The position numbers and the translations under genes are program-made. This document shows, piece after piece, positions 1 to 64,000 of a DNA stretch of 64,000 nt. Origin of the DNA: Candidatus Nitrosopelagicus sp. (GTDB taxonomy: Archaea > Thermoproteota > Nitrososphaeria > Nitrososphaerales > Nitrosopumilaceae). Each line of letters opens with the position of its first letter. Positions within the stretch are counted from its first letter, which is position 1. The notes beneath the pieces are model-generated. The model saw only the letters and a program-made list of their open reading frames with translations. It searched no databases and had not been told where the DNA came from. Location of the stretch: the NCBI GenBank assembly GCA_028343435.1, contig JAOLYM010000003.1, positions 1 through 64,000 on the forward strand, read 5' to 3'.

Positions 1-600
1 GAGAAGGAGTTTGGAGTTTGTCTTGGTCATGATAGTGCAACTCTGTCTAATTGGCAGGCGCCATATGATATCGGAACTTTAGCAAAAATTGTTGATTGTA
101 AAGATGTGGATTCGACCAGCGGTCATCTATTTGTAAATGTTAGAGGTCGTAGAAAGTTTAGAATTATTCGTTTAATCTCTCCATCTCTCAAAAAAACCGA
201 CGATTATGATCCTTTCACTATGGAAGGTGCAAAAACAATCGAACAACTACATCATGATGATGGTGTTGAAAAAAAAATGTATATCCAGGCTGAAATTGAA
301 ATAGTTTCTGAAATTGATGAATCCATTTCTCTACATGATTGGGAGAATTTAGTAGATTTATGGAAAAATAAAATCAAAAAAACTAACGGTAATCTTGATT
401 TGACTTCACATCAACTAGATCATGTTTTGGAACAATATTACCTAAAAACTGAAACTCCTACCCTAGAGTACATTCATTCATTATGTGCGCTAGCATCTCA
501 AACGCCTTTAGATCTACAACCTATTCTAGAATGCACAAATTTAGAGCAATTATTACAAAGAACCACAAAACTACTCGAATCTGATATAAACCATGAATAG
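1..600 (+). CDS. Lon N-terminal substrate-binding (LON) domain protein, 5' truncated by window
   Basis: Frame 1 is open from base 1 (EKEFGVCLGHDSATLSNWQAPYDIGTLAKIVDCKDV...) into the 106..600 ORF; C-terminal PLDLQPILECTNLEQLLQRTTKLLE resembles the helical end of LON domains. Confidence 0.7.
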   Translation, partial: EKEFGVCLGHDSATLSNWQAPYDIGTLAKIVDCKDVDSTSGHLFVNVRGRRKFRIIRLISPSLKKTDDYDPFTMEGAKTIEQLHHDDGVEKKMYIQAEIEIVSEIDESISLHDWENLVDLWKNKIKKTNGNLDLTSHQLDHVLEQYYLKTETPTLEYIHSLCALASQTPLDLQPILECTNLEQLLQRTTKLLESDINHE

Positions 601-659
601 TTTCAAACCTAAAGTTCATAAACGATGAAAAACTATGAGCTAAAATTCGGAAACACAAC

Positions 660-2372
660 ATGGAAAAATTTGGAACTTTAGAATTTGTATTGGATCGTTA
701 TTCTGGAACTTGGTGCTGGAAGATTTCTGGAAATCGTGCTGTAAATATGGCATCAAAATTAATCCCGCGTGGTTGGTATGGGGACAAACCTGATGAAGTC
801 ATAGTCTCTGATAATGATGAAAATATCAAAAAATTAAAAATGATCAATGATCGTTATTCTTTTGAAATTCTATCAAATTCTGTTTGGAAAAGAAAAATTG
901 CACCATTAATAATTAAAAAAACAAGAGTGCCGAAAATCGAAAAATTGCAACAAGCTACTCCTAGTAAACAATTCAAAGGTAATTTGTTAGACTTTCAAAG
1001 AGAAGGTTTGGATTTCTTAATCAAATCAAGTGGAAATGCACTTCTTGCCGATGAAATGGGTCTTGGGAAAACTGTTCAAACACTGGCTTATTTATCAAAA
1101 GAAAAAAATTCATTTCCTGCATTAATTGTTGCACCTCTCGTAACTCTAACAAATTGGCAACGAGAAATTGAAAAATTTCTAAAGAAAAAAGGGAAGAACG
1201 GTAAAGTCATTGATGGTGAATCACCTTCTAGTACAATGATTCGAAATGGAAAAAATGCAGATATTGAAGAATATGATTTCTATATAATTAATTATGAATT
1301 ACTTTCTAAACGATTGCCAGATTTACTAAAACTTGGAATTCGTTCTGTTGTATGTGATGAAGTTCAACATTTAAGATCTAAAACCACTCAAAAATATGCT
1401 GCTGTAAAAGCACTTGCAACTGATGAAAGTGTAAAATATAGAGTTGGATTGTCTGGAACCCCGATTTACAATCGAGGTTCTGAAATTTGGCCAATTGTTG
1501 ATATTCTAAAACCTGGTCTACTTGGAAGTTTCAAAGAGTTCTGCGAATATTTCTGTTATGTAAATGAAAAAGGAAAGGCAATAGTTCTTGAAAATAAACG
1601 TGATACCTTACGTAATCAATTAACAAAACATGTCATGTTGAGACGTAAAAAATCTGATGTTCTCAAAGAGCTAAAGGCTAAGGTGCGTTATTCATCTCCC
1701 GTTCATGCTGACGAAAAATTCTATAAATCTGAATTACAAAAAATCTGGAAAAAACTTGAAGAAGAGCAAAAATATGCCGAATCTGCGTTTGATAAATCTG
1801 CATCATATCATCGTGCAATCGAAAGTGAAAGACAAGCTGCCGGTCTTGCAAAATTGAAACATGTAACTAATTTTGTGAATGATATTATGGAAATTGAAGA
1901 AAGCGTTGTAGTATTCTGTCATCACAAGGCAATTCATAATTTGTTGCATCAAAGCTTGGCAGATTATAACCCTGCATCAATCATTGGTGGTCAAACTGAT
2001 GTTGTACGACAACGCGAAATTGATAGATTCCAAAAAGGACAAACAAAATTAATGATTGCAGGTTTGAGGGCAGGAAATGTAGGAATTAATCTCACAAACG
2101 CAAAATATGTAATATTTGCGGAACTAGATTGGAGTCCTGCAATTCATCGTCAGGCAGAAGATAGACTGCATAGAATTGGTCAGAAAAATACTGTCTTTGC
2201 ATATTATTTGGTAGGGAAAGGAACTCTTGATGAACATGTTGCAGAAATTCTAACAGATAAAGAATTTGAAATAGATTCTATATTGGACAAACAAGGTGAA
2301 TCCTTTGAAAATAAAGAAAAGGCAAAGATGATTCTTGCTCAAATTCATGATAAACTTGGTACAAAATTATAA
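660..2372 (+). CDS. SNF2-family DEAD/DEAH helicase
   Basis: ADEMGLGKTVQTLAYL, DEVQHLR, LSGTPIYN, HRIGQKNTVFAYYLV motifs. Confidence 0.92.
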   Translation: MEKFGTLEFVLDRYSGTWCWKISGNRAVNMASKLIPRGWYGDKPDEVIVSDNDENIKKLKMINDRYSFEILSNSVWKRKIAPLIIKKTRVPKIEKLQQATPSKQFKGNLLDFQREGLDFLIKSSGNALLADEMGLGKTVQTLAYLSKEKNSFPALIVAPLVTLTNWQREIEKFLKKKGKNGKVIDGESPSSTMIRNGKNADIEEYDFYIINYELLSKRLPDLLKLGIRSVVCDEVQHLRSKTTQKYAAVKALATDESVKYRVGLSGTPIYNRGSEIWPIVDILKPGLLGSFKEFCEYFCYVNEKGKAIVLENKRDTLRNQLTKHVMLRRKKSDVLKELKAKVRYSSPVHADEKFYKSELQKIWKKLEEEQKYAESAFDKSASYHRAIESERQAAGLAKLKHVTNFVNDIMEIEESVVVFCHHKAIHNLLHQSLADYNPASIIGGQTDVVRQREIDRFQKGQTKLMIAGLRAGNVGINLTNAKYVIFAELDWSPAIHRQAEDRLHRIGQKNTVFAYYLVGKGTLDEHVAEILTDKEFEIDSILDKQGESFENKEKAKMILAQIHDKLGTKL

Positions 2373-2409
2373 CATCAATATTTTTTAACTAAAATTATGT
2401 AACAGAGTT

Positions 2410-2664
2410 ATGGATTTCATGCTAGAAGAGGAAATGCTTGATTTGTTGACATTTTGTTTGCAAAATCCTACCTCTGATGAATTAGAGTCAAAAAAATCTA
2501 GATTCAAGGAGATTGGAAAAGAACTCTTTGACGATGGTGGTGTAGATGCAATGGAAAATTTTTTCTTTGTAGTAGATAATCGCATTCAAGCAGAAATTGA
2601 GCAATCCCCTAAAGATTTTCGTTCTTTATGGAATGGAATATCTGATGAATGGAACCATCCCTAG
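2410..2664 (+). CDS. Hypothetical small acidic protein
   Basis: 84-aa ORF directly downstream of the helicase, co-directional; no recognised domain. Confidence 0.5.
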   Translation: MDFMLEEEMLDLLTFCLQNPTSDELESKKSRFKEIGKELFDDGGVDAMENFFFVVDNRIQAEIEQSPKDFRSLWNGISDEWNHP

Positions 2665-2698
2665 GAAAATTCTTCAAAAAAGATTATTTGATGTTCAG

Positions 2699-2842
2699 TT
2701 ATGCTTTGCCAATTCTGAACATCGAAATGCCGCATGTTGGGCATGTACCTTTTGTTGCTGGTTTACCATTTTTCATGGTGACAGCTTGGGTACCGTTCAT
2801 TTCTCTTTTGTCTCTGCATTTTACACAGTAACCTATTACCAT
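2699..2842 (-). CDS. Small Cys-rich protein (DUF5679-like zinc ribbon)
   Basis: MVIGYCVKCRDKREMNGTQAVTMKNGKPATKGTCPTCGISMFRIGKA; two CxxC knuckles. Start moved to internal Met from the 2896 track start. Confidence 0.75.
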   Translation of the reverse strand: MVIGYCVKCRDKREMNGTQAVTMKNGKPATKGTCPTCGISMFRIGKA

Positions 2843-2975
2843 GTCCAATAAACTGCTCTCTATTATTAGCAAAAACCTGTTAAATTTTTTCAACACTTTT
2901 AGTTATTTTTCGGTGTAAATTTTACGAATAAACTCAACAGTTTACATTATATCTAATTCTCTGATTAATTTCATT

Positions 2976-3809
2976 ATGAAAAAAGTCTATTTTGGAATTT
3001 TATCTATAATGCTGATTTTACCTATATCCAATGCATTTGGAGATGAATTAACTCTAAACATAGACAAGGCTCTGTATGAAAAATCTGATTTTATTTCTGT
3101 ATGGGGATCTACAGCATTTGATTCTGTTTTCATTTCTATAAGAGATTCTGATGGAAACAATGTTTGGAATGAAAGCCTCGATCCTGATGATGAAAATAAA
3201 TTCTCCACTTTGATAATTGCAGGAATTGGAGGCTGGCAAAAAAGTGGAAATTATCTGGTGGTAGCTGAATCAGGTGATTCTACAATCTCTACAAAATTTT
3301 TCTATGATTCTGGCGCACAAGTGAATCCGCCATCTGCTGTATCTGATTATTATGTTAGTCCTGAAGATCTTTATCTTACATTTGCTATTGCAATAATTAT
3401 AATTTCAGGAATTTTCATCTATCTTGCAAGACATATCATATTAAGAAAGAAAACAAGTTATGATGAAGCAAAATTAGATTCTAAAAAGGATCGTGATTAT
3501 GAAAAGTATCATTCTGAATGGTCTGAAGAAGAAATCTTTGGTTCTCATAAAAGAAGTACTGAGGCAAAAGAGTTTCGTGAAATGTACAATGATAATTCGT
3601 TACCAAATTATTATCTTATATTGGGATTGACAAACGATTCTTCGGAATCAGAGATTAAAAATCAATATAGGAAATTAGCAAAACAATATCATCCTGACCG
3701 AAACAAGAATTCTTCAGAAGAAAAAATGGCTCAAATTAATAAAGCATATGAAATATTATCTGATAAAAAATTAAAATCAGAATATGATAAATTCTGTAAA
3801 TTATTGTGA
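2976..3809 (+). CDS. Membrane protein with exported N-terminal domain, TM helix and C-terminal DnaJ domain
   Basis: Signal peptide; TM DLYLTFAIAIIIISGIFIYLARHIIL; J-domain YYLILGLTNDSSESEIKNQYRKLAKQYHPDRNKN with HPD motif. Confidence 0.9.
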   Translation: MKKVYFGILSIMLILPISNAFGDELTLNIDKALYEKSDFISVWGSTAFDSVFISIRDSDGNNVWNESLDPDDENKFSTLIIAGIGGWQKSGNYLVVAESGDSTISTKFFYDSGAQVNPPSAVSDYYVSPEDLYLTFAIAIIIISGIFIYLARHIILRKKTSYDEAKLDSKKDRDYEKYHSEWSEEEIFGSHKRSTEAKEFREMYNDNSLPNYYLILGLTNDSSESEIKNQYRKLAKQYHPDRNKNSSEEKMAQINKAYEILSDKKLKSEYDKFCKLL

Positions 3810-4187
3810 TTCTATAATTGCATCTTTTAGTGTCAAATAGAGGATAATCTTTGATGCATTTTGCATGCTATTTTTAAGATTCGTGACAAGTGAAATTTTC
3901 TGTCCATTTTCAATTGTTGCATCTAATATTATGTCAAGAAAGTCTTTGTTAGGCCCAAGCATTGCTTTTGAAAGATGTTTTGAAATGGATGTATCAAAAA
4001 TTGTGGCTTCTATCTTCCATTCTTTCATTTCTGCAAAATACACTCCTCCTCTAGTAGTAGGTTCAGTTATTGGATTATCTGTTTGAAGCATTTTGATTTC
4101 ATCTACTACAAATGATTCATTTTCAATTAAAATTTTGAAGTTTGAACTAAATTTTGCTATAATTTCTTGTAATTCTTTTTCATTCAT
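3801..4187 (-). CDS. Hypothetical protein
   Basis: 128-aa ORF convergent with the J-domain gene. Confidence 0.6.
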   Translation of the reverse strand: MNEKELQEIIAKFSSNFKILIENESFVVDEIKMLQTDNPITEPTTRGGVYFAEMKEWKIEATIFDTSISKHLSKAMLGPNKDFLDIILDATIENGQKISLVTNLKNSMQNASKIILYLTLKDAIIESQ

Positions 4188-4215
4188 ATGATATTTCGAT
4201 TAAATTAAAAAATAT

Positions 4216-4533
4216 ATGTCAATACACTTACGATATTCTATGGCAGAATCTATAACAAAAGACCAACTAAAGCAAGAACAAAACCAATTTGTTATTATTG
4301 ATGTTAGAGAACCAGATGAAGTTACAAACGGAGCTATCGAAAACTCTCAAAACATGCCTCTTGGATTGGCTATCAGAAATGCAAAAAAAGGTCAAATCGA
4401 TGATCTTAAAGATAAGAAAATATGTGTTTATTGTGCTTCTGGTTACCGTGGAAATATCGCAGCTGATGAATTAGTAAAAGCTGGGTTTTCAGCAATAAAT
4501 CTTGAAGGTGGGTATATGGCATGGACACAATAA
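4216..4533 (+). CDS. Rhodanese-like domain protein
   Basis: VIIDVREPDEVTNGAIENSQNMPL...KKICVYCASGYRGNIAADELVKAGF; active-site Cys loop CASGYR. Confidence 0.9.
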   Translation: MSIHLRYSMAESITKDQLKQEQNQFVIIDVREPDEVTNGAIENSQNMPLGLAIRNAKKGQIDDLKDKKICVYCASGYRGNIAADELVKAGFSAINLEGGYMAWTQ

Positions 4534-4534
4534 T

Positions 4535-4777
4535 TTGAGTTCTAATACAATCAAAAAAGCAGAAAAACTTGTCAAAAATGGTGGGGTTGTAAAAATCGAA
4601 GATGATCTTTTTCAAGTAAAATCTTCTAGCGATCCTTCAAAATCTTATTTTGTAACTTCTGATTCTTGTGAATGTCCCGGTTTCAAAAATTTCTATAAAT
4701 TTCATCACGGAAAAGGATTGAAAGCAAATTGCTCTCATCTAGAAGCAATTCGTATATTTTTAAAAGAAAATAAATAA
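4535..4777 (+). CDS. Small SWIM-type zinc-finger-like protein
   Basis: SYFVTSDSCECPGFKNFYKFHHGKGLKANCSHLEAIR; CxC...CxH arrangement. TTG start at 4535 proposed because the 4502 ATG lies inside the rhodanese gene. Confidence 0.6.
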   Translation: MSSNTIKKAEKLVKNGGVVKIEDDLFQVKSSSDPSKSYFVTSDSCECPGFKNFYKFHHGKGLKANCSHLEAIRIFLKENK

Positions 4778-4801
4778 AAAATGATGTTTCATTGAATCAG
4801 A

Positions 4802-5317
4802 TTGTTTATATACACATATTCGGTTGTTATACCAGTGATTAACTCTAAACACACACTGACAATTTTGGCAAGCTTGATGCTAGTTGCAGCAATGCCTATG
4901 GCATTTGCTGATGGACATGCATCTGATGGCTTGACAATTACAGCAGATGCAGTTGAGGGTTCAACAACAATCACCATCGCAGGACACGCTACTTCAAGTA
5001 ACACTCCTGTAACAATCATGGTTCTTGCACCAAACGGAAACGTTGTTTCTATTGATCAAATCAACCCTGATTCTGATGGTTCATTCACTTCAACAATCGG
5101 TGTTGGTGGTCCAATGTGGAAACAAGATGGCGTGTATTCAATTACCGCACAACAAGGTTCTGCCTCAATGAACAAATCAACCGTTGAAGTAGAGATTGCT
5201 GATGGCGCAGTTGTTCCAGAATTTGGTACAATTGCATCTCTAGTACTTGTTGTTGCAATTTCTTCAATCATAGTATTATCTGCAAAAGGCAGACTTAGTT
5301 TCGCACCAAGAATCTAA
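4802..5317 (+). CDS. Exported protein with C-terminal PEFG-CTERM sorting signal
   Basis: N-terminal signal segment; C-terminus VVPEFGTIASLVLVVAISSIIVLSAKGRLSFAPRI (PEFG, hydrophobic helix, basic tail). True start may be an internal codon. Confidence 0.85.
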   Translation: MFIYTYSVVIPVINSKHTLTILASLMLVAAMPMAFADGHASDGLTITADAVEGSTTITIAGHATSSNTPVTIMVLAPNGNVVSIDQINPDSDGSFTSTIGVGGPMWKQDGVYSITAQQGSASMNKSTVEVEIADGAVVPEFGTIASLVLVVAISSIIVLSAKGRLSFAPRI

Positions 5318-5397
5318 ACTGTCCACTTTTCTTATTTTCACTTTTTATTTAGGTAGTCTATAAACTTCTTAAGTTCCTTTTTCATTGTAATTGTATA

Positions 5398-6057
5398 GTG
5401 GATGTTGAAAAATTTCAAGATGATGTATATGCTATCACTGAACTCTTGTCAAAGAATTTATCACCTGAATTAACTCCTAAGTTGAACTTTGTCAGGCAAA
5501 ATTTAATCGAATTCTACAAGAAAAATCTGGTAAAAATCAATCATTCTGTTCTTGAATTAATCTGTGCTGCAGAATTAATCTCTCATGGATTCACAGTGGA
5601 TGTTGAAAAATCTATTTCTGATATTCTGGTATGCGATTTATTTGGAAAAAAAGGTGATGGAACTACCATAATTGAAATTGAGACTGGATTCACTCCTCCT
5701 GAACATGCATTAGATACTGTGGATTATTACGCTGCAAGAATTGTTAGTAAAATTGCTCGTTATAGCAAACATTGTGGAAAATTTTCACTTGCTACTCCTG
5801 TGGTTAATATTTTGCCCATGTCTGAAATATTCTTACTTCCTCCAAACGCAAGAAACCTTGAGGATGTAAAAAAACTTAAAAAATTATGTGACCGATTTTA
5901 CAAAAACCCTAAAATAAATTTAGAAGATATTCAAAATGCTCACATTCATTCTGTTTATCTGATAAACACTGACAAAGGATTTGCTAAGGAACTGGATCCT
6001 GAATTATATCTGCAAATGACAAAACAGTTGATGAAACAAAGTGAAATTGATCTTTAA
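5398..6057 (+). CDS. Hypothetical protein (possible nuclease-like fold)
   Basis: 219-aa ORF, GTG start; ELICAAELISHGFTVDVEKSISDILVCDLF...IIEIETGF is reminiscent of restriction-endonuclease-like cores (weak). Confidence 0.6.
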   Translation: MDVEKFQDDVYAITELLSKNLSPELTPKLNFVRQNLIEFYKKNLVKINHSVLELICAAELISHGFTVDVEKSISDILVCDLFGKKGDGTTIIEIETGFTPPEHALDTVDYYAARIVSKIARYSKHCGKFSLATPVVNILPMSEIFLLPPNARNLEDVKKLKKLCDRFYKNPKINLEDIQNAHIHSVYLINTDKGFAKELDPELYLQMTKQLMKQSEIDL

Positions 6058-6131
6058 TTTTAGAAATTTGATCTTTGTTAACAATAATTTCTCATAAGGT
6101 TTAATACACGATTATCTAGGATGATTGCCAT

Positions 6132-8327
6132 ATGACTAAATACAAGTCAACATCTGAAGTGATGAAAATTATCAGTGACAAAGATAAGATCAGAAATTTT
6201 GGTGTTATTGCACACGTGGACCATGGTAAAACTACCATGAGTGATAGTCTTTTGGCACACTCTGGAATTATCTCCCCATCCACTGCTGGAAGTGCATTGG
6301 CAATGGATTCAATGAAGGCGGAACAAGAAAGAGGAATTACAATTGTTCAAGCTAACGTTACATTACATTATCAACAGGATGATGATGATTATGTGATCAA
6401 CATGATTGATACTCCTGGACACGTCGACTTTTCTGGTCGTGTAATTAGAAGTCTTAGGGCAATTGACGGTGCTGTAGTAGTATGTGATGCTGTAGAAGGT
6501 ATTATGACTCAAACTGAAACTGTAACTAGAATGTCTCTTGAAGAGCGAGTAAGACCTGTTTTGTATATTAATAAAATTGATCGACTTATCAAAGAACTAA
6601 GATTAACCCCTGAAAAAATGCAAGAAACATTAGCAAGCGTTGTAGCAAACTTTAATGAATTAATTGACACTTATGCTGAAGATGAATACAAGGAAAAATG
6701 GAAAGTATCTATTCAAGATGGTAGTGTGACATTTGGTTCTGCAAAAGACAAATGGGCAATCAATGTTGATATTATGAAGAAAAAGGGCGTAACCTTCAAA
6801 GATGTTATTGATGCATATTCTGATTCTGGTAAAGTTGAAGATTTAGTAGAAAAAGCACCATTAGCTGAGGGTGTACTTGGAATGGTAGTAAAACATCATC
6901 CGCCACCACATGTTGCACAAAAATACAGAATACCAAAAATTTGGAAAGGTGATCTGGAATCTGATACTGGTAAAGCACTTCTTGCTTGTGATGATAATGG
7001 TCCTACAATTATGATGTGTGTAAATATGACAATTGACCCGGCAGCTGGACCTGTAGCAATTGGAAGGTTGTTTTCGGGAACAATCAAAGATGGTCAAACA
7101 ATTAACATTATTGATACAAAACGGGAAGGTCGTGTTCAATCTGTAAACTTCTTCATGTCTAATGTAAGGGAGCAAGTAGGTGAATTGGGGGCAGGAAATA
7201 TTCCTGCATTATTAGGATTAACTGATGTTCGTGCAGGACAAACCATTTCTACTGTAAAAGACATTCCTGTATTCGAAGCATCAAAATATGTTTCAGAACC
7301 TGTTGTGCAAATGGCAATTGAACCAAAGCATCCAAAAGACTTACCAAAACTTGTAGAAGTTTTAAGAAAACTTACAATTGAAGATCCAAATCTTGTAATC
7401 AAAATTGATGAAGAGAGTGGTGAAACTATTATGGCTGGAATGGGTGTATTGCACCTTGATGTGGCAGTTAATCTAATCAAAGATGCAAAAGTTGAGATTG
7501 TAACATCTGAACCATTAATCAATTACCGAGAAACAATTAACGGCGGATGTGAACCAGTTATGGCAAAATCTCCAAACCGTCACAATAAAATTTTCATGAA
7601 AGTTGAACCATTAGAGCCTGAAATTGCAGAAATGTGCAGAAATGGCACTCTAAGTGAAATGAAGGATAAAAAAGAAACTGCCCAATTATTACGTGAAAAA
7701 GGTTGGTCACCAGATGTAGCAAAGAAGGTAATGAGATTTGATTCTCGCGGAAATGTTATGATTAACGGAACAAAAGGTGTTCAATTTGTAGATGAATCTA
7801 CTGATTCGTTATTATCTGGATTTGATGAAGTAATGAGTGAAGGCGGTCTTACTAAAGAACAGGTAAGAAACTGTAAATTCACATTCACCCATTTCGTTCC
7901 TCACGAAGACACTGCTCATAGAGGCTTATCACAAATTGGACCTGCATCTAGACGTGCATGTCTTGCTGCATTCTTGTCTGCAGAGCCTGTATTGTTAGAA
8001 CCAATGCTTGCAATTGAGGTTCGAGTTCCAACTGATCTAATCGGAAACGTTTCATCTGTATTACAAGGAAAACGTGGTAAAGTTTTAGATATGCAACAAA
8101 AAGGTGCAACAAGTATTGTAATTGGTGAAGTTCCTGCAGTTGAAACATTTGACATATCTGAAAAAATGCGTGGCCAAACAGCTGGTAAAGCAATGTGGAA
8201 TACACACTTCAAAGCATGGACTGCAGTTCCAAAATCAATTGCTGCAACCCTAACTGAAGATATTCGAAAGAGAAAGGGTTTGAGTCCAAATCCTCCTGCA
8301 CCAACTGAATTTATCGACAGAGACTAA
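6132..8327 (+). CDS. fusA: Translation elongation factor aEF-2
   Basis: NFGVIAHVDHGKTTMSDSLL, DTPGHVDFSGRV, NKIDRL; 731 aa. Confidence 0.97.
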   Translation: MTKYKSTSEVMKIISDKDKIRNFGVIAHVDHGKTTMSDSLLAHSGIISPSTAGSALAMDSMKAEQERGITIVQANVTLHYQQDDDDYVINMIDTPGHVDFSGRVIRSLRAIDGAVVVCDAVEGIMTQTETVTRMSLEERVRPVLYINKIDRLIKELRLTPEKMQETLASVVANFNELIDTYAEDEYKEKWKVSIQDGSVTFGSAKDKWAINVDIMKKKGVTFKDVIDAYSDSGKVEDLVEKAPLAEGVLGMVVKHHPPPHVAQKYRIPKIWKGDLESDTGKALLACDDNGPTIMMCVNMTIDPAAGPVAIGRLFSGTIKDGQTINIIDTKREGRVQSVNFFMSNVREQVGELGAGNIPALLGLTDVRAGQTISTVKDIPVFEASKYVSEPVVQMAIEPKHPKDLPKLVEVLRKLTIEDPNLVIKIDEESGETIMAGMGVLHLDVAVNLIKDAKVEIVTSEPLINYRETINGGCEPVMAKSPNRHNKIFMKVEPLEPEIAEMCRNGTLSEMKDKKETAQLLREKGWSPDVAKKVMRFDSRGNVMINGTKGVQFVDESTDSLLSGFDEVMSEGGLTKEQVRNCKFTFTHFVPHEDTAHRGLSQIGPASRRACLAAFLSAEPVLLEPMLAIEVRVPTDLIGNVSSVLQGKRGKVLDMQQKGATSIVIGEVPAVETFDISEKMRGQTAGKAMWNTHFKAWTAVPKSIAATLTEDIRKRKGLSPNPPAPTEFIDRD

Positions 8328-8524
8328 TGGTCAAAATAGAAACATTTGATGCAAATACATTCTGGAATAAATCTTATGCTCATCAACGTGGCAAATTACT
8401 AAAACGCGTACAGGTACCTGATGATCAAATCAAAATCTTGGTAAACAAATCGTATTTAGAACTTCCAGCGCCACTCCGATATGAGATAGAAACTAGCGGT
8501 ATAACAAAAGCAGAACTTAGTTAA
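8327..8524 (+). CDS. Small conserved-looking hypothetical protein
   Basis: 65-aa ORF whose ATG overlaps the aEF-2 stop (TAATG). Confidence 0.6.
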   Translation: MVKIETFDANTFWNKSYAHQRGKLLKRVQVPDDQIKILVNKSYLELPAPLRYEIETSGITKAELS

Positions 8525-9536
8525 TCTTTTTCACTTTCTGTCTTGTAGTGACATTAAATGTTTCATCCTTCGTTATGTTTTCATCACTTTTTACAGCTTG
8601 AGCTAGTTTTGGATTTGCGAATGATGCTATTTTGGCATCCTTTAGTTTTTTACATAGATTTCTAATTGTAACGCTGCTGATATTTGCAGCTTTTGATACC
8701 TGGGTCTGAGAAACCTTTTCACCATTTATTATTGCAGCTAAATAAACGACAGTTGCAGCCATTGCAACTGGATTTTTACCGCTGGTAATCATCAACTCTT
8801 CCGCTTTGATCAAGAATTTTATTGCATCTCGTTTAGTTTTTTCAGATGCGCCTACCTCTGTTGTAATTCTTGTAATGAAACTTACTGGGTTGTATGTTTC
8901 TAATGTCAAATCTAAATCTCGAACCAGCATTCTATAAATTCTATGTATGCTTGTTCTTCGTAAATTTGTTGCATCTGCGACATCTTGGATAGTTCGTGGT
9001 GTGTTAGTGAATCTACACGATGCATATACACAGGCACTCAAAATAACTGGTATACTTCTACCTCTTCCAATTTTCTTGGCTAATGTTTTTCTGTAAATGT
9101 ATGCTGCTTGCTCAACTGCTGCATCTGTAAGTGATAATTTTGCTTTGAGACCTTCTAAGAGGGTGAAAGCTTTCTGCATATTTCTATGACCTGGAAGTGC
9201 TTTGCTATTCTTATCCCACATTCGTAAACGATAAAATGTTCTTTTCATTTCTCCGCTCAAATTTTTACCTGTTGCATCTTTGTCTGATTGTTGGATTACT
9301 GTGGATAAGCCCATGTCGTTGAATGCAAGCGTTGATTTTCGACCTGTTCTGGATTTTGACATGTAATCTTCACCTGTCTGCATAGATTCTGGTCCAAGCT
9401 CTGCTTCATTTTGTGATATAACTTCTCCACAAGATGAACACATTACCTCGCCCGTAGTACTGTCAGAAACTAAGAGAACGTCTTTTCCTTTGTTAGTCTT
9501 ACAAACGTGATTATTAGGTTCAGGATCTTTTTTCAC
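8517..9536 (-). CDS. tfb: Transcription initiation factor IIB
   Basis: CSSCGEVISQNEAELGPE, B-reader-like region SRTGRKSTLAFNDMGLSTVI, two cyclin-like repeats. Confidence 0.93.
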   Translation of the reverse strand: MKKDPEPNNHVCKTNKGKDVLLVSDSTTGEVMCSSCGEVISQNEAELGPESMQTGEDYMSKSRTGRKSTLAFNDMGLSTVIQQSDKDATGKNLSGEMKRTFYRLRMWDKNSKALPGHRNMQKAFTLLEGLKAKLSLTDAAVEQAAYIYRKTLAKKIGRGRSIPVILSACVYASCRFTNTPRTIQDVADATNLRRTSIHRIYRMLVRDLDLTLETYNPVSFITRITTEVGASEKTKRDAIKFLIKAEELMITSGKNPVAMAATVVYLAAIINGEKVSQTQVSKAANISSVTIRNLCKKLKDAKIASFANPKLAQAVKSDENITKDETFNVTTRQKVKKIN

Positions 9537-9604
9537 TACTCTACTATATCGGTTTGAATTAATTAGTAATGTCTTCTAGTGTTAACTTTTTTTCTTTAGC
9601 ACTA

Positions 9605-9754
9605 TTATTCTTCAGATTTATTCTGATGATGAAGATTCACCATGATAAATGACATTTCTCTTAGAAATTCGTATTCTCCATTTGACCAAGAATACTTGTT
9701 TGCATTATCCCAAAAATCCTGTCCTGATTTGGATTCAAAATCTTCCGTTTGCAT
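9605..9754 (-). CDS. Small hypothetical protein (49 aa)
   Basis: Own translation: MQTEDFESKSGQDFWDNANKYSWSNGEYEFLREMSFIMVNLHHQNKSEE*; upstream of tfb on the same strand; below the track cutoff. Confidence 0.5.
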   Translation of the reverse strand: MQTEDFESKSGQDFWDNANKYSWSNGEYEFLREMSFIMVNLHHQNKSEE

Positions 9755-9919
9755 ACACTATATTGTATTTTGATCTATAATACGCAAATTGCCTTTTCTG
9801 ATTGACAAAGATGGTCAAAAAAATTGATCCCTCTATGAGCGAGAATTGATTTTAGACTGAGTTCAGGTCAATCTAATCAACAAAGTATCACATTTACGCA
9901 CACATCACTATTGACTTAC

Positions 9920-10051
9920 ATGAAAGCAAGATTTGATGGAAAATGCAAAAGCTGTGGCGATGATATCCGAAAAGGTAAGGAAATCGCCAAAAACGCAGAT
10001 GAGGTTTGGGTTCACAAACACTGTGTTGAAGAATTAGTGGATTTGCCTTAA
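9920..10051 (+). CDS. Small zinc-binding-type protein (43 aa)
   Basis: Own translation: MKARFDGKCKSCGDDIRKGKEIAKNADEVWVHKHCVEELVDLP*; CxxC ... HxxC knuckles. Confidence 0.65.
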   Translation: MKARFDGKCKSCGDDIRKGKEIAKNADEVWVHKHCVEELVDLP

Positions 10052-10082
10052 ATCATATATCCACGGTTTTTTTATTTTTAAC

Positions 10083-10928
10083 ATGCTGATTAATCCTATA
10101 GATTTACTTCTATGGACATTTCGAAGAAATGAAAGTGACGTTGTAAAATTATATGATTCCCTTTCTCCGATTATGGAGGTCTCTACTGGTGGAGATATGC
10201 TGAATTTCGGATATTGGGATAATTCTACTCCTCATCCTATTGATGCGCAAAAACGATTATGTCAAATGATTGGTGAAATGGCTGAAATATCTGCCGCAGA
10301 GGTGATTGCTGATATTGGAAGTGGAATTTTAGGACCTGCAAAGATTTGGAGTTCTCAACACCCTTTGTTAGAAATTTGTTCTGTAAACGTAAATCTCTCA
10401 CAATTAGCCTCAGTTAGTTCTGATAATATTTTAAAAATAAATTCTACCGCAAGGATGCTTCCATTTTCAAATTCCTCATTAGATTGTGTAATTGCATTAG
10501 AATCTGCCCAACACTTCAAACCTATTGGAGATTTTTTTTCTGAATCAAATCGTGTTTTAAAAGATGATGGAGTTCTTGCACTTGCAATACCTACTGCGAC
10601 AGATAATTCTAGTTACAGCAATCTTGGAATATTGAAATTCACTTGGTCATCCGAACATTATTCACAAAAAAATATTATATCTGAACTTTCTAAAAATGGA
10701 TTTGAAATTATAGAATCAAACGATATTGGAAAAAATGTTTACTCTCCTCTTGCTGAATATTATATCCACAATCGTCCTGAATTACAAAAAAAGATTCTTT
10801 CCCGTTATTCTAAATATGTAGAAAAAATACTTTTTGAATCTATGAAAAAAATGCAATCTGCATCTGAAAATGAACTGATCGGTTATTTGATGCTAAAATG
10901 TAAAAAATTAGCACTAGACTCACGCTAG
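10083..10928 (+). CDS. SAM-dependent methyltransferase
   Basis: EVIADIGSGILGPAKIW, ARMLPFSNSSLDCVIALESAQHF, SNRVLKDDGVLALAIP. Confidence 0.85.
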   Translation: MLINPIDLLLWTFRRNESDVVKLYDSLSPIMEVSTGGDMLNFGYWDNSTPHPIDAQKRLCQMIGEMAEISAAEVIADIGSGILGPAKIWSSQHPLLEICSVNVNLSQLASVSSDNILKINSTARMLPFSNSSLDCVIALESAQHFKPIGDFFSESNRVLKDDGVLALAIPTATDNSSYSNLGILKFTWSSEHYSQKNIISELSKNGFEIIESNDIGKNVYSPLAEYYIHNRPELQKKILSRYSKYVEKILFESMKKMQSASENELIGYLMLKCKKLALDSR

Positions 10929-10960
10929 TGCATAACTATTAAATATCATAATTCGGTAAT

Positions 10961-11185
10961 TTGTTCATGGGAGCATCATGTAAAGGAATATGCACACAGC
11001 ACAAAGTAATGAAAGTTCCAAACTCAATGAAATATCAATATGGACTAAAACGTTGCAGTTGGTGTGAAGTATGGCTTGACACCGAATCAATTCGTTGTCC
11101 TTGTTGCAAAATGATTTTGAGAACTAAATCTCGAAATAAGAAAAGAGTCATACCTACCGAACCAACAACAACTGTTGCTGCGTAA
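10961..11185 (+). CDS. Small zinc-ribbon-type protein
   Basis: CSWCEVWLDTESIRCPCCKMIL. Confidence 0.65.
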   Translation: MFMGASCKGICTQHKVMKVPNSMKYQYGLKRCSWCEVWLDTESIRCPCCKMILRTKSRNKKRVIPTEPTTTVAA

Positions 11186-11186
11186 A

Positions 11187-12563
11187 ATGAATTCTGAAAA
11201 TTACAGTAAAGAGATTTCAAAAAATCTGTCGACGAAACCAGTCGTCATAATAGGCGCTGGTGTCGGCGGTTTATCAATTGCAACTCTTCTGGCCAACGAC
11301 GGACACCCCGTTTCTGTTTATGAAAAATCTGAGCGTGTTGGTGGACGAACAGCTTCAATGAAATTCAAAAACCACATTTTAGATAATGGCTTTCACATAA
11401 TGCCATTTTATAAAAAATCTGCAATATATGAAATTCTAAAAGATGTCAAAATACAATCTAGACTTAAACTTGCAATTGTTGATAAAATTGCATTTTATGA
11501 CAACGGGTTTCACACATACCCAAAAGGAATTGCAGATATTCTGAAAATGTCTTTAATTCCATTCAAGAGCCGAATATCTTTACTGAAAATACTTCTTCCT
11601 ATGGCATTCACTAGTATGGAAAAAGCAGAAAAATTAGATTCTGTACCTCTAACAAAAGTTACCTCCAAACTCGACTTCCATTCTAAACAATTTTTTGATG
11701 CTGTCTGTATGCTTGCATTTGCAGACACTCCTGATCATATCTCTCTTGGTGAATTTGCAAGAACCATAATTCGTGCAAATCCATTCAAAGGTGGAACAAG
11801 TGAATTTGCATATCCCGACATGGGTGGATATGACCGAATTAGTGAGGTAATGGCAAATTATGTCAAAGAAAAAAATTCCGAAGTAAATCTTGGCTCTTCT
11901 ATCAAAAAGGTGATTGTTAAAGATAGAAAGGTGACAGGCGTTGAACTATCTAATGGCCAAATAGTCCAAAGTGACTGTGTAATTATTTCATATCCTGCAT
12001 ATCATGCGATTAATCAATTATTTGACTCTGGAGTCTTTGATGATGATTTTATCAAAAAAACAAATCGACTTAACAAAACAACTTCTGTGGTTGAAGTTCA
12101 TTTTGCATTATCAAAAAGACTGGATGAACGTCAGGTTGTTTTTCCAGTAGGTGAAAACTATGTCTCAAAAGGAATCTTCTTTATTTCAAATATCACTCCA
12201 TCAGTATCTCCTAAAGGAGAACATCTCATCATAGTTGGCACTCCTGTAAAACCTGAAGAAACCGAGAATCCCACACGAATTAAAGAAATTGTTTCAAAAA
12301 TGAAACAGGAGTTATCTGAAATTTATCCTGACTTTGATGATTCCTTATTATGGGATAGGCCTATGGCTTGGAAACTTGTAGAGGCTGTGGTAAAAGAACC
12401 AGGTTTAGTATGGAAAAATAAAATGCCACATTCTGTATCTCACGTAGATGGGTTATTTTTTGTAGGTGATTCTACTATTAGTTATGGTATTGGAACAGAT
12501 TCTGCAGCACATAGTGCCGTCTTAGCACATCCCTTAATAGAAAAACATCTTTCTTCACTTTGA
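11187..12563 (+). CDS. Phytoene desaturase/amine oxidase-like FAD oxidoreductase
   Basis: PVVIIGAGVGGLSIATLLANDGHPVSVYEKSERVGGRTAS; C-terminal VDGLFFVGDSTISYGIGTDSAAHSA. Start chosen at MNSENY. Confidence 0.88.
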   Translation: MNSENYSKEISKNLSTKPVVIIGAGVGGLSIATLLANDGHPVSVYEKSERVGGRTASMKFKNHILDNGFHIMPFYKKSAIYEILKDVKIQSRLKLAIVDKIAFYDNGFHTYPKGIADILKMSLIPFKSRISLLKILLPMAFTSMEKAEKLDSVPLTKVTSKLDFHSKQFFDAVCMLAFADTPDHISLGEFARTIIRANPFKGGTSEFAYPDMGGYDRISEVMANYVKEKNSEVNLGSSIKKVIVKDRKVTGVELSNGQIVQSDCVIISYPAYHAINQLFDSGVFDDDFIKKTNRLNKTTSVVEVHFALSKRLDERQVVFPVGENYVSKGIFFISNITPSVSPKGEHLIIVGTPVKPEETENPTRIKEIVSKMKQELSEIYPDFDDSLLWDRPMAWKLVEAVVKEPGLVWKNKMPHSVSHVDGLFFVGDSTISYGIGTDSAAHSAVLAHPLIEKHLSSL

Positions 12564-12992
12564 GTGATCTTTTGCATAATTTGCAAATTCATCTAAGACC
12601 GTTTTCATACTACTTTCAATCTTACTTTTAGCAAACATTCCTAAAATTTTGAGTCCACCAGATAATACAAAATCAACTTCGATTGTAACCTTTGTCTGCT
12701 CTCCAACTTTTTCATATGTTTCATCGAAGACTGTACCTTTTGCTTGCCCATCCAGCATTTTGACAATGTGCCTATCTGGTTTTTCTACAACATGCTCTGT
12801 AGTAACGTTAACCGTCTTTCCTAGGAATCTCAATGTTTCAAAAATTATTGTTTTATTGTCCTTTTTTTGAATAACTTTTAGTTCTAGAAAATATTCTGGA
12901 AGAATTTTTGTAAACTTTTCATAATCTGTACTGATTGCAAAGAATACGTCTCTATCAATATCAACTAATTTTGTAAATGAAAATTTTGGCAT
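12555..12992 (-). CDS. SRPBCC (START/polyketide cyclase-like) family protein
   Basis: MPKFSFTKLVDIDRDVFFAISTDYEKFTKILPEYF...KVTIEVDFVLSGGLKILGMFAKSKIESSMKTVLDEFANY. Confidence 0.8.
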   Translation of the reverse strand: MPKFSFTKLVDIDRDVFFAISTDYEKFTKILPEYFLELKVIQKKDNKTIIFETLRFLGKTVNVTTEHVVEKPDRHIVKMLDGQAKGTVFDETYEKVGEQTKVTIEVDFVLSGGLKILGMFAKSKIESSMKTVLDEFANYAKDHSK

Positions 12993-13096
12993 ATCTTTTT
13001 TGATAATTTATTGAATTAAAGTCTAAAGATGGTGATGTTAGGCACTAGTTGACCAATTAGCACTTGCTTATATATTGTAATTACGTCAAATGTTTA

Positions 13097-14065
13097 ATGA
13101 AAGCAATACTCGCGGGAATTGCAGGCGTTTTACTATTGACCTCTATGGTTGGCAGTGTTGATGCTACTAATGTCCCCGATTGGGTAAAAAATAATGCAGG
13201 ATGGTGGGCAGAAGGCCAAATTGATGACGCTGCATTTGTTTCTGGTGTTCAATACATGATTGAAAATGGAATAATCAATGTTCCATCAACTACCAGAAGT
13301 TCAGGTGCATCTGATACCATTCCGGCTTGGGTAAAGAACAACGCTGGCTGGTGGGCAGATGGTACACTAACTGAAAATGAGTTTGTCAACGCACTTCAAT
13401 ATTTGATAAAGATGGGTATAATGCAAGTTAGCCCAAGCGCTGTAAGTGATGACGGTGCATCAAAATCACAATATCAATCCACTCCTAAAGAAACTACTAC
13501 CTCACAATCATCTGGCAATGCAGATCTTGATGAAATGTTAGCCAAATGTCAAGGCGGTGAAAACAAAAGAGAAATCCGCGAATGTGAGAAAGTAATCAAA
13601 GATGAATACAAATTAAAAACATACCAGAACAGTGGTGAGAAATTCCAACTTGGTAATGTTGCATACTATTATGTAGCAGATTTCAAGGAGGAAACTCGAA
13701 AGGGAGTTAAAGAATACAACAACATTGCATACACTGCAACAGGACAACCTCTCTTAAACTTACAAATGATGGTTCAAAACACTGGTTCCTCAAATGAGAC
13801 ACTAATGTGCACTAGCCCATCCATATGTAATTACACTGTATGGGATGGAGGGAAAAAATGGGTAAACTCTGGTTCTGACTTTACATCCGGTAACGTCGTA
13901 CTAAAACCAGGACAAGCCAAATTTGTCAATATCTTATGGGGACCTGCAATAGGTTATGGTAGTTATGAAAACTTTGAATATGATTCAGGCAAGGATTACT
14001 ATTTACGAATTGCAGAACCATTTGGTAACTTGGATCTTCCATTGAATCTTATTGTTGTACCATAA
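13097..14065 (+). CDS. Exported protein with two WVKNNAGWWA repeats
   Basis: Signal peptide MKAILAGIAGVLLLTSMVGSVDA; repeats DWVKNNAGWWAEGQIDDAAFVSGVQYMIENGII and AWVKNNAGWWADGTLTENEFVNALQYLIKMGIM. Start moved from 13064 because a TATA-like CTTATATATT lies in 13066-13075. Confidence 0.8.
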   Translation: MKAILAGIAGVLLLTSMVGSVDATNVPDWVKNNAGWWAEGQIDDAAFVSGVQYMIENGIINVPSTTRSSGASDTIPAWVKNNAGWWADGTLTENEFVNALQYLIKMGIMQVSPSAVSDDGASKSQYQSTPKETTTSQSSGNADLDEMLAKCQGGENKREIRECEKVIKDEYKLKTYQNSGEKFQLGNVAYYYVADFKEETRKGVKEYNNIAYTATGQPLLNLQMMVQNTGSSNETLMCTSPSICNYTVWDGGKKWVNSGSDFTSGNVVLKPGQAKFVNILWGPAIGYGSYENFEYDSGKDYYLRIAEPFGNLDLPLNLIVVP

Positions 14066-14091
14066 CATCTCTCTTTTTCTTATGATAAAAA

Positions 14092-14379
14092 ATGTCTGAT
14101 ATAATTTGGGGAACTGTAACAAAAATCATTACAACAAACTCGTTTGAGATGAATGTTTCACATCAAAAGGATACCAATCAGGATAGCTATCAAGATATAG
14201 AACAAATTCAGTTCACTGAAATTGATATTCCAAGTATTCCTGTAGATGAAAACTCTAGAAATATTCCTCAAATTGAAGAAAGTCTCAATAATAAATTTGT
14301 AAAATGTGAAATCTCAGGCAGGAATTCTGAGAATAAACTCGTATGCACAGTCTCGCATTCGGGCGCTGGCGGATACTAA
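14092..14379 (+). CDS. Hypothetical protein, possibly degenerate SNase-like OB fold
   Basis: 95-aa ORF; WGTVTKIITTNSFEMNV ... IQFTEIDIPSI ... NKFVKCEI; domain call is weak. Confidence 0.5.
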   Translation: MSDIIWGTVTKIITTNSFEMNVSHQKDTNQDSYQDIEQIQFTEIDIPSIPVDENSRNIPQIEESLNNKFVKCEISGRNSENKLVCTVSHSGAGGY

Positions 14380-15125
14380 TGTGGACTCCACAAATTTTAG
14401 ATGAAACATCATCGTACGATGATTTGATTACTGGAAAAATTCCTGCTTTAATCATTCCAAAGGTTTTATCAAAATCTGATTGTATTTCTATGTCTAGTAA
14501 AATTTTGGATATGTCTAAAACAAATAACTCTTCAACAAAATTTGGTACATCTTTAAGTTCGCACATATATGAAAAGCAAAAATATTTTTCAAAATCAAAA
14601 AAATCAAACGAAATTTTAAAAAATTTGTTCTCAGAAAATATTTCACCTTTAACCTTCATGCAACAAAAAATATCAAAATTATTTGGAAAAAAAATATACA
14701 CTGCAACTGAAAATGGTAATGTTTACTCCGATGCTGTAATCAGAATACATGAGAGTGGAGATTCTGTACACCTTCATCGTGATAACTCTCATTTTGAGAT
14801 GAGTGAATTTAATGTAAGTCGATTGAAAAATCAATTATCTGCAATTCTTTATCTTCAATCTCCTGATGTGGGTGGAGAACTAACAATTTTTCATAAAATG
14901 TGGTCTAAAAAAGATGAAATGATGAGAGAACCAGAATTTGGCTATTCTTCAGATCTGATTAGAGGTGTTTATCAAACAAAAATAAGACCTATCGTTGGAA
15001 ATATGGTTATTTTAAATCCAAAATTTTATCATCAAATTGAATCTATATCTGGATTAAAATCTCGCATAACGTTGACTTTCTTTTTTGGAGAATCAACCGA
15101 AAATTGTTTTAATTCTTGGACCTAA
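14379..15125 (+). CDS. 2OG-Fe(II) oxygenase-like protein
   Basis: HLHRDNSHF ... LSAILYLQSPDVGGELTIFH ... VGNMVILNPKFYHQIESISGLKSRITLTFFFG (HxD...H...R). ATG overlaps upstream stop (TAATG). Confidence 0.8.
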   Translation: MWTPQILDETSSYDDLITGKIPALIIPKVLSKSDCISMSSKILDMSKTNNSSTKFGTSLSSHIYEKQKYFSKSKKSNEILKNLFSENISPLTFMQQKISKLFGKKIYTATENGNVYSDAVIRIHESGDSVHLHRDNSHFEMSEFNVSRLKNQLSAILYLQSPDVGGELTIFHKMWSKKDEMMREPEFGYSSDLIRGVYQTKIRPIVGNMVILNPKFYHQIESISGLKSRITLTFFFGESTENCFNSWT

Positions 15126-15515
15126 CTATTTAAGAAATATTTCCATAGTATCAAACTTGTGTTGACTGTTTGCAATTTCAAAAAATATGATGTCAGAGTC
15201 TATTTCTACCCATTTTGACTTTCCTTTGAATTTTATGCGGTCTTCTACGTATACTCCTGATGGTCCTGACACTCTCACTAGTATTTCATCGTCAGTAACT
15301 CCCATTACTGAAAATGGAACTTTGATAATCTTTTCATTATTTTCTGCATGAATTTTGATAGGATGCTCTTTTTCGTGAAATACAGCTTTACCTTGGAAAC
15401 TGTCTTCGTTTACAATTAGATATTTTATTTTTAATTTGAATGGCAGTTTTAGCTTCATACATGCGGTAGTCAAAACTGTGTATTTAAAAAACGTAAAAAA
15501 ATTCTTTGTTAGCAC
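15126..15515 (-). CDS. Hypothetical protein
   Basis: 129-aa ORF convergent with the oxygenase. Confidence 0.55.
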   Translation of the reverse strand: MLTKNFFTFFKYTVLTTACMKLKLPFKLKIKYLIVNEDSFQGKAVFHEKEHPIKIHAENNEKIIKVPFSVMGVTDDEILVRVSGPSGVYVEDRIKFKGKSKWVEIDSDIIFFEIANSQHKFDTMEIFLK

Positions 15516-15592
15516 TAGTATTCATGCCTAGATCTGACTACTATGTGAAATTAGCATTCATGCGTTAAATGTTCAAACATCAATAGGTAATC

Positions 15593-16306
15593 ATGCAGAA
15601 AATTATCTTTATTGGATTGTTTTGTTTGTTGATGCTTCCTGCATCTGCATTTGGTCATAAATTAATTCCTACAGATGGAACGAATACAGATTATGAATCT
15701 GCATTGGAAATTCCAGATCCTGTTATTTCTTGGGCAATGTACGAAGAATTGGAAGGCAACGCATTGTTTTACAAATTTGATGCAGAAAAAGATGACAGAC
15801 TTTTCAGTAGTATTGTAATCCCAAAACTAGATACTTTAGAAAATTTTACTCCTTCGCTTGTGTTGATAGGACCTTCAACCTTTCTTGACCTGGTGGATGA
15901 GCTAAAGGTACTAGATACTGACAAAAATTTCAATTATCCTATTCCAGAAGGTTACGATGCATATGTTTTTGATTATAAGGGTTCTATACCTTCAACAGAA
16001 TTCTATGAACCCTTTGGTCAAATCACATATTGGGAACGTCAAGAAATTGATCTTGAGATAGAAGCACCTGGTACATACTACATGGCAGTATTTGATAAAA
16101 CAGGTTCCTCTGGAAAATTAGCTCTTGCTATAGGATATGTGGAGGATTTCTCTGGAAATGATTTTGTAACCGTATTGCCAAACGCATGGCTTGAATCAAG
16201 ATATTTCTCTGAAGACTTTACACCTCTTGTAATATTTGTTGGAATTATATCTGGTATATTCGCCCTAATTGGTTTTTCAATATATAGAAAAATTAAACGA
16301 AAATAA
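15593..16306 (+). CDS. Exported/membrane-anchored hypothetical protein
   Basis: N-terminal signal peptide, C-terminal TM LVIFVGIISGIFALIGFSIYRKIKRK. Confidence 0.75.
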   Translation: MQKIIFIGLFCLLMLPASAFGHKLIPTDGTNTDYESALEIPDPVISWAMYEELEGNALFYKFDAEKDDRLFSSIVIPKLDTLENFTPSLVLIGPSTFLDLVDELKVLDTDKNFNYPIPEGYDAYVFDYKGSIPSTEFYEPFGQITYWERQEIDLEIEAPGTYYMAVFDKTGSSGKLALAIGYVEDFSGNDFVTVLPNAWLESRYFSEDFTPLVIFVGIISGIFALIGFSIYRKIKRK

Positions 16307-16335
16307 ATATTATCTAGGAAATATTATTCTAATCA

Positions 16336-16824
16336 GTGGAAAATAAATTCCAAAAAATGTTGGAACAAGCATCCGATCTTGCCGAAGATCAGGAATATGA
16401 AGAAGCCATTCTTCTTTATGATAAAGTTCTACATTCTGATCCAAAAAATATTCCTGCATTGTTAGACAAGGCTGCTACATTACAACGAATGGGAAAAAAT
16501 TCACAATCTTTTCAGACTTATAATTCTGTTTTAAAGGAAGATTCAAAAAATTTGGACGCATTAATTGGAAAAGGAACTTTACTTCATGCCAAATCTAAAT
16601 TTTCAGATGCCATAGAGTGCTATGATTCTGCATTAAAAATCAAACCTCGTTTCGCAATGGCGCTTGCATGCAAAGGTATGTCTTTGGGTGAGATGGGTGA
16701 ACTCGATTCTGCTCTGGTTTGCTTCAAAAAGGCGCTTACAATTGACAAGGACTATGATTTAGCAAATATGGGCAAACAAAAGGCGTTAGAACTACTAAAA
16801 TCACAAAAATCTAAAAAATATTAA
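16336..16824 (+). CDS. TPR repeat protein
   Basis: Tandem TPRs: EEAILLYDKVLHSDPKNIPALLDKAATLQRMGKNSQSF..., SDAIECYDSALKIKPRFAMAL. GTG start. Confidence 0.85.
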   Translation: MENKFQKMLEQASDLAEDQEYEEAILLYDKVLHSDPKNIPALLDKAATLQRMGKNSQSFQTYNSVLKEDSKNLDALIGKGTLLHAKSKFSDAIECYDSALKIKPRFAMALACKGMSLGEMGELDSALVCFKKALTIDKDYDLANMGKQKALELLKSQKSKKY

Positions 16825-16978
16825 CATCGCCTGGTGCGGGACCTCTCTTCTTATCATGAAATTCAAAATAATCCTTATGCTTCGTTTCCTGATGTTCTCG
16901 TAGATTATCATAGTCATCAAATGTATCATGGCACAAAAAGCACTTTGGTTTATCCTCGTCAACTAACGGTAACACCAT
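16811..16978 (-). CDS. Small C2H2 zinc-finger protein (55 aa)
   Basis: Own translation: MVLPLVDEDKPKCFLCHDTFDDYDNLREHQETKHKDYFEFHDKKRGPAPGDVNIF*; CxxC-x12-H-x4-H; below track cutoff. Confidence 0.7.
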   Translation of the reverse strand: MVLPLVDEDKPKCFLCHDTFDDYDNLREHQETKHKDYFEFHDKKRGPAPGDVNIF

Positions 16979-17029
16979 ACTAAATCTTGGTTTGCATTGT
17001 TTTATATTTTCACTGTTATCAAGTGAAAC

Positions 17030-18130
17030 ATGTTAGAAGAGTTGGTTGGGACTTCAACTGCAATTGAACATGCCATAAATGGTGAAGAACTAACATTTGA
17101 TGATGGTATGGAGATCCTAAATGATGATAATCTTCACGTTATTGGCGCAGCAGCTGATATTGTAAGAAAAAAACTTGTAGGAGATACTGTTTCATTTGCT
17201 GCCTCATACTACATGAATTATACAAATTTGTGTGCTGCCAGTTGTCAAATGTGTGCATTTTATCGTAAAGGTGATGAAGATGACGCTTACACACTTACTC
17301 CTGATCAAATAGAAAAAAGAGTTGCAGCTGCAAAAGATTTGGGTGCAACTGAAGTACACATTGTAGGAGGGTTTCATCCTGATTTACAACTTGACTATTA
17401 CGAACAAATGATGTCTGCTATAAAACAAAAACATCCTGATATGACCATTAAGGCATTCACTGCAGCAGAAATTTTCTTTCTCTCAAAATTAACAAAAAAC
17501 TCTATCACTGAAATTTTATCTAGACTAAAAGATGCAGGTCTTGACTCAATGCCTGGAGGCGGAGCCGAATTATTCCATCCTGATGTTAGAACAAAAATCA
17601 TTCGAGGAAAGTGTACTGGCCAACAATGGCTTGATACCATCGAAGTTGCACATAATCTTGGAATTAAAAGCAACGTTACAATGCTTTATGGTCATATAGA
17701 AAAACCAGAACACATAGTTGATCATCTCATAAAGATTAGAGAGTTACAAAAAAAGACTAATGGATTTATCACTTTGATTCCACTAAAGTTCAGTCTAGAT
17801 AATACTGAGCTTGAAAAGGAACACAAGGTGGAACATGAATCCTCTTCTATCTATGATCTGAAAATTATTGCATTATCTAGACTAATGCTGGCACAGACAC
17901 TCAAGAATATTTCTGTATACTGGGTTGCATATGGAACAAAACTCGCTCAAGTTGCATTATCACATGGAGGAAATGATTTGGTGGGAACTGCATTTTCTGA
18001 GGAAATTTATCGTGCAGCGGGGAAACCTACCAACTCTTCATTATTGGAATTAGCAAATTTAGCAAAAGAGATTGGTCGTACTCCTATTCAACGAAATACA
18101 TTCTTTAAAACACTTCAAACCTTCACTTAG
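17030..18130 (+). CDS. mqnE: Radical SAM aminofutalosine synthase-like (MqnE)
   Basis: CAASCQMC cluster motif, HIVGGFHPD, IKAFTAAEI, AGLDSMPGGGAELF, TMLYGHIE: MqnE/CofH-type, best fit MqnE. Confidence 0.8.
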   Translation: MLEELVGTSTAIEHAINGEELTFDDGMEILNDDNLHVIGAAADIVRKKLVGDTVSFAASYYMNYTNLCAASCQMCAFYRKGDEDDAYTLTPDQIEKRVAAAKDLGATEVHIVGGFHPDLQLDYYEQMMSAIKQKHPDMTIKAFTAAEIFFLSKLTKNSITEILSRLKDAGLDSMPGGGAELFHPDVRTKIIRGKCTGQQWLDTIEVAHNLGIKSNVTMLYGHIEKPEHIVDHLIKIRELQKKTNGFITLIPLKFSLDNTELEKEHKVEHESSSIYDLKIIALSRLMLAQTLKNISVYWVAYGTKLAQVALSHGGNDLVGTAFSEEIYRAAGKPTNSSLLELANLAKEIGRTPIQRNTFFKTLQTFT

Positions 18131-18404
18131 TTGCAGGTTTCTTTTCTGTTTTCTTTGCACCGCCTTTTCTTTTTCTGCGTGCCCCAAAACTAATCAAAAC
18201 TAGTAAAAATCCAATACCAACCAAAATACCTGAAAGTGTTTTAAAATCTTCATTTTCTCTTTCATTAACCATAAACTCGTACTTTTCTTCTTCAGTCATT
18301 CCTTCTCTGCCAATTGGTGTCATGTCTGTTAGTATTCCTGAAAGTACCATTCCAACGACAATCATAGATACGCCTCCTGCTAAAATTCTTTTATCTACTA
18401 ACAT
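18123..18404 (-). CDS. Small membrane protein
   Basis: Two hydrophobic helices and a Lys-rich tail. Confidence 0.65.
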   Translation of the reverse strand: MLVDKRILAGGVSMIVVGMVLSGILTDMTPIGREGMTEEEKYEFMVNERENEDFKTLSGILVGIGFLLVLISFGARRKRKGGAKKTEKKPATK

Positions 18405-18456
18405 AACTTCATTTAGGAAATGTAGATTTAATATATAATTCTGAAAAACACATCAT

Positions 18457-19422
18457 ATGTCACAACTCCCACATTTCACAAGTAAGGTATTTCTGGCTCC
18501 AATGGCTGGCGTAAGTGATCCTGCACTACGTATAATGTGTAAAAGGATGGGTGCAGGACTTGTTGTTACAGAATTAACTAGTGTAAATGCGATAGTTGCT
18601 AAACATGAACAATTAGAATCTGAATCAAAAAATATTACTGAATTTATTGAATTTTCTGAAAAAGAACGTCCGTTATCTGTTCAATTATTTGGCTCTGATA
18701 TCACTGCATTGGAAAAGGCTGCAAAAATTGTAGAACCTCACTTTGACATGATTGATTACAATATGGGGTGTCCTGCTCCTCATATTACAAAACAAATGGC
18801 AGGTGGTGCATTATTACAAAACTCTGATTTAACTCGAGAAATATTTAGAACCTTAGTAAATACTGTGAAAAAACCCATATCGCTAAAAATGAGAATGGGT
18901 GTCACTGAAGAAAATACATCTCTATTCTTAGAAATCTCAAAAATTGCAGAACAAGAAGGAATACAATTAATGACATTACATCCACGAACTGTCTCTCAGG
19001 GATACTCTGGGCATTCAGACTGGGATATGATTAAAAAATTAAAACAAAATGTTTCTGTTCCTGTAGTTGGAAATGGTGATATCACCTCTCCTGAAATCGC
19101 TAAAAAAGTTCTTGATTATACTGGATGTGATTATCTAATGGTTGGAAGAGGTGCAATGGGCAACCCATTCATTTTTGAGCAGATTAATGATTATCTTGAA
19201 GATGGTACATACAAACAGTATTCCCTTACTGATAGGTTGGAAGCATTTGTCACATACCTCGAATTAACAGAAAAATACAACATTAGATTTGCAAATATCA
19301 AGCAACAGGCTATCCGATTTACAAAAGGAACTGTTGGGGGAGGGCAACTTCGGAATAGACTAAGTGCTGCAAAAACTACAGATGATCTTAAAGAACTGTT
19401 ATTGCAGAAAGTGGCAGTCTAA
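18457..19422 (+). CDS. dus: tRNA-dihydrouridine synthase
   Basis: LAPMAGVSDPALRIMCKRMGAGLVVTEL, IDYNMGCPAPHITKQMAGGALL, VGRGAMGNPFIF. Confidence 0.93.
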   Translation: MSQLPHFTSKVFLAPMAGVSDPALRIMCKRMGAGLVVTELTSVNAIVAKHEQLESESKNITEFIEFSEKERPLSVQLFGSDITALEKAAKIVEPHFDMIDYNMGCPAPHITKQMAGGALLQNSDLTREIFRTLVNTVKKPISLKMRMGVTEENTSLFLEISKIAEQEGIQLMTLHPRTVSQGYSGHSDWDMIKKLKQNVSVPVVGNGDITSPEIAKKVLDYTGCDYLMVGRGAMGNPFIFEQINDYLEDGTYKQYSLTDRLEAFVTYLELTEKYNIRFANIKQQAIRFTKGTVGGGQLRNRLSAAKTTDDLKELLLQKVAV

Positions 19423-19662
19423 TTACTTGTAAAGGTCAAACTCTGGACTTCTTTGTTGACTTTTTACTTCTGACATTACTGCTTTAACAACCTCATTGTG
19501 ATTGTATGTCAAATGTCTCAAGAATTTTGCTGATACATCTGCTCTTGTCTCGTCGTCTGCAAAAAGCATCTCTTCAGATGACAATTCTGTCATCATCTCT
19601 TTACATTCAACACAAGGATCAAAGTCTAGGTAAAGCTTCATGGACAGTTTATGACTCTGCAT
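19423..19662 (-). CDS. Hypothetical protein
   Basis: 79-aa ORF convergent with dus; CVECKEMM. Confidence 0.6.
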   Translation of the reverse strand: MQSHKLSMKLYLDFDPCVECKEMMTELSSEEMLFADDETRADVSAKFLRHLTYNHNEVVKAVMSEVKSQQRSPEFDLYK

Positions 19663-19697
19663 AATAAATACTAGATGTTGACTTGATAGGCTCAGAA

Positions 19698-19769
19698 CTA
19701 GAATTCTTCGTCATCAATGAAAAGTCCAGAGTAATCATATGTTGAATCATTATTTTGGTTTGTTTTCAT
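19698..19769 (-). CDS. Candidate acidic microprotein (23 aa)
   Basis: Own translation MKTNQNNDSTYDYSGLFIDDEEF*; very short, so uncertain. Confidence 0.25.
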   Translation of the reverse strand: MKTNQNNDSTYDYSGLFIDDEEF

Positions 19770-19841
19770 GTATAGAGTAAGTGAATTTTGAATATAAGCA
19801 ATATGAACAATTTATCTTTGATTCTTTTTTTTAGAAAATAA

Positions 19842-20096
19842 TTGGTACATATACAAAATCCCACATGGTTTTTCATTGGAATCATTTTATTGATTCTAGG
19901 TTCATTCATTATGCTTTTTGATTATCCACAAATCCAATATTTTGATAAGATTGAGCCTGAAATGTATGAGACCTTGGAATCTGAACAAAAAGAAATTCAC
20001 AATAGATTGAAAATTGAATTCTCAATTGGAATTGTTATTCTCTTGGCAGGTATGGCATTGTTTGTTACCTCGTTTTTTAGAAATTCTAAAAAATAA
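19842..20096 (+). CDS. Small two-TM membrane protein
   Basis: Two hydrophobic segments: WFFIGIILLILGSFIMLF and FSIGIVILLAGMALFVTSF. Confidence 0.6.
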   Translation: MVHIQNPTWFFIGIILLILGSFIMLFDYPQIQYFDKIEPEMYETLESEQKEIHNRLKIEFSIGIVILLAGMALFVTSFFRNSKK

Positions 20097-20927
20097 TTAA
20101 AGTGGTTTTGAAATTTTTAACTCAAACTCAGGAACAAGTCCCTTTTCTTTTGCCATCTTAAACATCAATTTTACAGCCTTTTCTCCTGGTTCTCCCATAT
20201 CTACAGTTACCTCATTAACATACATGAGTACAAATTTTTCAATCAATTCTCTTGATTTTCCTCTACTGTATTTCATTGCATAATCAATTCCATCTTTAAT
20301 GTTATTTCTTGCAAATTTGATGGATTCTTGTAAATACAAGTCAAATTTGTTAATTAATTCTGGACCAAGTTCTTCATTCATCACATTAACTCCTAATGGA
20401 ACTGGCAATCCTCCCGATTCTTTATCCCACCATTCGCCTACATCTAGAATTTTTTGTATTCCCTCTTCTTCAAATGATAATTGTGTTTCATGAATTACCA
20501 ATCCAACATCAACCTTACCACTTCTCACAGCTTCTGGAATATCACTAAAGTTCATTTCGACATAATCAAATTTACCAATCATTAATTGTAACAACAAATA
20601 TGCCGAAGTCATTTCTCCTGGAATGGCAATTTTTGATTTTTTTATCTCCTCAATTGTCATAGGCTTTGTTGCGGTAACAATTGGTCCATAGTTAATTCCA
20701 AAACTTCCCCCGCTTCTTAACATAACATAATTTGGAATATGTGCACATGCATGAACTGAAACGGCGGTAACATCTAATTCTGGATTCTTTGCTTTTCTAT
20801 TCAATTTTTCAATATCTTCTATAACATGAGTGACGTTGAAATCATCTGATTTTACTTTACCCGTAAACATTGCATAAAACATGAATGCGTCATCTGAATC
20901 TGGTGTATGTCCTACAGAAATATCCAC
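20097..20927 (-). CDS. mqnD: MqnA/MqnD-family menaquinone biosynthesis protein
   Basis: MDISVGHTPDSDDAFMFYAMFTGKV...DVTAVSVHACAHI...GPIVTATKPM; substrate-binding-protein-like family, near mqnE. Confidence 0.75.
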   Translation of the reverse strand: MDISVGHTPDSDDAFMFYAMFTGKVKSDDFNVTHVIEDIEKLNRKAKNPELDVTAVSVHACAHIPNYVMLRSGGSFGINYGPIVTATKPMTIEEIKKSKIAIPGEMTSAYLLLQLMIGKFDYVEMNFSDIPEAVRSGKVDVGLVIHETQLSFEEEGIQKILDVGEWWDKESGGLPVPLGVNVMNEELGPELINKFDLYLQESIKFARNNIKDGIDYAMKYSRGKSRELIEKFVLMYVNEVTVDMGEPGEKAVKLMFKMAKEKGLVPEFELKISKPL

Positions 20928-21007
20928 AATTTTGAAGGATCTTTGTCGTAATAATAACCAAAGTTTTCTTGATATATAATAAATAACATGTAGTTGTATA
21001 GTTATTT

Positions 21008-21127
21008 ATGATCTGCTCTAGCTGTGAGAATCATAAACACTTTGAGTGTATTGATTGCCAAAATAATCATACCACTGAGCTTTGTAGCTGTGATTGCCAT
21101 TTAACAGAGCATGAACATGACGATTAG
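21008..21127 (+). CDS. Cys/His-rich microprotein (39 aa)
   Basis: Own translation MICSSCENHKHFECIDCQNNHTTELCSCDCHLTEHEHDD*; seven Cys and seven His. Confidence 0.5.
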   Translation: MICSSCENHKHFECIDCQNNHTTELCSCDCHLTEHEHDD

Positions 21128-21158
21128 TATAATTAGTTCAAAAAAATAATTTTTTACT

Positions 21159-21569
21159 ATGGAAGACGATCCTCATTCTGATGAAGAAATTTTAGAAATT
21201 TTAAAGATGAAAAAAATTGCAGTTGTGGGGATGTCAAAGAACCCCGACAAGGCTGCACATTATGTACCAAAATATCTACATGAAAATGGATATGACATCA
21301 CTCCTGTAAATCCAAATGCAGATGTTATACTGAAAAAACAGTGCTATGATGTGATTACAGATGTGCCTGATGATGTTGACATTGTAGATGTATTTCGACC
21401 ATCAGATCAGGTAATGTCAATCATAAAAGAAGCGATAAAGAAAAAACCTAAAGTCATTTGGCTTCAAGAGGGAATTCATAATGAAGAAGCAGAAAAACTA
21501 GCAAAAGATGCTGGAATTGATGTTGTTTACAATAGATGCATGTTGGCAGAACATAGTCGGTTATCATAA
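21159..21569 (+). CDS. CoA-binding domain protein (YccU-like)
   Basis: KKIAVVGMSKNPDKAAHYVPKYLHENGYDITPVNPNAD...VDIVDVFRPSDQV. Confidence 0.9.
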   Translation: MEDDPHSDEEILEILKMKKIAVVGMSKNPDKAAHYVPKYLHENGYDITPVNPNADVILKKQCYDVITDVPDDVDIVDVFRPSDQVMSIIKEAIKKKPKVIWLQEGIHNEEAEKLAKDAGIDVVYNRCMLAEHSRLS

Positions 21570-21934
21570 TGTCTGATAATTCATTTCAAGCATTTTATGA
21601 CGAGCTTCAACTTTTAGTAGAAAAATTTGAGAAAAAACAGACTCAGATAAAGATGGAATCAAATCTCGAATATGACTCTGTAAAAATTTTTGGTGAAAAA
21701 ATGGATTCTGTCACAAGAGCAAAACTTGGGGTAGATGATGCGGCAGAATTGGCATACACAACTGCAGAGCATCATCCATACTGGTCCGTTTTGTACAATT
21801 GTACTGAAATCACAAAAACAATGCTTGAAAAATGGCATGATGAAATCACTCCTGAAGAATTAGATGAGATTAAATGGAATCTAAAAGAAATTCAAAATTC
21901 AATATCAAATATAGAAAACAAACTCAAAAAATAA
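21569..21934 (+). CDS. Hypothetical protein
   Basis: 121-aa helical ORF, start overlaps upstream stop. Confidence 0.6.
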   Translation: MSDNSFQAFYDELQLLVEKFEKKQTQIKMESNLEYDSVKIFGEKMDSVTRAKLGVDDAAELAYTTAEHHPYWSVLYNCTEITKTMLEKWHDEITPEELDEIKWNLKEIQNSISNIENKLKK

Positions 21935-21966
21935 TCAGATAAATACAATAAAATGGAAAATAATTC

Positions 21967-23187
21967 ATGACGATAAAAATTGGAATTATAGGTAAAACAA
22001 ATACTGGCAAAACCACCTTCTTCAATTCTGCAACATTAGCATCTACTGAAATTTCCACATATCCATTTACAACAAAAAAACCACAAACAGGAACTGGTCA
22101 GGCAATTACTTTGTGTGTTCATATGGAGTTTAATGTTCAAGATGAACCAAACAATTCAAAATGTGTTGATGGATGGCGTTACATTCCTATTGAATTAATT
22201 GATTTACCTGGATTAATCAAAGATGCATGGAAAGGGAAGGGATTGGGAAACCAATTTCTTTCTATTGCTGCACAATCTGATGCGTTGTTACATGTTGTTG
22301 ATTGTTCTGGAAGTATTGATGCAACAGGAAAAATAACAGAACCTGGTTCTGGTGATCCTGTATCTGACTTTGCTGATATTGAAGAAGAGTTGGTAATGTG
22401 GTATCAAAAAATTCTAGAAGGAAATCGAGATAAACTTTCTAAAAATATTCGTGATGGTACAGACCAAGTTGATGCATTAACTGAACTATACCAAGGAATT
22501 GGTGTTAAAAAATCACATGTAATTCAGGCACTAAAAACTACAAATTTAGAAGAAATTGCTTTTGATGACTTTGATATGGGTCAAACAAAAGAATTTGCAA
22601 AAATCTTACGTAAAATTTCAAAACCTACTCTCATAGTTGCAAACAAAATTGATGTTCCTGGTGCTGACAAAAACTTTAATCGTCTTCGTGAACGATATAA
22701 TGAAGTCATCACTGTCCCTGCAAGTGCTGATAGTGAGTTAACTCTAAGACGTGCAGAACAGCAAGATTTGATAAAATATTCTCCAGGATCTGAACAGTTT
22801 GATATTGTTAAACCTGAAGAATTAAACGATAAACAAACAAACGCACTTAATTTCATCAAACAAGATATCATGGGTGAATATATGCGAACTGGAGTTCAAT
22901 TTGCAATAAATGTCACCGTCTTCAAATTATTAAAAATGAATGCAGTTTACCCAGTCGCTGATGAGAATAAACTTTCTGATAAAAAAGGACACATACTTCC
23001 TGATTTGATTTTACTCAAAGATGGAGCAACCGTAAAAGACTTGGCAAATGAAATTCACACCGGATTATCAAAGGGATTATTACATGCAAAAGATTTGAGG
23101 TACAATCTTAGATTGCCAACCCACTATCAGTTGCGAGATAGAGATGTTATTTCACTAGTAAGCGCAACAAAGAAAGCCTCTGGATAA
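21967..23187 (+). CDS. Obg/YchF-related GTPase with C-terminal TGS domain
   Basis: GIIGKTNTGKTTFFNSAT, IDLPGLIKDAWKGKGLGNQFL, NKID; Ygr210-like. Confidence 0.9.
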   Translation: MTIKIGIIGKTNTGKTTFFNSATLASTEISTYPFTTKKPQTGTGQAITLCVHMEFNVQDEPNNSKCVDGWRYIPIELIDLPGLIKDAWKGKGLGNQFLSIAAQSDALLHVVDCSGSIDATGKITEPGSGDPVSDFADIEEELVMWYQKILEGNRDKLSKNIRDGTDQVDALTELYQGIGVKKSHVIQALKTTNLEEIAFDDFDMGQTKEFAKILRKISKPTLIVANKIDVPGADKNFNRLRERYNEVITVPASADSELTLRRAEQQDLIKYSPGSEQFDIVKPEELNDKQTNALNFIKQDIMGEYMRTGVQFAINVTVFKLLKMNAVYPVADENKLSDKKGHILPDLILLKDGATVKDLANEIHTGLSKGLLHAKDLRYNLRLPTHYQLRDRDVISLVSATKKASG

Positions 23188-23202
23188 AATTAGTGGTTAT
23201 CA

Positions 23203-24120
23203 ATGGAGTCTGTAAATTTTGTAATCTTAGGTGACCAATCAATTGCAACTGATTTTGGCAAAAAAGGTACGTCTACTGATCTAACATTATTTGATAGAAA
23301 AGAAGCAGAAAAAATTTACACGTTTGTAACTCCAAATGGATTTCCCGAAAAAATCCAACCTCTATTTCAGGCAATTGCGTTAGCAGAATACGTAATTTTT
23401 CACGTAAGTGCATTAGATAAATTCACGGGTGAACAAATTCTTGCATTAGATGCGCTTGGAAAAAAAGATGGAATTTTATCTCATTCATATGATGTTGATG
23501 AGGCTAGATTAGATTTAATGATAAAGGGAACTGTAATTGAAGGATACACGAAAGTTGAACAGGATAAAATTAAAGAAGAATTAGCAAACTTTACCGTTGC
23601 AAAAAAAGATGGAAGTACCAGTATTGTAATTGATCATACATTTGATGTCAAAGGTGTGGGAACCGTGGCATTAGGAAAGGTTCTGTCTGGAAAAATTACT
23701 CAATATGATAAGATTCAGCACTATCCCTCTGAAATTGAAGCGATGGTAAAATCAATTCAGATGCATGACGATGATGTCAAAGAATCCATTTCTCCTGCTA
23801 GAGTTGGATTATCTCTTAAAAATATCAAACATGATGAGATAACTCGTGGTGATGTCTTATCAAATGATACTTCAATCAAAACAGTAACTGAAATTACTAT
23901 AGACTATAAACAAAATCAGTTCTTCAAATCAACTTTGGCAGAAAATCAAATGTGTCTTGTAAGTGTAGGTCTTCAGATAAAGGCTGCAAAATTTGCATCC
24001 GTATCTCCTATGAAACTTACATTTGAAAAACCGGTTATTGTAATGCCTGGTGATGTATGTGTACTACTAAAACCTGAATCAAATACGGTTCGCATAATTG
24101 GAAGCGGTGTGCCACAATGA
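23203..24120 (+). CDS. SelB/EF-Tu-like protein with degenerate G domain
   Basis: Domain II-like IDHTFDVKGVGTVALGKVLSGKITQYDKIQHYP; N-terminus GDQSIATDFGKKGTSTDLTLF lacks a GxxxxGK[ST] P-loop. Confidence 0.75.
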   Translation: MESVNFVILGDQSIATDFGKKGTSTDLTLFDRKEAEKIYTFVTPNGFPEKIQPLFQAIALAEYVIFHVSALDKFTGEQILALDALGKKDGILSHSYDVDEARLDLMIKGTVIEGYTKVEQDKIKEELANFTVAKKDGSTSIVIDHTFDVKGVGTVALGKVLSGKITQYDKIQHYPSEIEAMVKSIQMHDDDVKESISPARVGLSLKNIKHDEITRGDVLSNDTSIKTVTEITIDYKQNQFFKSTLAENQMCLVSVGLQIKAAKFASVSPMKLTFEKPVIVMPGDVCVLLKPESNTVRIIGSGVPQ

Positions 24121-24236
24121 AACCTGCAAGAGCATGTCCAATATGTCCTGAATGTGGTTCTAAAAAATTTGAAAGACTAGACGATAATGGAGTAAAGCTC
24201 CAATGTGCAAGTTGCAAAAAAATAATTACTTTATAA
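24117..24236 (+). CDS. Small zinc-ribbon protein (39 aa), translationally coupled
   Basis: Own translation MKPARACPICPECGSKKFERLDDNGVKLQCASCKKIITL*; ATGA overlap with upstream stop. Confidence 0.65.
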   Translation: MKPARACPICPECGSKKFERLDDNGVKLQCASCKKIITL

Positions 24237-24476
24237 TTATCTAGAAAGACATTCTGACAAATCCTCATGAAATTTACTTGCCTGATAATCGTTTAGACTA
24301 TCATCTCTATCTTCTAATGCAAATTTCTCCATTTCACTACATGTCCATCCTTCCCATATTCGAGGATTTGTAACGTTTTTCTCATACATGTTAATTCCTA
24401 TAATGCTGAGAGGAACTACAATTGCAAATATTGCAATTATTAGTAACTTTACAAATTTTGGATTATCTGTAATCAT
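24237..24476 (-). CDS. Small membrane protein
   Basis: MITDNPKFVKLLIIAIFAIVVPLSIIGINMYEKN...; start at internal Met rather than 24608. Confidence 0.6.
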   Translation of the reverse strand: MITDNPKFVKLLIIAIFAIVVPLSIIGINMYEKNVTNPRIWEGWTCSEMEKFALEDRDDSLNDYQASKFHEDLSECLSR

Positions 24477-24524
24477 GAACTTGATTATTGCATAGATTAT
24501 ATAGAATCTCCTTTGAATTTTAGT

Positions 24525-25523
24525 ATGGCAAAGACATGGAAAGACGCAGACATTAGTCTTGACCCTATCAAAGACCAAACTGTCGCAGTAATTGGATATG
24601 GTATCCAAGGTGATGCACAGGCAAACAACATGAAAGACTCAGGTCTCAAAGTTATTGTTGGTCTAAAAGAGGGTAGTCCAACTTGGCAAAAAGCAAAAGA
24701 TGATGGACATGAAGTCATGTCAGTAGCTGATGCCACAAAAAAAGCAGACATTGTTCATATTTTAATTCCTGATATGGTTCAAGCCAAAGTGTACAAAGAA
24801 GAGATTGGCCCAAACCTCTCTGATGGAAAAGCATTATCATTTTCACATGCAGCAGCAATTTACTGGAAATGGATTGACGCACCAGAAAATGTTGATCTAA
24901 TTATGGTTGCCCCAAAAGGTCCTGGCTCTAAAGTTAGAGAGACATATCTACAAAACTTTGGAACTCCATCAATTGTTGCAGTAGAACAAGATAAAACAGG
25001 AAAAGCATGGGATAGAACATTAGGAATTGCAAAAGCAATCGGTAGTGCACGTGCAGGATTAATACAAACAACATTCAAAGAAGAAGTAGAAACTGACTGG
25101 TTTGGAGAACAAGCCGATTTATGCGGAGGTTCAGCTTCAATGGTAGTTAACGCATTTGAAACTCTAGTAGAAGCAGGTTATCAACCAGAAATTGCATACT
25201 TTGAGGTATTACACGAATTAAAATTAATTGTAGACATGATTCAAAGATATGGAATTAATGGAATGTGGAGACGTGTTTCAGAGACTGCAAGATACGGTGG
25301 ATTAACAAGAGGTCCAATGGTAATGACACCTGATACAAAAGCAAATATGAAAAAAGTTCTAACAATGATTCAAGACGGAACATTCAACAAAGAATGGATT
25401 GACAATTATCAAAATGAAGGAAAGGCCGCATTTGATAAATACATGAAAGACTTGGATGGTCATCAAATCGAAACTGTAGGAAAGCAGATGAGAAAAATGA
25501 TGTGGCCAGATTCTACTGAATAA
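24525..25523 (+). CDS. ilvC: Ketol-acid reductoisomerase
   Basis: VAVIGYGIQGDAQANNMKDSG, APKGPGSKVRE, EQADLCGG, ETARYGGLTRGP. Start at MAKTWKD. Confidence 0.95.
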   Translation: MAKTWKDADISLDPIKDQTVAVIGYGIQGDAQANNMKDSGLKVIVGLKEGSPTWQKAKDDGHEVMSVADATKKADIVHILIPDMVQAKVYKEEIGPNLSDGKALSFSHAAAIYWKWIDAPENVDLIMVAPKGPGSKVRETYLQNFGTPSIVAVEQDKTGKAWDRTLGIAKAIGSARAGLIQTTFKEEVETDWFGEQADLCGGSASMVVNAFETLVEAGYQPEIAYFEVLHELKLIVDMIQRYGINGMWRRVSETARYGGLTRGPMVMTPDTKANMKKVLTMIQDGTFNKEWIDNYQNEGKAAFDKYMKDLDGHQIETVGKQMRKMMWPDSTE

Positions 25524-25525
25524 AG

Positions 25526-25948
25526 TTATAATTTTCTTAGTTTAGAAACGCCTTTTGTAATATGTTCAATTATCAAATCTAGTGATGTTCCTGGACCAAA
25601 GTTTCCTGTAACTCCTGATTTTTCTAATGCTTTTTTATCTTCTTCAGGGATTACTCCTCCTCCAACAACCAGCACGTCGTTGATCTTTTTCTTTTTCAAC
25701 TCTTTTACAACTCTTGGAAATAATGTTCCGTGAGCCCCATTAAGCAAACTTAAGGCGACAGCATCTGCATCTTCATCTTCTACAATTTGTGCAATTCTGT
25801 CTGGTGTTGCAAATAATCCTGAATAGATTACTTCCATTCCTGCATCTCTGAATGCTCTACATAGGATTAGAGCGCCTCTATCATGGCCGTCTAGACCCAA
25901 TTTTGCAACTAGAATTTTAACTCGTCGTGATTGTACCTTCTGCTTCAT
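25526..25948 (-). CDS. Methylmalonyl-CoA mutase, B12-binding small subunit
   Basis: KILVAKLGLDGHDRGALILCRAFRDAGMEVIYSGLF (DxHxxG cobalamin motif). Confidence 0.93.
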   Translation of the reverse strand: MKQKVQSRRVKILVAKLGLDGHDRGALILCRAFRDAGMEVIYSGLFATPDRIAQIVEDEDADAVALSLLNGAHGTLFPRVVKELKKKKINDVLVVGGGVIPEEDKKALEKSGVTGNFGPGTSLDLIIEHITKGVSKLRKL

Positions 25949-25960
25949 GATTTAATTCTT

Positions 25961-26027
25961 AAAATTTGGCTTTAAAATCTTTCTTTACATCTAAGATTTT
26001 TAATCAAGCACTGAGATTGCTTTGTAT
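25961..26027. repeat. Direct repeat copy 1 (promoter/leader segment)
   Basis: AAAATTTGGCTTTAAAATCTTTCTTTACATCTAAGATTTTTAATCAAG... matches 28099 onward over the first 48 nt with 1 mismatch. Confidence 0.9.
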
Positions 26028-26029
26028 TC

Positions 26030-27235
26030 ATGGGGATTTCATTAAATATTGTATTTCTTTTTGCGTTGATTCTGGTAGGAATTAGTCTACTTTCTGTAGT
26101 GTTTCCTGCATTAATTTTGCATGAATTTGGACACATCTCTACTAATCAATATGATCAATTTGAGATTGGAAATAATGCCGTGCTTTTAGTTGTAAGTAAC
26201 ATTATAATTTTCTCAATTGGATACTTGTATAAAACTAACAAACTTGCAAATTTTTCATCATCGCTTAATAAAATTAGAAATTTTGAAATATCCAAAAAAC
26301 AATCTTTGATTGGTGGGATAATAATACTAATTGTATATTCTACGGCAGCTATTCCTGAATTAACAATAGATGAATCAACACAATTCCCTGATTACAAAAT
26401 TCTCATTTCTGGTTTAGATAGCTTTCCTGTAACTGATTCTGGAGATATGATTGCAGATGAACAAAATAGTAGATTTGTTCGTATGATTCTTTTAGGATTC
26501 TCGCAAGATGTTCTTGGCAACATCAAAGTTATTCCATTATTGTTTAGTATACTGTTGGTATCTGTTGCTGGTCTGGTTGCTGTTGAAATATCTCGTAGAA
26601 GAATTACTGGTTTAGTTGCAATGATCGTTCTTTTACAGGGATATACCTTTCTTGAATATGACACAATAGCTGTATATGAAAATCTCTGGGTGGCCTTTTT
26701 TCTTTTATCAATTTACACAATTCATAAAAAATGGCATTTCTCAGGAATACTTTATCTACTTTCTGTATTTTCAAAAGCATTCTCTACCCCATTTTTAATT
26801 TTGAATATTTTCTATGTACTGAAATCCGAAAATAATTCTTCTACTAAAATTAGAATACTGATTTCATATGGAATAATAATTTTAATAATGCTTGGATTGT
26901 TCTCATTAGGAAATACAATATATGATGATGTAATTCAGATTGATCTTAATCGTTTCATGAATAGTTTATCGGATTTCTCATCACAAATGCGTTTTGATAC
27001 GTTCTTGTTAATTATGTTACTTCCTACAATTGTTGGGTTATTTTTTGTTTCGCGCACTGGATTAAAACATGCAGAATCCTTGTTATTCTTTATTCCTAGT
27101 CTTCTATTAGCTGGTCCATTAGTTGCTTTATTGACTGATTTCTATGTGATTTTACCTTATCGATTCATTCCTTTGATTGTATTTTTTTCAATTTCAATTG
27201 CAATTGTAATATTTAGAAATACTAAATCTTCTTAA
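26030..27235 (+). CDS. Polytopic membrane protein (possibly GT39-like glycosyltransferase)
   Basis: Many TM segments; LTIDESTQFPDYKILISG...ISRRRITGLVAMIVLLQGY; family call is inference. Confidence 0.7.
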   Translation: MGISLNIVFLFALILVGISLLSVVFPALILHEFGHISTNQYDQFEIGNNAVLLVVSNIIIFSIGYLYKTNKLANFSSSLNKIRNFEISKKQSLIGGIIILIVYSTAAIPELTIDESTQFPDYKILISGLDSFPVTDSGDMIADEQNSRFVRMILLGFSQDVLGNIKVIPLLFSILLVSVAGLVAVEISRRRITGLVAMIVLLQGYTFLEYDTIAVYENLWVAFFLLSIYTIHKKWHFSGILYLLSVFSKAFSTPFLILNIFYVLKSENNSSTKIRILISYGIIILIMLGLFSLGNTIYDDVIQIDLNRFMNSLSDFSSQMRFDTFLLIMLLPTIVGLFFVSRTGLKHAESLLFFIPSLLLAGPLVALLTDFYVILPYRFIPLIVFFSISIAIVIFRNTKSS

Positions 27236-28085
27236 AAATTTCAGTAACTTTCCATGTACTGTCGCCTTTGTCTACATTTATTGCAGGAAATAATGCAAAA
27301 ACCAAATCAATTTTCAAAGACATTTCTCTTCCATCTAGTTGTCCATCTCTTACTATCTCAGATGATTTTGTCATTCCAAAAAATTTTCTCTCTTTTTCAA
27401 AAGAACTCATTTCCGTTTCATAATACCATCTTATGTAATCATTTTGACCAATTTTAATAATTTCTTTTTTATAATTTATTGAATTTTGTTCTTTTCCATC
27501 AAGATGTTTTTCAGTCAGTCTTGTAGGTGATATACTAGTTCCTGAATTTTCAATTACACTAACTAACATGCCATTATTGTCTCTAACAATTTGCTGAATA
27601 TTTACAATATATTCTCCATTAGTTTCTCTTACATCGAATGTATTGACTTGTGTAAACATAAAATTACGTTTTAATTTTATATCTTCATTTTCAGGATTTA
27701 TTTCTAGCATATTCTCAAAAATTTGTAATGCTTGTAATGGTCCACAATTAAGATATGATTCACATTCAAATTCTGATAAAATGGTTGCTTTACCTTTCAG
27801 TGCTGTTAAATTTTCAGGATCATTTTTTAAAACTAATGAAAAATCATTAAGACTCGATTCGGTATCTTCTATTTTTGCAAATGCCACTGCTCTGTTCAAT
27901 AATGCTTTTTCATTACTTGGATCTATATGCAAAACTTTTGTATATTCTTCAATTGCAGCAACATACTCTTCATTTTTCATTAATATGTATGCTGAATTAT
28001 TGGTTTCTTCTACTAAATCTCCATATGCATTTAGAGAAAAAATACCAATCATAATTGAAATTATGACAAATAACACAATTTTCAT
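27222..28085 (-). CDS. Exported TPR repeat protein
   Basis: Signal peptide plus YVAAIEEYTKVLHIDPSNEKALLNRAVAFAKIEDTESSLNDF. Confidence 0.8.
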   Translation of the reverse strand: MKIVLFVIISIMIGIFSLNAYGDLVEETNNSAYILMKNEEYVAAIEEYTKVLHIDPSNEKALLNRAVAFAKIEDTESSLNDFSLVLKNDPENLTALKGKATILSEFECESYLNCGPLQALQIFENMLEINPENEDIKLKRNFMFTQVNTFDVRETNGEYIVNIQQIVRDNNGMLVSVIENSGTSISPTRLTEKHLDGKEQNSINYKKEIIKIGQNDYIRWYYETEMSSFEKERKFFGMTKSSEIVRDGQLDGREMSLKIDLVFALFPAINVDKGDSTWKVTEIFKKI

Positions 28086-28098
28086 TTAATCAATTGAT

Positions 28099-28165
28099 AA
28101 AATTTGGCTTTAAAATCTTTCTTCACATCTAAGATTTTTAATCAAGGGATGAGACGGTTTTGTAT
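28099..28165. repeat. Direct repeat copy 2 (promoter/leader segment of meaB)
   Basis: AAAATTTGGCTTTAAAATCTTTCTTCACATCTAAGATTTTTAATCAAG...; see copy 1. Confidence 0.9.
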
Positions 28166-29081
28166 GGCAATGCTTCCAGATTTAAAAAAAGCAAAGAGAG
28201 GTGCAATTGCAAAGGCTATCTCCATAATGGAAAATGACCCAAAAGAGGCACGTCAATTAATCAAAAAAATCTACAAAACCTCTGGCAAGGCAATTGTTAT
28301 TGGAATCACAGGACCTGCAGGCGCTGGAAAATCATCTCTCATAAACAAATTATCAATGGAGATGAAAAAACTAAAGCTGAAACCGGCTGTATTGGCGGTC
28401 GATCCTACTAGCCATGTTACAGGCGGCGCTATCTTAGGTGACCGTGTTAGAATGTCAGAATCAACTGATACTGGAACCTACATTCGAAGTATTGCATCTC
28501 GTGGTGCAACTGGAGCCATTGCACACTCGGTTCGGAATAGTTTACGTGTACTAGAATATGCCGGATTCAATCCAATTATAATTGAAAGTGTTGGAGCAGG
28601 ACAAACAGAAGTTGACATTTCAAAAATTGCAGATATCACTGTTGTTACATTTAATCCGCATACTGGAGATAGCATTCAAACCATAAAAGCAGGAATTACA
28701 GAAATTGGTGATATCTATTTGGTAAACAAGAGTGACTTGGATGGTGCAACACAACTATTTCAGGCATTACAAGATTTTATTGGAACCGCAGAAGAAGAAA
28801 CCACAATCCTCAAAACATCTGTAAAGAAAAATAAGGGAATCAAAGAGTTAGCTTCAAAGTTAAAGGAATTAATGAAACAAAAAATAAAGGATAAAAAGAG
28901 TTCTGAGAAAACTCGCCTAAAATCTGAATTAGAAGATATTATTTTAAATAACGTCAGACAGGAAATTTCAATAATGATTGGTAAAAACAAGTCATTTTCT
29001 TCATATTTGAAAAAGGTACAAGAAAAAAAAATGGATCCGTTTGAGGCAGCAGACAAGCTGACAAAAAATTTCATAAAGTGA
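28164..29081 (+). CDS. meaB: Methylmalonyl-CoA mutase-associated GTPase MeaB/ArgK
   Basis: IGITGPAGAGKSSLINKL, AVDPTSHVTGGAILGDRVRM, ESVGAGQTEVDI. Start moved to 28164 because 28104 lies in the repeated promoter segment. Confidence 0.92.
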   Translation: MAMLPDLKKAKRGAIAKAISIMENDPKEARQLIKKIYKTSGKAIVIGITGPAGAGKSSLINKLSMEMKKLKLKPAVLAVDPTSHVTGGAILGDRVRMSESTDTGTYIRSIASRGATGAIAHSVRNSLRVLEYAGFNPIIIESVGAGQTEVDISKIADITVVTFNPHTGDSIQTIKAGITEIGDIYLVNKSDLDGATQLFQALQDFIGTAEEETTILKTSVKKNKGIKELASKLKELMKQKIKDKKSSEKTRLKSELEDIILNNVRQEISIMIGKNKSFSSYLKKVQEKKMDPFEAADKLTKNFIK

Positions 29082-29087
29082 TAAAAT

Positions 29088-30686
29088 ATGGTTGCAAAAA
29101 AGAAAACAAAATTAGCAGAAAAACAATACGTTACCGATTCTAGTATTCCAATTAAGCCATTTTATGTAAAATCCACTAAAAAGAAAACAAAAGAAGTTCC
29201 TGGAAAATTCCCGTATACACGTGGTATTCATCAAGGAATGTATCGAGATAGATTTTGGACTATGCGTCAGTATGCTGGATTCGGTGATGCTGCACAAAGT
29301 AACAAGAGATACAAGTTCATGTTGGATAAGGGACAAACTGGAATATCCATGGCATTTGATTTACCAACACAAATTGGCCATGACCCTGATGCACCACAAG
29401 CCGAAGGTGAGGTAGGAAAGGTTGGTGTATCAATTTCATCTCTGAAAGATATGCAGACCGTCTTCAACGGAATTGAACTAGGTAAAGTTTCAACATCAAT
29501 GACGATTAATGCAACCGCATCCACATTACTTGCATACTATATTGCCGTAGGACAATCTCAAGGATTCTCAAGTAAACAATTACGAGGAACCACACAAAAC
29601 GACATACTCAAGGAATACATTGCAAGAAATACGTACATCTATCCTCCTGAACCATCGATGCGTATAATCGGTGATATGATTGGTTATTGTGCAACCGAGG
29701 TTCCACAATGGTATCCTGTTTCCATATCTGGTTATCACATAAGAGAAGCAGGATCAAATGCTGTACAAGAAATTGCATTTACTATAGCAAATGCCATAGA
29801 ATACATTGAAACATGTATCGCACAGGGATTAAAAATTGATGAATTTGCTCCAAGATTATCATTTTTCTTTTGTTGTACTATTGAGTTCTTTGAAGAAATA
29901 GCAAAGTTCAGAGTTGCAAGAAAAGTATATGCAAAAATCTTAAAAGAAAGATTCCATGCTAAAAATGAAAAATCATTACAATTAAAATTCCATACTCAAA
30001 CTAGTGGTGAATCACTTACCGCACAACAACCTGATAACAACATTGTTCGTGTTGCAATGCAAACAATGGCGGCTGTATTGGGGGGAACTCAATCACTTCA
30101 TACCAATTCGAGAGATGAAGCGTTGGCTTTACCAACTGAAGAATCTGCAAAAATTGCATTAAGAACACAACAAATTGTTGCATCTGAATCAGGTATTATA
30201 AAAACAGTAGACCCAATGGCTGGCTCACATTATCTAGAAGAATTGTGTGATGAGATTGAAGAACAGACATGGGCATATCTCAAAAGAATTGATAAAATGG
30301 GTGGCTCACTCAAAGCAATAGAAAAAGGATTCTTCCAAGCAGAGATTAGACAAAATGCTTATCGTATCAAAAAAGAGGTTGATGATTCTTCACGAGTTTT
30401 AGTCGGCGTCAACAAATTTGTAGATGAGGTTGAGGCAAAACAAAAACTGCTACGAATTGATGATTCCCTTGGTGCAAAACAAGAAAAGGCAATCAAGGCA
30501 TTACGAAAATCTAGAGATAACAAAAAAACTAATACTGCATTATCAAAATTACAGGCAGCGGCAGAGACTGATAAGAATATCATGCCATTCATACTTGATT
30601 CTGTTAAAACATATGCTACAACCGGAGAAATCAGTAACACGTTACGGGAAGTATTTGGTGAATATAGACCAAAGGAGATATTTTAG
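29088..30686 (+). CDS. Methylmalonyl-CoA mutase, large subunit
   Basis: PYTRGIHQGMYRDRFWTMRQYAGFG, GISMAFDLPTQIGHD, GGTQSLHTNSRDEALALPTEE. Confidence 0.96.
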   Translation: MVAKKKTKLAEKQYVTDSSIPIKPFYVKSTKKKTKEVPGKFPYTRGIHQGMYRDRFWTMRQYAGFGDAAQSNKRYKFMLDKGQTGISMAFDLPTQIGHDPDAPQAEGEVGKVGVSISSLKDMQTVFNGIELGKVSTSMTINATASTLLAYYIAVGQSQGFSSKQLRGTTQNDILKEYIARNTYIYPPEPSMRIIGDMIGYCATEVPQWYPVSISGYHIREAGSNAVQEIAFTIANAIEYIETCIAQGLKIDEFAPRLSFFFCCTIEFFEEIAKFRVARKVYAKILKERFHAKNEKSLQLKFHTQTSGESLTAQQPDNNIVRVAMQTMAAVLGGTQSLHTNSRDEALALPTEESAKIALRTQQIVASESGIIKTVDPMAGSHYLEELCDEIEEQTWAYLKRIDKMGGSLKAIEKGFFQAEIRQNAYRIKKEVDDSSRVLVGVNKFVDEVEAKQKLLRIDDSLGAKQEKAIKALRKSRDNKKTNTALSKLQAAAETDKNIMPFILDSVKTYATTGEISNTLREVFGEYRPKEIF

Positions 30687-31085
30687 ATGAAAATTGATCA
30701 CATCGCGATTGCGGTAAACAATGTAGAGGAGTCAGCTAAGGTCTATCAAAAAGCACTTGGTATTGATGAAATAGAATTTGAAACAGTGGAATCTGAAGGA
30801 GTAAAGGTTGCAATAATTTCTATGGAAAATGGAAGAATTGAGTTGATGCAACCAACCAAAGATGATAGTCCAATTAAAAAATTTCTTGATAAAAAAGGTC
30901 CAGGTCTACACCACATGGCATTAGAAACTGATAACATTGAAGGTGAAGTAGAAAGAATGGAAGGTTGTGGAGTACAATTTTTGGGAAAGGTTCGCCCTGG
31001 CTCTGCTGGAACTAAAGTCACATTCATTCACCCAAAATCCTTAGAGGGTGTACTGGCTGAATTATGCTCTCATCCTGAAAAATAA
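30687..31085 (+). CDS. mce: Methylmalonyl-CoA epimerase
   Basis: IDHIAIAVNNVEESAKVYQKALG ... GPGLHHMALETDNI; VOC fold. Confidence 0.93.
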   Translation: MKIDHIAIAVNNVEESAKVYQKALGIDEIEFETVESEGVKVAIISMENGRIELMQPTKDDSPIKKFLDKKGPGLHHMALETDNIEGEVERMEGCGVQFLGKVRPGSAGTKVTFIHPKSLEGVLAELCSHPEK

Positions 31086-31111
31086 ATTAAAAAATGGAAT
31101 TGATATAGAAA

Positions 31112-31717
31112 ATGGATACTTTTGATGCAATTAAAACAAGACGTGCAATAAAAAAATTTGATAACACCTACAAAATGAGTCCTGAACAGGTAAAATCATT
31201 GATGGAGTTAACAATACTTTCTCCTACCAGCTACAATCAACAAAACTGGCGGTTTGTCACCATAACCGATCAAGCAGTAAAAGAAAAAATTCATGTCGCT
31301 GCTCGAAATCAAGCTCAACCGCTAGATGGGTCACTTGTCATCTTACTATGTGGAAATATGGATGCATGGAAAGACGATCCTATGAGATATTGGAAGAATC
31401 ATCCTCTTGAAAAACAAGAACATGTTCGAGATGCAATGCACAAAAAATATTCTGAAAGTCCTCAAAATAGAAGAGATGAGGCAATGCGTTCTTGTGGATT
31501 TGCAGCACAAACCATAATGCTTGCTGCAAAACAAATGGGTCTTGATTCTTGCCCTATGGTTGGTTTTGAATATGATGAGATAGCAAAAATCATCAATCTT
31601 CCTGATGAACACATAATTGTGATGATGATTGTTGTCGGAAAGGCTGCTTCCCCTGCAGCAGAACGTGGTGGACAATTATCATTAGATAAAGTAGTCTTTG
31701 AAAACAAATTCAATTAA
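31112..31717 (+). CDS. Nitroreductase family protein
   Basis: IKTRRAIKKFDN, LSPTSYNQQNWRFV, GFAAQTIMLAAKQMGLDSCPMVGF. Confidence 0.92.
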   Translation: MDTFDAIKTRRAIKKFDNTYKMSPEQVKSLMELTILSPTSYNQQNWRFVTITDQAVKEKIHVAARNQAQPLDGSLVILLCGNMDAWKDDPMRYWKNHPLEKQEHVRDAMHKKYSESPQNRRDEAMRSCGFAAQTIMLAAKQMGLDSCPMVGFEYDEIAKIINLPDEHIIVMMIVVGKAASPAAERGGQLSLDKVVFENKFN

Positions 31718-31774
31718 TTTTCAATAAATTCGAACACCCTGAATTGTTAAATTGGTCATTTTTTTACAATTATT

Positions 31775-31861
31775 ATGAATGACAAACAGGTAATGGGAGT
31801 CGTAGTTGTATTAATCAGCATCATTGGTCTCTTTCTAGGTGTAACCAACTTTTTAGGTTAA
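31775..31861 (+). CDS. Candidate single-TM microprotein (28 aa)
   Basis: Own translation MNDKQVMGVVVVLISIIGLFLGVTNFLG*. Confidence 0.4.
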   Translation: MNDKQVMGVVVVLISIIGLFLGVTNFLG

Positions 31862-31902
31862 TTCACAAATCGTTAAATCCCCCAAATCACCAAAAAAGTC
31901 AC

Positions 31903-32157
31903 TTGAATCTATTTTTAATTATATTATTTGTCATGGTAGTTACAATTGTACCTAGTGTTGCTTTTGCTGAGACTGTAATGGATAAGGACGTATTCGCTCC
32001 TGGTGCTCAATTTGATTCAAAACCTCTAGATGAGGCACAACAGGAAGATCAAGATTTAGCTGATATTTGGACGTACGCTATAATTATTGTAATCGGTATA
32101 ATTATTGCAAGAATTGTACTTCAGGTAGTTAAGAAAAGAATGTCACGATCTACCTAG
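31903..32157 (+). CDS. Small exported membrane protein
   Basis: Signal peptide ending AFAET, C-terminal TM; TTG start. Confidence 0.65.
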   Translation: MNLFLIILFVMVVTIVPSVAFAETVMDKDVFAPGAQFDSKPLDEAQQEDQDLADIWTYAIIIVIGIIIARIVLQVVKKRMSRST

Positions 32158-32706
32158 ACTGTTAAAGCAATCTGCACACAGGTCATCCCGTGTAGTCATT
32201 CCTCGAGGTAGTTTGAAATTAAATTTCCTAACATCTGATACTGCAAATTTTTGCATCAATCCTTTTAGCTCCTTTTTACATTTGTAGCAAAGATGTTTTC
32301 CTTCCAAAAGGAATCTTAAATTTAGTCTACTCAGAGTTGGCAAATCTGTAACTCCAAAAAATACCATCATGTTCACCATGAATGGATTATCTACAATTAT
32401 TTGATCAAGTTGGTCTCTTTCGCCTGCTATTGCTAAATCAATCATTTCTTTCCACTTAACTCGTAACATTTCTAGATACTCTTGAATTCTTTCTTCTCCT
32501 TTGTCTGTTAAGTTGATAATTAATTTTTTCTGCCCTAATAATCCGGTTCCAGTTGTTGATGAGATTAATTGACTGTTATCCAAAATATCTAAAATTTTTA
32601 CCAGTTCGTCCTTTTTCAGATGAACTCCATTTTTTATTCCACCAAATGTTGTGAGACCTTTTTTCACAGCACCCATTACCTTCAAATCGGTTGTATCTAA
32701 TTCCAC
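32143..32706 (-). CDS. HTH/zinc-ribbon regulator-like protein
   Basis: GVHLKKDELVKILDILDNSQLISS (winged-helix-like) and CYKCKKELKG...CADCFNSL. Confidence 0.65.
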   Translation of the reverse strand: MELDTTDLKVMGAVKKGLTTFGGIKNGVHLKKDELVKILDILDNSQLISSTTGTGLLGQKKLIINLTDKGEERIQEYLEMLRVKWKEMIDLAIAGERDQLDQIIVDNPFMVNMMVFFGVTDLPTLSRLNLRFLLEGKHLCYKCKKELKGLMQKFAVSDVRKFNFKLPRGMTTRDDLCADCFNSLGRS

Positions 32707-32723
32707 ATTAAAATAAAATTATA

Positions 32724-32864
32724 CTATCTTAAAAACTGAGATGTGAATTCTGTGGCATCTATCAGTTTGCCAATTATCGAACCTACCAAAATTGTTAATC
32801 CGATAGACATCCATAATGTTGGTTGAATGTCGTATGGTTTTGTTGCTTTTTCGAAGCGAGACAC
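32724..32864 (-). CDS. Candidate small membrane protein (46 aa, GTG start)
   Basis: Own translation VSRFEKATKPYDIQPTLWMSIGLTILVGSIIGKLIDATEFTSQFLR*. Confidence 0.5.
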   Translation of the reverse strand: MSRFEKATKPYDIQPTLWMSIGLTILVGSIIGKLIDATEFTSQFLR

Positions 32865-32982
32865 ACCTGAAATTAGTTATATACTAAATTTAACCAAAAT
32901 GCCTTTTTTTTCATAGTGGATATTATTCTAAGATCTTAGAAAAACAACAAGTCTAAGTAGTTCATGTTAGCACTATTCCACC

Positions 32983-33846
32983 ATGGAACATTTTGATTCT
33001 AGTATTATTGAGCCAATTGAGATGCGTATGATTAAGCATTCTCCATTTGAGGTTAGGCATAAAATTGACAAAAATGACCCTGAATTCCGCTCACTTGTAA
33101 AAAGTATCACAGAACATGGTTTGTTACAACCAATATTGGTTAGACCTGTCGCATTAGGATTTGAAATTGTTGCTGGCTATCGAAGATTTGAGGCATGCCG
33201 TTCTTTGAGATGGCGCCACATTCAGTCAAAAATCAGAGAATTAAGTGATAAACAAACCTATGAGATACAATTAACCGAGAATATTCAGCGTAAATCACTT
33301 AATGCACTTGAAGAGGCAGAAGCATTCAAAAAATATGTTGATGATTTTGGATGGGGCGGTGTATCTGAACTAGCAAGTAAAATTGAAAAAAGTGAAGAAT
33401 ATGTATCGCATAGAATTCAACTTTTGAAATTACCATCTGAGGCAAAAAAGCAGTTAATCCAAAATGCCCTTTCGGTCAGCCAAAGTCTCGAATTACTAGG
33501 TGTTCCATCTGAAGAACAGGCTGAAATGGCTCAGAGAATTTATGATGATCACTTGACAGTAAAACAGATTCGTTCAATAAAGAAATCAAAAGTAAAAAAA
33601 GATGACGATCCTCGGACAACCAAAGCTGAACAATCCCATAGAATTACCAAAAAAACAAAACTTGGTCTAAAAATGGCTCTATCACGAATTGATTCTGTAG
33701 CAAATGAAGCTCAAACTATTTCTGACCCAAAGGTTAGACGCGAAGTAGTTACATACATGATGGATTTACGTTACAAATTACATGAATTGTTGGATGAAAC
33801 AATTCATTTTGAAAGGGTCACTTTAAAGAAAACTCTAAAATTGTGA
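32983..33846 (+). CDS. ParB/Spo0J-family protein
   Basis: EFRSLVKSITEHGLLQPILVRPV...EIVAGYRRFEACRSLRW...LTENIQRKSLNALEEAEAF...VSELASKIEKSEEYVSHRIQLLKLP. Confidence 0.92.
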   Translation: MEHFDSSIIEPIEMRMIKHSPFEVRHKIDKNDPEFRSLVKSITEHGLLQPILVRPVALGFEIVAGYRRFEACRSLRWRHIQSKIRELSDKQTYEIQLTENIQRKSLNALEEAEAFKKYVDDFGWGGVSELASKIEKSEEYVSHRIQLLKLPSEAKKQLIQNALSVSQSLELLGVPSEEQAEMAQRIYDDHLTVKQIRSIKKSKVKKDDDPRTTKAEQSHRITKKTKLGLKMALSRIDSVANEAQTISDPKVRREVVTYMMDLRYKLHELLDETIHFERVTLKKTLKL

Positions 33847-34380
33847 TTATAGGAATGGTGGCATCCATTCTTTAAGAAATTCTTTGTGTTCCTTTTCTGT
33901 ATATGATAGGGCGTGTAATGATACCTCTTTTGTTGGTGCAAAATCATAAACCTGATATGTCTGAATAATATCTCCAAACAAATTTCTGAAAATATCGGTT
34001 TCTTCATCTGCAATTTCTACCGACGGGAATGATCTAATTGTAATCCAATCTAATCCTCCTTTTGTACTTCCTGAAAAAATTACAAATGGGGCATCTTTTA
34101 GATATTTTTTCAAACTTTCTGTTCTTTTACGAAGTGATTGAGACACTTTGAATGTGATTAGGGTAGTTCTGATTATTCGCTTTGGTAGTTTTTTTGGGTC
34201 TATTGTAATCGAATATCCTGTGATCACTCCTTCTTGAGATAGTTTTGAAATTCTTGATTCAATTTCCTCGGGGGCTACGTCGTGCCCAAAACCTCTTAGA
34301 AAATCCCAAATTTCTGCGGAATCTTGTCTGGAGTCTTTTGATAAGGCTGAAATTATTAATTCATCAATCTCGTCTGTCAT
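33847..34380 (-). CDS. Lrp/AsnC-type transcription regulator
   Basis: ESRISKLSQEGVITGYSITIDPKKL typical of Lrp/AsnC. Confidence 0.8.
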   Translation of the reverse strand: MTDEIDELIISALSKDSRQDSAEIWDFLRGFGHDVAPEEIESRISKLSQEGVITGYSITIDPKKLPKRIIRTTLITFKVSQSLRKRTESLKKYLKDAPFVIFSGSTKGGLDWITIRSFPSVEIADEETDIFRNLFGDIIQTYQVYDFAPTKEVSLHALSYTEKEHKEFLKEWMPPFL

Positions 34381-34476
34381 TAATCATATATGCTCGTCAG
34401 AATATGTAAGGGTTTCAATAACTCACGCCTAAATTAGCACTATGAGTTTAAATAATTATTATTTTATGTTTAGTGA

Positions 34477-36780
34477 TTGTCCTATATTCTTGATGAAAGT
34501 ATTGGTTATCTAATTTTAATCGGTGTTGGAATTTTACTGGCATCTGTTGTATTGATTTTGGTTAAAGCTGAAACAAAATGGCTTGGAACCAAGAAAACTT
34601 TTGAATGGTTTTCGACTGCAGGTAGAACTGTAAAAACAGGATTAATCGTTACCTCTGTTGTATCTGCATGGACTTGGGCTGCAACTCTTCTTCAATCATC
34701 TACTGTGGCATATCAATATGGGATAAGTGGTCCTTTTTGGTATGCAGCTGGTGCATCAATCCAGGTTGTATTATTTGCCATATTGGCAATTGAATTAAAA
34801 CGAAAATCTCCTATGTCTCACACTTTTCCTGAAATGATAAATTCAAGATTTGGTAAATCCTCACATAAGGTATTTCTTAGTTTTGCATTTCTTACAAATA
34901 TCATAGTAACTGCAATGTTGGTTTTGGGCGGTGCGGCTGTTGTAAATGCACTAACTGGAATTAATGTCTACATTGCTGCATTTTTGATTCCTGTAGGTGT
35001 AATTGCGTATACTTTGTTTGGTGGTCTAAAAGCAACATTTCTTGCAGAATACTTTAACACTGCATTCATCTTTGTGGTCGTTTTGATTTTCACGTCTACG
35101 ATATATTTCATCAATCCTGATATTGGTGGAATCTCTGGAATGTTTGAAAAATTATCTAATGCTGCTGCAATGTATCCTGTTGAAGGAAATGCGGCTGGTT
35201 CATTTTTAACACTTGCATCAGTTGGGGCATTAATTTTTGGAGTTATCAATATTGTAGGAAACTTTGGAACTGTCTTTGTTGATCAATCTTATTGGCAACG
35301 TGCAATTGCATCTCGTCCTCGTTCTGTAGTTCCTGGATTTTTAGTAGGAGGATTAGCGTGGTTTGCCATTCCTTTTGCACTTGCAACAACTTTGGGATTA
35401 GCCGCAGTTGCGGTGAATCTTGAATTAACTCCTCTTGAAATTAGCTCAGGATTGGTTGCTCCATTGGCAGCTGCACATCTTTTAGGCGACATCGGCGCAA
35501 TTCTAATGCTTACTGTTTTATTCACTGCTGTAACTGCTGCAGGTTCTGCACAATTAATCTCTGTATCCTCTCTTGTAACTTATGATGTATTTCGAACATA
35601 CATCAAACCTTCATCCACCGGAAGGCAATTAATGAGAATTTCGAGATATGCTATACTTGGATTTGGACTTGGAATGGGTGCTTTGGCATCCATGTTATTC
35701 CAGTTTGGAGTAAGCTTGCAATACGTCTATCTTGCAATGGGTGTTTTGATAGGTTCTGCAGTTGCACCAATTTCACTTGCAATTTTGTGGAAAGACACCA
35801 ATAGATATGCTGCAACAATCGCTTCGATAGTCGGTCTTGGATGTGGAGTTACAGTTTGGCTTGGATATGCATATGCAACCTCTGGAGAAATTTCTCTTGC
35901 ATCTACTTCTAACATGTTTGCATTATTGGCAGGAAATCTTGCATCAATTTTGACCAGCCTTATAATCACTGTAATCGGAAGTTTATTCCGACCTGAGAAC
36001 TTTAATTTCTCTAAACTAAAACATGAAATTTTTGTAGTTGATGAGCAAATTAGAAAACGCCTAGAAAAAGAAACAAATGAAGAATCTCTCAAAAATGCAT
36101 CTAAATTTAGTATGAGGTATGGTTTGACACTAACTTTGATTCTTGTCGTAGTATGGCCAATTCCATTATTTTTATCAAATTACGTATTCACTGAAACTGT
36201 TTACCATGTTTGGATTTGGGTTGCCATATTGTGGGCTGCAACTGCTGGGTCTTTAGTTTGGGCTTTACCTATAATACAATCAAGATCTGGAATTGCACAT
36301 GTTTTGAAAAATATAGTCATTTCTTCAAAACCTAAAAAATCTGACAAATATGGTCATGATCTTTCTGGAAATGAAATTGCCCAAAAAATTCTTGTCGCTG
36401 TAGATGGCTCTGTCTCATCCATGCGGTCATTGAATTATGTAAATTATGTAATGAAAGAATCTTCTAACATCAAAGTTTACCTTGCTCATATCATAGAGTG
36501 GACTGATGATGACGAATCCATGGATGAAGAAATGACATTAAAGATGGAACAAGATGGACGAAAAATGCTTTTGGGAATTTTACTTCCAAGCAAATTGAAA
36601 AACTATGAACGAATTGTCAAGCTAGGTGATCCTGCAAAAAAGATATCAGAACTTGCAACTTCACTAAATGTTGATACAATTGTAATGGGTCGTAAGGGTC
36701 TAAGTGATACTGATTCTGATTTGGGACATGTCACTTCTAAGTTACTTACTCTAAGCTCAAAACCAATTGTGTTAGTCTAG
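34477..36780 (+). CDS. Sodium:solute symporter (DUR3-like) with C-terminal universal-stress domain
   Basis: SAWTWAATLLQSSTVAYQYGISGPFWYAAGASIQ; C-terminal KILVAVDGSVSSMRSLNYV...VDTIVMGRKGLSDTDSDLGHVTSKLLTLSSKPIVLV. TTG start. Confidence 0.88.
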   Translation: MSYILDESIGYLILIGVGILLASVVLILVKAETKWLGTKKTFEWFSTAGRTVKTGLIVTSVVSAWTWAATLLQSSTVAYQYGISGPFWYAAGASIQVVLFAILAIELKRKSPMSHTFPEMINSRFGKSSHKVFLSFAFLTNIIVTAMLVLGGAAVVNALTGINVYIAAFLIPVGVIAYTLFGGLKATFLAEYFNTAFIFVVVLIFTSTIYFINPDIGGISGMFEKLSNAAAMYPVEGNAAGSFLTLASVGALIFGVINIVGNFGTVFVDQSYWQRAIASRPRSVVPGFLVGGLAWFAIPFALATTLGLAAVAVNLELTPLEISSGLVAPLAAAHLLGDIGAILMLTVLFTAVTAAGSAQLISVSSLVTYDVFRTYIKPSSTGRQLMRISRYAILGFGLGMGALASMLFQFGVSLQYVYLAMGVLIGSAVAPISLAILWKDTNRYAATIASIVGLGCGVTVWLGYAYATSGEISLASTSNMFALLAGNLASILTSLIITVIGSLFRPENFNFSKLKHEIFVVDEQIRKRLEKETNEESLKNASKFSMRYGLTLTLILVVVWPIPLFLSNYVFTETVYHVWIWVAILWAATAGSLVWALPIIQSRSGIAHVLKNIVISSKPKKSDKYGHDLSGNEIAQKILVAVDGSVSSMRSLNYVNYVMKESSNIKVYLAHIIEWTDDDESMDEEMTLKMEQDGRKMLLGILLPSKLKNYERIVKLGDPAKKISELATSLNVDTIVMGRKGLSDTDSDLGHVTSKLLTLSSKPIVLV

Positions 36781-36841
36781 TGGTTTGCATATAACAAACA
36801 CAAAACTATTTTTTTATAAATAATAAATTTTAAGCCGACGT

Positions 36842-36864
36842 CGACTGTTAGAATATAACTGTCG
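36842..36864. promoter_or_regulatory. Dyad-symmetric candidate operator upstream of urea transporter
   Basis: CGACtGTTA-gaata-TAACtGTCG; 8 of 9 arm positions complementary. Confidence 0.45.
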
Positions 36865-36938
36865 CAGAACTTGAAATCTAAAGTGTCATATTCTCAATTC
36901 TTGGAATTCATATATAACAAAAAGTTCTGAAAACATCT

Positions 36939-38984
36939 ATGAAAATTGGCTCTATGGCAATGCTGTCGCTATTTCTTATGTCGATCGCATCAATGGGGTT
37001 AATTCAAAGCGCAGACGCCGCCGGTGCCATTGAAGGGGAATTCGTACTTGGAGAAGTATTAGACGAATCCGTCGGTTGGTTTATTGTTGTTGGTCTTGGA
37101 ATGGTCTTTGCCGGAATCATATCTGCCGAGATTAAGATTGAAGAAAAATACCTTGGAAACATGCAAAGTTCTGAAGGATTCAATACTGCAGGAAGAATCA
37201 TTAAAACTGGTCTAACTGCGGCTGCAATCGTGTCAGCATGGACTTGGGCTGCCACACTGCTTCAATCCTCAACTGTAGCGTATCTTTACGGTGTAAGTGG
37301 TCCTTTCTGGTATGCAGCAGGAGCATCAATTCAGGTACTTTTGTTCGGAATTCTAGCCATTGAACTAAAACGAAAGGCACCAAACGCACACACATTCTTA
37401 GAAATTATCAGAGCAAGATTTGGCGCTGGTACTCACAAAGTTTTCTTAGGTTTCGCATTAACATGTAACATGATTGTAACTGGTATGCTTCTACTTGGAG
37501 GTGCAGCCGTAGTTAACGGACTTACCGGTATGGACATTTCTCTAGCAGCATTCTTAATCCCAGTCGGTGTCATGATTTACACACTTGTAGGTGGTCTCAA
37601 GGCTACGTTTGTAGCGGATTACATGCACACGGTCATTATCTTTATAGTAATTCTAACATTCGTTGCGATGGTATTCTTCATCAGTCCAATCACGGGTGGT
37701 GTCGAAGGAATGTATAACAAACTGGTGGAGGCAGCTTCGCTTAATCCGGTGATATCACCAACCTTCGCTGAAGGCGGAGCAGTTGAAGGTGATCCAAGCA
37801 CATATGGTAATGCTATGGGTGCATACCTTACAATGGCTTCGGCAGGAGGCTTAATCTTTGGAGTTATCAATATTGTAGGAAACTTTGGAACTGTCTTTGT
37901 TGACCAGGCTTACTGGCAACGTGCAATTGCTGCACAACCAAGTTCCACAGTAAAGGGTTTCTTACTTGGTGGAATGTGCTGGTTCGCAATTCCGTTTACA
38001 CTTGCAACTACTATGGGACTGACGGCGGTGGCGATAGATGTTGAGCTATCTCCAGAGCAGGTGCAGCTCGGACTTGTAGTCCCAGCAGCAGCATCAGTGC
38101 TAATGGGTGAGATAGGTGCCATCATGGTACTAGTCATGCTATTCATGGCTGTGACTTCGGCAGGATCTGCAGAACTAATCGCAGTATCTTCGTTGATTAC
38201 ATACGATGTATACCGTACTTACAAGAATCCACAGGCTACAGGCAAACAGCTGTTGAAGGTGAGTCGTGGTGTTATAGTTGCGTTTGGACTTGGAATGGGT
38301 GCGCTTGCGGTTGTACTGTTAGGAATGGGACTTAGTTTAGGATTTGTATACTTAGCAATGGGAATATTGATTGGCTCTGCTGTCATCCCGATTGCGTTAA
38401 CGATTATTTGGAATAGAACAACTCGTGCCGGTGCGGTAGCGGGCGCACTAATAGGTGTCTGTCTATCACTAACCACTTGGACAAGTGTTGCAGCCTCTGA
38501 GGCCAATGGAGTCATAGATATAGCATCACTTGGCGGTGCATTCCCAATGCTTTATGGAAATGTAGTTGCGATATTATCATCAGGATTAATCTGTATAGTC
38601 ATCAGTTTGGCTCAGAACAAGAAATACGATTGGAAAGAATTGGACCAACACATGTCTCTTGTCACTGACGACATGGAACAACACGAAATCACTGCTACCG
38701 AAGTTGCAAAGCGTGAACAAGACGAAGAACAACTAAAGAAAGCCTTCAAGTTCAGTGTTAGAGGTGGAGGCTTGCTCACTTTGGTAGTTATCATATTCTG
38801 GCCAATGCCATTATACTTCTCAGGATACGTCTTCGACTTTGGATTCTACGGACTATGGGTAGGAATCGCAATCGCTTGGGTCAGCGCTGCAGCCGCAATC
38901 ATCATATTCATGCCGATTGTGGAAGCACGGAAAGGCTTCGCGGAAGTGTTCTCAGGCAAGAAACACGCCTCTTCCACAAAATAA
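36939..38984 (+). CDS. Sodium:solute symporter, DUR3-like candidate urea transporter
   Basis: SAWTWAATLLQSSTVAYLYGVSGPFWYAAGASIQ; paralog of 34477..36780; next to urease genes. Confidence 0.9.
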   Translation: MKIGSMAMLSLFLMSIASMGLIQSADAAGAIEGEFVLGEVLDESVGWFIVVGLGMVFAGIISAEIKIEEKYLGNMQSSEGFNTAGRIIKTGLTAAAIVSAWTWAATLLQSSTVAYLYGVSGPFWYAAGASIQVLLFGILAIELKRKAPNAHTFLEIIRARFGAGTHKVFLGFALTCNMIVTGMLLLGGAAVVNGLTGMDISLAAFLIPVGVMIYTLVGGLKATFVADYMHTVIIFIVILTFVAMVFFISPITGGVEGMYNKLVEAASLNPVISPTFAEGGAVEGDPSTYGNAMGAYLTMASAGGLIFGVINIVGNFGTVFVDQAYWQRAIAAQPSSTVKGFLLGGMCWFAIPFTLATTMGLTAVAIDVELSPEQVQLGLVVPAAASVLMGEIGAIMVLVMLFMAVTSAGSAELIAVSSLITYDVYRTYKNPQATGKQLLKVSRGVIVAFGLGMGALAVVLLGMGLSLGFVYLAMGILIGSAVIPIALTIIWNRTTRAGAVAGALIGVCLSLTTWTSVAASEANGVIDIASLGGAFPMLYGNVVAILSSGLICIVISLAQNKKYDWKELDQHMSLVTDDMEQHEITATEVAKREQDEEQLKKAFKFSVRGGGLLTLVVIIFWPMPLYFSGYVFDFGFYGLWVGIAIAWVSAAAAIIIFMPIVEARKGFAEVFSGKKHASSTK

Positions 38985-39079
38985 CCTCCCCCCTTTTACC
39001 ATTTTAATTATGTATTCAACAAATTACTACTTGGATTTACATCCAAAATTCTTTTTAATGCTAGGATTGATGCTTTAAC

Positions 39080-39574
39080 ATGACGTCTTGTACAGGTTGT
39101 GGTATCGTACTTGGTATGAAAAAGTACAAGTTCAATAAATTTTGGAGAGTACCTGGAAGTTTCTGTAAACCATGTATGCTAAAAGTTGGTCAGGATTGGG
39201 AAAAAAATGGCAAAGTAACAATACCACAAAAACCATGTGATTTGTGTCAAACCGAATTCTTCTTCCTACAAACTGCGTGGCAAGGAAAAAAGCAAAAGCA
39301 CTTTTGTGATGTTTGTCATAAAGTAGCCGCAAGTGGTGTATTGCCAGACAAAAGTCGTGGAGATATGAAACAAAAACTTCCTATCCCGATGCTCATTATT
39401 GGTGCTTTGGGTGGCTTAATGATGATTCTTGGAATGGTCTTTACATTAACTGGAACTTCGTCTGGTGAGATGAGTATTGTCAATATTCTATTTGGCGCAT
39501 TTACAACAGCTGCCGGATTTATGTTAGTACGAAGAACGATTAACAATAGAAAGATGTTGCTAGGTAATATCTAG
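39080..39574 (+). CDS. Zinc-ribbon membrane protein
   Basis: [21 protein letters not shown] knuckles and two C-terminal TM helices. Confidence 0.7.
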
Positions 39575-41703
39575 AATAAACTATACAATCGTCCTAGTGA
39601 TACTTCTGTAGCAGGATCAACTGTAGCGATTTCACCATCAACTTTTACCTCATATGTTTCTGGGTCTATCTCTATTTTTGGTGTAGCATCATTATGCACC
39701 ATATCTTTTTTCCCAATGTTTCTGCAATTTTTCACAGGAAGTAATTTTTTCTCAATTTTCATTTTTTCTTCCAAGCCGTTATCAAGTGCAAGCTGTGATG
39801 TGAACGTGACTGATGTAGTTTTCTTTGCTTTTCCCAATGCTCCGAACATTGGTCTGTAGTAAACCGGTTCTGTAGTTGGGATTGATGCGTTAGGGTCGCC
39901 CATCAATGCATATGCGATGAATCCGCCTTTTATGATCATTTTTGGTTTGATTCCAAAAAACTGTGGCATCCATACAACAATATCTGCAATTTTTCCTGGT
40001 TCTATTGAACCCACGTAGTCTGATATTCCATGTGTAATTGCAGGGTTGATGGTAATTTTTGAAATATATCTTTTGATTCTAAAGTTGTCATTATCTTCAT
40101 TATCTTCTGCTAGTGGTCCTTTCATTTTTCTCATTTTATCTGCTGTTTGCCAATTTCTTGTTGTAACCTCTCCTACTCTTCCCATTGCTTGACTATCTGA
40201 AGACATCATGCTAAGTGCTCCCACATCATGTAGAATGTCTTCTGCGGCAATCGTCTCGGCTCGAATCCTTGATTCTGCAAATGATATATCTTCTGGAACT
40301 GATGGGTTCAAATGATGACACACCATCATCATGTCCAGATGTTCTTCTAGTGTATTGGTAGTAAATGGTCTTGTAGGATTAGTCGATGACGGCAAAATAT
40401 TTGGTTCTGATGCTATTTTCATAATGTCTGGGGCGTGACCTCCTCCTGCTCCCTCTGTATGGTATGTGTGGATTACTCTTCCATTAATTGCAGCAATAGT
40501 ATCATCCACATAGCCACATTCGTTTAGTGTATCGGTATGTATTGCAACTTGAGTGTCTGTTTTATCTGCCACATTTAGTGCAGAATTAATTGTAGCCGGA
40601 GTTGTTCCCCAGTCCTCATGCAGTTTTAATCCACATGCTCCTGCCTTGATTTGCTCCATCAACGACTCTTCTTTAGAATCATTTCCTTTACACAAAAATC
40701 CAAAATTCATTGGAAATTCTTCTACCGCTTCTATCATTTTATGAATATTAAATTCTCCTGGTGTGCATGTTGTTGCATTTGTACCATCTGCAGGTCCTGT
40801 TCCTCCTCCAATCATTGTGGTTGTTCCATTACAAATTGCATCTATTGCTTGTTGAGGTGAGATAAAGTGAATATGACTATCAATTGTACCTGGCGTACAA
40901 ATTGTATGTTCTCCTGAAATTATCTCTGTATTGGATGATACGATGATGTCTACATCATCCATGACGTTTGGATTACCTGCATTTCCAACACCCAAAATTT
41001 TTCCATCTTTAATTCCAATATCTGCTTTAATTATTCCTAATTTTGGATCAATAATCATTGCATTGGTAATCACTAAATCTGCAGATTCATCTCGTAATAC
41101 TCCACTTGCTTGACCAAGACCATCTCTTGCACTTTTTCCGCCACCAAATACCAACTCATCTCCATACTTGATCAAATCTTTTTCAATCTCTATCACCAAA
41201 TCTGTATCTGCTAGTCTGACCCTATCGCCTTTGGTTGGCCCAAATAATTCTACATATCTACTACGTGGAATTTCTAATGAAGTTGATTCATTTTCTATAT
41301 TTTCTAAAACATTTTTGAAACCTTTTTCATGAATATTTTTTACCGCCTCTTCTCGTTTTGATTCTAATTCTCCGCTAACTAATCCACTAAACCCAAAAAT
41401 TGTTTTAGTTCCTCCAAATTCTACAACCTCGACATGTTTTGATTCTCCTGGTTCAAATCTAATTGATGTACCTGATGATATGTTTAGATGATATCCTAGT
41501 GCTTTTTCTCTATCAAACTCTAATGCCTTATTTGCCTCTGCAAAATGTGTATGAGAACCAACTTGGATTGGTCTATCTCCTGTGTTTGAAACATTTAGTT
41601 TGAATGTTTTCTTGGATTCATTGGCAATTATGTTGCCCTCTGCAGGCATGTATTCTCCTATATGAGGTGTTTTGGAACGCCATCTGGAAATCATATCTAT
41701 CAC
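39571..41703 (-). CDS. ureC: Urease, fused beta-alpha subunit (UreB-UreC)
   Basis: N-terminal UreB ([46 protein letters not shown]...) then UreC ([74 protein letters not shown]). Confidence 0.95.
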
Positions 41704-42002
41704 ACTATGGGGTCGTGAATCGTCACGAGTTTTGTTCCATCATTAAATGTGGCTTCCACTTGAATTGTATGAATAATATCTATGACTCCTGGCAGTACGT
41801 CATCTTTTTTTAATACATTTTTCCCAGAACTCATTAATTCTGAAACCGATTTCCCATCTCTAGCTCCTTCTAAAATGTGGTCTGCAATTATGGCAATCGA
41901 TTCTGGATGATTTAATTTCAACCCTCTTTCTTTTCTTCTTAATGCAACTTGTGCTGCGGTAAAAATTTGTAATTTATCAATCTCTCTAGGTGTTAAAAAC
42001 AT
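41700..42002 (-). CDS. ureA: Urease gamma subunit
   Basis: [50 protein letters not shown]. Confidence 0.96.
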
Positions 42003-42087
42003 GAATAAATCTGCTTTTTCACATATTTAACGATTAGAAACCTATTTTCCATTTATCTTTAAAACACAGTAATTAGCACTATTATCA

Positions 42088-42594
42088 ATGCTCCTCGTTG
42101 ATTCAATTTTAGGTAATTCATATCATGGAAATAATCTTAAAGAAAAAATAGATTTTGCAAAAGAAAATAACACTTTGAAAAGATTATTTTTGTCAAGAGC
42201 ACAAATGGAAAAATCACATTTACGTGCTGAAACTGAAGATGGTTTAGAAATTGGATTATCATTAGAACCTGGAACGGTTTTACGAAACGGTGATGTTTTG
42301 GAAATTAATTCACAATTGATAATAATTCATCAATTACCTGAAAAAGTAATACGTGTGATGATAAATGAAAATGAATGGTCTCCAAACCTACTTGTTCAAC
42401 TTGGCCATATCATAGGAAATCGACATCGTCCATTATCTATTACATCTGATGGCTGCATAATGTTTCCAATTCATGATGAAACCGAAGTTGAGTTATTTGA
42501 AAAATTATTTTCTGATATAATTGATCATATTTCATTAGTTGTTGAAGATCAAATATTTGTCCCAAACAATGGAATGAATGTTCATGAACACTGA
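42088..42594 (+). CDS. ureE: Urease accessory protein UreE
   Basis: GLEIGLSLEPGTVLRNGDVLEI...LGHIIGNRHRPL. Confidence 0.88.
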   Translation: MLLVDSILGNSYHGNNLKEKIDFAKENNTLKRLFLSRAQMEKSHLRAETEDGLEIGLSLEPGTVLRNGDVLEINSQLIIIHQLPEKVIRVMINENEWSPNLLVQLGHIIGNRHRPLSITSDGCIMFPIHDETEVELFEKLFSDIIDHISLVVEDQIFVPNNGMNVHEH

Positions 42595-43276
42595 TTCATC
42601 AGATCTAACTCTAATGCAATTATCTGATTCATTTTTTCCTTCTGGTCTTTATACAATGTCAAATGGACTAGAAACAATTTTTGATGAAAAACGTGCATCA
42701 TCTCAAAGTGACATCTTTGATTTTCTTGAAGTAACACTAGAGCAACAATTAGGTCCTGCTGATTCTGTAGCCTTATCTGCTGCATATGATTGTGCAAAAA
42801 ATAATGATATTTTGGGAATCATTGAATGTGATGATATTCTTTGTTCTATGAAGTTAATTCAAGAATCCCGTGCAGCATCATGTAGGGCAGGTTCGCAAAT
42901 GCTCAAATGTGTCTCTGCCATATCGCCCAACAATCTTCTTGAAACTTATACTCAGAAGATTAACGAAAATGAGTCTCCTGGAATGCATCCTGTAGTTACA
43001 GGTGTGTGTAGTTTTGTGATGGGGGTCAAAAAAGAACAAGCTTCACAAATGATGATGTATGGTTTTTGTGTTAGTGTTACTGGCGCTGCATTGAGATTGG
43101 GAATTATTGATCATATACAAAGCCAAAAAATTCTACATGAAATAAAACCCAAAATACAGCAAATTTTAGAAAAATTCTCTGACACAAAAATTGATGATTG
43201 TTGGCAATTTTCTCCAAACTATGATCTTATACAAATGACTCATGAAAACAAATTTTCTAAAATGTTTATTACATAA
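42578..43276 (+). CDS. ureF: Urease accessory protein UreF
   Basis: LMQLSDSFFPSGLYTMSNGLET, ESRAASCRAGSQML; in urease operon. Confidence 0.9.
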   Translation: MFMNTDSSDLTLMQLSDSFFPSGLYTMSNGLETIFDEKRASSQSDIFDFLEVTLEQQLGPADSVALSAAYDCAKNNDILGIIECDDILCSMKLIQESRAASCRAGSQMLKCVSAISPNNLLETYTQKINENESPGMHPVVTGVCSFVMGVKKEQASQMMMYGFCVSVTGAALRLGIIDHIQSQKILHEIKPKIQQILEKFSDTKIDDCWQFSPNYDLIQMTHENKFSKMFIT

Positions 43277-43293
43277 ACATATTTTTTTTTGTT

Positions 43294-43953
43294 ATGACTA
43301 GAATTCTTCGTGTAGGTATTGGTGGTCCTGTAGGCGCTGGTAAAAGTATGTTAATTGAAAGAGTTGTTCCATTTCTTGCAAAAAAAAATTATCGTGTATG
43401 TATAATCTCAAATGATGTAATATCAAAAGAGGATGCTGATAGAATACGAAAAAACCTGGCAACCGAACAGGGATTAGTTCCTGAAAATATGGTTATTGGT
43501 CTTGCAACTGGTGGATGTCCTCACACGGCTGTAAGAGAAGATCCTTCTATCAATCTTGCAGTAATTGAAGAAATTGAAACAAAATATGATGACTTGGATT
43601 TGATAATAATTGAAAGCGGTGGTGATAATGTCACTACAACATTTAGTCCTGCACTTGCAGATTATACAATATACATTGTTGATGTATCTGGAGGTGACAA
43701 ATATCCTAGAAAAGGTGGACTTGGAATTGAAACAAGTGATCTCTTAGTGATTAACAAAATTGATCTTGCACCAACTATTGGTGCTGACCTAAACGTAATG
43801 GAACGTGATGCAAAGATTGTCAGAAAAAATAAACCGTATGTTTTGGTAAATTGTAAAACAGATCAAGGAGTCGAACAGGTGGCACAGCACATAATCCATG
43901 ATGTCTTATTTGATGAACCTCCAAAAAATATGCTCACTCAGGTGAAACCATGA
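43294..43953 (+). CDS. ureG: Urease accessory GTPase UreG
   Basis: RVGIGGPVGAGKSMLIERV, GLATGGCPHTAVREDPS, IIESGGDNVTTTFSP. Confidence 0.96.
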   Translation: MTRILRVGIGGPVGAGKSMLIERVVPFLAKKNYRVCIISNDVISKEDADRIRKNLATEQGLVPENMVIGLATGGCPHTAVREDPSINLAVIEEIETKYDDLDLIIIESGGDNVTTTFSPALADYTIYIVDVSGGDKYPRKGGLGIETSDLLVINKIDLAPTIGADLNVMERDAKIVRKNKPYVLVNCKTDQGVEQVAQHIIHDVLFDEPPKNMLTQVKP

Positions 43954-44852
43954 ATCTAGAACACTGTACTCCTTCTGATATTCCACATGAAATATCGCAA
44001 TATGACGGAGATGTTGCGCAGATGAATGTTGGTAAATCTGGGAAGATTGGATTCTTGGAATTAGAATTACAAAACGATTCGGAGAGACAAAAAACCATTA
44101 TTACTCGAAAGCAGACACAAGTTCCACTATATGTGCAAAAAGCCTTGCACTATGACTTGGATTATCCTTCCATGGCACATGTATTCATTCTATCTCCCTC
44201 TGGTGGAATTTTACAAGGAGATCGTTACAGAATGGATGTTGAACTAAAAAATAATGCAATATCTCATCTTACAACTCAAGGCGCAACTAGAATTTACAAA
44301 ATGGAATCAAATTATGCAACACATATGGTGACTCTTAATTTGAAAGATAACTCGTATCTTGAATTTATACCTGAACAAATTATTCCGTATAAAAATTCAC
44401 GATTTTACCAAAAAACAAATTTAGATATCGATGAATCATCCACAGTTATTTACTCTGAGACGATTGTACCTGGAAGAATTGCAATGGGTGAGATGTTTGA
44501 TTTTGATGTATGTTATTTGAAAACTGAAGGAAAAATAAATGGAAAAACAAAATTTAGAGATTCATCACTTTTAACTCCAAAAACACAAAAAATTCAATCT
44601 CTTACAATGTTTGATAATAAAACAATTCTTACCTCTGTCTACGTATTAACAAAAAAAGATGTAACAAAAATCACTGATTTGATTAATGAACTGTTTTCTC
44701 ATATGGAAAATATGTCTGGGGGTTCTAGTTTATTGCCTAATGATTCTGGAATTTCAATTAGAATTTTAGGAAATTCTTCAGAAGATCAAAAAATAACTAT
44801 CTATGAAATTCTAAAGATTGTACGAAAAGAAATTTTACCTGATTATCTTTAA
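43950..44852 (+). CDS. ureD: Urease accessory protein UreD/UreH
   Basis: SPSGGILQGDRYRMDVELKNNAISHLTTQGATRIYKM; position after ureG. Confidence 0.93.
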   Translation: MNLEHCTPSDIPHEISQYDGDVAQMNVGKSGKIGFLELELQNDSERQKTIITRKQTQVPLYVQKALHYDLDYPSMAHVFILSPSGGILQGDRYRMDVELKNNAISHLTTQGATRIYKMESNYATHMVTLNLKDNSYLEFIPEQIIPYKNSRFYQKTNLDIDESSTVIYSETIVPGRIAMGEMFDFDVCYLKTEGKINGKTKFRDSSLLTPKTQKIQSLTMFDNKTILTSVYVLTKKDVTKITDLINELFSHMENMSGGSSLLPNDSGISIRILGNSSEDQKITIYEILKIVRKEILPDYL

Positions 44853-44853
44853 T

Positions 44854-45402
44854 TCATTCTATCATTTTCAATGTATCTGATGCGGTTATTATTCCAATAA
44901 TTTTTGTTCCTTTTCTAACTAGAATACATTTTGAATATTTTATGAGAGGCGCTAATGTACTTGCAGGTGTTTCATTATCCACTATTGGAGGTGTCGATTC
45001 CATTATGTCTTGAATTTTGATCTTTTTTGAGACTCCAACGCTCATATGGCCGATAATCCCTGAATCTGAAATTACTCCTACTGGAATACTATCATCAAAA
45101 ATTGGAATTTGACTAATTTTTTCTTTATCCATTTTTGACATTGCCTCTCCAAGTGTATTAGTTGGTTTTAGTTTTACAATTTTTTGACTACATAATTCTC
45201 CTGCATTATGTGTAGATGCCTCACTTTCTTTACTTGCTAATACTTCGAATATTCTTTTTGCAGTGTTATAACTTGGAGCGCTTCGACCTGATTCTATTTG
45301 GTTAATCATTGATGTACTTACTCCTACCAATCTAGCAAGTTCTTTTTGGGTCATGTTGATTTTGAGTCGTTGTTGTTTTATACTCTCAATTGATGGTAAC
45401 AT
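44854..45402 (-). CDS. HTH (XRE) + CBS-pair regulator
   Basis: MTQKELARLVGVSTSMINQIESGRSAPSYNTAKRIFEVL followed by two CBS motifs. Confidence 0.9.
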   Translation of the reverse strand: MLPSIESIKQQRLKINMTQKELARLVGVSTSMINQIESGRSAPSYNTAKRIFEVLASKESEASTHNAGELCSQKIVKLKPTNTLGEAMSKMDKEKISQIPIFDDSIPVGVISDSGIIGHMSVGVSKKIKIQDIMESTPPIVDNETPASTLAPLIKYSKCILVRKGTKIIGIITASDTLKMIE

Positions 45403-45420
45403 ATTAGATTCTGTTTCCTA

Positions 45421-46362
45421 TCACTTTTCTAGTTTTTCTAATAATGCCTTGTACATGAATGGGAAAACAGTTGTAATCTCTGCATGAATGGTTGTTTCTG
45501 TAGCATCCTTTGTCACTTTGCCCCAAGATATTGCCTCTCTTACTAGCGCACCGCTTAAACTTCCATCAAATTCTTGTGCTGTTGTGACATAAACTGCATA
45601 GTCTAATCCTTCTCTGTATTGATTCCACCATAACGTGTGATGTTTTGGAACTCCTCCTCCTAACATCAATGCTCCTGACTTTTCTGCCTTGAATACCAAT
45701 CCTGAGAGAAAATTTGCATCTTCGATTATGTTTAATTTAAAATCTGAGTGTTTTTGTGAAAACATCCATACTTGACTGCCTACTGCTCCATCCATAATTC
45801 CTGGAACTACTACCGGAATGTCATTTTTGTAAGCCCAATACAAAAATGAATCTTCGCCCATAGCTTTTCCTATTTCTCTATTAATGTCTGCAGTTGACAT
45901 TTCTTTTTTACCTTCACTGTATGCTTTTTCTAAAATCTCTTGAACCTTTTCCTCAATCAATGGTCCATAGCTTTCCATTGGCACAAGAACATTTCCTAGT
46001 CTGTGAATATTCTGATCTGCTAATTCCCTATCGTCCATTGTGAATGATCCTTCTTTGTATTCTGAAAAATGTCTTGCAATATCGTGATCTAAAGCACCAC
46101 ATGTTGTAATTACGACATTACACCATTTTTTCTTGATCATATCTCGTATAATTCCTCTAAATCCTGTTGAAACAATTGCTCCAATAAACGACAAAAATTT
46201 TGTACATTTTTCATCACTAATCATGTTGTAAAGAATATCCACGCCTTCTGCTACGTTTCTTGCCTCAAATCCTCCTGCCTGTGCAAGTTCTTTGAATATA
46301 TGATCTGTATCAGAATTTCTAGAAATATCTACATCTTTGACAGGACGTCCCGGCGTAATCAT
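45421..46362 (-). CDS. dys: Deoxyhypusine synthase
   Basis: AIVSTGFRGIIRDMIKKKWCNVVITTCGALDHDIAR, GGGVPKHHTLWWNQYREGLDYAVYVTTAQEFDGSLSGA. Confidence 0.94.
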   Translation of the reverse strand: MITPGRPVKDVDISRNSDTDHIFKELAQAGGFEARNVAEGVDILYNMISDEKCTKFLSFIGAIVSTGFRGIIRDMIKKKWCNVVITTCGALDHDIARHFSEYKEGSFTMDDRELADQNIHRLGNVLVPMESYGPLIEEKVQEILEKAYSEGKKEMSTADINREIGKAMGEDSFLYWAYKNDIPVVVPGIMDGAVGSQVWMFSQKHSDFKLNIIEDANFLSGLVFKAEKSGALMLGGGVPKHHTLWWNQYREGLDYAVYVTTAQEFDGSLSGALVREAISWGKVTKDATETTIHAEITTVFPFMYKALLEKLEK

Positions 46363-46450
46363 GATATTTTGAATTATCTATTTGCCTAGATATTCCTATC
46401 CATTTTGTGATAATACGTTATTAATTCTAGAACGCCTCTTCCTATGTATC

Positions 46451-47827
46451 ATGAAAAGAATTCTCATTTTAGGTGGTGGTTTTGCAGGAATAGAGTGTTG
46501 TTTGAAACTTGAATCTTATTTTCAAAATAATTCTGAGATTGAAATTACTCTAGTTAGTGAAGATAATTTCATACTTTTTACACCCATGTTGCCACAGGTG
46601 GCTTCTGGAACAATTGAAACCCGACATATTGTTACCCCAATTCGAACCTTGATAAAAAAAACAAAATTCTATGAGGGAAAAATAAAGTACATAGACCCAC
46701 ATGGAAAATCTGTTGCGCTGTATGGCACAAATGAAAATCGTGGAATGTTAATTCATTATGATTTTCTTGTTGTGGCATTAGGCAGTCAAACTAACTTCTT
46801 TGGTATGAAGGATGTTCAAGAAAACTCATATCAAATGAGTACAATAAATGACGCAATTTTACTTCGAAACCGAATTATTGATTTAATGGAACAGGCCGAA
46901 AATGAAACCGACCCCATTCTCCGAAAGGCTTTACTAAAAATTGTCATAGTCGGTGGCGGTTTTGCAGGAGTCGAAACTGCTGGAGAATTAAATGATTTCA
47001 TTAATGATGTATCTGAATATTATCCAAGTATTGATGAACATGATGTCAAAGTAACATTAGTTGAAGCCTCCACTGAAATCTTGACTGGATTTCCACAAAA
47101 ACTAGCTGGATTTGCAAAAGAAAAACTGGTGGAACGAGGAATCGATGTAATTCTAGATGCTGGTGTGACATCATTTAATGGACAAGAAGTACTATTGAAA
47201 AGTAACTCTAAATCAAATAAGGTTTTACTTAGTGATTCATCACAAGAGAAAGGTCATTCTGAATTAGTTGAACTTAATTCGATTTCTTCTAGAACTCTTG
47301 TTTGGACCGCTGGTGTAACTCCTACTGATCTAATTAAAGAATCATTATTCAATACATACAAAGGTCGAATTATTGTAAACGAATTCCTTCAGGTTACACA
47401 ATTCCCTGAAGTTTTTGCAATTGGTGATTGTTCAGTATTCGATCCTGAATTGACAATGAAAAAATTCCCTCCAACTGCTCAAATTGCTGAGGCTCATGCT
47501 AAAATTGCTGCAGCCAATCTAAAGGAATTACTGAACGGTGGTACATTATCCAAATTTGATTATTCATGGAAAGGTCAAAGTGCAATAATAGGGAAAAGAA
47601 CTGGCATTGCATCATTTTTTGGCATCAATATTGCCGGATTTTTGGCGTATCTTTTATGGAGAAATTTGTACCTCTCTAAGATACGGAGTTCTGATAAAAA
47701 GTTCCGTGTTTGGCTTGATTGGAGTTTGGATTTATTTTTCAAAAGGGATATTTCTCGTTTGAAGATTGTTAAAAAAGAGCGTTCTCTTGACTACAAAGAA
47801 TTAGATGAAGTTGATGATGTTTGGTGA
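46451..47827 (+). CDS. ndh: Type II NADH dehydrogenase-like FAD oxidoreductase
   Basis: RILILGGGFAGIECCLKLE, KIVIVGGGFAGVETAGEL, VFAIGDCSVFDPELTMKKFPPTAQIAEAHAKI. Start at MKRILILG. Confidence 0.88.
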   Translation: MKRILILGGGFAGIECCLKLESYFQNNSEIEITLVSEDNFILFTPMLPQVASGTIETRHIVTPIRTLIKKTKFYEGKIKYIDPHGKSVALYGTNENRGMLIHYDFLVVALGSQTNFFGMKDVQENSYQMSTINDAILLRNRIIDLMEQAENETDPILRKALLKIVIVGGGFAGVETAGELNDFINDVSEYYPSIDEHDVKVTLVEASTEILTGFPQKLAGFAKEKLVERGIDVILDAGVTSFNGQEVLLKSNSKSNKVLLSDSSQEKGHSELVELNSISSRTLVWTAGVTPTDLIKESLFNTYKGRIIVNEFLQVTQFPEVFAIGDCSVFDPELTMKKFPPTAQIAEAHAKIAAANLKELLNGGTLSKFDYSWKGQSAIIGKRTGIASFFGINIAGFLAYLLWRNLYLSKIRSSDKKFRVWLDWSLDLFFKRDISRLKIVKKERSLDYKELDEVDDVW

Positions 47828-47833
47828 CTTGTT

Positions 47834-47911
47834 TTACTCTAAAATTGTGAATACTCCATAAAAAATAACAAAGATTCCTCCAAGTATGATTGCTTTAGAT
47901 ATTATTCCCAT
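47834..47911 (-). CDS. Candidate single-TM microprotein (25 aa)
   Basis: Own translation MGIISKAIILGGIFVIFYGVFTILE*. Confidence 0.35.
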   Translation of the reverse strand: MGIISKAIILGGIFVIFYGVFTILE

Positions 47912-47966
47912 TAACTGATCAAATTATTTTGAAAAATTTAAAGTAGTAGTATTTGGATAATTTGAT

Positions 47967-48173
47967 GTGAGAAATCTAGTATTACTTGCAATTTTGACTG
48001 TGGGTATATTTTCTATAGGCTTCACTTCTTTAGCTGAGGCACATCCTCATGCTACCATAGATCTGATGGATATGCATTCACATAATCTTCTTACTGCTGA
48101 AGATTTTGTAATTCATACATTTGAACAAGTAATTTTGTTTGTTGGACAAATACCACATATAATTTTCAGTTAA
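47967..48173 (+). CDS. Small exported His-rich protein
   Basis: GTG start; signal peptide LVLLAILTVGIFSIGFTSLAEA then HPHATIDLMDMHSHN. Confidence 0.55.
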   Translation: MRNLVLLAILTVGIFSIGFTSLAEAHPHATIDLMDMHSHNLLTAEDFVIHTFEQVILFVGQIPHIIFS

Positions 48174-49157
48174 CTAATTTTTCTTAGTTTTAGCATCAAA
48201 TGCTTCACTGACTAATTCTTTTGCTTTTTTTATGGTAATTTTTTCTTTAGATTTTCTTAACTCTTCAACAGTTTTAGTTTTAGTCCATCCTTCAGAGACG
48301 GCAGTATCTAATGTTGATTTGATAAAATCAGATGATGTTTTTTCTTCTTTTTGCAATTTCTTTTCAAGTTTTGCTATCTTTGATTCTATATCTTTTTCCG
48401 TTTTTAATTTTCCTTTCTTTGACTTGCTTATCTTTTTCTTAGATTTTTCTTCATCTTCAATTAACAATCTCTTATTCTTTTCTTTTTCATCATCTCTCTT
48501 TTTCTTTATATCTTCTTTCAGTGCCTTTTCAGCCTCGGCTTTTTCTTTTACCTCGGCCTTTTCTTTTTCTTCAGCTTCCTTCAAAAATTTCTCTGCTTTG
48601 ATTCTCTCTCTTTCTTCTTCTTTCTTAATTTGTTTATTTACTGATTCATCATTTTGAATTTTCTCTTCATGAATTTCTTCAACTGTTTCCACTCTTTCGG
48701 TACGACGTTTACGAACAAAATTTCTTGTATCTTCTGCAACAGTTGATGGTTTACTTTGTGTTTCCCTAAATCCTTTGAATACGTCTGACATTCTTTTTTG
48801 AATTGTTGATTTAACATCTGCTAAAATTTCAGCCTTTGTTTCTATTTCCGCCTCAACTTTTCTTTCAGTTTCAGCCTTAGCCTTTGTTTCTATTTCCGCC
48901 TCAACTTTTGTTTCTGTTTTTAATGGTTTTGTAATTATTTTTTTATATTTTTTCCCTGCTTCTTTTTCTAACTTTAATCTTCTTGCAATTCTATCTTTTA
49001 GCTCCTTTACTTCTACATCTTTTTGCTTTTTCTGTATTTTTTGAATTTCAGATTTTACTTTGTTAAATTTTTCAAGATATTTTTGTTCATAACTTTCAAG
49101 AGTATCCCTTCGTGAATTGTTTGAACCCTCTTTTTTTGTTGAAGATCTCCATTTCAT
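48174..49157 (-). CDS. Highly charged coiled-coil protein, paralog of 57984..60272
   Basis: Shared block YEQKYLEKFNKVKSEIQKIQ...RIARRLKLEKEAGKKYKKI vs YEKEYLEQFEKGKSKSKK...RISRRLELEKTSGKDYKKL; also DTRNFVRKRRT vs DTRNFIRKKRT. Confidence 0.8.
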   Translation of the reverse strand: MKWRSSTKKEGSNNSRRDTLESYEQKYLEKFNKVKSEIQKIQKKQKDVEVKELKDRIARRLKLEKEAGKKYKKIITKPLKTETKVEAEIETKAKAETERKVEAEIETKAEILADVKSTIQKRMSDVFKGFRETQSKPSTVAEDTRNFVRKRRTERVETVEEIHEEKIQNDESVNKQIKKEEERERIKAEKFLKEAEEKEKAEVKEKAEAEKALKEDIKKKRDDEKEKNKRLLIEDEEKSKKKISKSKKGKLKTEKDIESKIAKLEKKLQKEEKTSSDFIKSTLDTAVSEGWTKTKTVEELRKSKEKITIKKAKELVSEAFDAKTKKN

Positions 49158-49220
49158 GAATTTTCTTTTGTAATATTGTAATTATACTGTGGATTAGTTC
49201 TAATGATTTAGAATATTATT

Positions 49221-51899
49221 TTATTTCCTTGATTTTTTATTAGATTTTGATTTTTTTATCTTTTTTTGTTCAATCTCAGCTTGTGCTGCCGCAACAATGG
49301 CTATAGGGATTCGATGTGGTGATGCACTAACATATGAGACGTCGGCAGAATGGCAGAATTTGATTGAATTTGGATCTCCTCCATGCTCTCCACAGATTCC
49401 AATCTCCAAGTCTTTTTTGATATCTCTTCCTTGTTTAATTCCAATTTTCATTAGGTGCCCTACTCCGTTAACATCAATTGATTGGAATGGACTAGTTTCT
49501 AGTAGTTCTTTTTCCATATATTCTGGAAGGAATTTTCCTTCTGCATCTTCCCTACTGAAACTAAATACTGCTTGTGTTAGGTCATTTGTTCCAAAACTGA
49601 AAAACTCTGCAGTGTCTGCTAATTCGTCTGATGTTAGACATGCACGTACTACCTCTAACATAGTTCCAAAGTTTATCTTAAATTTTTTCTTAAATTTTTT
49701 CTCCATCTGTTTTTTAACATCATCGTAAATCGATTTAATGTAGTTTAATTCTGCCAAACTTCCTACTTGTGGAATCATTATTTGTGGCTTAGCATTGATT
49801 TTTTTCTTTGAAAGTTCTGCTGCCGCTTCAAACACTGCTGTAATCTGCATTCTGTAAATTTCTGGATATGTGATTGCTACTCTTACTCCTCTATGTCCCA
49901 TCATTGGGTTAATTTCTGCTAGTTCTCTTGCTCTGTCTAAAACTCGTTGAGTTTTTTCACTGGCATCGTTTTCTTTATTCATTTTTTCCTTTAATTCTTC
50001 AGGATTTGGCAAAAATTCATGTAATGGCGGATCTAATAGTCTAATTGTAACCTTATGTCCTTCCATTGCTTTTAGGATTCCAATAAAATCACTTTTCTGT
50101 AATTCTTGTAATTTTTTTAGTATTTTATTTCGCTCTTCTGGTGTTTGTGCCATAATCATTTCAACAAATAATCCAATTCTATCTGTCTCATTGAACATTC
50201 TTTCTGTTCTACACAATCCAATTCCTTGTGCTCCGTACTGTCTTGCTAATTTTGCTGCATCTGGGGTATCTGCATTAGCACGAATTCCTAATTGTTTTGT
50301 ATTTTGCGCCCAACTAAGAATTGTTTGAAAGTCTTTTGTTACTTTAGGTTCGACTGTTGGAACTGCTCCCATCAAAACCGTACCTGTACTGCCGTCGATT
50401 GTTATCGTTTCACCTTCTTTTACGGTAATTCCATTTGCACTACATGTATTATTGTCATAATTGATTTTTAGTTCTGCACATCCTACAATACATGGCTTAC
50501 CCATTCCTCTAGATACTATTGCGGCATGTGATGATTTTCCGCCAAGACTAGTCAAAATTCCCTCTGCTGAGAAGAATGCTGGCACGTCCTCTGGTTTTGT
50601 TTCTTTTCTAATTAAAATGACCTTTTTTCCAGCTTCGCCAAGTTCAATTGCCTTTTTTACATCAAAAATAGCAATTCCACTTGCAGCTCCTGGTGATGCA
50701 GCAATTCCTTTTGCTAATTTTTTATGTTCTTTAATTTTTGATTCATCCATAGTTCTATGAAGTAGTGCTTCTAATTGTTGTGCTGGAATTCTAGTTAATG
50801 CTTTATTTTTATCAATTAATTTTTCTTTTACCATGTCTACTGATGTTTTTACTAATGCGCCTGCACTCATTTTTGCGGTTCTTGTTTGTAAAAGATAAAA
50901 TTTTCCTTGTTCTATAGTAAATTCAATATCTTGCGGTTCTCTGAAATGTTTTTCTAATCTTGCACACGCATTACTTAATTCTTTATGAGATTTTGGCATT
51001 TCTTTTTTTAATAAATCGACGTTCTTTCCTGTTCTAACTCCTGCTACAACATCTTCTCCTTGTGCATTGATTAGATATTCGCCTTCAATCTCTCTTTTAC
51101 CGTTATGCCCATTTCTTGTAAACACTACTCCTGTTGCGCTATCATCTCCCATATTTCCAAAGACCATTGTTACAACATTTACTGCCGTACCATTTGCAAT
51201 ATCTTTTGTAATTCCATTTTTCTCTCTATAGACAACAGCTCTTTCTCCCATCCAGCTTCTGAATACTGCTTCAATTGCTAATCCTAACTGTTCGTTAGGT
51301 GTGTCTGGGAATTTCCTTTTTGTATGCGTTTCACAAATTTTCTTATATTCTGAAACAATTTTCTTTAAAGATTCAACATTTAATTTACTATCATCAGTTA
51401 CTCCTTGTTTCTTTTTTGCAGAATCTAGAATATGATCAAACTTTTCATCATTTACTCCAAATACAACTTTACCAAATAATTGAATAAATCTTCTATATGA
51501 GTCCCATGAGAATCTAGGATTCTTTGTTTGCTGTGCAAATCCTTCTACCGTTTTCTCATTTAACCCTAAATTCAAAATTGTATCCATCATTCCTGGCATT
51601 GAGATTGCAGCACCAGAACGAACTGACACTAAAAGTGGGTTTTTTGTAGAGTTCCATTTTTTACCTGTCTTTTTCTCCATCTTTGCAATATTTTTCATTA
51701 CTAATGGCATGACATCTTTTGGAAGTTTTTTTCCATTACCATAATAGTTGTTACAAACTTCTGTTGTGATTGTAAATCCGGGAGGTACTGGAAGTTTTAG
51801 GCGTGTCATTTCGCTTAATCCTGCACCTTTTCCACCTAGCAGCATTCTGTTTTTACTATCTGCTTCTTCAAATGCATAAACTGACTTGTTTTTTGCCAT
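49221..51899 (-). CDS. ppdK: Pyruvate, phosphate dikinase
   Basis: LLGGKGAGLSEMTRL, GGKSSHAAIVSRGMGKPCIVG, GLCRTERMF, FSFGTNDLTQ, GICGEHGGDP. Confidence 0.97.
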   Translation of the reverse strand: MAKNKSVYAFEEADSKNRMLLGGKGAGLSEMTRLKLPVPPGFTITTEVCNNYYGNGKKLPKDVMPLVMKNIAKMEKKTGKKWNSTKNPLLVSVRSGAAISMPGMMDTILNLGLNEKTVEGFAQQTKNPRFSWDSYRRFIQLFGKVVFGVNDEKFDHILDSAKKKQGVTDDSKLNVESLKKIVSEYKKICETHTKRKFPDTPNEQLGLAIEAVFRSWMGERAVVYREKNGITKDIANGTAVNVVTMVFGNMGDDSATGVVFTRNGHNGKREIEGEYLINAQGEDVVAGVRTGKNVDLLKKEMPKSHKELSNACARLEKHFREPQDIEFTIEQGKFYLLQTRTAKMSAGALVKTSVDMVKEKLIDKNKALTRIPAQQLEALLHRTMDESKIKEHKKLAKGIAASPGAASGIAIFDVKKAIELGEAGKKVILIRKETKPEDVPAFFSAEGILTSLGGKSSHAAIVSRGMGKPCIVGCAELKINYDNNTCSANGITVKEGETITIDGSTGTVLMGAVPTVEPKVTKDFQTILSWAQNTKQLGIRANADTPDAAKLARQYGAQGIGLCRTERMFNETDRIGLFVEMIMAQTPEERNKILKKLQELQKSDFIGILKAMEGHKVTIRLLDPPLHEFLPNPEELKEKMNKENDASEKTQRVLDRARELAEINPMMGHRGVRVAITYPEIYRMQITAVFEAAAELSKKKINAKPQIMIPQVGSLAELNYIKSIYDDVKKQMEKKFKKKFKINFGTMLEVVRACLTSDELADTAEFFSFGTNDLTQAVFSFSREDAEGKFLPEYMEKELLETSPFQSIDVNGVGHLMKIGIKQGRDIKKDLEIGICGEHGGDPNSIKFCHSADVSYVSASPHRIPIAIVAAAQAEIEQKKIKKSKSNKKSRK

Positions 51900-51915
51900 G
51901 TAGAATTTTGACGAT

Positions 51916-52578
51916 TTACTGGCTTTTTAAACCCTTACACAATTCTGAGATACTTTTTTCCCAACTTTTTGCTTTGACAATTCCACTTGCTACAAGAATT
52001 CCCTTAGAACCTAATTCCTTTGCTTTTGAAACATCTTGACCTGAAACAATTCCTGCCCCACACAAAAGTTTTGTAGAATTTTTAGCAGACTTTACTGCTT
52101 GTACTGCATTTGTGATTAATGCCGGTTTCTCTGTAGAAATTGCTCTTCCAGTTCCAATTAATTCTGGTGGTTCAATTGCAATGAATGTTGGATTCAATTT
52201 TGCATACTTTTTTGCTTCATTGACATTTTTTACACATAATATTGATTTCAGTTTAAGTTTTGTTAGGCGTTTTACTAGTGATGTTATCTCTTTTTCCGAA
52301 ATTCTATGCTCACTATGATTAATTATGGATCCATTAATTTTTGATTTTTTAACAATTTCAGGTATCATGAATCCTGTTGTACTTCCGACTTTTTTATCGT
52401 CTACATGTTGTGCTAAAACTATAATATTGAATTTTGTAATTAATGGAATTAGATGATGTGGTGGTGATATTGCAATTGGCACTTTGTATTTCTTTGAAAT
52501 TTTTTCTGCGGTTTTTGCAATTTTAATAATTTTATCTCCTGCTATTTCGTCATAATTTTTGCAATTTATTATAAACAT
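51916..52578 (-). CDS. tpiA: Triosephosphate isomerase
   Basis: MFIINCKNYDEIAGDK, NHSEHRI, AIEPPELIGTG, CGAGI. Start moved to 52578. Confidence 0.92.
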   Translation of the reverse strand: MFIINCKNYDEIAGDKIIKIAKTAEKISKKYKVPIAISPPHHLIPLITKFNIIVLAQHVDDKKVGSTTGFMIPEIVKKSKINGSIINHSEHRISEKEITSLVKRLTKLKLKSILCVKNVNEAKKYAKLNPTFIAIEPPELIGTGRAISTEKPALITNAVQAVKSAKNSTKLLCGAGIVSGQDVSKAKELGSKGILVASGIVKAKSWEKSISELCKGLKSQ

Positions 52579-52579
52579 T

Positions 52580-52867
52580 TTATTTCCTAATTGATTCAAA
52601 GGCTTTCTCATATTTTAGCTTCATTATGAGAACTGTCATTGTTAGAAACATTGCTGCTACGTTGACTCCTATGATGTATACATCATCAATTTCAATTCCA
52701 TAAATAAGCCATAATGCAGCTCCCACAAAAATTGATATGACCAGATATTTTGAAACATCTTCAAGCTTCTTTGTTTTGTATCCTTGAATTATTTGTGGAA
52801 TCCATCCTATTAAGATGAAAAATCCTGCTAATATTGCAACTATTCCTAAAGTAATTTCGTCTAACAT
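52580..52867 (-). CDS. SemiSWEET-type (PQ-loop/MtN3) transporter
   Basis: LIGWIPQIIQGYKTKKLEDVSKYLVISIFVGAALWLIYGIEIDDVYIIGVN; three TM. Confidence 0.88.
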   Translation of the reverse strand: MLDEITLGIVAILAGFFILIGWIPQIIQGYKTKKLEDVSKYLVISIFVGAALWLIYGIEIDDVYIIGVNVAAMFLTMTVLIMKLKYEKAFESIRK

Positions 52868-52869
52868 AT

Positions 52870-55464
52870 CTAATTCCAGAAAAATTGATCCAACCCTGTT
52901 TGTTTAGGTTTTCCAAGAATGGTGTCAAAATCTAGATCCATGGATGATGTAATTTGTTCCAAAGTACTTTCCATAAACTCCATGTATTTTCCAGAGTCGA
53001 TTTCATCTTGTCTTGCCAGTTCCACTGGTTTTACGCCCGGTTTATTGAGTATTTTAACATATGATATGATATCTCCTTTTTTTATCTCTCTAGTGGTTTC
53101 AAGTTGTTTTGCCGCTCGTATGTGTTGAGGAATTGTTTTCACATATTCTGATAGCGCCTTACTGAGTGTCACATTAAATGTTAATTCTTTTAATGGAATA
53201 CTTTTGTCTTGAACTTTTTTTGCGTAAATGGCAATTTTATCACTTACTTTCTTCTTTGCATTTTCGAATTCTTCTTCATTTTGAACTTCTGCAAGTATGT
53301 CTAATAATTCATAAAATAATGTTTTGATGAATGGAGGTGTATGTGATTTTTTACCCGTTAATCCTTTTACATCCACTTTTCCGTTTTTTGTAACACCAAA
53401 ATAATTTTTCTTTCTATTGCTTAATACTACATATCTGTATTCTTTGTCAATTTCTAATTCAACACCATGATCTTTCTTTGCCAATTTTATGACATCATCT
53501 ATTTGTTGTACCGTTGGATTTTTTACAAAAAGTGAATCTGTATCTCCATATAGAACCTCTAATTGTATGCCTTTGCATTTCTCAATTGTATCCATAATGA
53601 TATGTCTGCCTAATGCAGTAGTTGCTTCTGCGGCTGGAAGAAAATATAGTGGAAATATCTCTGCGCCCATAACTCCATAACTTGCATTAAGAATAACCTT
53701 CAAAGCTTGACTTACTACTGTATACAGTTGTTTTTGCTCATCTGTTATGTTTTCTTTTTTTGAAAGACTCTTGTAATAATTTACACGTAAATCTCTTAAT
53801 GAGCCAATAATTAATGATGTTAATCCATTTTTCTTTGTACATTTCCAATGTGCTGTTCCTGGTATTGCATTCTTCTTACATTCTTCATGCGGACACCTCA
53901 CTGTTTCATATGAAAGATTATTCACTTTGATTATACTTGGATATAGACTTGCAAAATCCATCACTGTTACATCAAAATGAACACCTTCTATTGGTTCTAT
54001 AACCAATCCTCCTCGATATTTCTTATCTTTGATTACCGCATCATTTGCCATTCCAGATGATTTTTCTTCAATTTCATTTCGTCTTGGAATAAGAAAATTA
54101 TTTTTTCTATGTTCATAATACAGGAGACTACGAATCCACTGTGAAACGCCCATTCTTGAAATGTCATCAATTGGCATTCTTGCAATCCTGGTAATTACAA
54201 CTAGAAGATTCATGAGTAAATCTTGATTAAAACTAGTTAGCTTGAATGTTAGATATGCATCATTTTGGCAATATTTTGCAATCTGATAATATGTCATATT
54301 GTCAATTTCTACACCATAATCCATTTTCTGTTCTCCCAGAACTCCTTTTGAAACGCTATTGAGAGAAAAGTCACTATATTTTTGTGAAAATACGTAAATC
54401 TGAAATGCTTTGTTTGAAAACGTTCTATACAAATCAAGATGTACGCCCTTTGTTAGAGTTGCAGAATCTCTCATCATGTATAGCGGATTTATTTCATCAG
54501 AAACACCTAGTCTTTTTGCACGATTGTACAAGTAAGGAAGATCAAATCCATCTCCGTTGTATGTAATCAACACCGGATATTTTTTTACCAATTCGAAGGC
54601 ATCTTCAATTAATTTTTTCTCCTGATCTTTTTCATAAAATATGACTTCGATATTTTTGTCTAAATCATTCACTCCTTCTTCAATTCCGTCTCTTTTTAAA
54701 ACAAAAACTCGTTTCATTCCATCGCTTGCTTCAAATCCTATGGCTGTGACTTTTTTATCTGCAATTTTGACATCTGGAAGTCTTCCGTCTGTTTCTACCT
54801 CTATATCTAAACTCATTCTTTTAATTTTTGGTACAGGCTGGTCTAGAAGCTCAGCCCAATTCGAAACCTCCTCTTGGAATTGTTTTGTATCTGTCATTCC
54901 TGTATTTCCTAATTTATCAAAAAGCATACTCTTCATCGCTAAATTGGTCTCATCAGACATTTCAAAGTCATGTGGAATTATCGTATCATTTTCGATTCTA
55001 TAGTATTTTCCAATAATTAATGAATTATCATAAAGATACGTTTCATAATATTTGATATCTGATTCCCATGCTTCTACTACATTTCTGATACTCTGCGTAG
55101 TTTGTGTACCCCCTATAGCCAATGGGTCTGTGACGATAATTTTTGAAACTGGAATTTCTTTGTCTTTTAATGTATCAATCTTTTTTACAGTTTTGATTTC
55201 TACTACGTCATCTCTTTCTGACAAAAAATCTAAATCTTCTGGTGCCATTTTTGAAAAACAATATGGCTGGTGACCTGTTTTATCCTCCCATAGATAGATT
55301 TTCTCTGCTTCTGGGTTGTAGAATTTGAGGCTAACTTTCTTTGTTTTTCCATTGTATGAAGCAGAAATTAATAGTGAATTTGGGATATTTGCTACTTTGT
55401 CTTGCTTGAAATCTTCTACAGCTTCCATATCTATTTCTTTGAGGATGTCATTTCTCTTGCCCAT
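52870..55464 (-). CDS. polB: B-family DNA polymerase
   Basis: MSLDIEVETDG, YNGDGFDLPYLYNRAK, DFASLYPSIIKVNNLSYETV, LEVLYGDTDSLFV. Confidence 0.97.
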   Translation of the reverse strand: MGKRNDILKEIDMEAVEDFKQDKVANIPNSLLISASYNGKTKKVSLKFYNPEAEKIYLWEDKTGHQPYCFSKMAPEDLDFLSERDDVVEIKTVKKIDTLKDKEIPVSKIIVTDPLAIGGTQTTQSIRNVVEAWESDIKYYETYLYDNSLIIGKYYRIENDTIIPHDFEMSDETNLAMKSMLFDKLGNTGMTDTKQFQEEVSNWAELLDQPVPKIKRMSLDIEVETDGRLPDVKIADKKVTAIGFEASDGMKRVFVLKRDGIEEGVNDLDKNIEVIFYEKDQEKKLIEDAFELVKKYPVLITYNGDGFDLPYLYNRAKRLGVSDEINPLYMMRDSATLTKGVHLDLYRTFSNKAFQIYVFSQKYSDFSLNSVSKGVLGEQKMDYGVEIDNMTYYQIAKYCQNDAYLTFKLTSFNQDLLMNLLVVITRIARMPIDDISRMGVSQWIRSLLYYEHRKNNFLIPRRNEIEEKSSGMANDAVIKDKKYRGGLVIEPIEGVHFDVTVMDFASLYPSIIKVNNLSYETVRCPHEECKKNAIPGTAHWKCTKKNGLTSLIIGSLRDLRVNYYKSLSKKENITDEQKQLYTVVSQALKVILNASYGVMGAEIFPLYFLPAAEATTALGRHIIMDTIEKCKGIQLEVLYGDTDSLFVKNPTVQQIDDVIKLAKKDHGVELEIDKEYRYVVLSNRKKNYFGVTKNGKVDVKGLTGKKSHTPPFIKTLFYELLDILAEVQNEEEFENAKKKVSDKIAIYAKKVQDKSIPLKELTFNVTLSKALSEYVKTIPQHIRAAKQLETTREIKKGDIISYVKILNKPGVKPVELARQDEIDSGKYMEFMESTLEQITSSMDLDFDTILGKPKQTGLDQFFWN

Positions 55465-55949
55465 TTCTCAATTTTTTCTTTATTCAAAATTTCAATTTCA
55501 ACTCCTGCTTCTTTAATTAAATCATAATCTGTTTCTGGATATTCATCAAGACATACAAATTTTCGTATTCCTATTGTTATGGCCATTTTTGTACATTCTA
55601 AACAAGGAACATACGTGGAATACAATATGGCTCCTTTTGTTCCTGCCTCTATGCCTAAAATTGCACAATGCATGATTGCATTAGCTTCTGCATGATTACA
55701 GAGGCATCTACCAAGACCTTCTCCTGATTTGACTTTATCTTCCATTCTGTCTTTGCATCTTTTACAGCCACCTTCAAAACAATTCGTTATTCCTGGCGGT
55801 GTTCCATTATACCCTGTTGCAAGCTGTCGGTGGTCTCTAACTATTACTGCACCTACACTTCTTGTTATGCAGTTTGATCTTAATGCTGCAAGCTTTGCCT
55901 GAAGCATAAAGTATTCGTCCCACCCAGGTCTTTCAAAACTATCAGACAT
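55431..55949 (-). CDS. dCMP deaminase-like cytidine deaminase family
   Basis: HAEANAIMHCAILG ... YSTYVPCLECTKMAI. Confidence 0.93.
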   Translation of the reverse strand: MSDSFERPGWDEYFMLQAKLAALRSNCITRSVGAVIVRDHRQLATGYNGTPPGITNCFEGGCKRCKDRMEDKVKSGEGLGRCLCNHAEANAIMHCAILGIEAGTKGAILYSTYVPCLECTKMAITIGIRKFVCLDEYPETDYDLIKEAGVEIEILNKEKIEKWAREMTSSKK

Positions 55950-56038
55950 GGGAATTATTTAATCTGCCAACATATAACCTCTAAGTGACTTTTAATCAAT
56001 TGTAAACCATAAATGATATGATTCTCTGTTCTCACTTT

Positions 56039-57541
56039 ATGGGATCAGGATATTATGAGCATAAATTAATCAAGCCAAACTCTATTGAGCTACGTGATTA
56101 TCAGACTAATCTTGCAAATGATGCAAAAAATGAAAACTCGTTAGTTGTTTTACCTACAGGTCTTGGAAAAACTACCATTGCATTACAGATCATGGCTCAT
56201 GTACTATCTCAAAATAAAGGTGGTGTTTTGCTATTGGCTCCTACACGTGTTCTTGTCAACCAACATTTTGATTTCCTTAAAGAAAATTTACTATTAGATG
56301 ATATTGGAATTGTAACCGGTGAAGATTTGATAAACAAACGAAAAAAATCCTGGATGAATAGCGTGATATGCGCAACTCCTGAAATTACTCGTAACGATTT
56401 AGAACGAAATATGATTGACACTGATCAGTTCAGTCTTGTGATATTTGATGAGGCTCATAGGGCTGTTGGTGATTATGCATATACTGGAATTGCAAATCAT
56501 TTCAAAGAAAAATCACTCATACTTGGAATGACTGCAACACTTCCAAGTGAGAAGGTAAAGGCAACTGAAATTATCGTATCTCTTGGTATACAAAATATTT
56601 TACAAAGAACTGATGAAAGCCCTGACGTTCAACCCTATATCCAAAAAACAAATACCGAATGGATTATGGTTGATTTGCCACCTGAAATGAAAGCAATTCA
56701 AAAATGCCTTCAACTTGCATTAGATGAACGTTACACAACATTAAGAAAAAATGGAATTCAAATTGGCCAAAACAAATCTCTCTCTACTTTACTTCGAATT
56801 CGTCAGTATGTATTGACACAAAATCGTATTTCTGCAAAACCATTATTCACTGCAATTAGAATCACATATGCGCTAAATATTTTTGAGGCTCATGGTATCA
56901 CATCTTTCCTAAAATTTTGTGATAGAACCAAAGCAAAAAAAGGTGTGGGAATTAAAGAACTTTTTGAAAAAGATCCAAATTTTATGCGCGCTATTGAATT
57001 AGCTAATTTTGCAAAATCTCAAGGGATTGAACATTCAAAACTTCCAAAATTAAAAGAAGTTATTGCCTCTGTTAAAGATAAAGTCCTGATTTTTACAAGT
57101 TATCGTGATTCTGTAAATGTAATAAATGAAACACTACAAAAAATGGGAATTAATTCTGAAATTTTGATTGGTAAAGCAGGTGATACTGGCTTAAAACAAC
57201 AAAAACAGATTGAAACCGTTCAACGATTTAGAGATGGCTTAACTCAGGTTCTTGTTGCAACTCGTGTTGGTGAAGAAGGATTGGATATATCTGAAGTAAA
57301 TTTGGTAATTTTTTATGATAATGTTCCAAGTTCAATTCGTTTTGTACAAAGAAAGGGTAGAACCGGGAGAAAAACAGAAGGGCGTTTAGTTGTTTTAATT
57401 GCAAAAGATACCATTGATCAAGTATACTATCATATCGGTCAAAGAAAAATTAAATCTGCTAAACAGATGGGTGATAAGCTAGCAAAAAAACTTGAAAACA
57501 ATGAATTATCTTCTACTGAATCTCTAGACAGTTTTCTCTAA
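56039..57541 (+). CDS. Hef/MPH1-like superfamily 2 helicase
   Basis: ELRDYQTNLANDAKNENSLVVLPTGLGKTTIALQI, DEAHRAVGDYAY, GMTATLPS, QRKGRTGRKTEGR; no C-terminal ERCC4 nuclease within the ORF. Confidence 0.9.
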   Translation: MGSGYYEHKLIKPNSIELRDYQTNLANDAKNENSLVVLPTGLGKTTIALQIMAHVLSQNKGGVLLLAPTRVLVNQHFDFLKENLLLDDIGIVTGEDLINKRKKSWMNSVICATPEITRNDLERNMIDTDQFSLVIFDEAHRAVGDYAYTGIANHFKEKSLILGMTATLPSEKVKATEIIVSLGIQNILQRTDESPDVQPYIQKTNTEWIMVDLPPEMKAIQKCLQLALDERYTTLRKNGIQIGQNKSLSTLLRIRQYVLTQNRISAKPLFTAIRITYALNIFEAHGITSFLKFCDRTKAKKGVGIKELFEKDPNFMRAIELANFAKSQGIEHSKLPKLKEVIASVKDKVLIFTSYRDSVNVINETLQKMGINSEILIGKAGDTGLKQQKQIETVQRFRDGLTQVLVATRVGEEGLDISEVNLVIFYDNVPSSIRFVQRKGRTGRKTEGRLVVLIAKDTIDQVYYHIGQRKIKSAKQMGDKLAKKLENNELSSTESLDSFL

Positions 57542-57885
57542 GGGTTATCTTTTTTATCTTCATCTGAGGTTTTCTTATCTCCGCCAGGTCCTAACATCTC
57601 TTCGGGTTTGACATCGTTATCCCATGTACCTCTAATCCCTTTGAGTAGAGCAATTCCGCCTGCGGCTAAAATACCAATAACTCCTACAAACATCAAATTT
57701 CTATCTTGTAATCTTTCTTCACAATCAATTTTGACTGGAACATTTTCATCTGTATAATCATAACATTCTGTAAATTCATTGGTTTGAATTGTAATGTCTT
57801 GATACTGAGTTCCAAAAACTGCCATTACGATAAATCCTACAGATAATACTGCTACACCGATCATCACAAAACGTATGTCACTCAT
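57538..57885 (-). CDS. Two-TM membrane protein
   Basis: Two hydrophobic segments flanking a Cys-containing loop; convergent with helicase. Confidence 0.65.
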   Translation of the reverse strand: MSDIRFVMIGVAVLSVGFIVMAVFGTQYQDITIQTNEFTECYDYTDENVPVKIDCEERLQDRNLMFVGVIGILAAGGIALLKGIRGTWDNDVKPEEMLGPGGDKKTSDEDKKDNP

Positions 57886-57983
57886 TGCTAAATCTAGACA
57901 TAAACAATATTTTAAGGAATTTGTAAAATCCGCTATACTTTTCTAGAAAAAGCGTATATTGCACTTGACGAGTATTACTACAA

Positions 57984-60272
<2,289 letters not shown>

Positions 60273-60327
60273 CCATTAGCTCAAAAAACTATCAATAATT
60301 ATATACTCTTTTTAAAATTCAAGAACT

Positions 60328-60639
60328 ATGGGTAAATGGGCAGATTTTGTAGTTAGTGGAATAACTAAGGGTCCTGGTCTTGCAAACATAACTCATGTTC
60401 AGGTTCATGAAGATTATGGAACTGAATTTGGAAAACCACAAATTGTCGACAAAAAAACCATTGCATCACAAATCAAAAAAGGAAAAAAATATCTTACAAT
60501 ATACAAAAAAAATGAAACAGATTGGGAGCCAGGTGAAATTATTCATACATATGTCCTAAATGGTGAAACGCATATTCGAACTGATAATAATAAGGTGGAA
60601 GGAGATAGATTAGGAACCTTGCCTGAAATCGAATCTTAA
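60328..60639 (+). CDS. Stand-alone DUF3892-like protein
   Basis: KWADFVVSGITKGPGLANITHVQVHEDYGTEFGKPQIVDK...THIRTDNNKVEGDRLG parallels the N-terminus of the 57984 gene. Confidence 0.8.
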   Translation: MGKWADFVVSGITKGPGLANITHVQVHEDYGTEFGKPQIVDKKTIASQIKKGKKYLTIYKKNETDWEPGEIIHTYVLNGETHIRTDNNKVEGDRLGTLPEIES

Positions 60640-60672
60640 TCTTTAGATAAGCCATTTTTTTCAAGTAACATA

Positions 60673-63168
60673 ATGGGAATATCTGAAATAAATTATGATA
60701 TACAATTTGAGCCTATTTTCTCTAATTTCACATTCAAAGGGATAGAAATTTTATCATTTAAAACAACCTCTTCAAATAAATTCATACTACATTGTGCTGA
60801 AATTAAAATACAAAAATGCTACATACTTTCTAAAAGTAAAACAATTGAAGTAAAATTCAAACTTGATGGAAAAAATGAATCTCTTTCTATTACTTCAGGA
60901 AAAAAGGTCTCAGGAAAAATTAAACTTTGTATTGAATATACTGGAATCTTAAATGATCGTCTTTTAGGATTTTATCGAAGTAAATACACTGATCCTGCAG
61001 GCAAAACAAAATACATGGCTACCACTCAATTTGAGGCCGCAGATGCAAGACGCGCATTTCCATGTTGGGACGAACCAGCCACAAAGGCAACTTTCGATGT
61101 ATCTCTTCTAGTGGAAAAAAATTACATGGCAATATCAAATATGCCTGTTAGGAAAAAACAAAACTTTGGTTCAAAAATAATTTATGAATTTGAACGCACT
61201 CCGATCATGTCAACTTACCTTCTTTATCTTGGAGTTGGTGAATTCGAGTATTTGGAAACTAAATTGAGGAATATCCAAATTCGTGTTTTAACAACAAAGG
61301 GAAACAAAAATAAAGCAAAATTATCATTAGAGTTAACAAAAAAATTCCTTGGTGAATATGAGAAATATTTTGGAATAAAATATCCTCTACCAAAACTTGA
61401 CATGCTTGCAATTCCTGATTTTGCTGCAGGCGCAATGGAGAATTGGGGGGCAATTACTTTCCGTGAAACCATATTATTGTATGATCCAAAAACATCTTCC
61501 ACTAGAACCAAGCAATTCATAGCTGAGGTAATTTCTCATGAAATAGCTCATCAATGGTTTGGTAATTTGGTCACAATGAAATGGTGGAATGACTTGTGGC
61601 TAAATGAGAGTTTTGCTACATTCATGGCAACAAAAATTGTGGACAAATTCTATCCTGAATGGGATTTGTGGGACCAATTCCTAGAAGATGCAATGAACAC
61701 TGCAATGTCACTTGATGCCTTGAAAACTTCTCATCCTATCGATGTTAAGGTAAACCATCCTTCTGAGATTAGGGAAATCTTTGATTCTATCTCTTATGAT
61801 AAAGGAGGTTGTGTCTTACGAATGTTAGAACATTTTGTAACAGACAAAAACTTCCAAAAAGGCTTACAAAAATATCTCAAAAAACATGCATACTCTAATG
61901 CTGAAGGTCATGATTTATGGAAATCAATAGGTGACGTTGCAAAAAAACCAATTGATCAAATGATGGATAGTTGGATCAATCAGGTTGGTTTTCCTATCGT
62001 ATCAGTAAACCGAAAAGGTTCTCAAATTTCATTAAAACAAACTCGTTATCTGTTGGAAGAAACAAAGTCAAGTAAAAAGGGAATCTGGAAAATTCCTCTA
62101 ATTGTTGATGAAGGAAATATCACTACATCTCACATCATGGATAAAAAATCTCAGTCACTAAAACTAAAAAATAAAGAAAGAAACTTCATTATTAATTCCG
62201 GTAGAACTGGATTTTATAGAATGGATTATGATTCTGAAACATTGGATAATCTTTCTCTTCTAATTGATGAAAAAGTACTAAATTATGTAGATAGATGGAG
62301 TATCCAAAATGATTATTATTCACAATGCGTGACTGGAAAGAAAAAGTTACAGGATTATCTTGACTTCACAAATGCATACTTTGATGAAGATAATTATATT
62401 TCATCTCTAAACTTAGCTCAACATCTATACTCGTTATACTCTTTGACGCATAAAGAAAAATTCTCAGATGAAATTAAACAATATGCCTTAAATTTCCTTA
62501 GAACTATTTATGACCGGCTAGGCTGGGATGCAAAAAAGAATGAACCTCATACTAATGCTCTCTTGAGAAGCTTTGCAATTTCTGGATTAGGTAAACTAGG
62601 AGATGAAGAAATATTAAACGAATCAAAGAAGCGATTTGATAAATTTTTGAAGAATCAAAATAGCTTGTCTGCAGATTTACAAGAAACAGTTTTTGTTCTG
62701 GTTGCATGGAATGGCAATGAATCCACTTACAAAAAATTCATGTCATTATACAAAAAGGCAAAATCTCAAGAACAAAAACTTAGATTCTTGGCTGCGCTGT
62801 GTAGTTTCCAACAGAAGAATCTCTTACTAAAAACCTTGGAGTTTACCTTAGGTCCTGATGTTCGTTCTCAAAATATTCAAATGCCAATCATGAGAATTGC
62901 TGCAAATCTATATGGTAAAGAATTCTTATGGGGATGGCTCAAAAAGAACTGGAAAAAAATTGTCAAAAAAGCTGGAATTGGTAATCCATTATTGAATAGG
63001 GTTGTTGCAAGTATTGGCCAAGTTGTCGACGCAAAACAAGAAAAAGAAATACGTAAATTCTTTAAAGCGAATCCTTTACGAGGTACTGAAATGACTTTGG
63101 AACAAACCATGGAACGCGTCCGTGTTTCATCAAAATTCCTAAATTCAATCAAAAAAGAGTTTTCATAA
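60673..63168 (+). CDS. M1-family aminopeptidase
   Basis: GAMENWGAITFRE, HEIAHQWFGNLVTMKWWNDLWLNESFATF. Confidence 0.96.
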   Translation: MGISEINYDIQFEPIFSNFTFKGIEILSFKTTSSNKFILHCAEIKIQKCYILSKSKTIEVKFKLDGKNESLSITSGKKVSGKIKLCIEYTGILNDRLLGFYRSKYTDPAGKTKYMATTQFEAADARRAFPCWDEPATKATFDVSLLVEKNYMAISNMPVRKKQNFGSKIIYEFERTPIMSTYLLYLGVGEFEYLETKLRNIQIRVLTTKGNKNKAKLSLELTKKFLGEYEKYFGIKYPLPKLDMLAIPDFAAGAMENWGAITFRETILLYDPKTSSTRTKQFIAEVISHEIAHQWFGNLVTMKWWNDLWLNESFATFMATKIVDKFYPEWDLWDQFLEDAMNTAMSLDALKTSHPIDVKVNHPSEIREIFDSISYDKGGCVLRMLEHFVTDKNFQKGLQKYLKKHAYSNAEGHDLWKSIGDVAKKPIDQMMDSWINQVGFPIVSVNRKGSQISLKQTRYLLEETKSSKKGIWKIPLIVDEGNITTSHIMDKKSQSLKLKNKERNFIINSGRTGFYRMDYDSETLDNLSLLIDEKVLNYVDRWSIQNDYYSQCVTGKKKLQDYLDFTNAYFDEDNYISSLNLAQHLYSLYSLTHKEKFSDEIKQYALNFLRTIYDRLGWDAKKNEPHTNALLRSFAISGLGKLGDEEILNESKKRFDKFLKNQNSLSADLQETVFVLVAWNGNESTYKKFMSLYKKAKSQEQKLRFLAALCSFQQKNLLLKTLEFTLGPDVRSQNIQMPIMRIAANLYGKEFLWGWLKKNWKKIVKKAGIGNPLLNRVVASIGQVVDAKQEKEIRKFFKANPLRGTEMTLEQTMERVRVSSKFLNSIKKEFS

Positions 63169-63579
63169 TTGATTGCACCAAAATTCTTTATCATTATTTT
63201 AATTGTAACTATTTCGGTTAGTACAGTAATAATTTTAAACCCTTTTTCTGAAAATGCTGATTTCAGTAATTTTACATTTGATGCTGTATATGAAAAAGAT
63301 AGTAATTCTGTATCAATTACTTTTGTTGACAAAGATGAAAAATCATCATTTGCTGTGTTAGAAATTTTAGGTATGGAGAATACTTTTCATAAAGAATTTG
63401 AGATTTATGATTCAAAATTTACTAAATTAGTGCCACTTGATAAAGTTCCAAAATATGGGTGGAAAACTACTCCTGTTACATTGGAAATAACTTATGGTGA
63501 ATCTATTGTATACATGAAAACTGAAATTCATGACAAAGATCAAATCTCTCCTGTTGTGATTTTCGGCAAGAGTGATTAA
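63169..63579 (+). CDS. Exported/membrane-anchored hypothetical protein
   Basis: TTG start directly after aminopeptidase stop; N-terminal hydrophobic anchor. Confidence 0.6.
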   Translation: MIAPKFFIIILIVTISVSTVIILNPFSENADFSNFTFDAVYEKDSNSVSITFVDKDEKSSFAVLEILGMENTFHKEFEIYDSKFTKLVPLDKVPKYGWKTTPVTLEITYGESIVYMKTEIHDKDQISPVVIFGKSD

Positions 63580-63639
63580 TTTTTACCACCAGTTATCTAA
63601 ATTAGCATTAGTTTTATACTCAGTTGTGGTCAAAACATT

Positions 63640-64000
63640 ATGCAAAATTTAGGACTTGGATTGATGATTCTTTCTATATCTCTAGCATTTACTGCAATTG
63701 GTTCTGAAAGCGCATTTGCAGAAGAAATTAAAATTGAAAATGCACGAGGCTCATCACAACAAGGATGTGAAGTAACAAATCTTTGTTTTGTACCTTCGTA
63801 TGCCACTGCACGCGTTGGTGATACAATAATTTTCCTTAACGGTGATGATGCTGCCCATACTGCAACTAGTGGCACTCCTATGACCGGTCCTGATGGAGTT
63901 TGGGACAGTGGATTGCAACAACCTGGAGTTAATTTTGAATTAACACTTGATACCACTGGAACTTTTGATTATTTCTGTATGGTTCACCCATGGATGGCTG
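63640..64000 (+). CDS. Exported cupredoxin (plastocyanin/azurin-like), 3' truncated
   Basis: Own translation MQNLGLGLMILSISLAFTAIGSESAFAEEIKIENARGSSQQGCEVTNLCFVPSYATARVGDTIIFLNGDDAAHTATSG...TGTFDYFCMVHPWMA; type I Cu ligands H...CxxH. Confidence 0.88.
   Translation, partial: MQNLGLGLMILSISLAFTAIGSESAFAEEIKIENARGSSQQGCEVTNLCFVPSYATARVGDTIIFLNGDDAAHTATSGTPMTGPDGVWDSGLQQPGVNFELTLDTTGTFDYFCMVHPWMA

Follow-up and report, generated by a model that had tools for sequence, protein, structure and literature searches.

How did two genes come to stand between the small subunit of methylmalonyl-CoA mutase and meaB, bounded on both sides by the same short intergenic segment? We addressed this question in a window of 64,000 nucleotides, i.e., the whole stretch of DNA analyzed here, from an open-ocean, Nitrosopelagicus-like ammonia-oxidizing archaeon whose own assembly comprises 849 kb and is 66% complete. 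Nitrosopelagicus ranks among the most abundant marine ammonia oxidizers, and its streamlined genome lacks identifiable mobile elements. The locus described below is a gain of genes that can be resolved to the base, with no visible mobile element and with neither of the putative neighbouring promoters broken. The explanation that we regard as best, and as rather probable, is a single insertion of a two-gene cassette with duplication of the promoter, followed by spread through recombination in the flanks.

A repeated intergenic segment encloses a convergent gene pair

Between positions 25526 and 30686, the genes follow in the order small mutase subunit (minus strand), membrane protein (plus), tetratricopeptide repeat (TPR) protein (minus), meaB (plus) and large mutase subunit (plus). 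The gene calls thus agree with the initial annotation, which had placed the cassette between the small subunit and meaB with one gene per strand facing each repeat copy. The two cassette genes are convergent, the 3' end of the TPR gene overlapping the membrane gene, and the neighbours on either side, small subunit and meaB, are carbon-fixation genes.

25526 to 25948, minus strand: methylmalonyl-CoA mutase small (B12-binding) subunit, left neighbour (PF02310, E 6.5e-25; TIGR00640, E 1.6e-45)
25954 to 26027, no strand: left copy (L) of the duplicated, putative divergent promoter; 74-nt repeat, outer side and core as in the empty site, inner 20 nt with 7 mismatches
25961 to 26008, no strand: 48-nt core of L, with two outward TATA-like boxes and their upstream elements between them; 0/48 mismatches to the empty site of G018
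26030 to 27235, plus strand: first cassette gene, for a polytopic GT-C-like membrane protein of 401 aa (AF2 model, Foldseek, PMT_2 in the family)
27222 to 28085, minus strand: second cassette gene, for a 287-aa TPR protein predicted to be exported, with a beta domain at its C-terminus (TPR_1, E 1.8e-10; model; TPR folds in the PDB)
28092 to 28165, no strand: right copy (R) of the duplicated, putative divergent promoter; 74-nt repeat, 0/20 mismatches to the empty site right of the core and 5/15 left of it
28099 to 28146, no strand: 48-nt core of R, one mismatch to L
28164 to 29081, plus strand: meaB, mutase-associated GTPase, right neighbour (PF03308, E 5.8e-66; TIGR00750 above cut-off)
29088 to 30686, plus strand: methylmalonyl-CoA mutase large subunit (PF01642, E 6.3e-217; TIGR00641)
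25954 to 28091, no strand: net gain of 2,138 bp over the empty site, made up of the cassette and one copy of the repeat (G018 alignment)

The 48-nt core at 25961 and 28099 carries a single mismatch between its copies (47/48), exactly as first reported, and the full ungapped repeat extends over 74 nt (25954-26027 versus 28092-28165) with 65/74 identical positions (88%). A 120-nt query over the left copy matched only two places in the organism's own genome, the second at an E-value of 4.5e-21. Thus, the repeat is neither a chance match nor a dispersed element, the latter being one of the outcomes that would have spoken against the original proposal. When 822 kb of the 849-kb assembly were scanned for direct repeats, the stronger pairs were coding paralogues or internal repeats, and no second intergenic direct-repeat pair of at least 40 nt bounding a gene-sized insert was found; the one other wholly intergenic pair measured 37 nt. 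The other hits of the scan, namely coding repeats of paralogous or low-complexity type and a short palindromic element, gave no second case.

Relatives carry a precise empty site

For comparison we used related genomes, mostly of Candidatus Nitrosopelagicus and including many single-cell genomes from a single AH-558 set. Searching all 31 genomes of the genus for the segment recovered it in 16, once in 13 and twice in three. In the 13 genomes with one copy, the cassette is absent and the small subunit adjoins meaB across a single segment of 76-80 nt. This is the adjacency without the block for which a synteny comparison had been proposed, and these 13 empty sites, together with two further filled ones with matching junctions, run against the opposite case, in which all relatives would be filled and have unrelated flanks.

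The window is collinear with G018 over the whole overlap (window positions 1-59499) with a single break. Window positions 1-26027 correspond to 29485-55516 of G018 and positions 28092-59499 to 55443-86853, so that 74 nt of G018 are used twice; the alignments to G005, G007 and G017 show this break as well. Since both window segments end in the same 74 nt, the insert amounts to 2,138 bp, made up of two convergent ORFs and one extra intergenic copy. It is the sole gene-sized difference from the nearest empty genomes in 55 kb of collinear DNA. Of the more distant genomes in which the small subunit/meaB junction is present, 9/9 are empty, which makes the empty site the simpler ancestral state.

When the copies are compared with the empty site of G018, L shows 0/15 mismatches left of the core, 0/48 in the core and 7/20 on the right, i.e., the membrane-gene side. 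Conversely, R shows 0/20 right of the core (meaB side), 1/48 in the core and 5/15 on the left (TPR side). Matching outer sides and diverged inner sides are the polarity that would be expected of a duplication made at insertion. Together with the one-copy empty sites, this polarity supports the initial annotation's view that an ancestral divergent segment was duplicated when the cassette was inserted.

The core is conserved genus-wide, even where it is present in a single copy. The empty site of G018 and that of the complete genome G025 differ at 0/47 core positions, despite a dS of 0.71-0.93 for small subunit, meaB and large subunit between the window and G025. The similarity of the two copies therefore reflects constraint rather than youth.

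Filled sites were found in three genomes, namely the window, G006 (AH-558-I11) and G014 (AH-558-F14). G006 holds both cassette genes and both repeat copies, with substitutions of its own. G014 has retained the membrane gene only: the equivalent of about 27248-28126 of the window is missing, comprising the TPR gene and the TPR-facing half of R, while the meaB-facing half is kept. Searching G014 for a remnant of the TPR gene gave weak, chance-like matches only. The TPR gene was lost along with the promoter half that would have served it, as expected if the two halves of the segment serve different genes.

The segment resembles a back-to-back core promoter

The core contains two outward-facing TATA-like boxes, CTTTAAAATCTTT on the minus side and AAGATTTTTAATC on the plus side. 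Read from the sequence, they lie at about -29 relative to the start codon of the small subunit, -33 for the membrane gene, -30 for the TPR gene and -29 for meaB, i.e., within the ~26-33 nt upstream of a start that would be expected of an archaeal divergent core promoter, in both directions. Across the 40 window genes whose upstream region is free, TATA-like hexamers are most frequent 26-30 nt ahead of the start. Position, composition and conservation suggest that the segment acts as a back-to-back core promoter whose genes are leaderless. Since both cassette genes begin right at the edges of the insert, either copy of the segment would serve two directions, and all four genes would have kept a promoter after the insertion. 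The suggestion that the cassette was thereby placed under the same control is supported as far as the basal promoter elements, and the four genes may be co-regulated. A search of the papers available retrieved no transcription start maps of ammonia-oxidizing archaea, and the insert gave no Rfam match for an RNA element. Since the deletion in G014 removed one putative promoter half with its gene, it offers a natural test of a minimal two-way archaeal promoter.

The cassette proteins point toward the cell surface

The AF2 model of the membrane protein reached a pLDDT of 88 and a pTM of 0.91. In Foldseek searches its best matches included ArnT (5f15; probability 0.99, TMq 0.49, E 0.42), OST, PglB and PimE, none of the structural matches being significant (no E-value below 0.37). 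Pfam PMT_2 was reached by 4/42 family members (best E 4.3e-4), the window member being without a Pfam call. The acidic residues E110, E115 and D121, which follow an early transmembrane helix, are conserved. In its predicted fold and its conserved acidic residues, the protein may resemble the GT-C glycosyltransferases ArnT, PimE and PglB/OST, from which it differs in lacking a Pfam assignment. The TPR protein (model pLDDT 87) combines TPRs with a hydrophobic helix at the N-terminus, reminiscent of an anchor or export signal, and with a C-terminal domain rich in beta structure.

Members of the family were detected only in Nitrosopumilaceae-type archaea, with the exception of one contig filed under a bacterial MAG, which is probably misbinned. 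Membrane and TPR genes recur as a convergent pair in many Nitrosopumilaceae family loci. One may reasonably guess that the cassette takes part in assembling cell-surface glycans, which would agree with both presence/absence and fast divergence; nothing links the cassette genes to the mutase reaction.

A paralogous convergent membrane/TPR pair lies between a ferredoxin-like and a tRNA-guanine transglycosylase-like gene at G000:C5 (L098) 5496-7515 and occupies the same place in many relatives. Tandem pairs of membrane-gene relatives occur at G006:C16 (L100) and G014:C2 (L102), showing local expansion of the family in Nitrosopelagicus.

Filled alleles are diverged and probably imported

The membrane-gene alleles at the mutase site form one clade (support 99/94). 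The closest relatives of these alleles occupy other loci, in G026 next to an alcohol dehydrogenase-like gene and in G005 next to a tRNA-Thr-like gene. The simplest reading of this tree would be one insertion, followed by divergence and then by the deletion in G014. The insert genes differ by a dS of 0.63-1.12, as opposed to 0.06-0.34 for the flanking genes, and the divergence of the flanks climbs towards the insertion point; the insert and its adjacent flanks are thus more diverged than the distant flanks. The 5' half of meaB in G014 is 8.4-8.8% diverged from its clade mates, the same distance as to the outgroup G003 (8.2%), compared to only 2.9-3.9% for the 3' half. Taken together, the excess dS of the insert, the rising flank divergence and the 5' half of meaB in G014 indicate that the filled alleles were probably imported, along with some hundred bases of flank, from unsampled lineages. 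Faster evolution of surface proteins may account for part of the high insert divergence, but the raised synonymous divergence argues against this as the only cause.

Filled and empty sites intermingle among close relatives. Homologous recombination appears to be the way in which filled alleles are exchanged, with the insert apparently passed on through the conserved flanks. For Ca. N. brevis, a recombination/mutation ratio of 24.6 and no identifiable mobile genetic elements have been described, and Nitrosopelagicus may use uncharacterised ways of exchanging genetic material (PMC9239043). The depth of the filled alleles roughly equals that of the G025 split, so the insertion could predate the sampled filled clade, with losses elsewhere.

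A second flexible site is located beside the tRNA-Thr-like gene (G005:C39 (L096) 4594-7409; orthologous loci L239-L248). Here, G005 carries a TPR-less relative of the C-terminal domain and a relative of the membrane gene, G014 carries the C-terminal-domain relative only, G018 has other genes, and both relatives are absent in G006, G007 and G017. Despite this presence/absence of genes, no flanking repeat was found at G005:C39.

Origin of the insert

We propose that a convergent two-gene cassette was inserted once, in the ancestor of the filled alleles, into a ~77-nt back-to-back promoter common to the small subunit and meaB, and that essentially the whole intergenic segment was duplicated in the process. 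L would now drive the small subunit and the membrane gene, R the TPR gene and meaB, with selection holding both copies as core promoters. The filled allele would since have diversified and would now move among related Nitrosopelagicus lineages via homologous recombination in the flanking core genes, so that filled and empty sites coexist in very close relatives.

For the founding event itself, the data do not separate three routes, i.e., repair of a staggered break by fill-in, during which the gene pair was captured, entry of a circle that integrated through the segment, and a prior local duplication. Among the relatives, we saw neither a tandemly duplicated promoter without the cassette nor a circle. 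The insert contains two ORFs only, neither of them a recombinase, and no integrase, tRNA or transposase. No viral copy of the gene family or of the core was detected in the viral contigs searched, and the upstream sequences of about 45 family members include none that resembles the repeat.

An alternative that we consider unlikely is reversible excision, in which the cassette is an old resident and some or all empty sites were derived by RadA/RecA-type recombination between the copies, restoring one promoter and freeing a circle able to re-enter another empty site. Recombination between L and R would yield exactly the empty sequence observed, and both the depth of the insert alleles and the mixture of filled and empty sites agree with it. 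It also has a precedent in the wzy locus of Salmonella Typhimurium DT8/DT30, which lies between 113-bp direct repeats and is excised and restored (PMC12074656). That locus is comparable in size (~2.1-2.6 kb) and likewise shows a surface-glycan-type membrane gene between intergenic direct repeats, a precise empty site with one repeat and presence/absence in very close relatives. For wzy, experiments demonstrated both excision and restoration, whereas excision of the present cassette would be a prediction. Furthermore, the wzy repeats are 100% identical and the word "promoter" is absent from the main text of that paper, whereas the repeat here is 88% identical and would act as a two-way core promoter feeding four genes. 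Reversible excision is at odds with the empty state of all nine more distant genomes and with longest exact matches between L and R of only ~25-30 nt. The two copies also carry changes of their own and are hence not being homogenised, and the imported flank in G014 suggests that exchange proceeds by way of the flanks.

It is conceivable, if quite improbable, that the promoter-flanked cassette forms a self-sustaining exchangeable unit. Host RadA would free a circle of one promoter copy and two surface genes, leaving a working empty site behind, and the circle would re-enter empty cells via the same conserved promoter. If true, marine archaea would have an enzyme-free way, anchored in a promoter, of changing their surface reversibly. 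The locus apparently records a well-resolved, single evolutionary event, and the route from there to this more surprising mechanism is testable.

The founding insertion could also have been a single-crossover integration of a circle that already carried the promoter segment beside the two genes, a version we regard as doubtful. Such a circle would leave direct target repeats on both sides without an enzyme of its own, as proposed for transposed genes of Arabidopsis flanked by target-derived repeats (PMC2869330). In those cases, too, the direct repeats flanking the insert match the orthologous empty site; they differ in coming from a eukaryote and in that the repeats are mostly genic, not promoters. 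However, the circle would have to have captured the segment beforehand, no such circle or segment-bearing donor locus turned up in the searches of the genus and of viral contigs, and the DNA upstream of paralogues elsewhere is unrelated.

Insertion of a mobile element whose own transposase or integrase made a long target-site duplication is very improbable. The direct duplication of the target on both sides resembles a transposon insertion, and the gene subfamily is found at several different loci. However, the insert consists of two ORFs from start to start, with no transposase, integrase, RNA gene or convincing terminal inverted repeats; the duplication of about 74-77 nt is far longer than usual for transposases; and the second cassette site at the tRNA-Thr-like gene has no such repeat, so that a short target duplication of constant length at independent insertions is not seen. 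Tycheposons are tRNA-anchored genomic islands of marine microbes. Like the present locus, they hold flexible genes at a fixed position between direct repeats, whereas here there is no tRNA and no recombinase and the repeat would be a promoter.

We give just as little weight to a larger tandem duplication of small subunit, promoter and meaB with subsequent replacement of the inner genes, which would account for the ends of the segment close to start codons on either side and for the convergence of the inner genes, but needs two precise replacements and has left neither residual inner meaB or small-subunit sequence nor any relative with such a duplication. Finally, an assembly or amplification artefact, suggested by the single-cell origin of several relatives, whole-genome amplification being the usual way to such genomes, is already refuted by the same junctions in the independent genome G006 with its own substitutions, and this idea and that of a dispersed repeat disagree with intact ORFs and just two copies in the genome.

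Other divergent and repeated genes in the window

Outside the mutase locus, a pyruvate phosphate dikinase-like gene (49221-51899) shows ~77-87% identity to G014 in 500-nt windows (median 97%), which suggests allelic replacement of a core gene. Toward the end of the G006 contig, a gene for a TFB-like transcription factor and a methyltransferase-like gene (window positions 8517-10928) are 84-86% identical between the window and G006, the median being 97%. Positions 34569-35681 and 37139-38302 are ~68% alike and apparently hold paralogous genes close together (within 34569-38302). A 762-aa protein encoded at 57984-60272 contains repeated EQLQKELAEAKAEKEQLEREEAEE units and a repeated REELAKEALATRSNKTLPKGFNEESASGGPHAHDEKS block.
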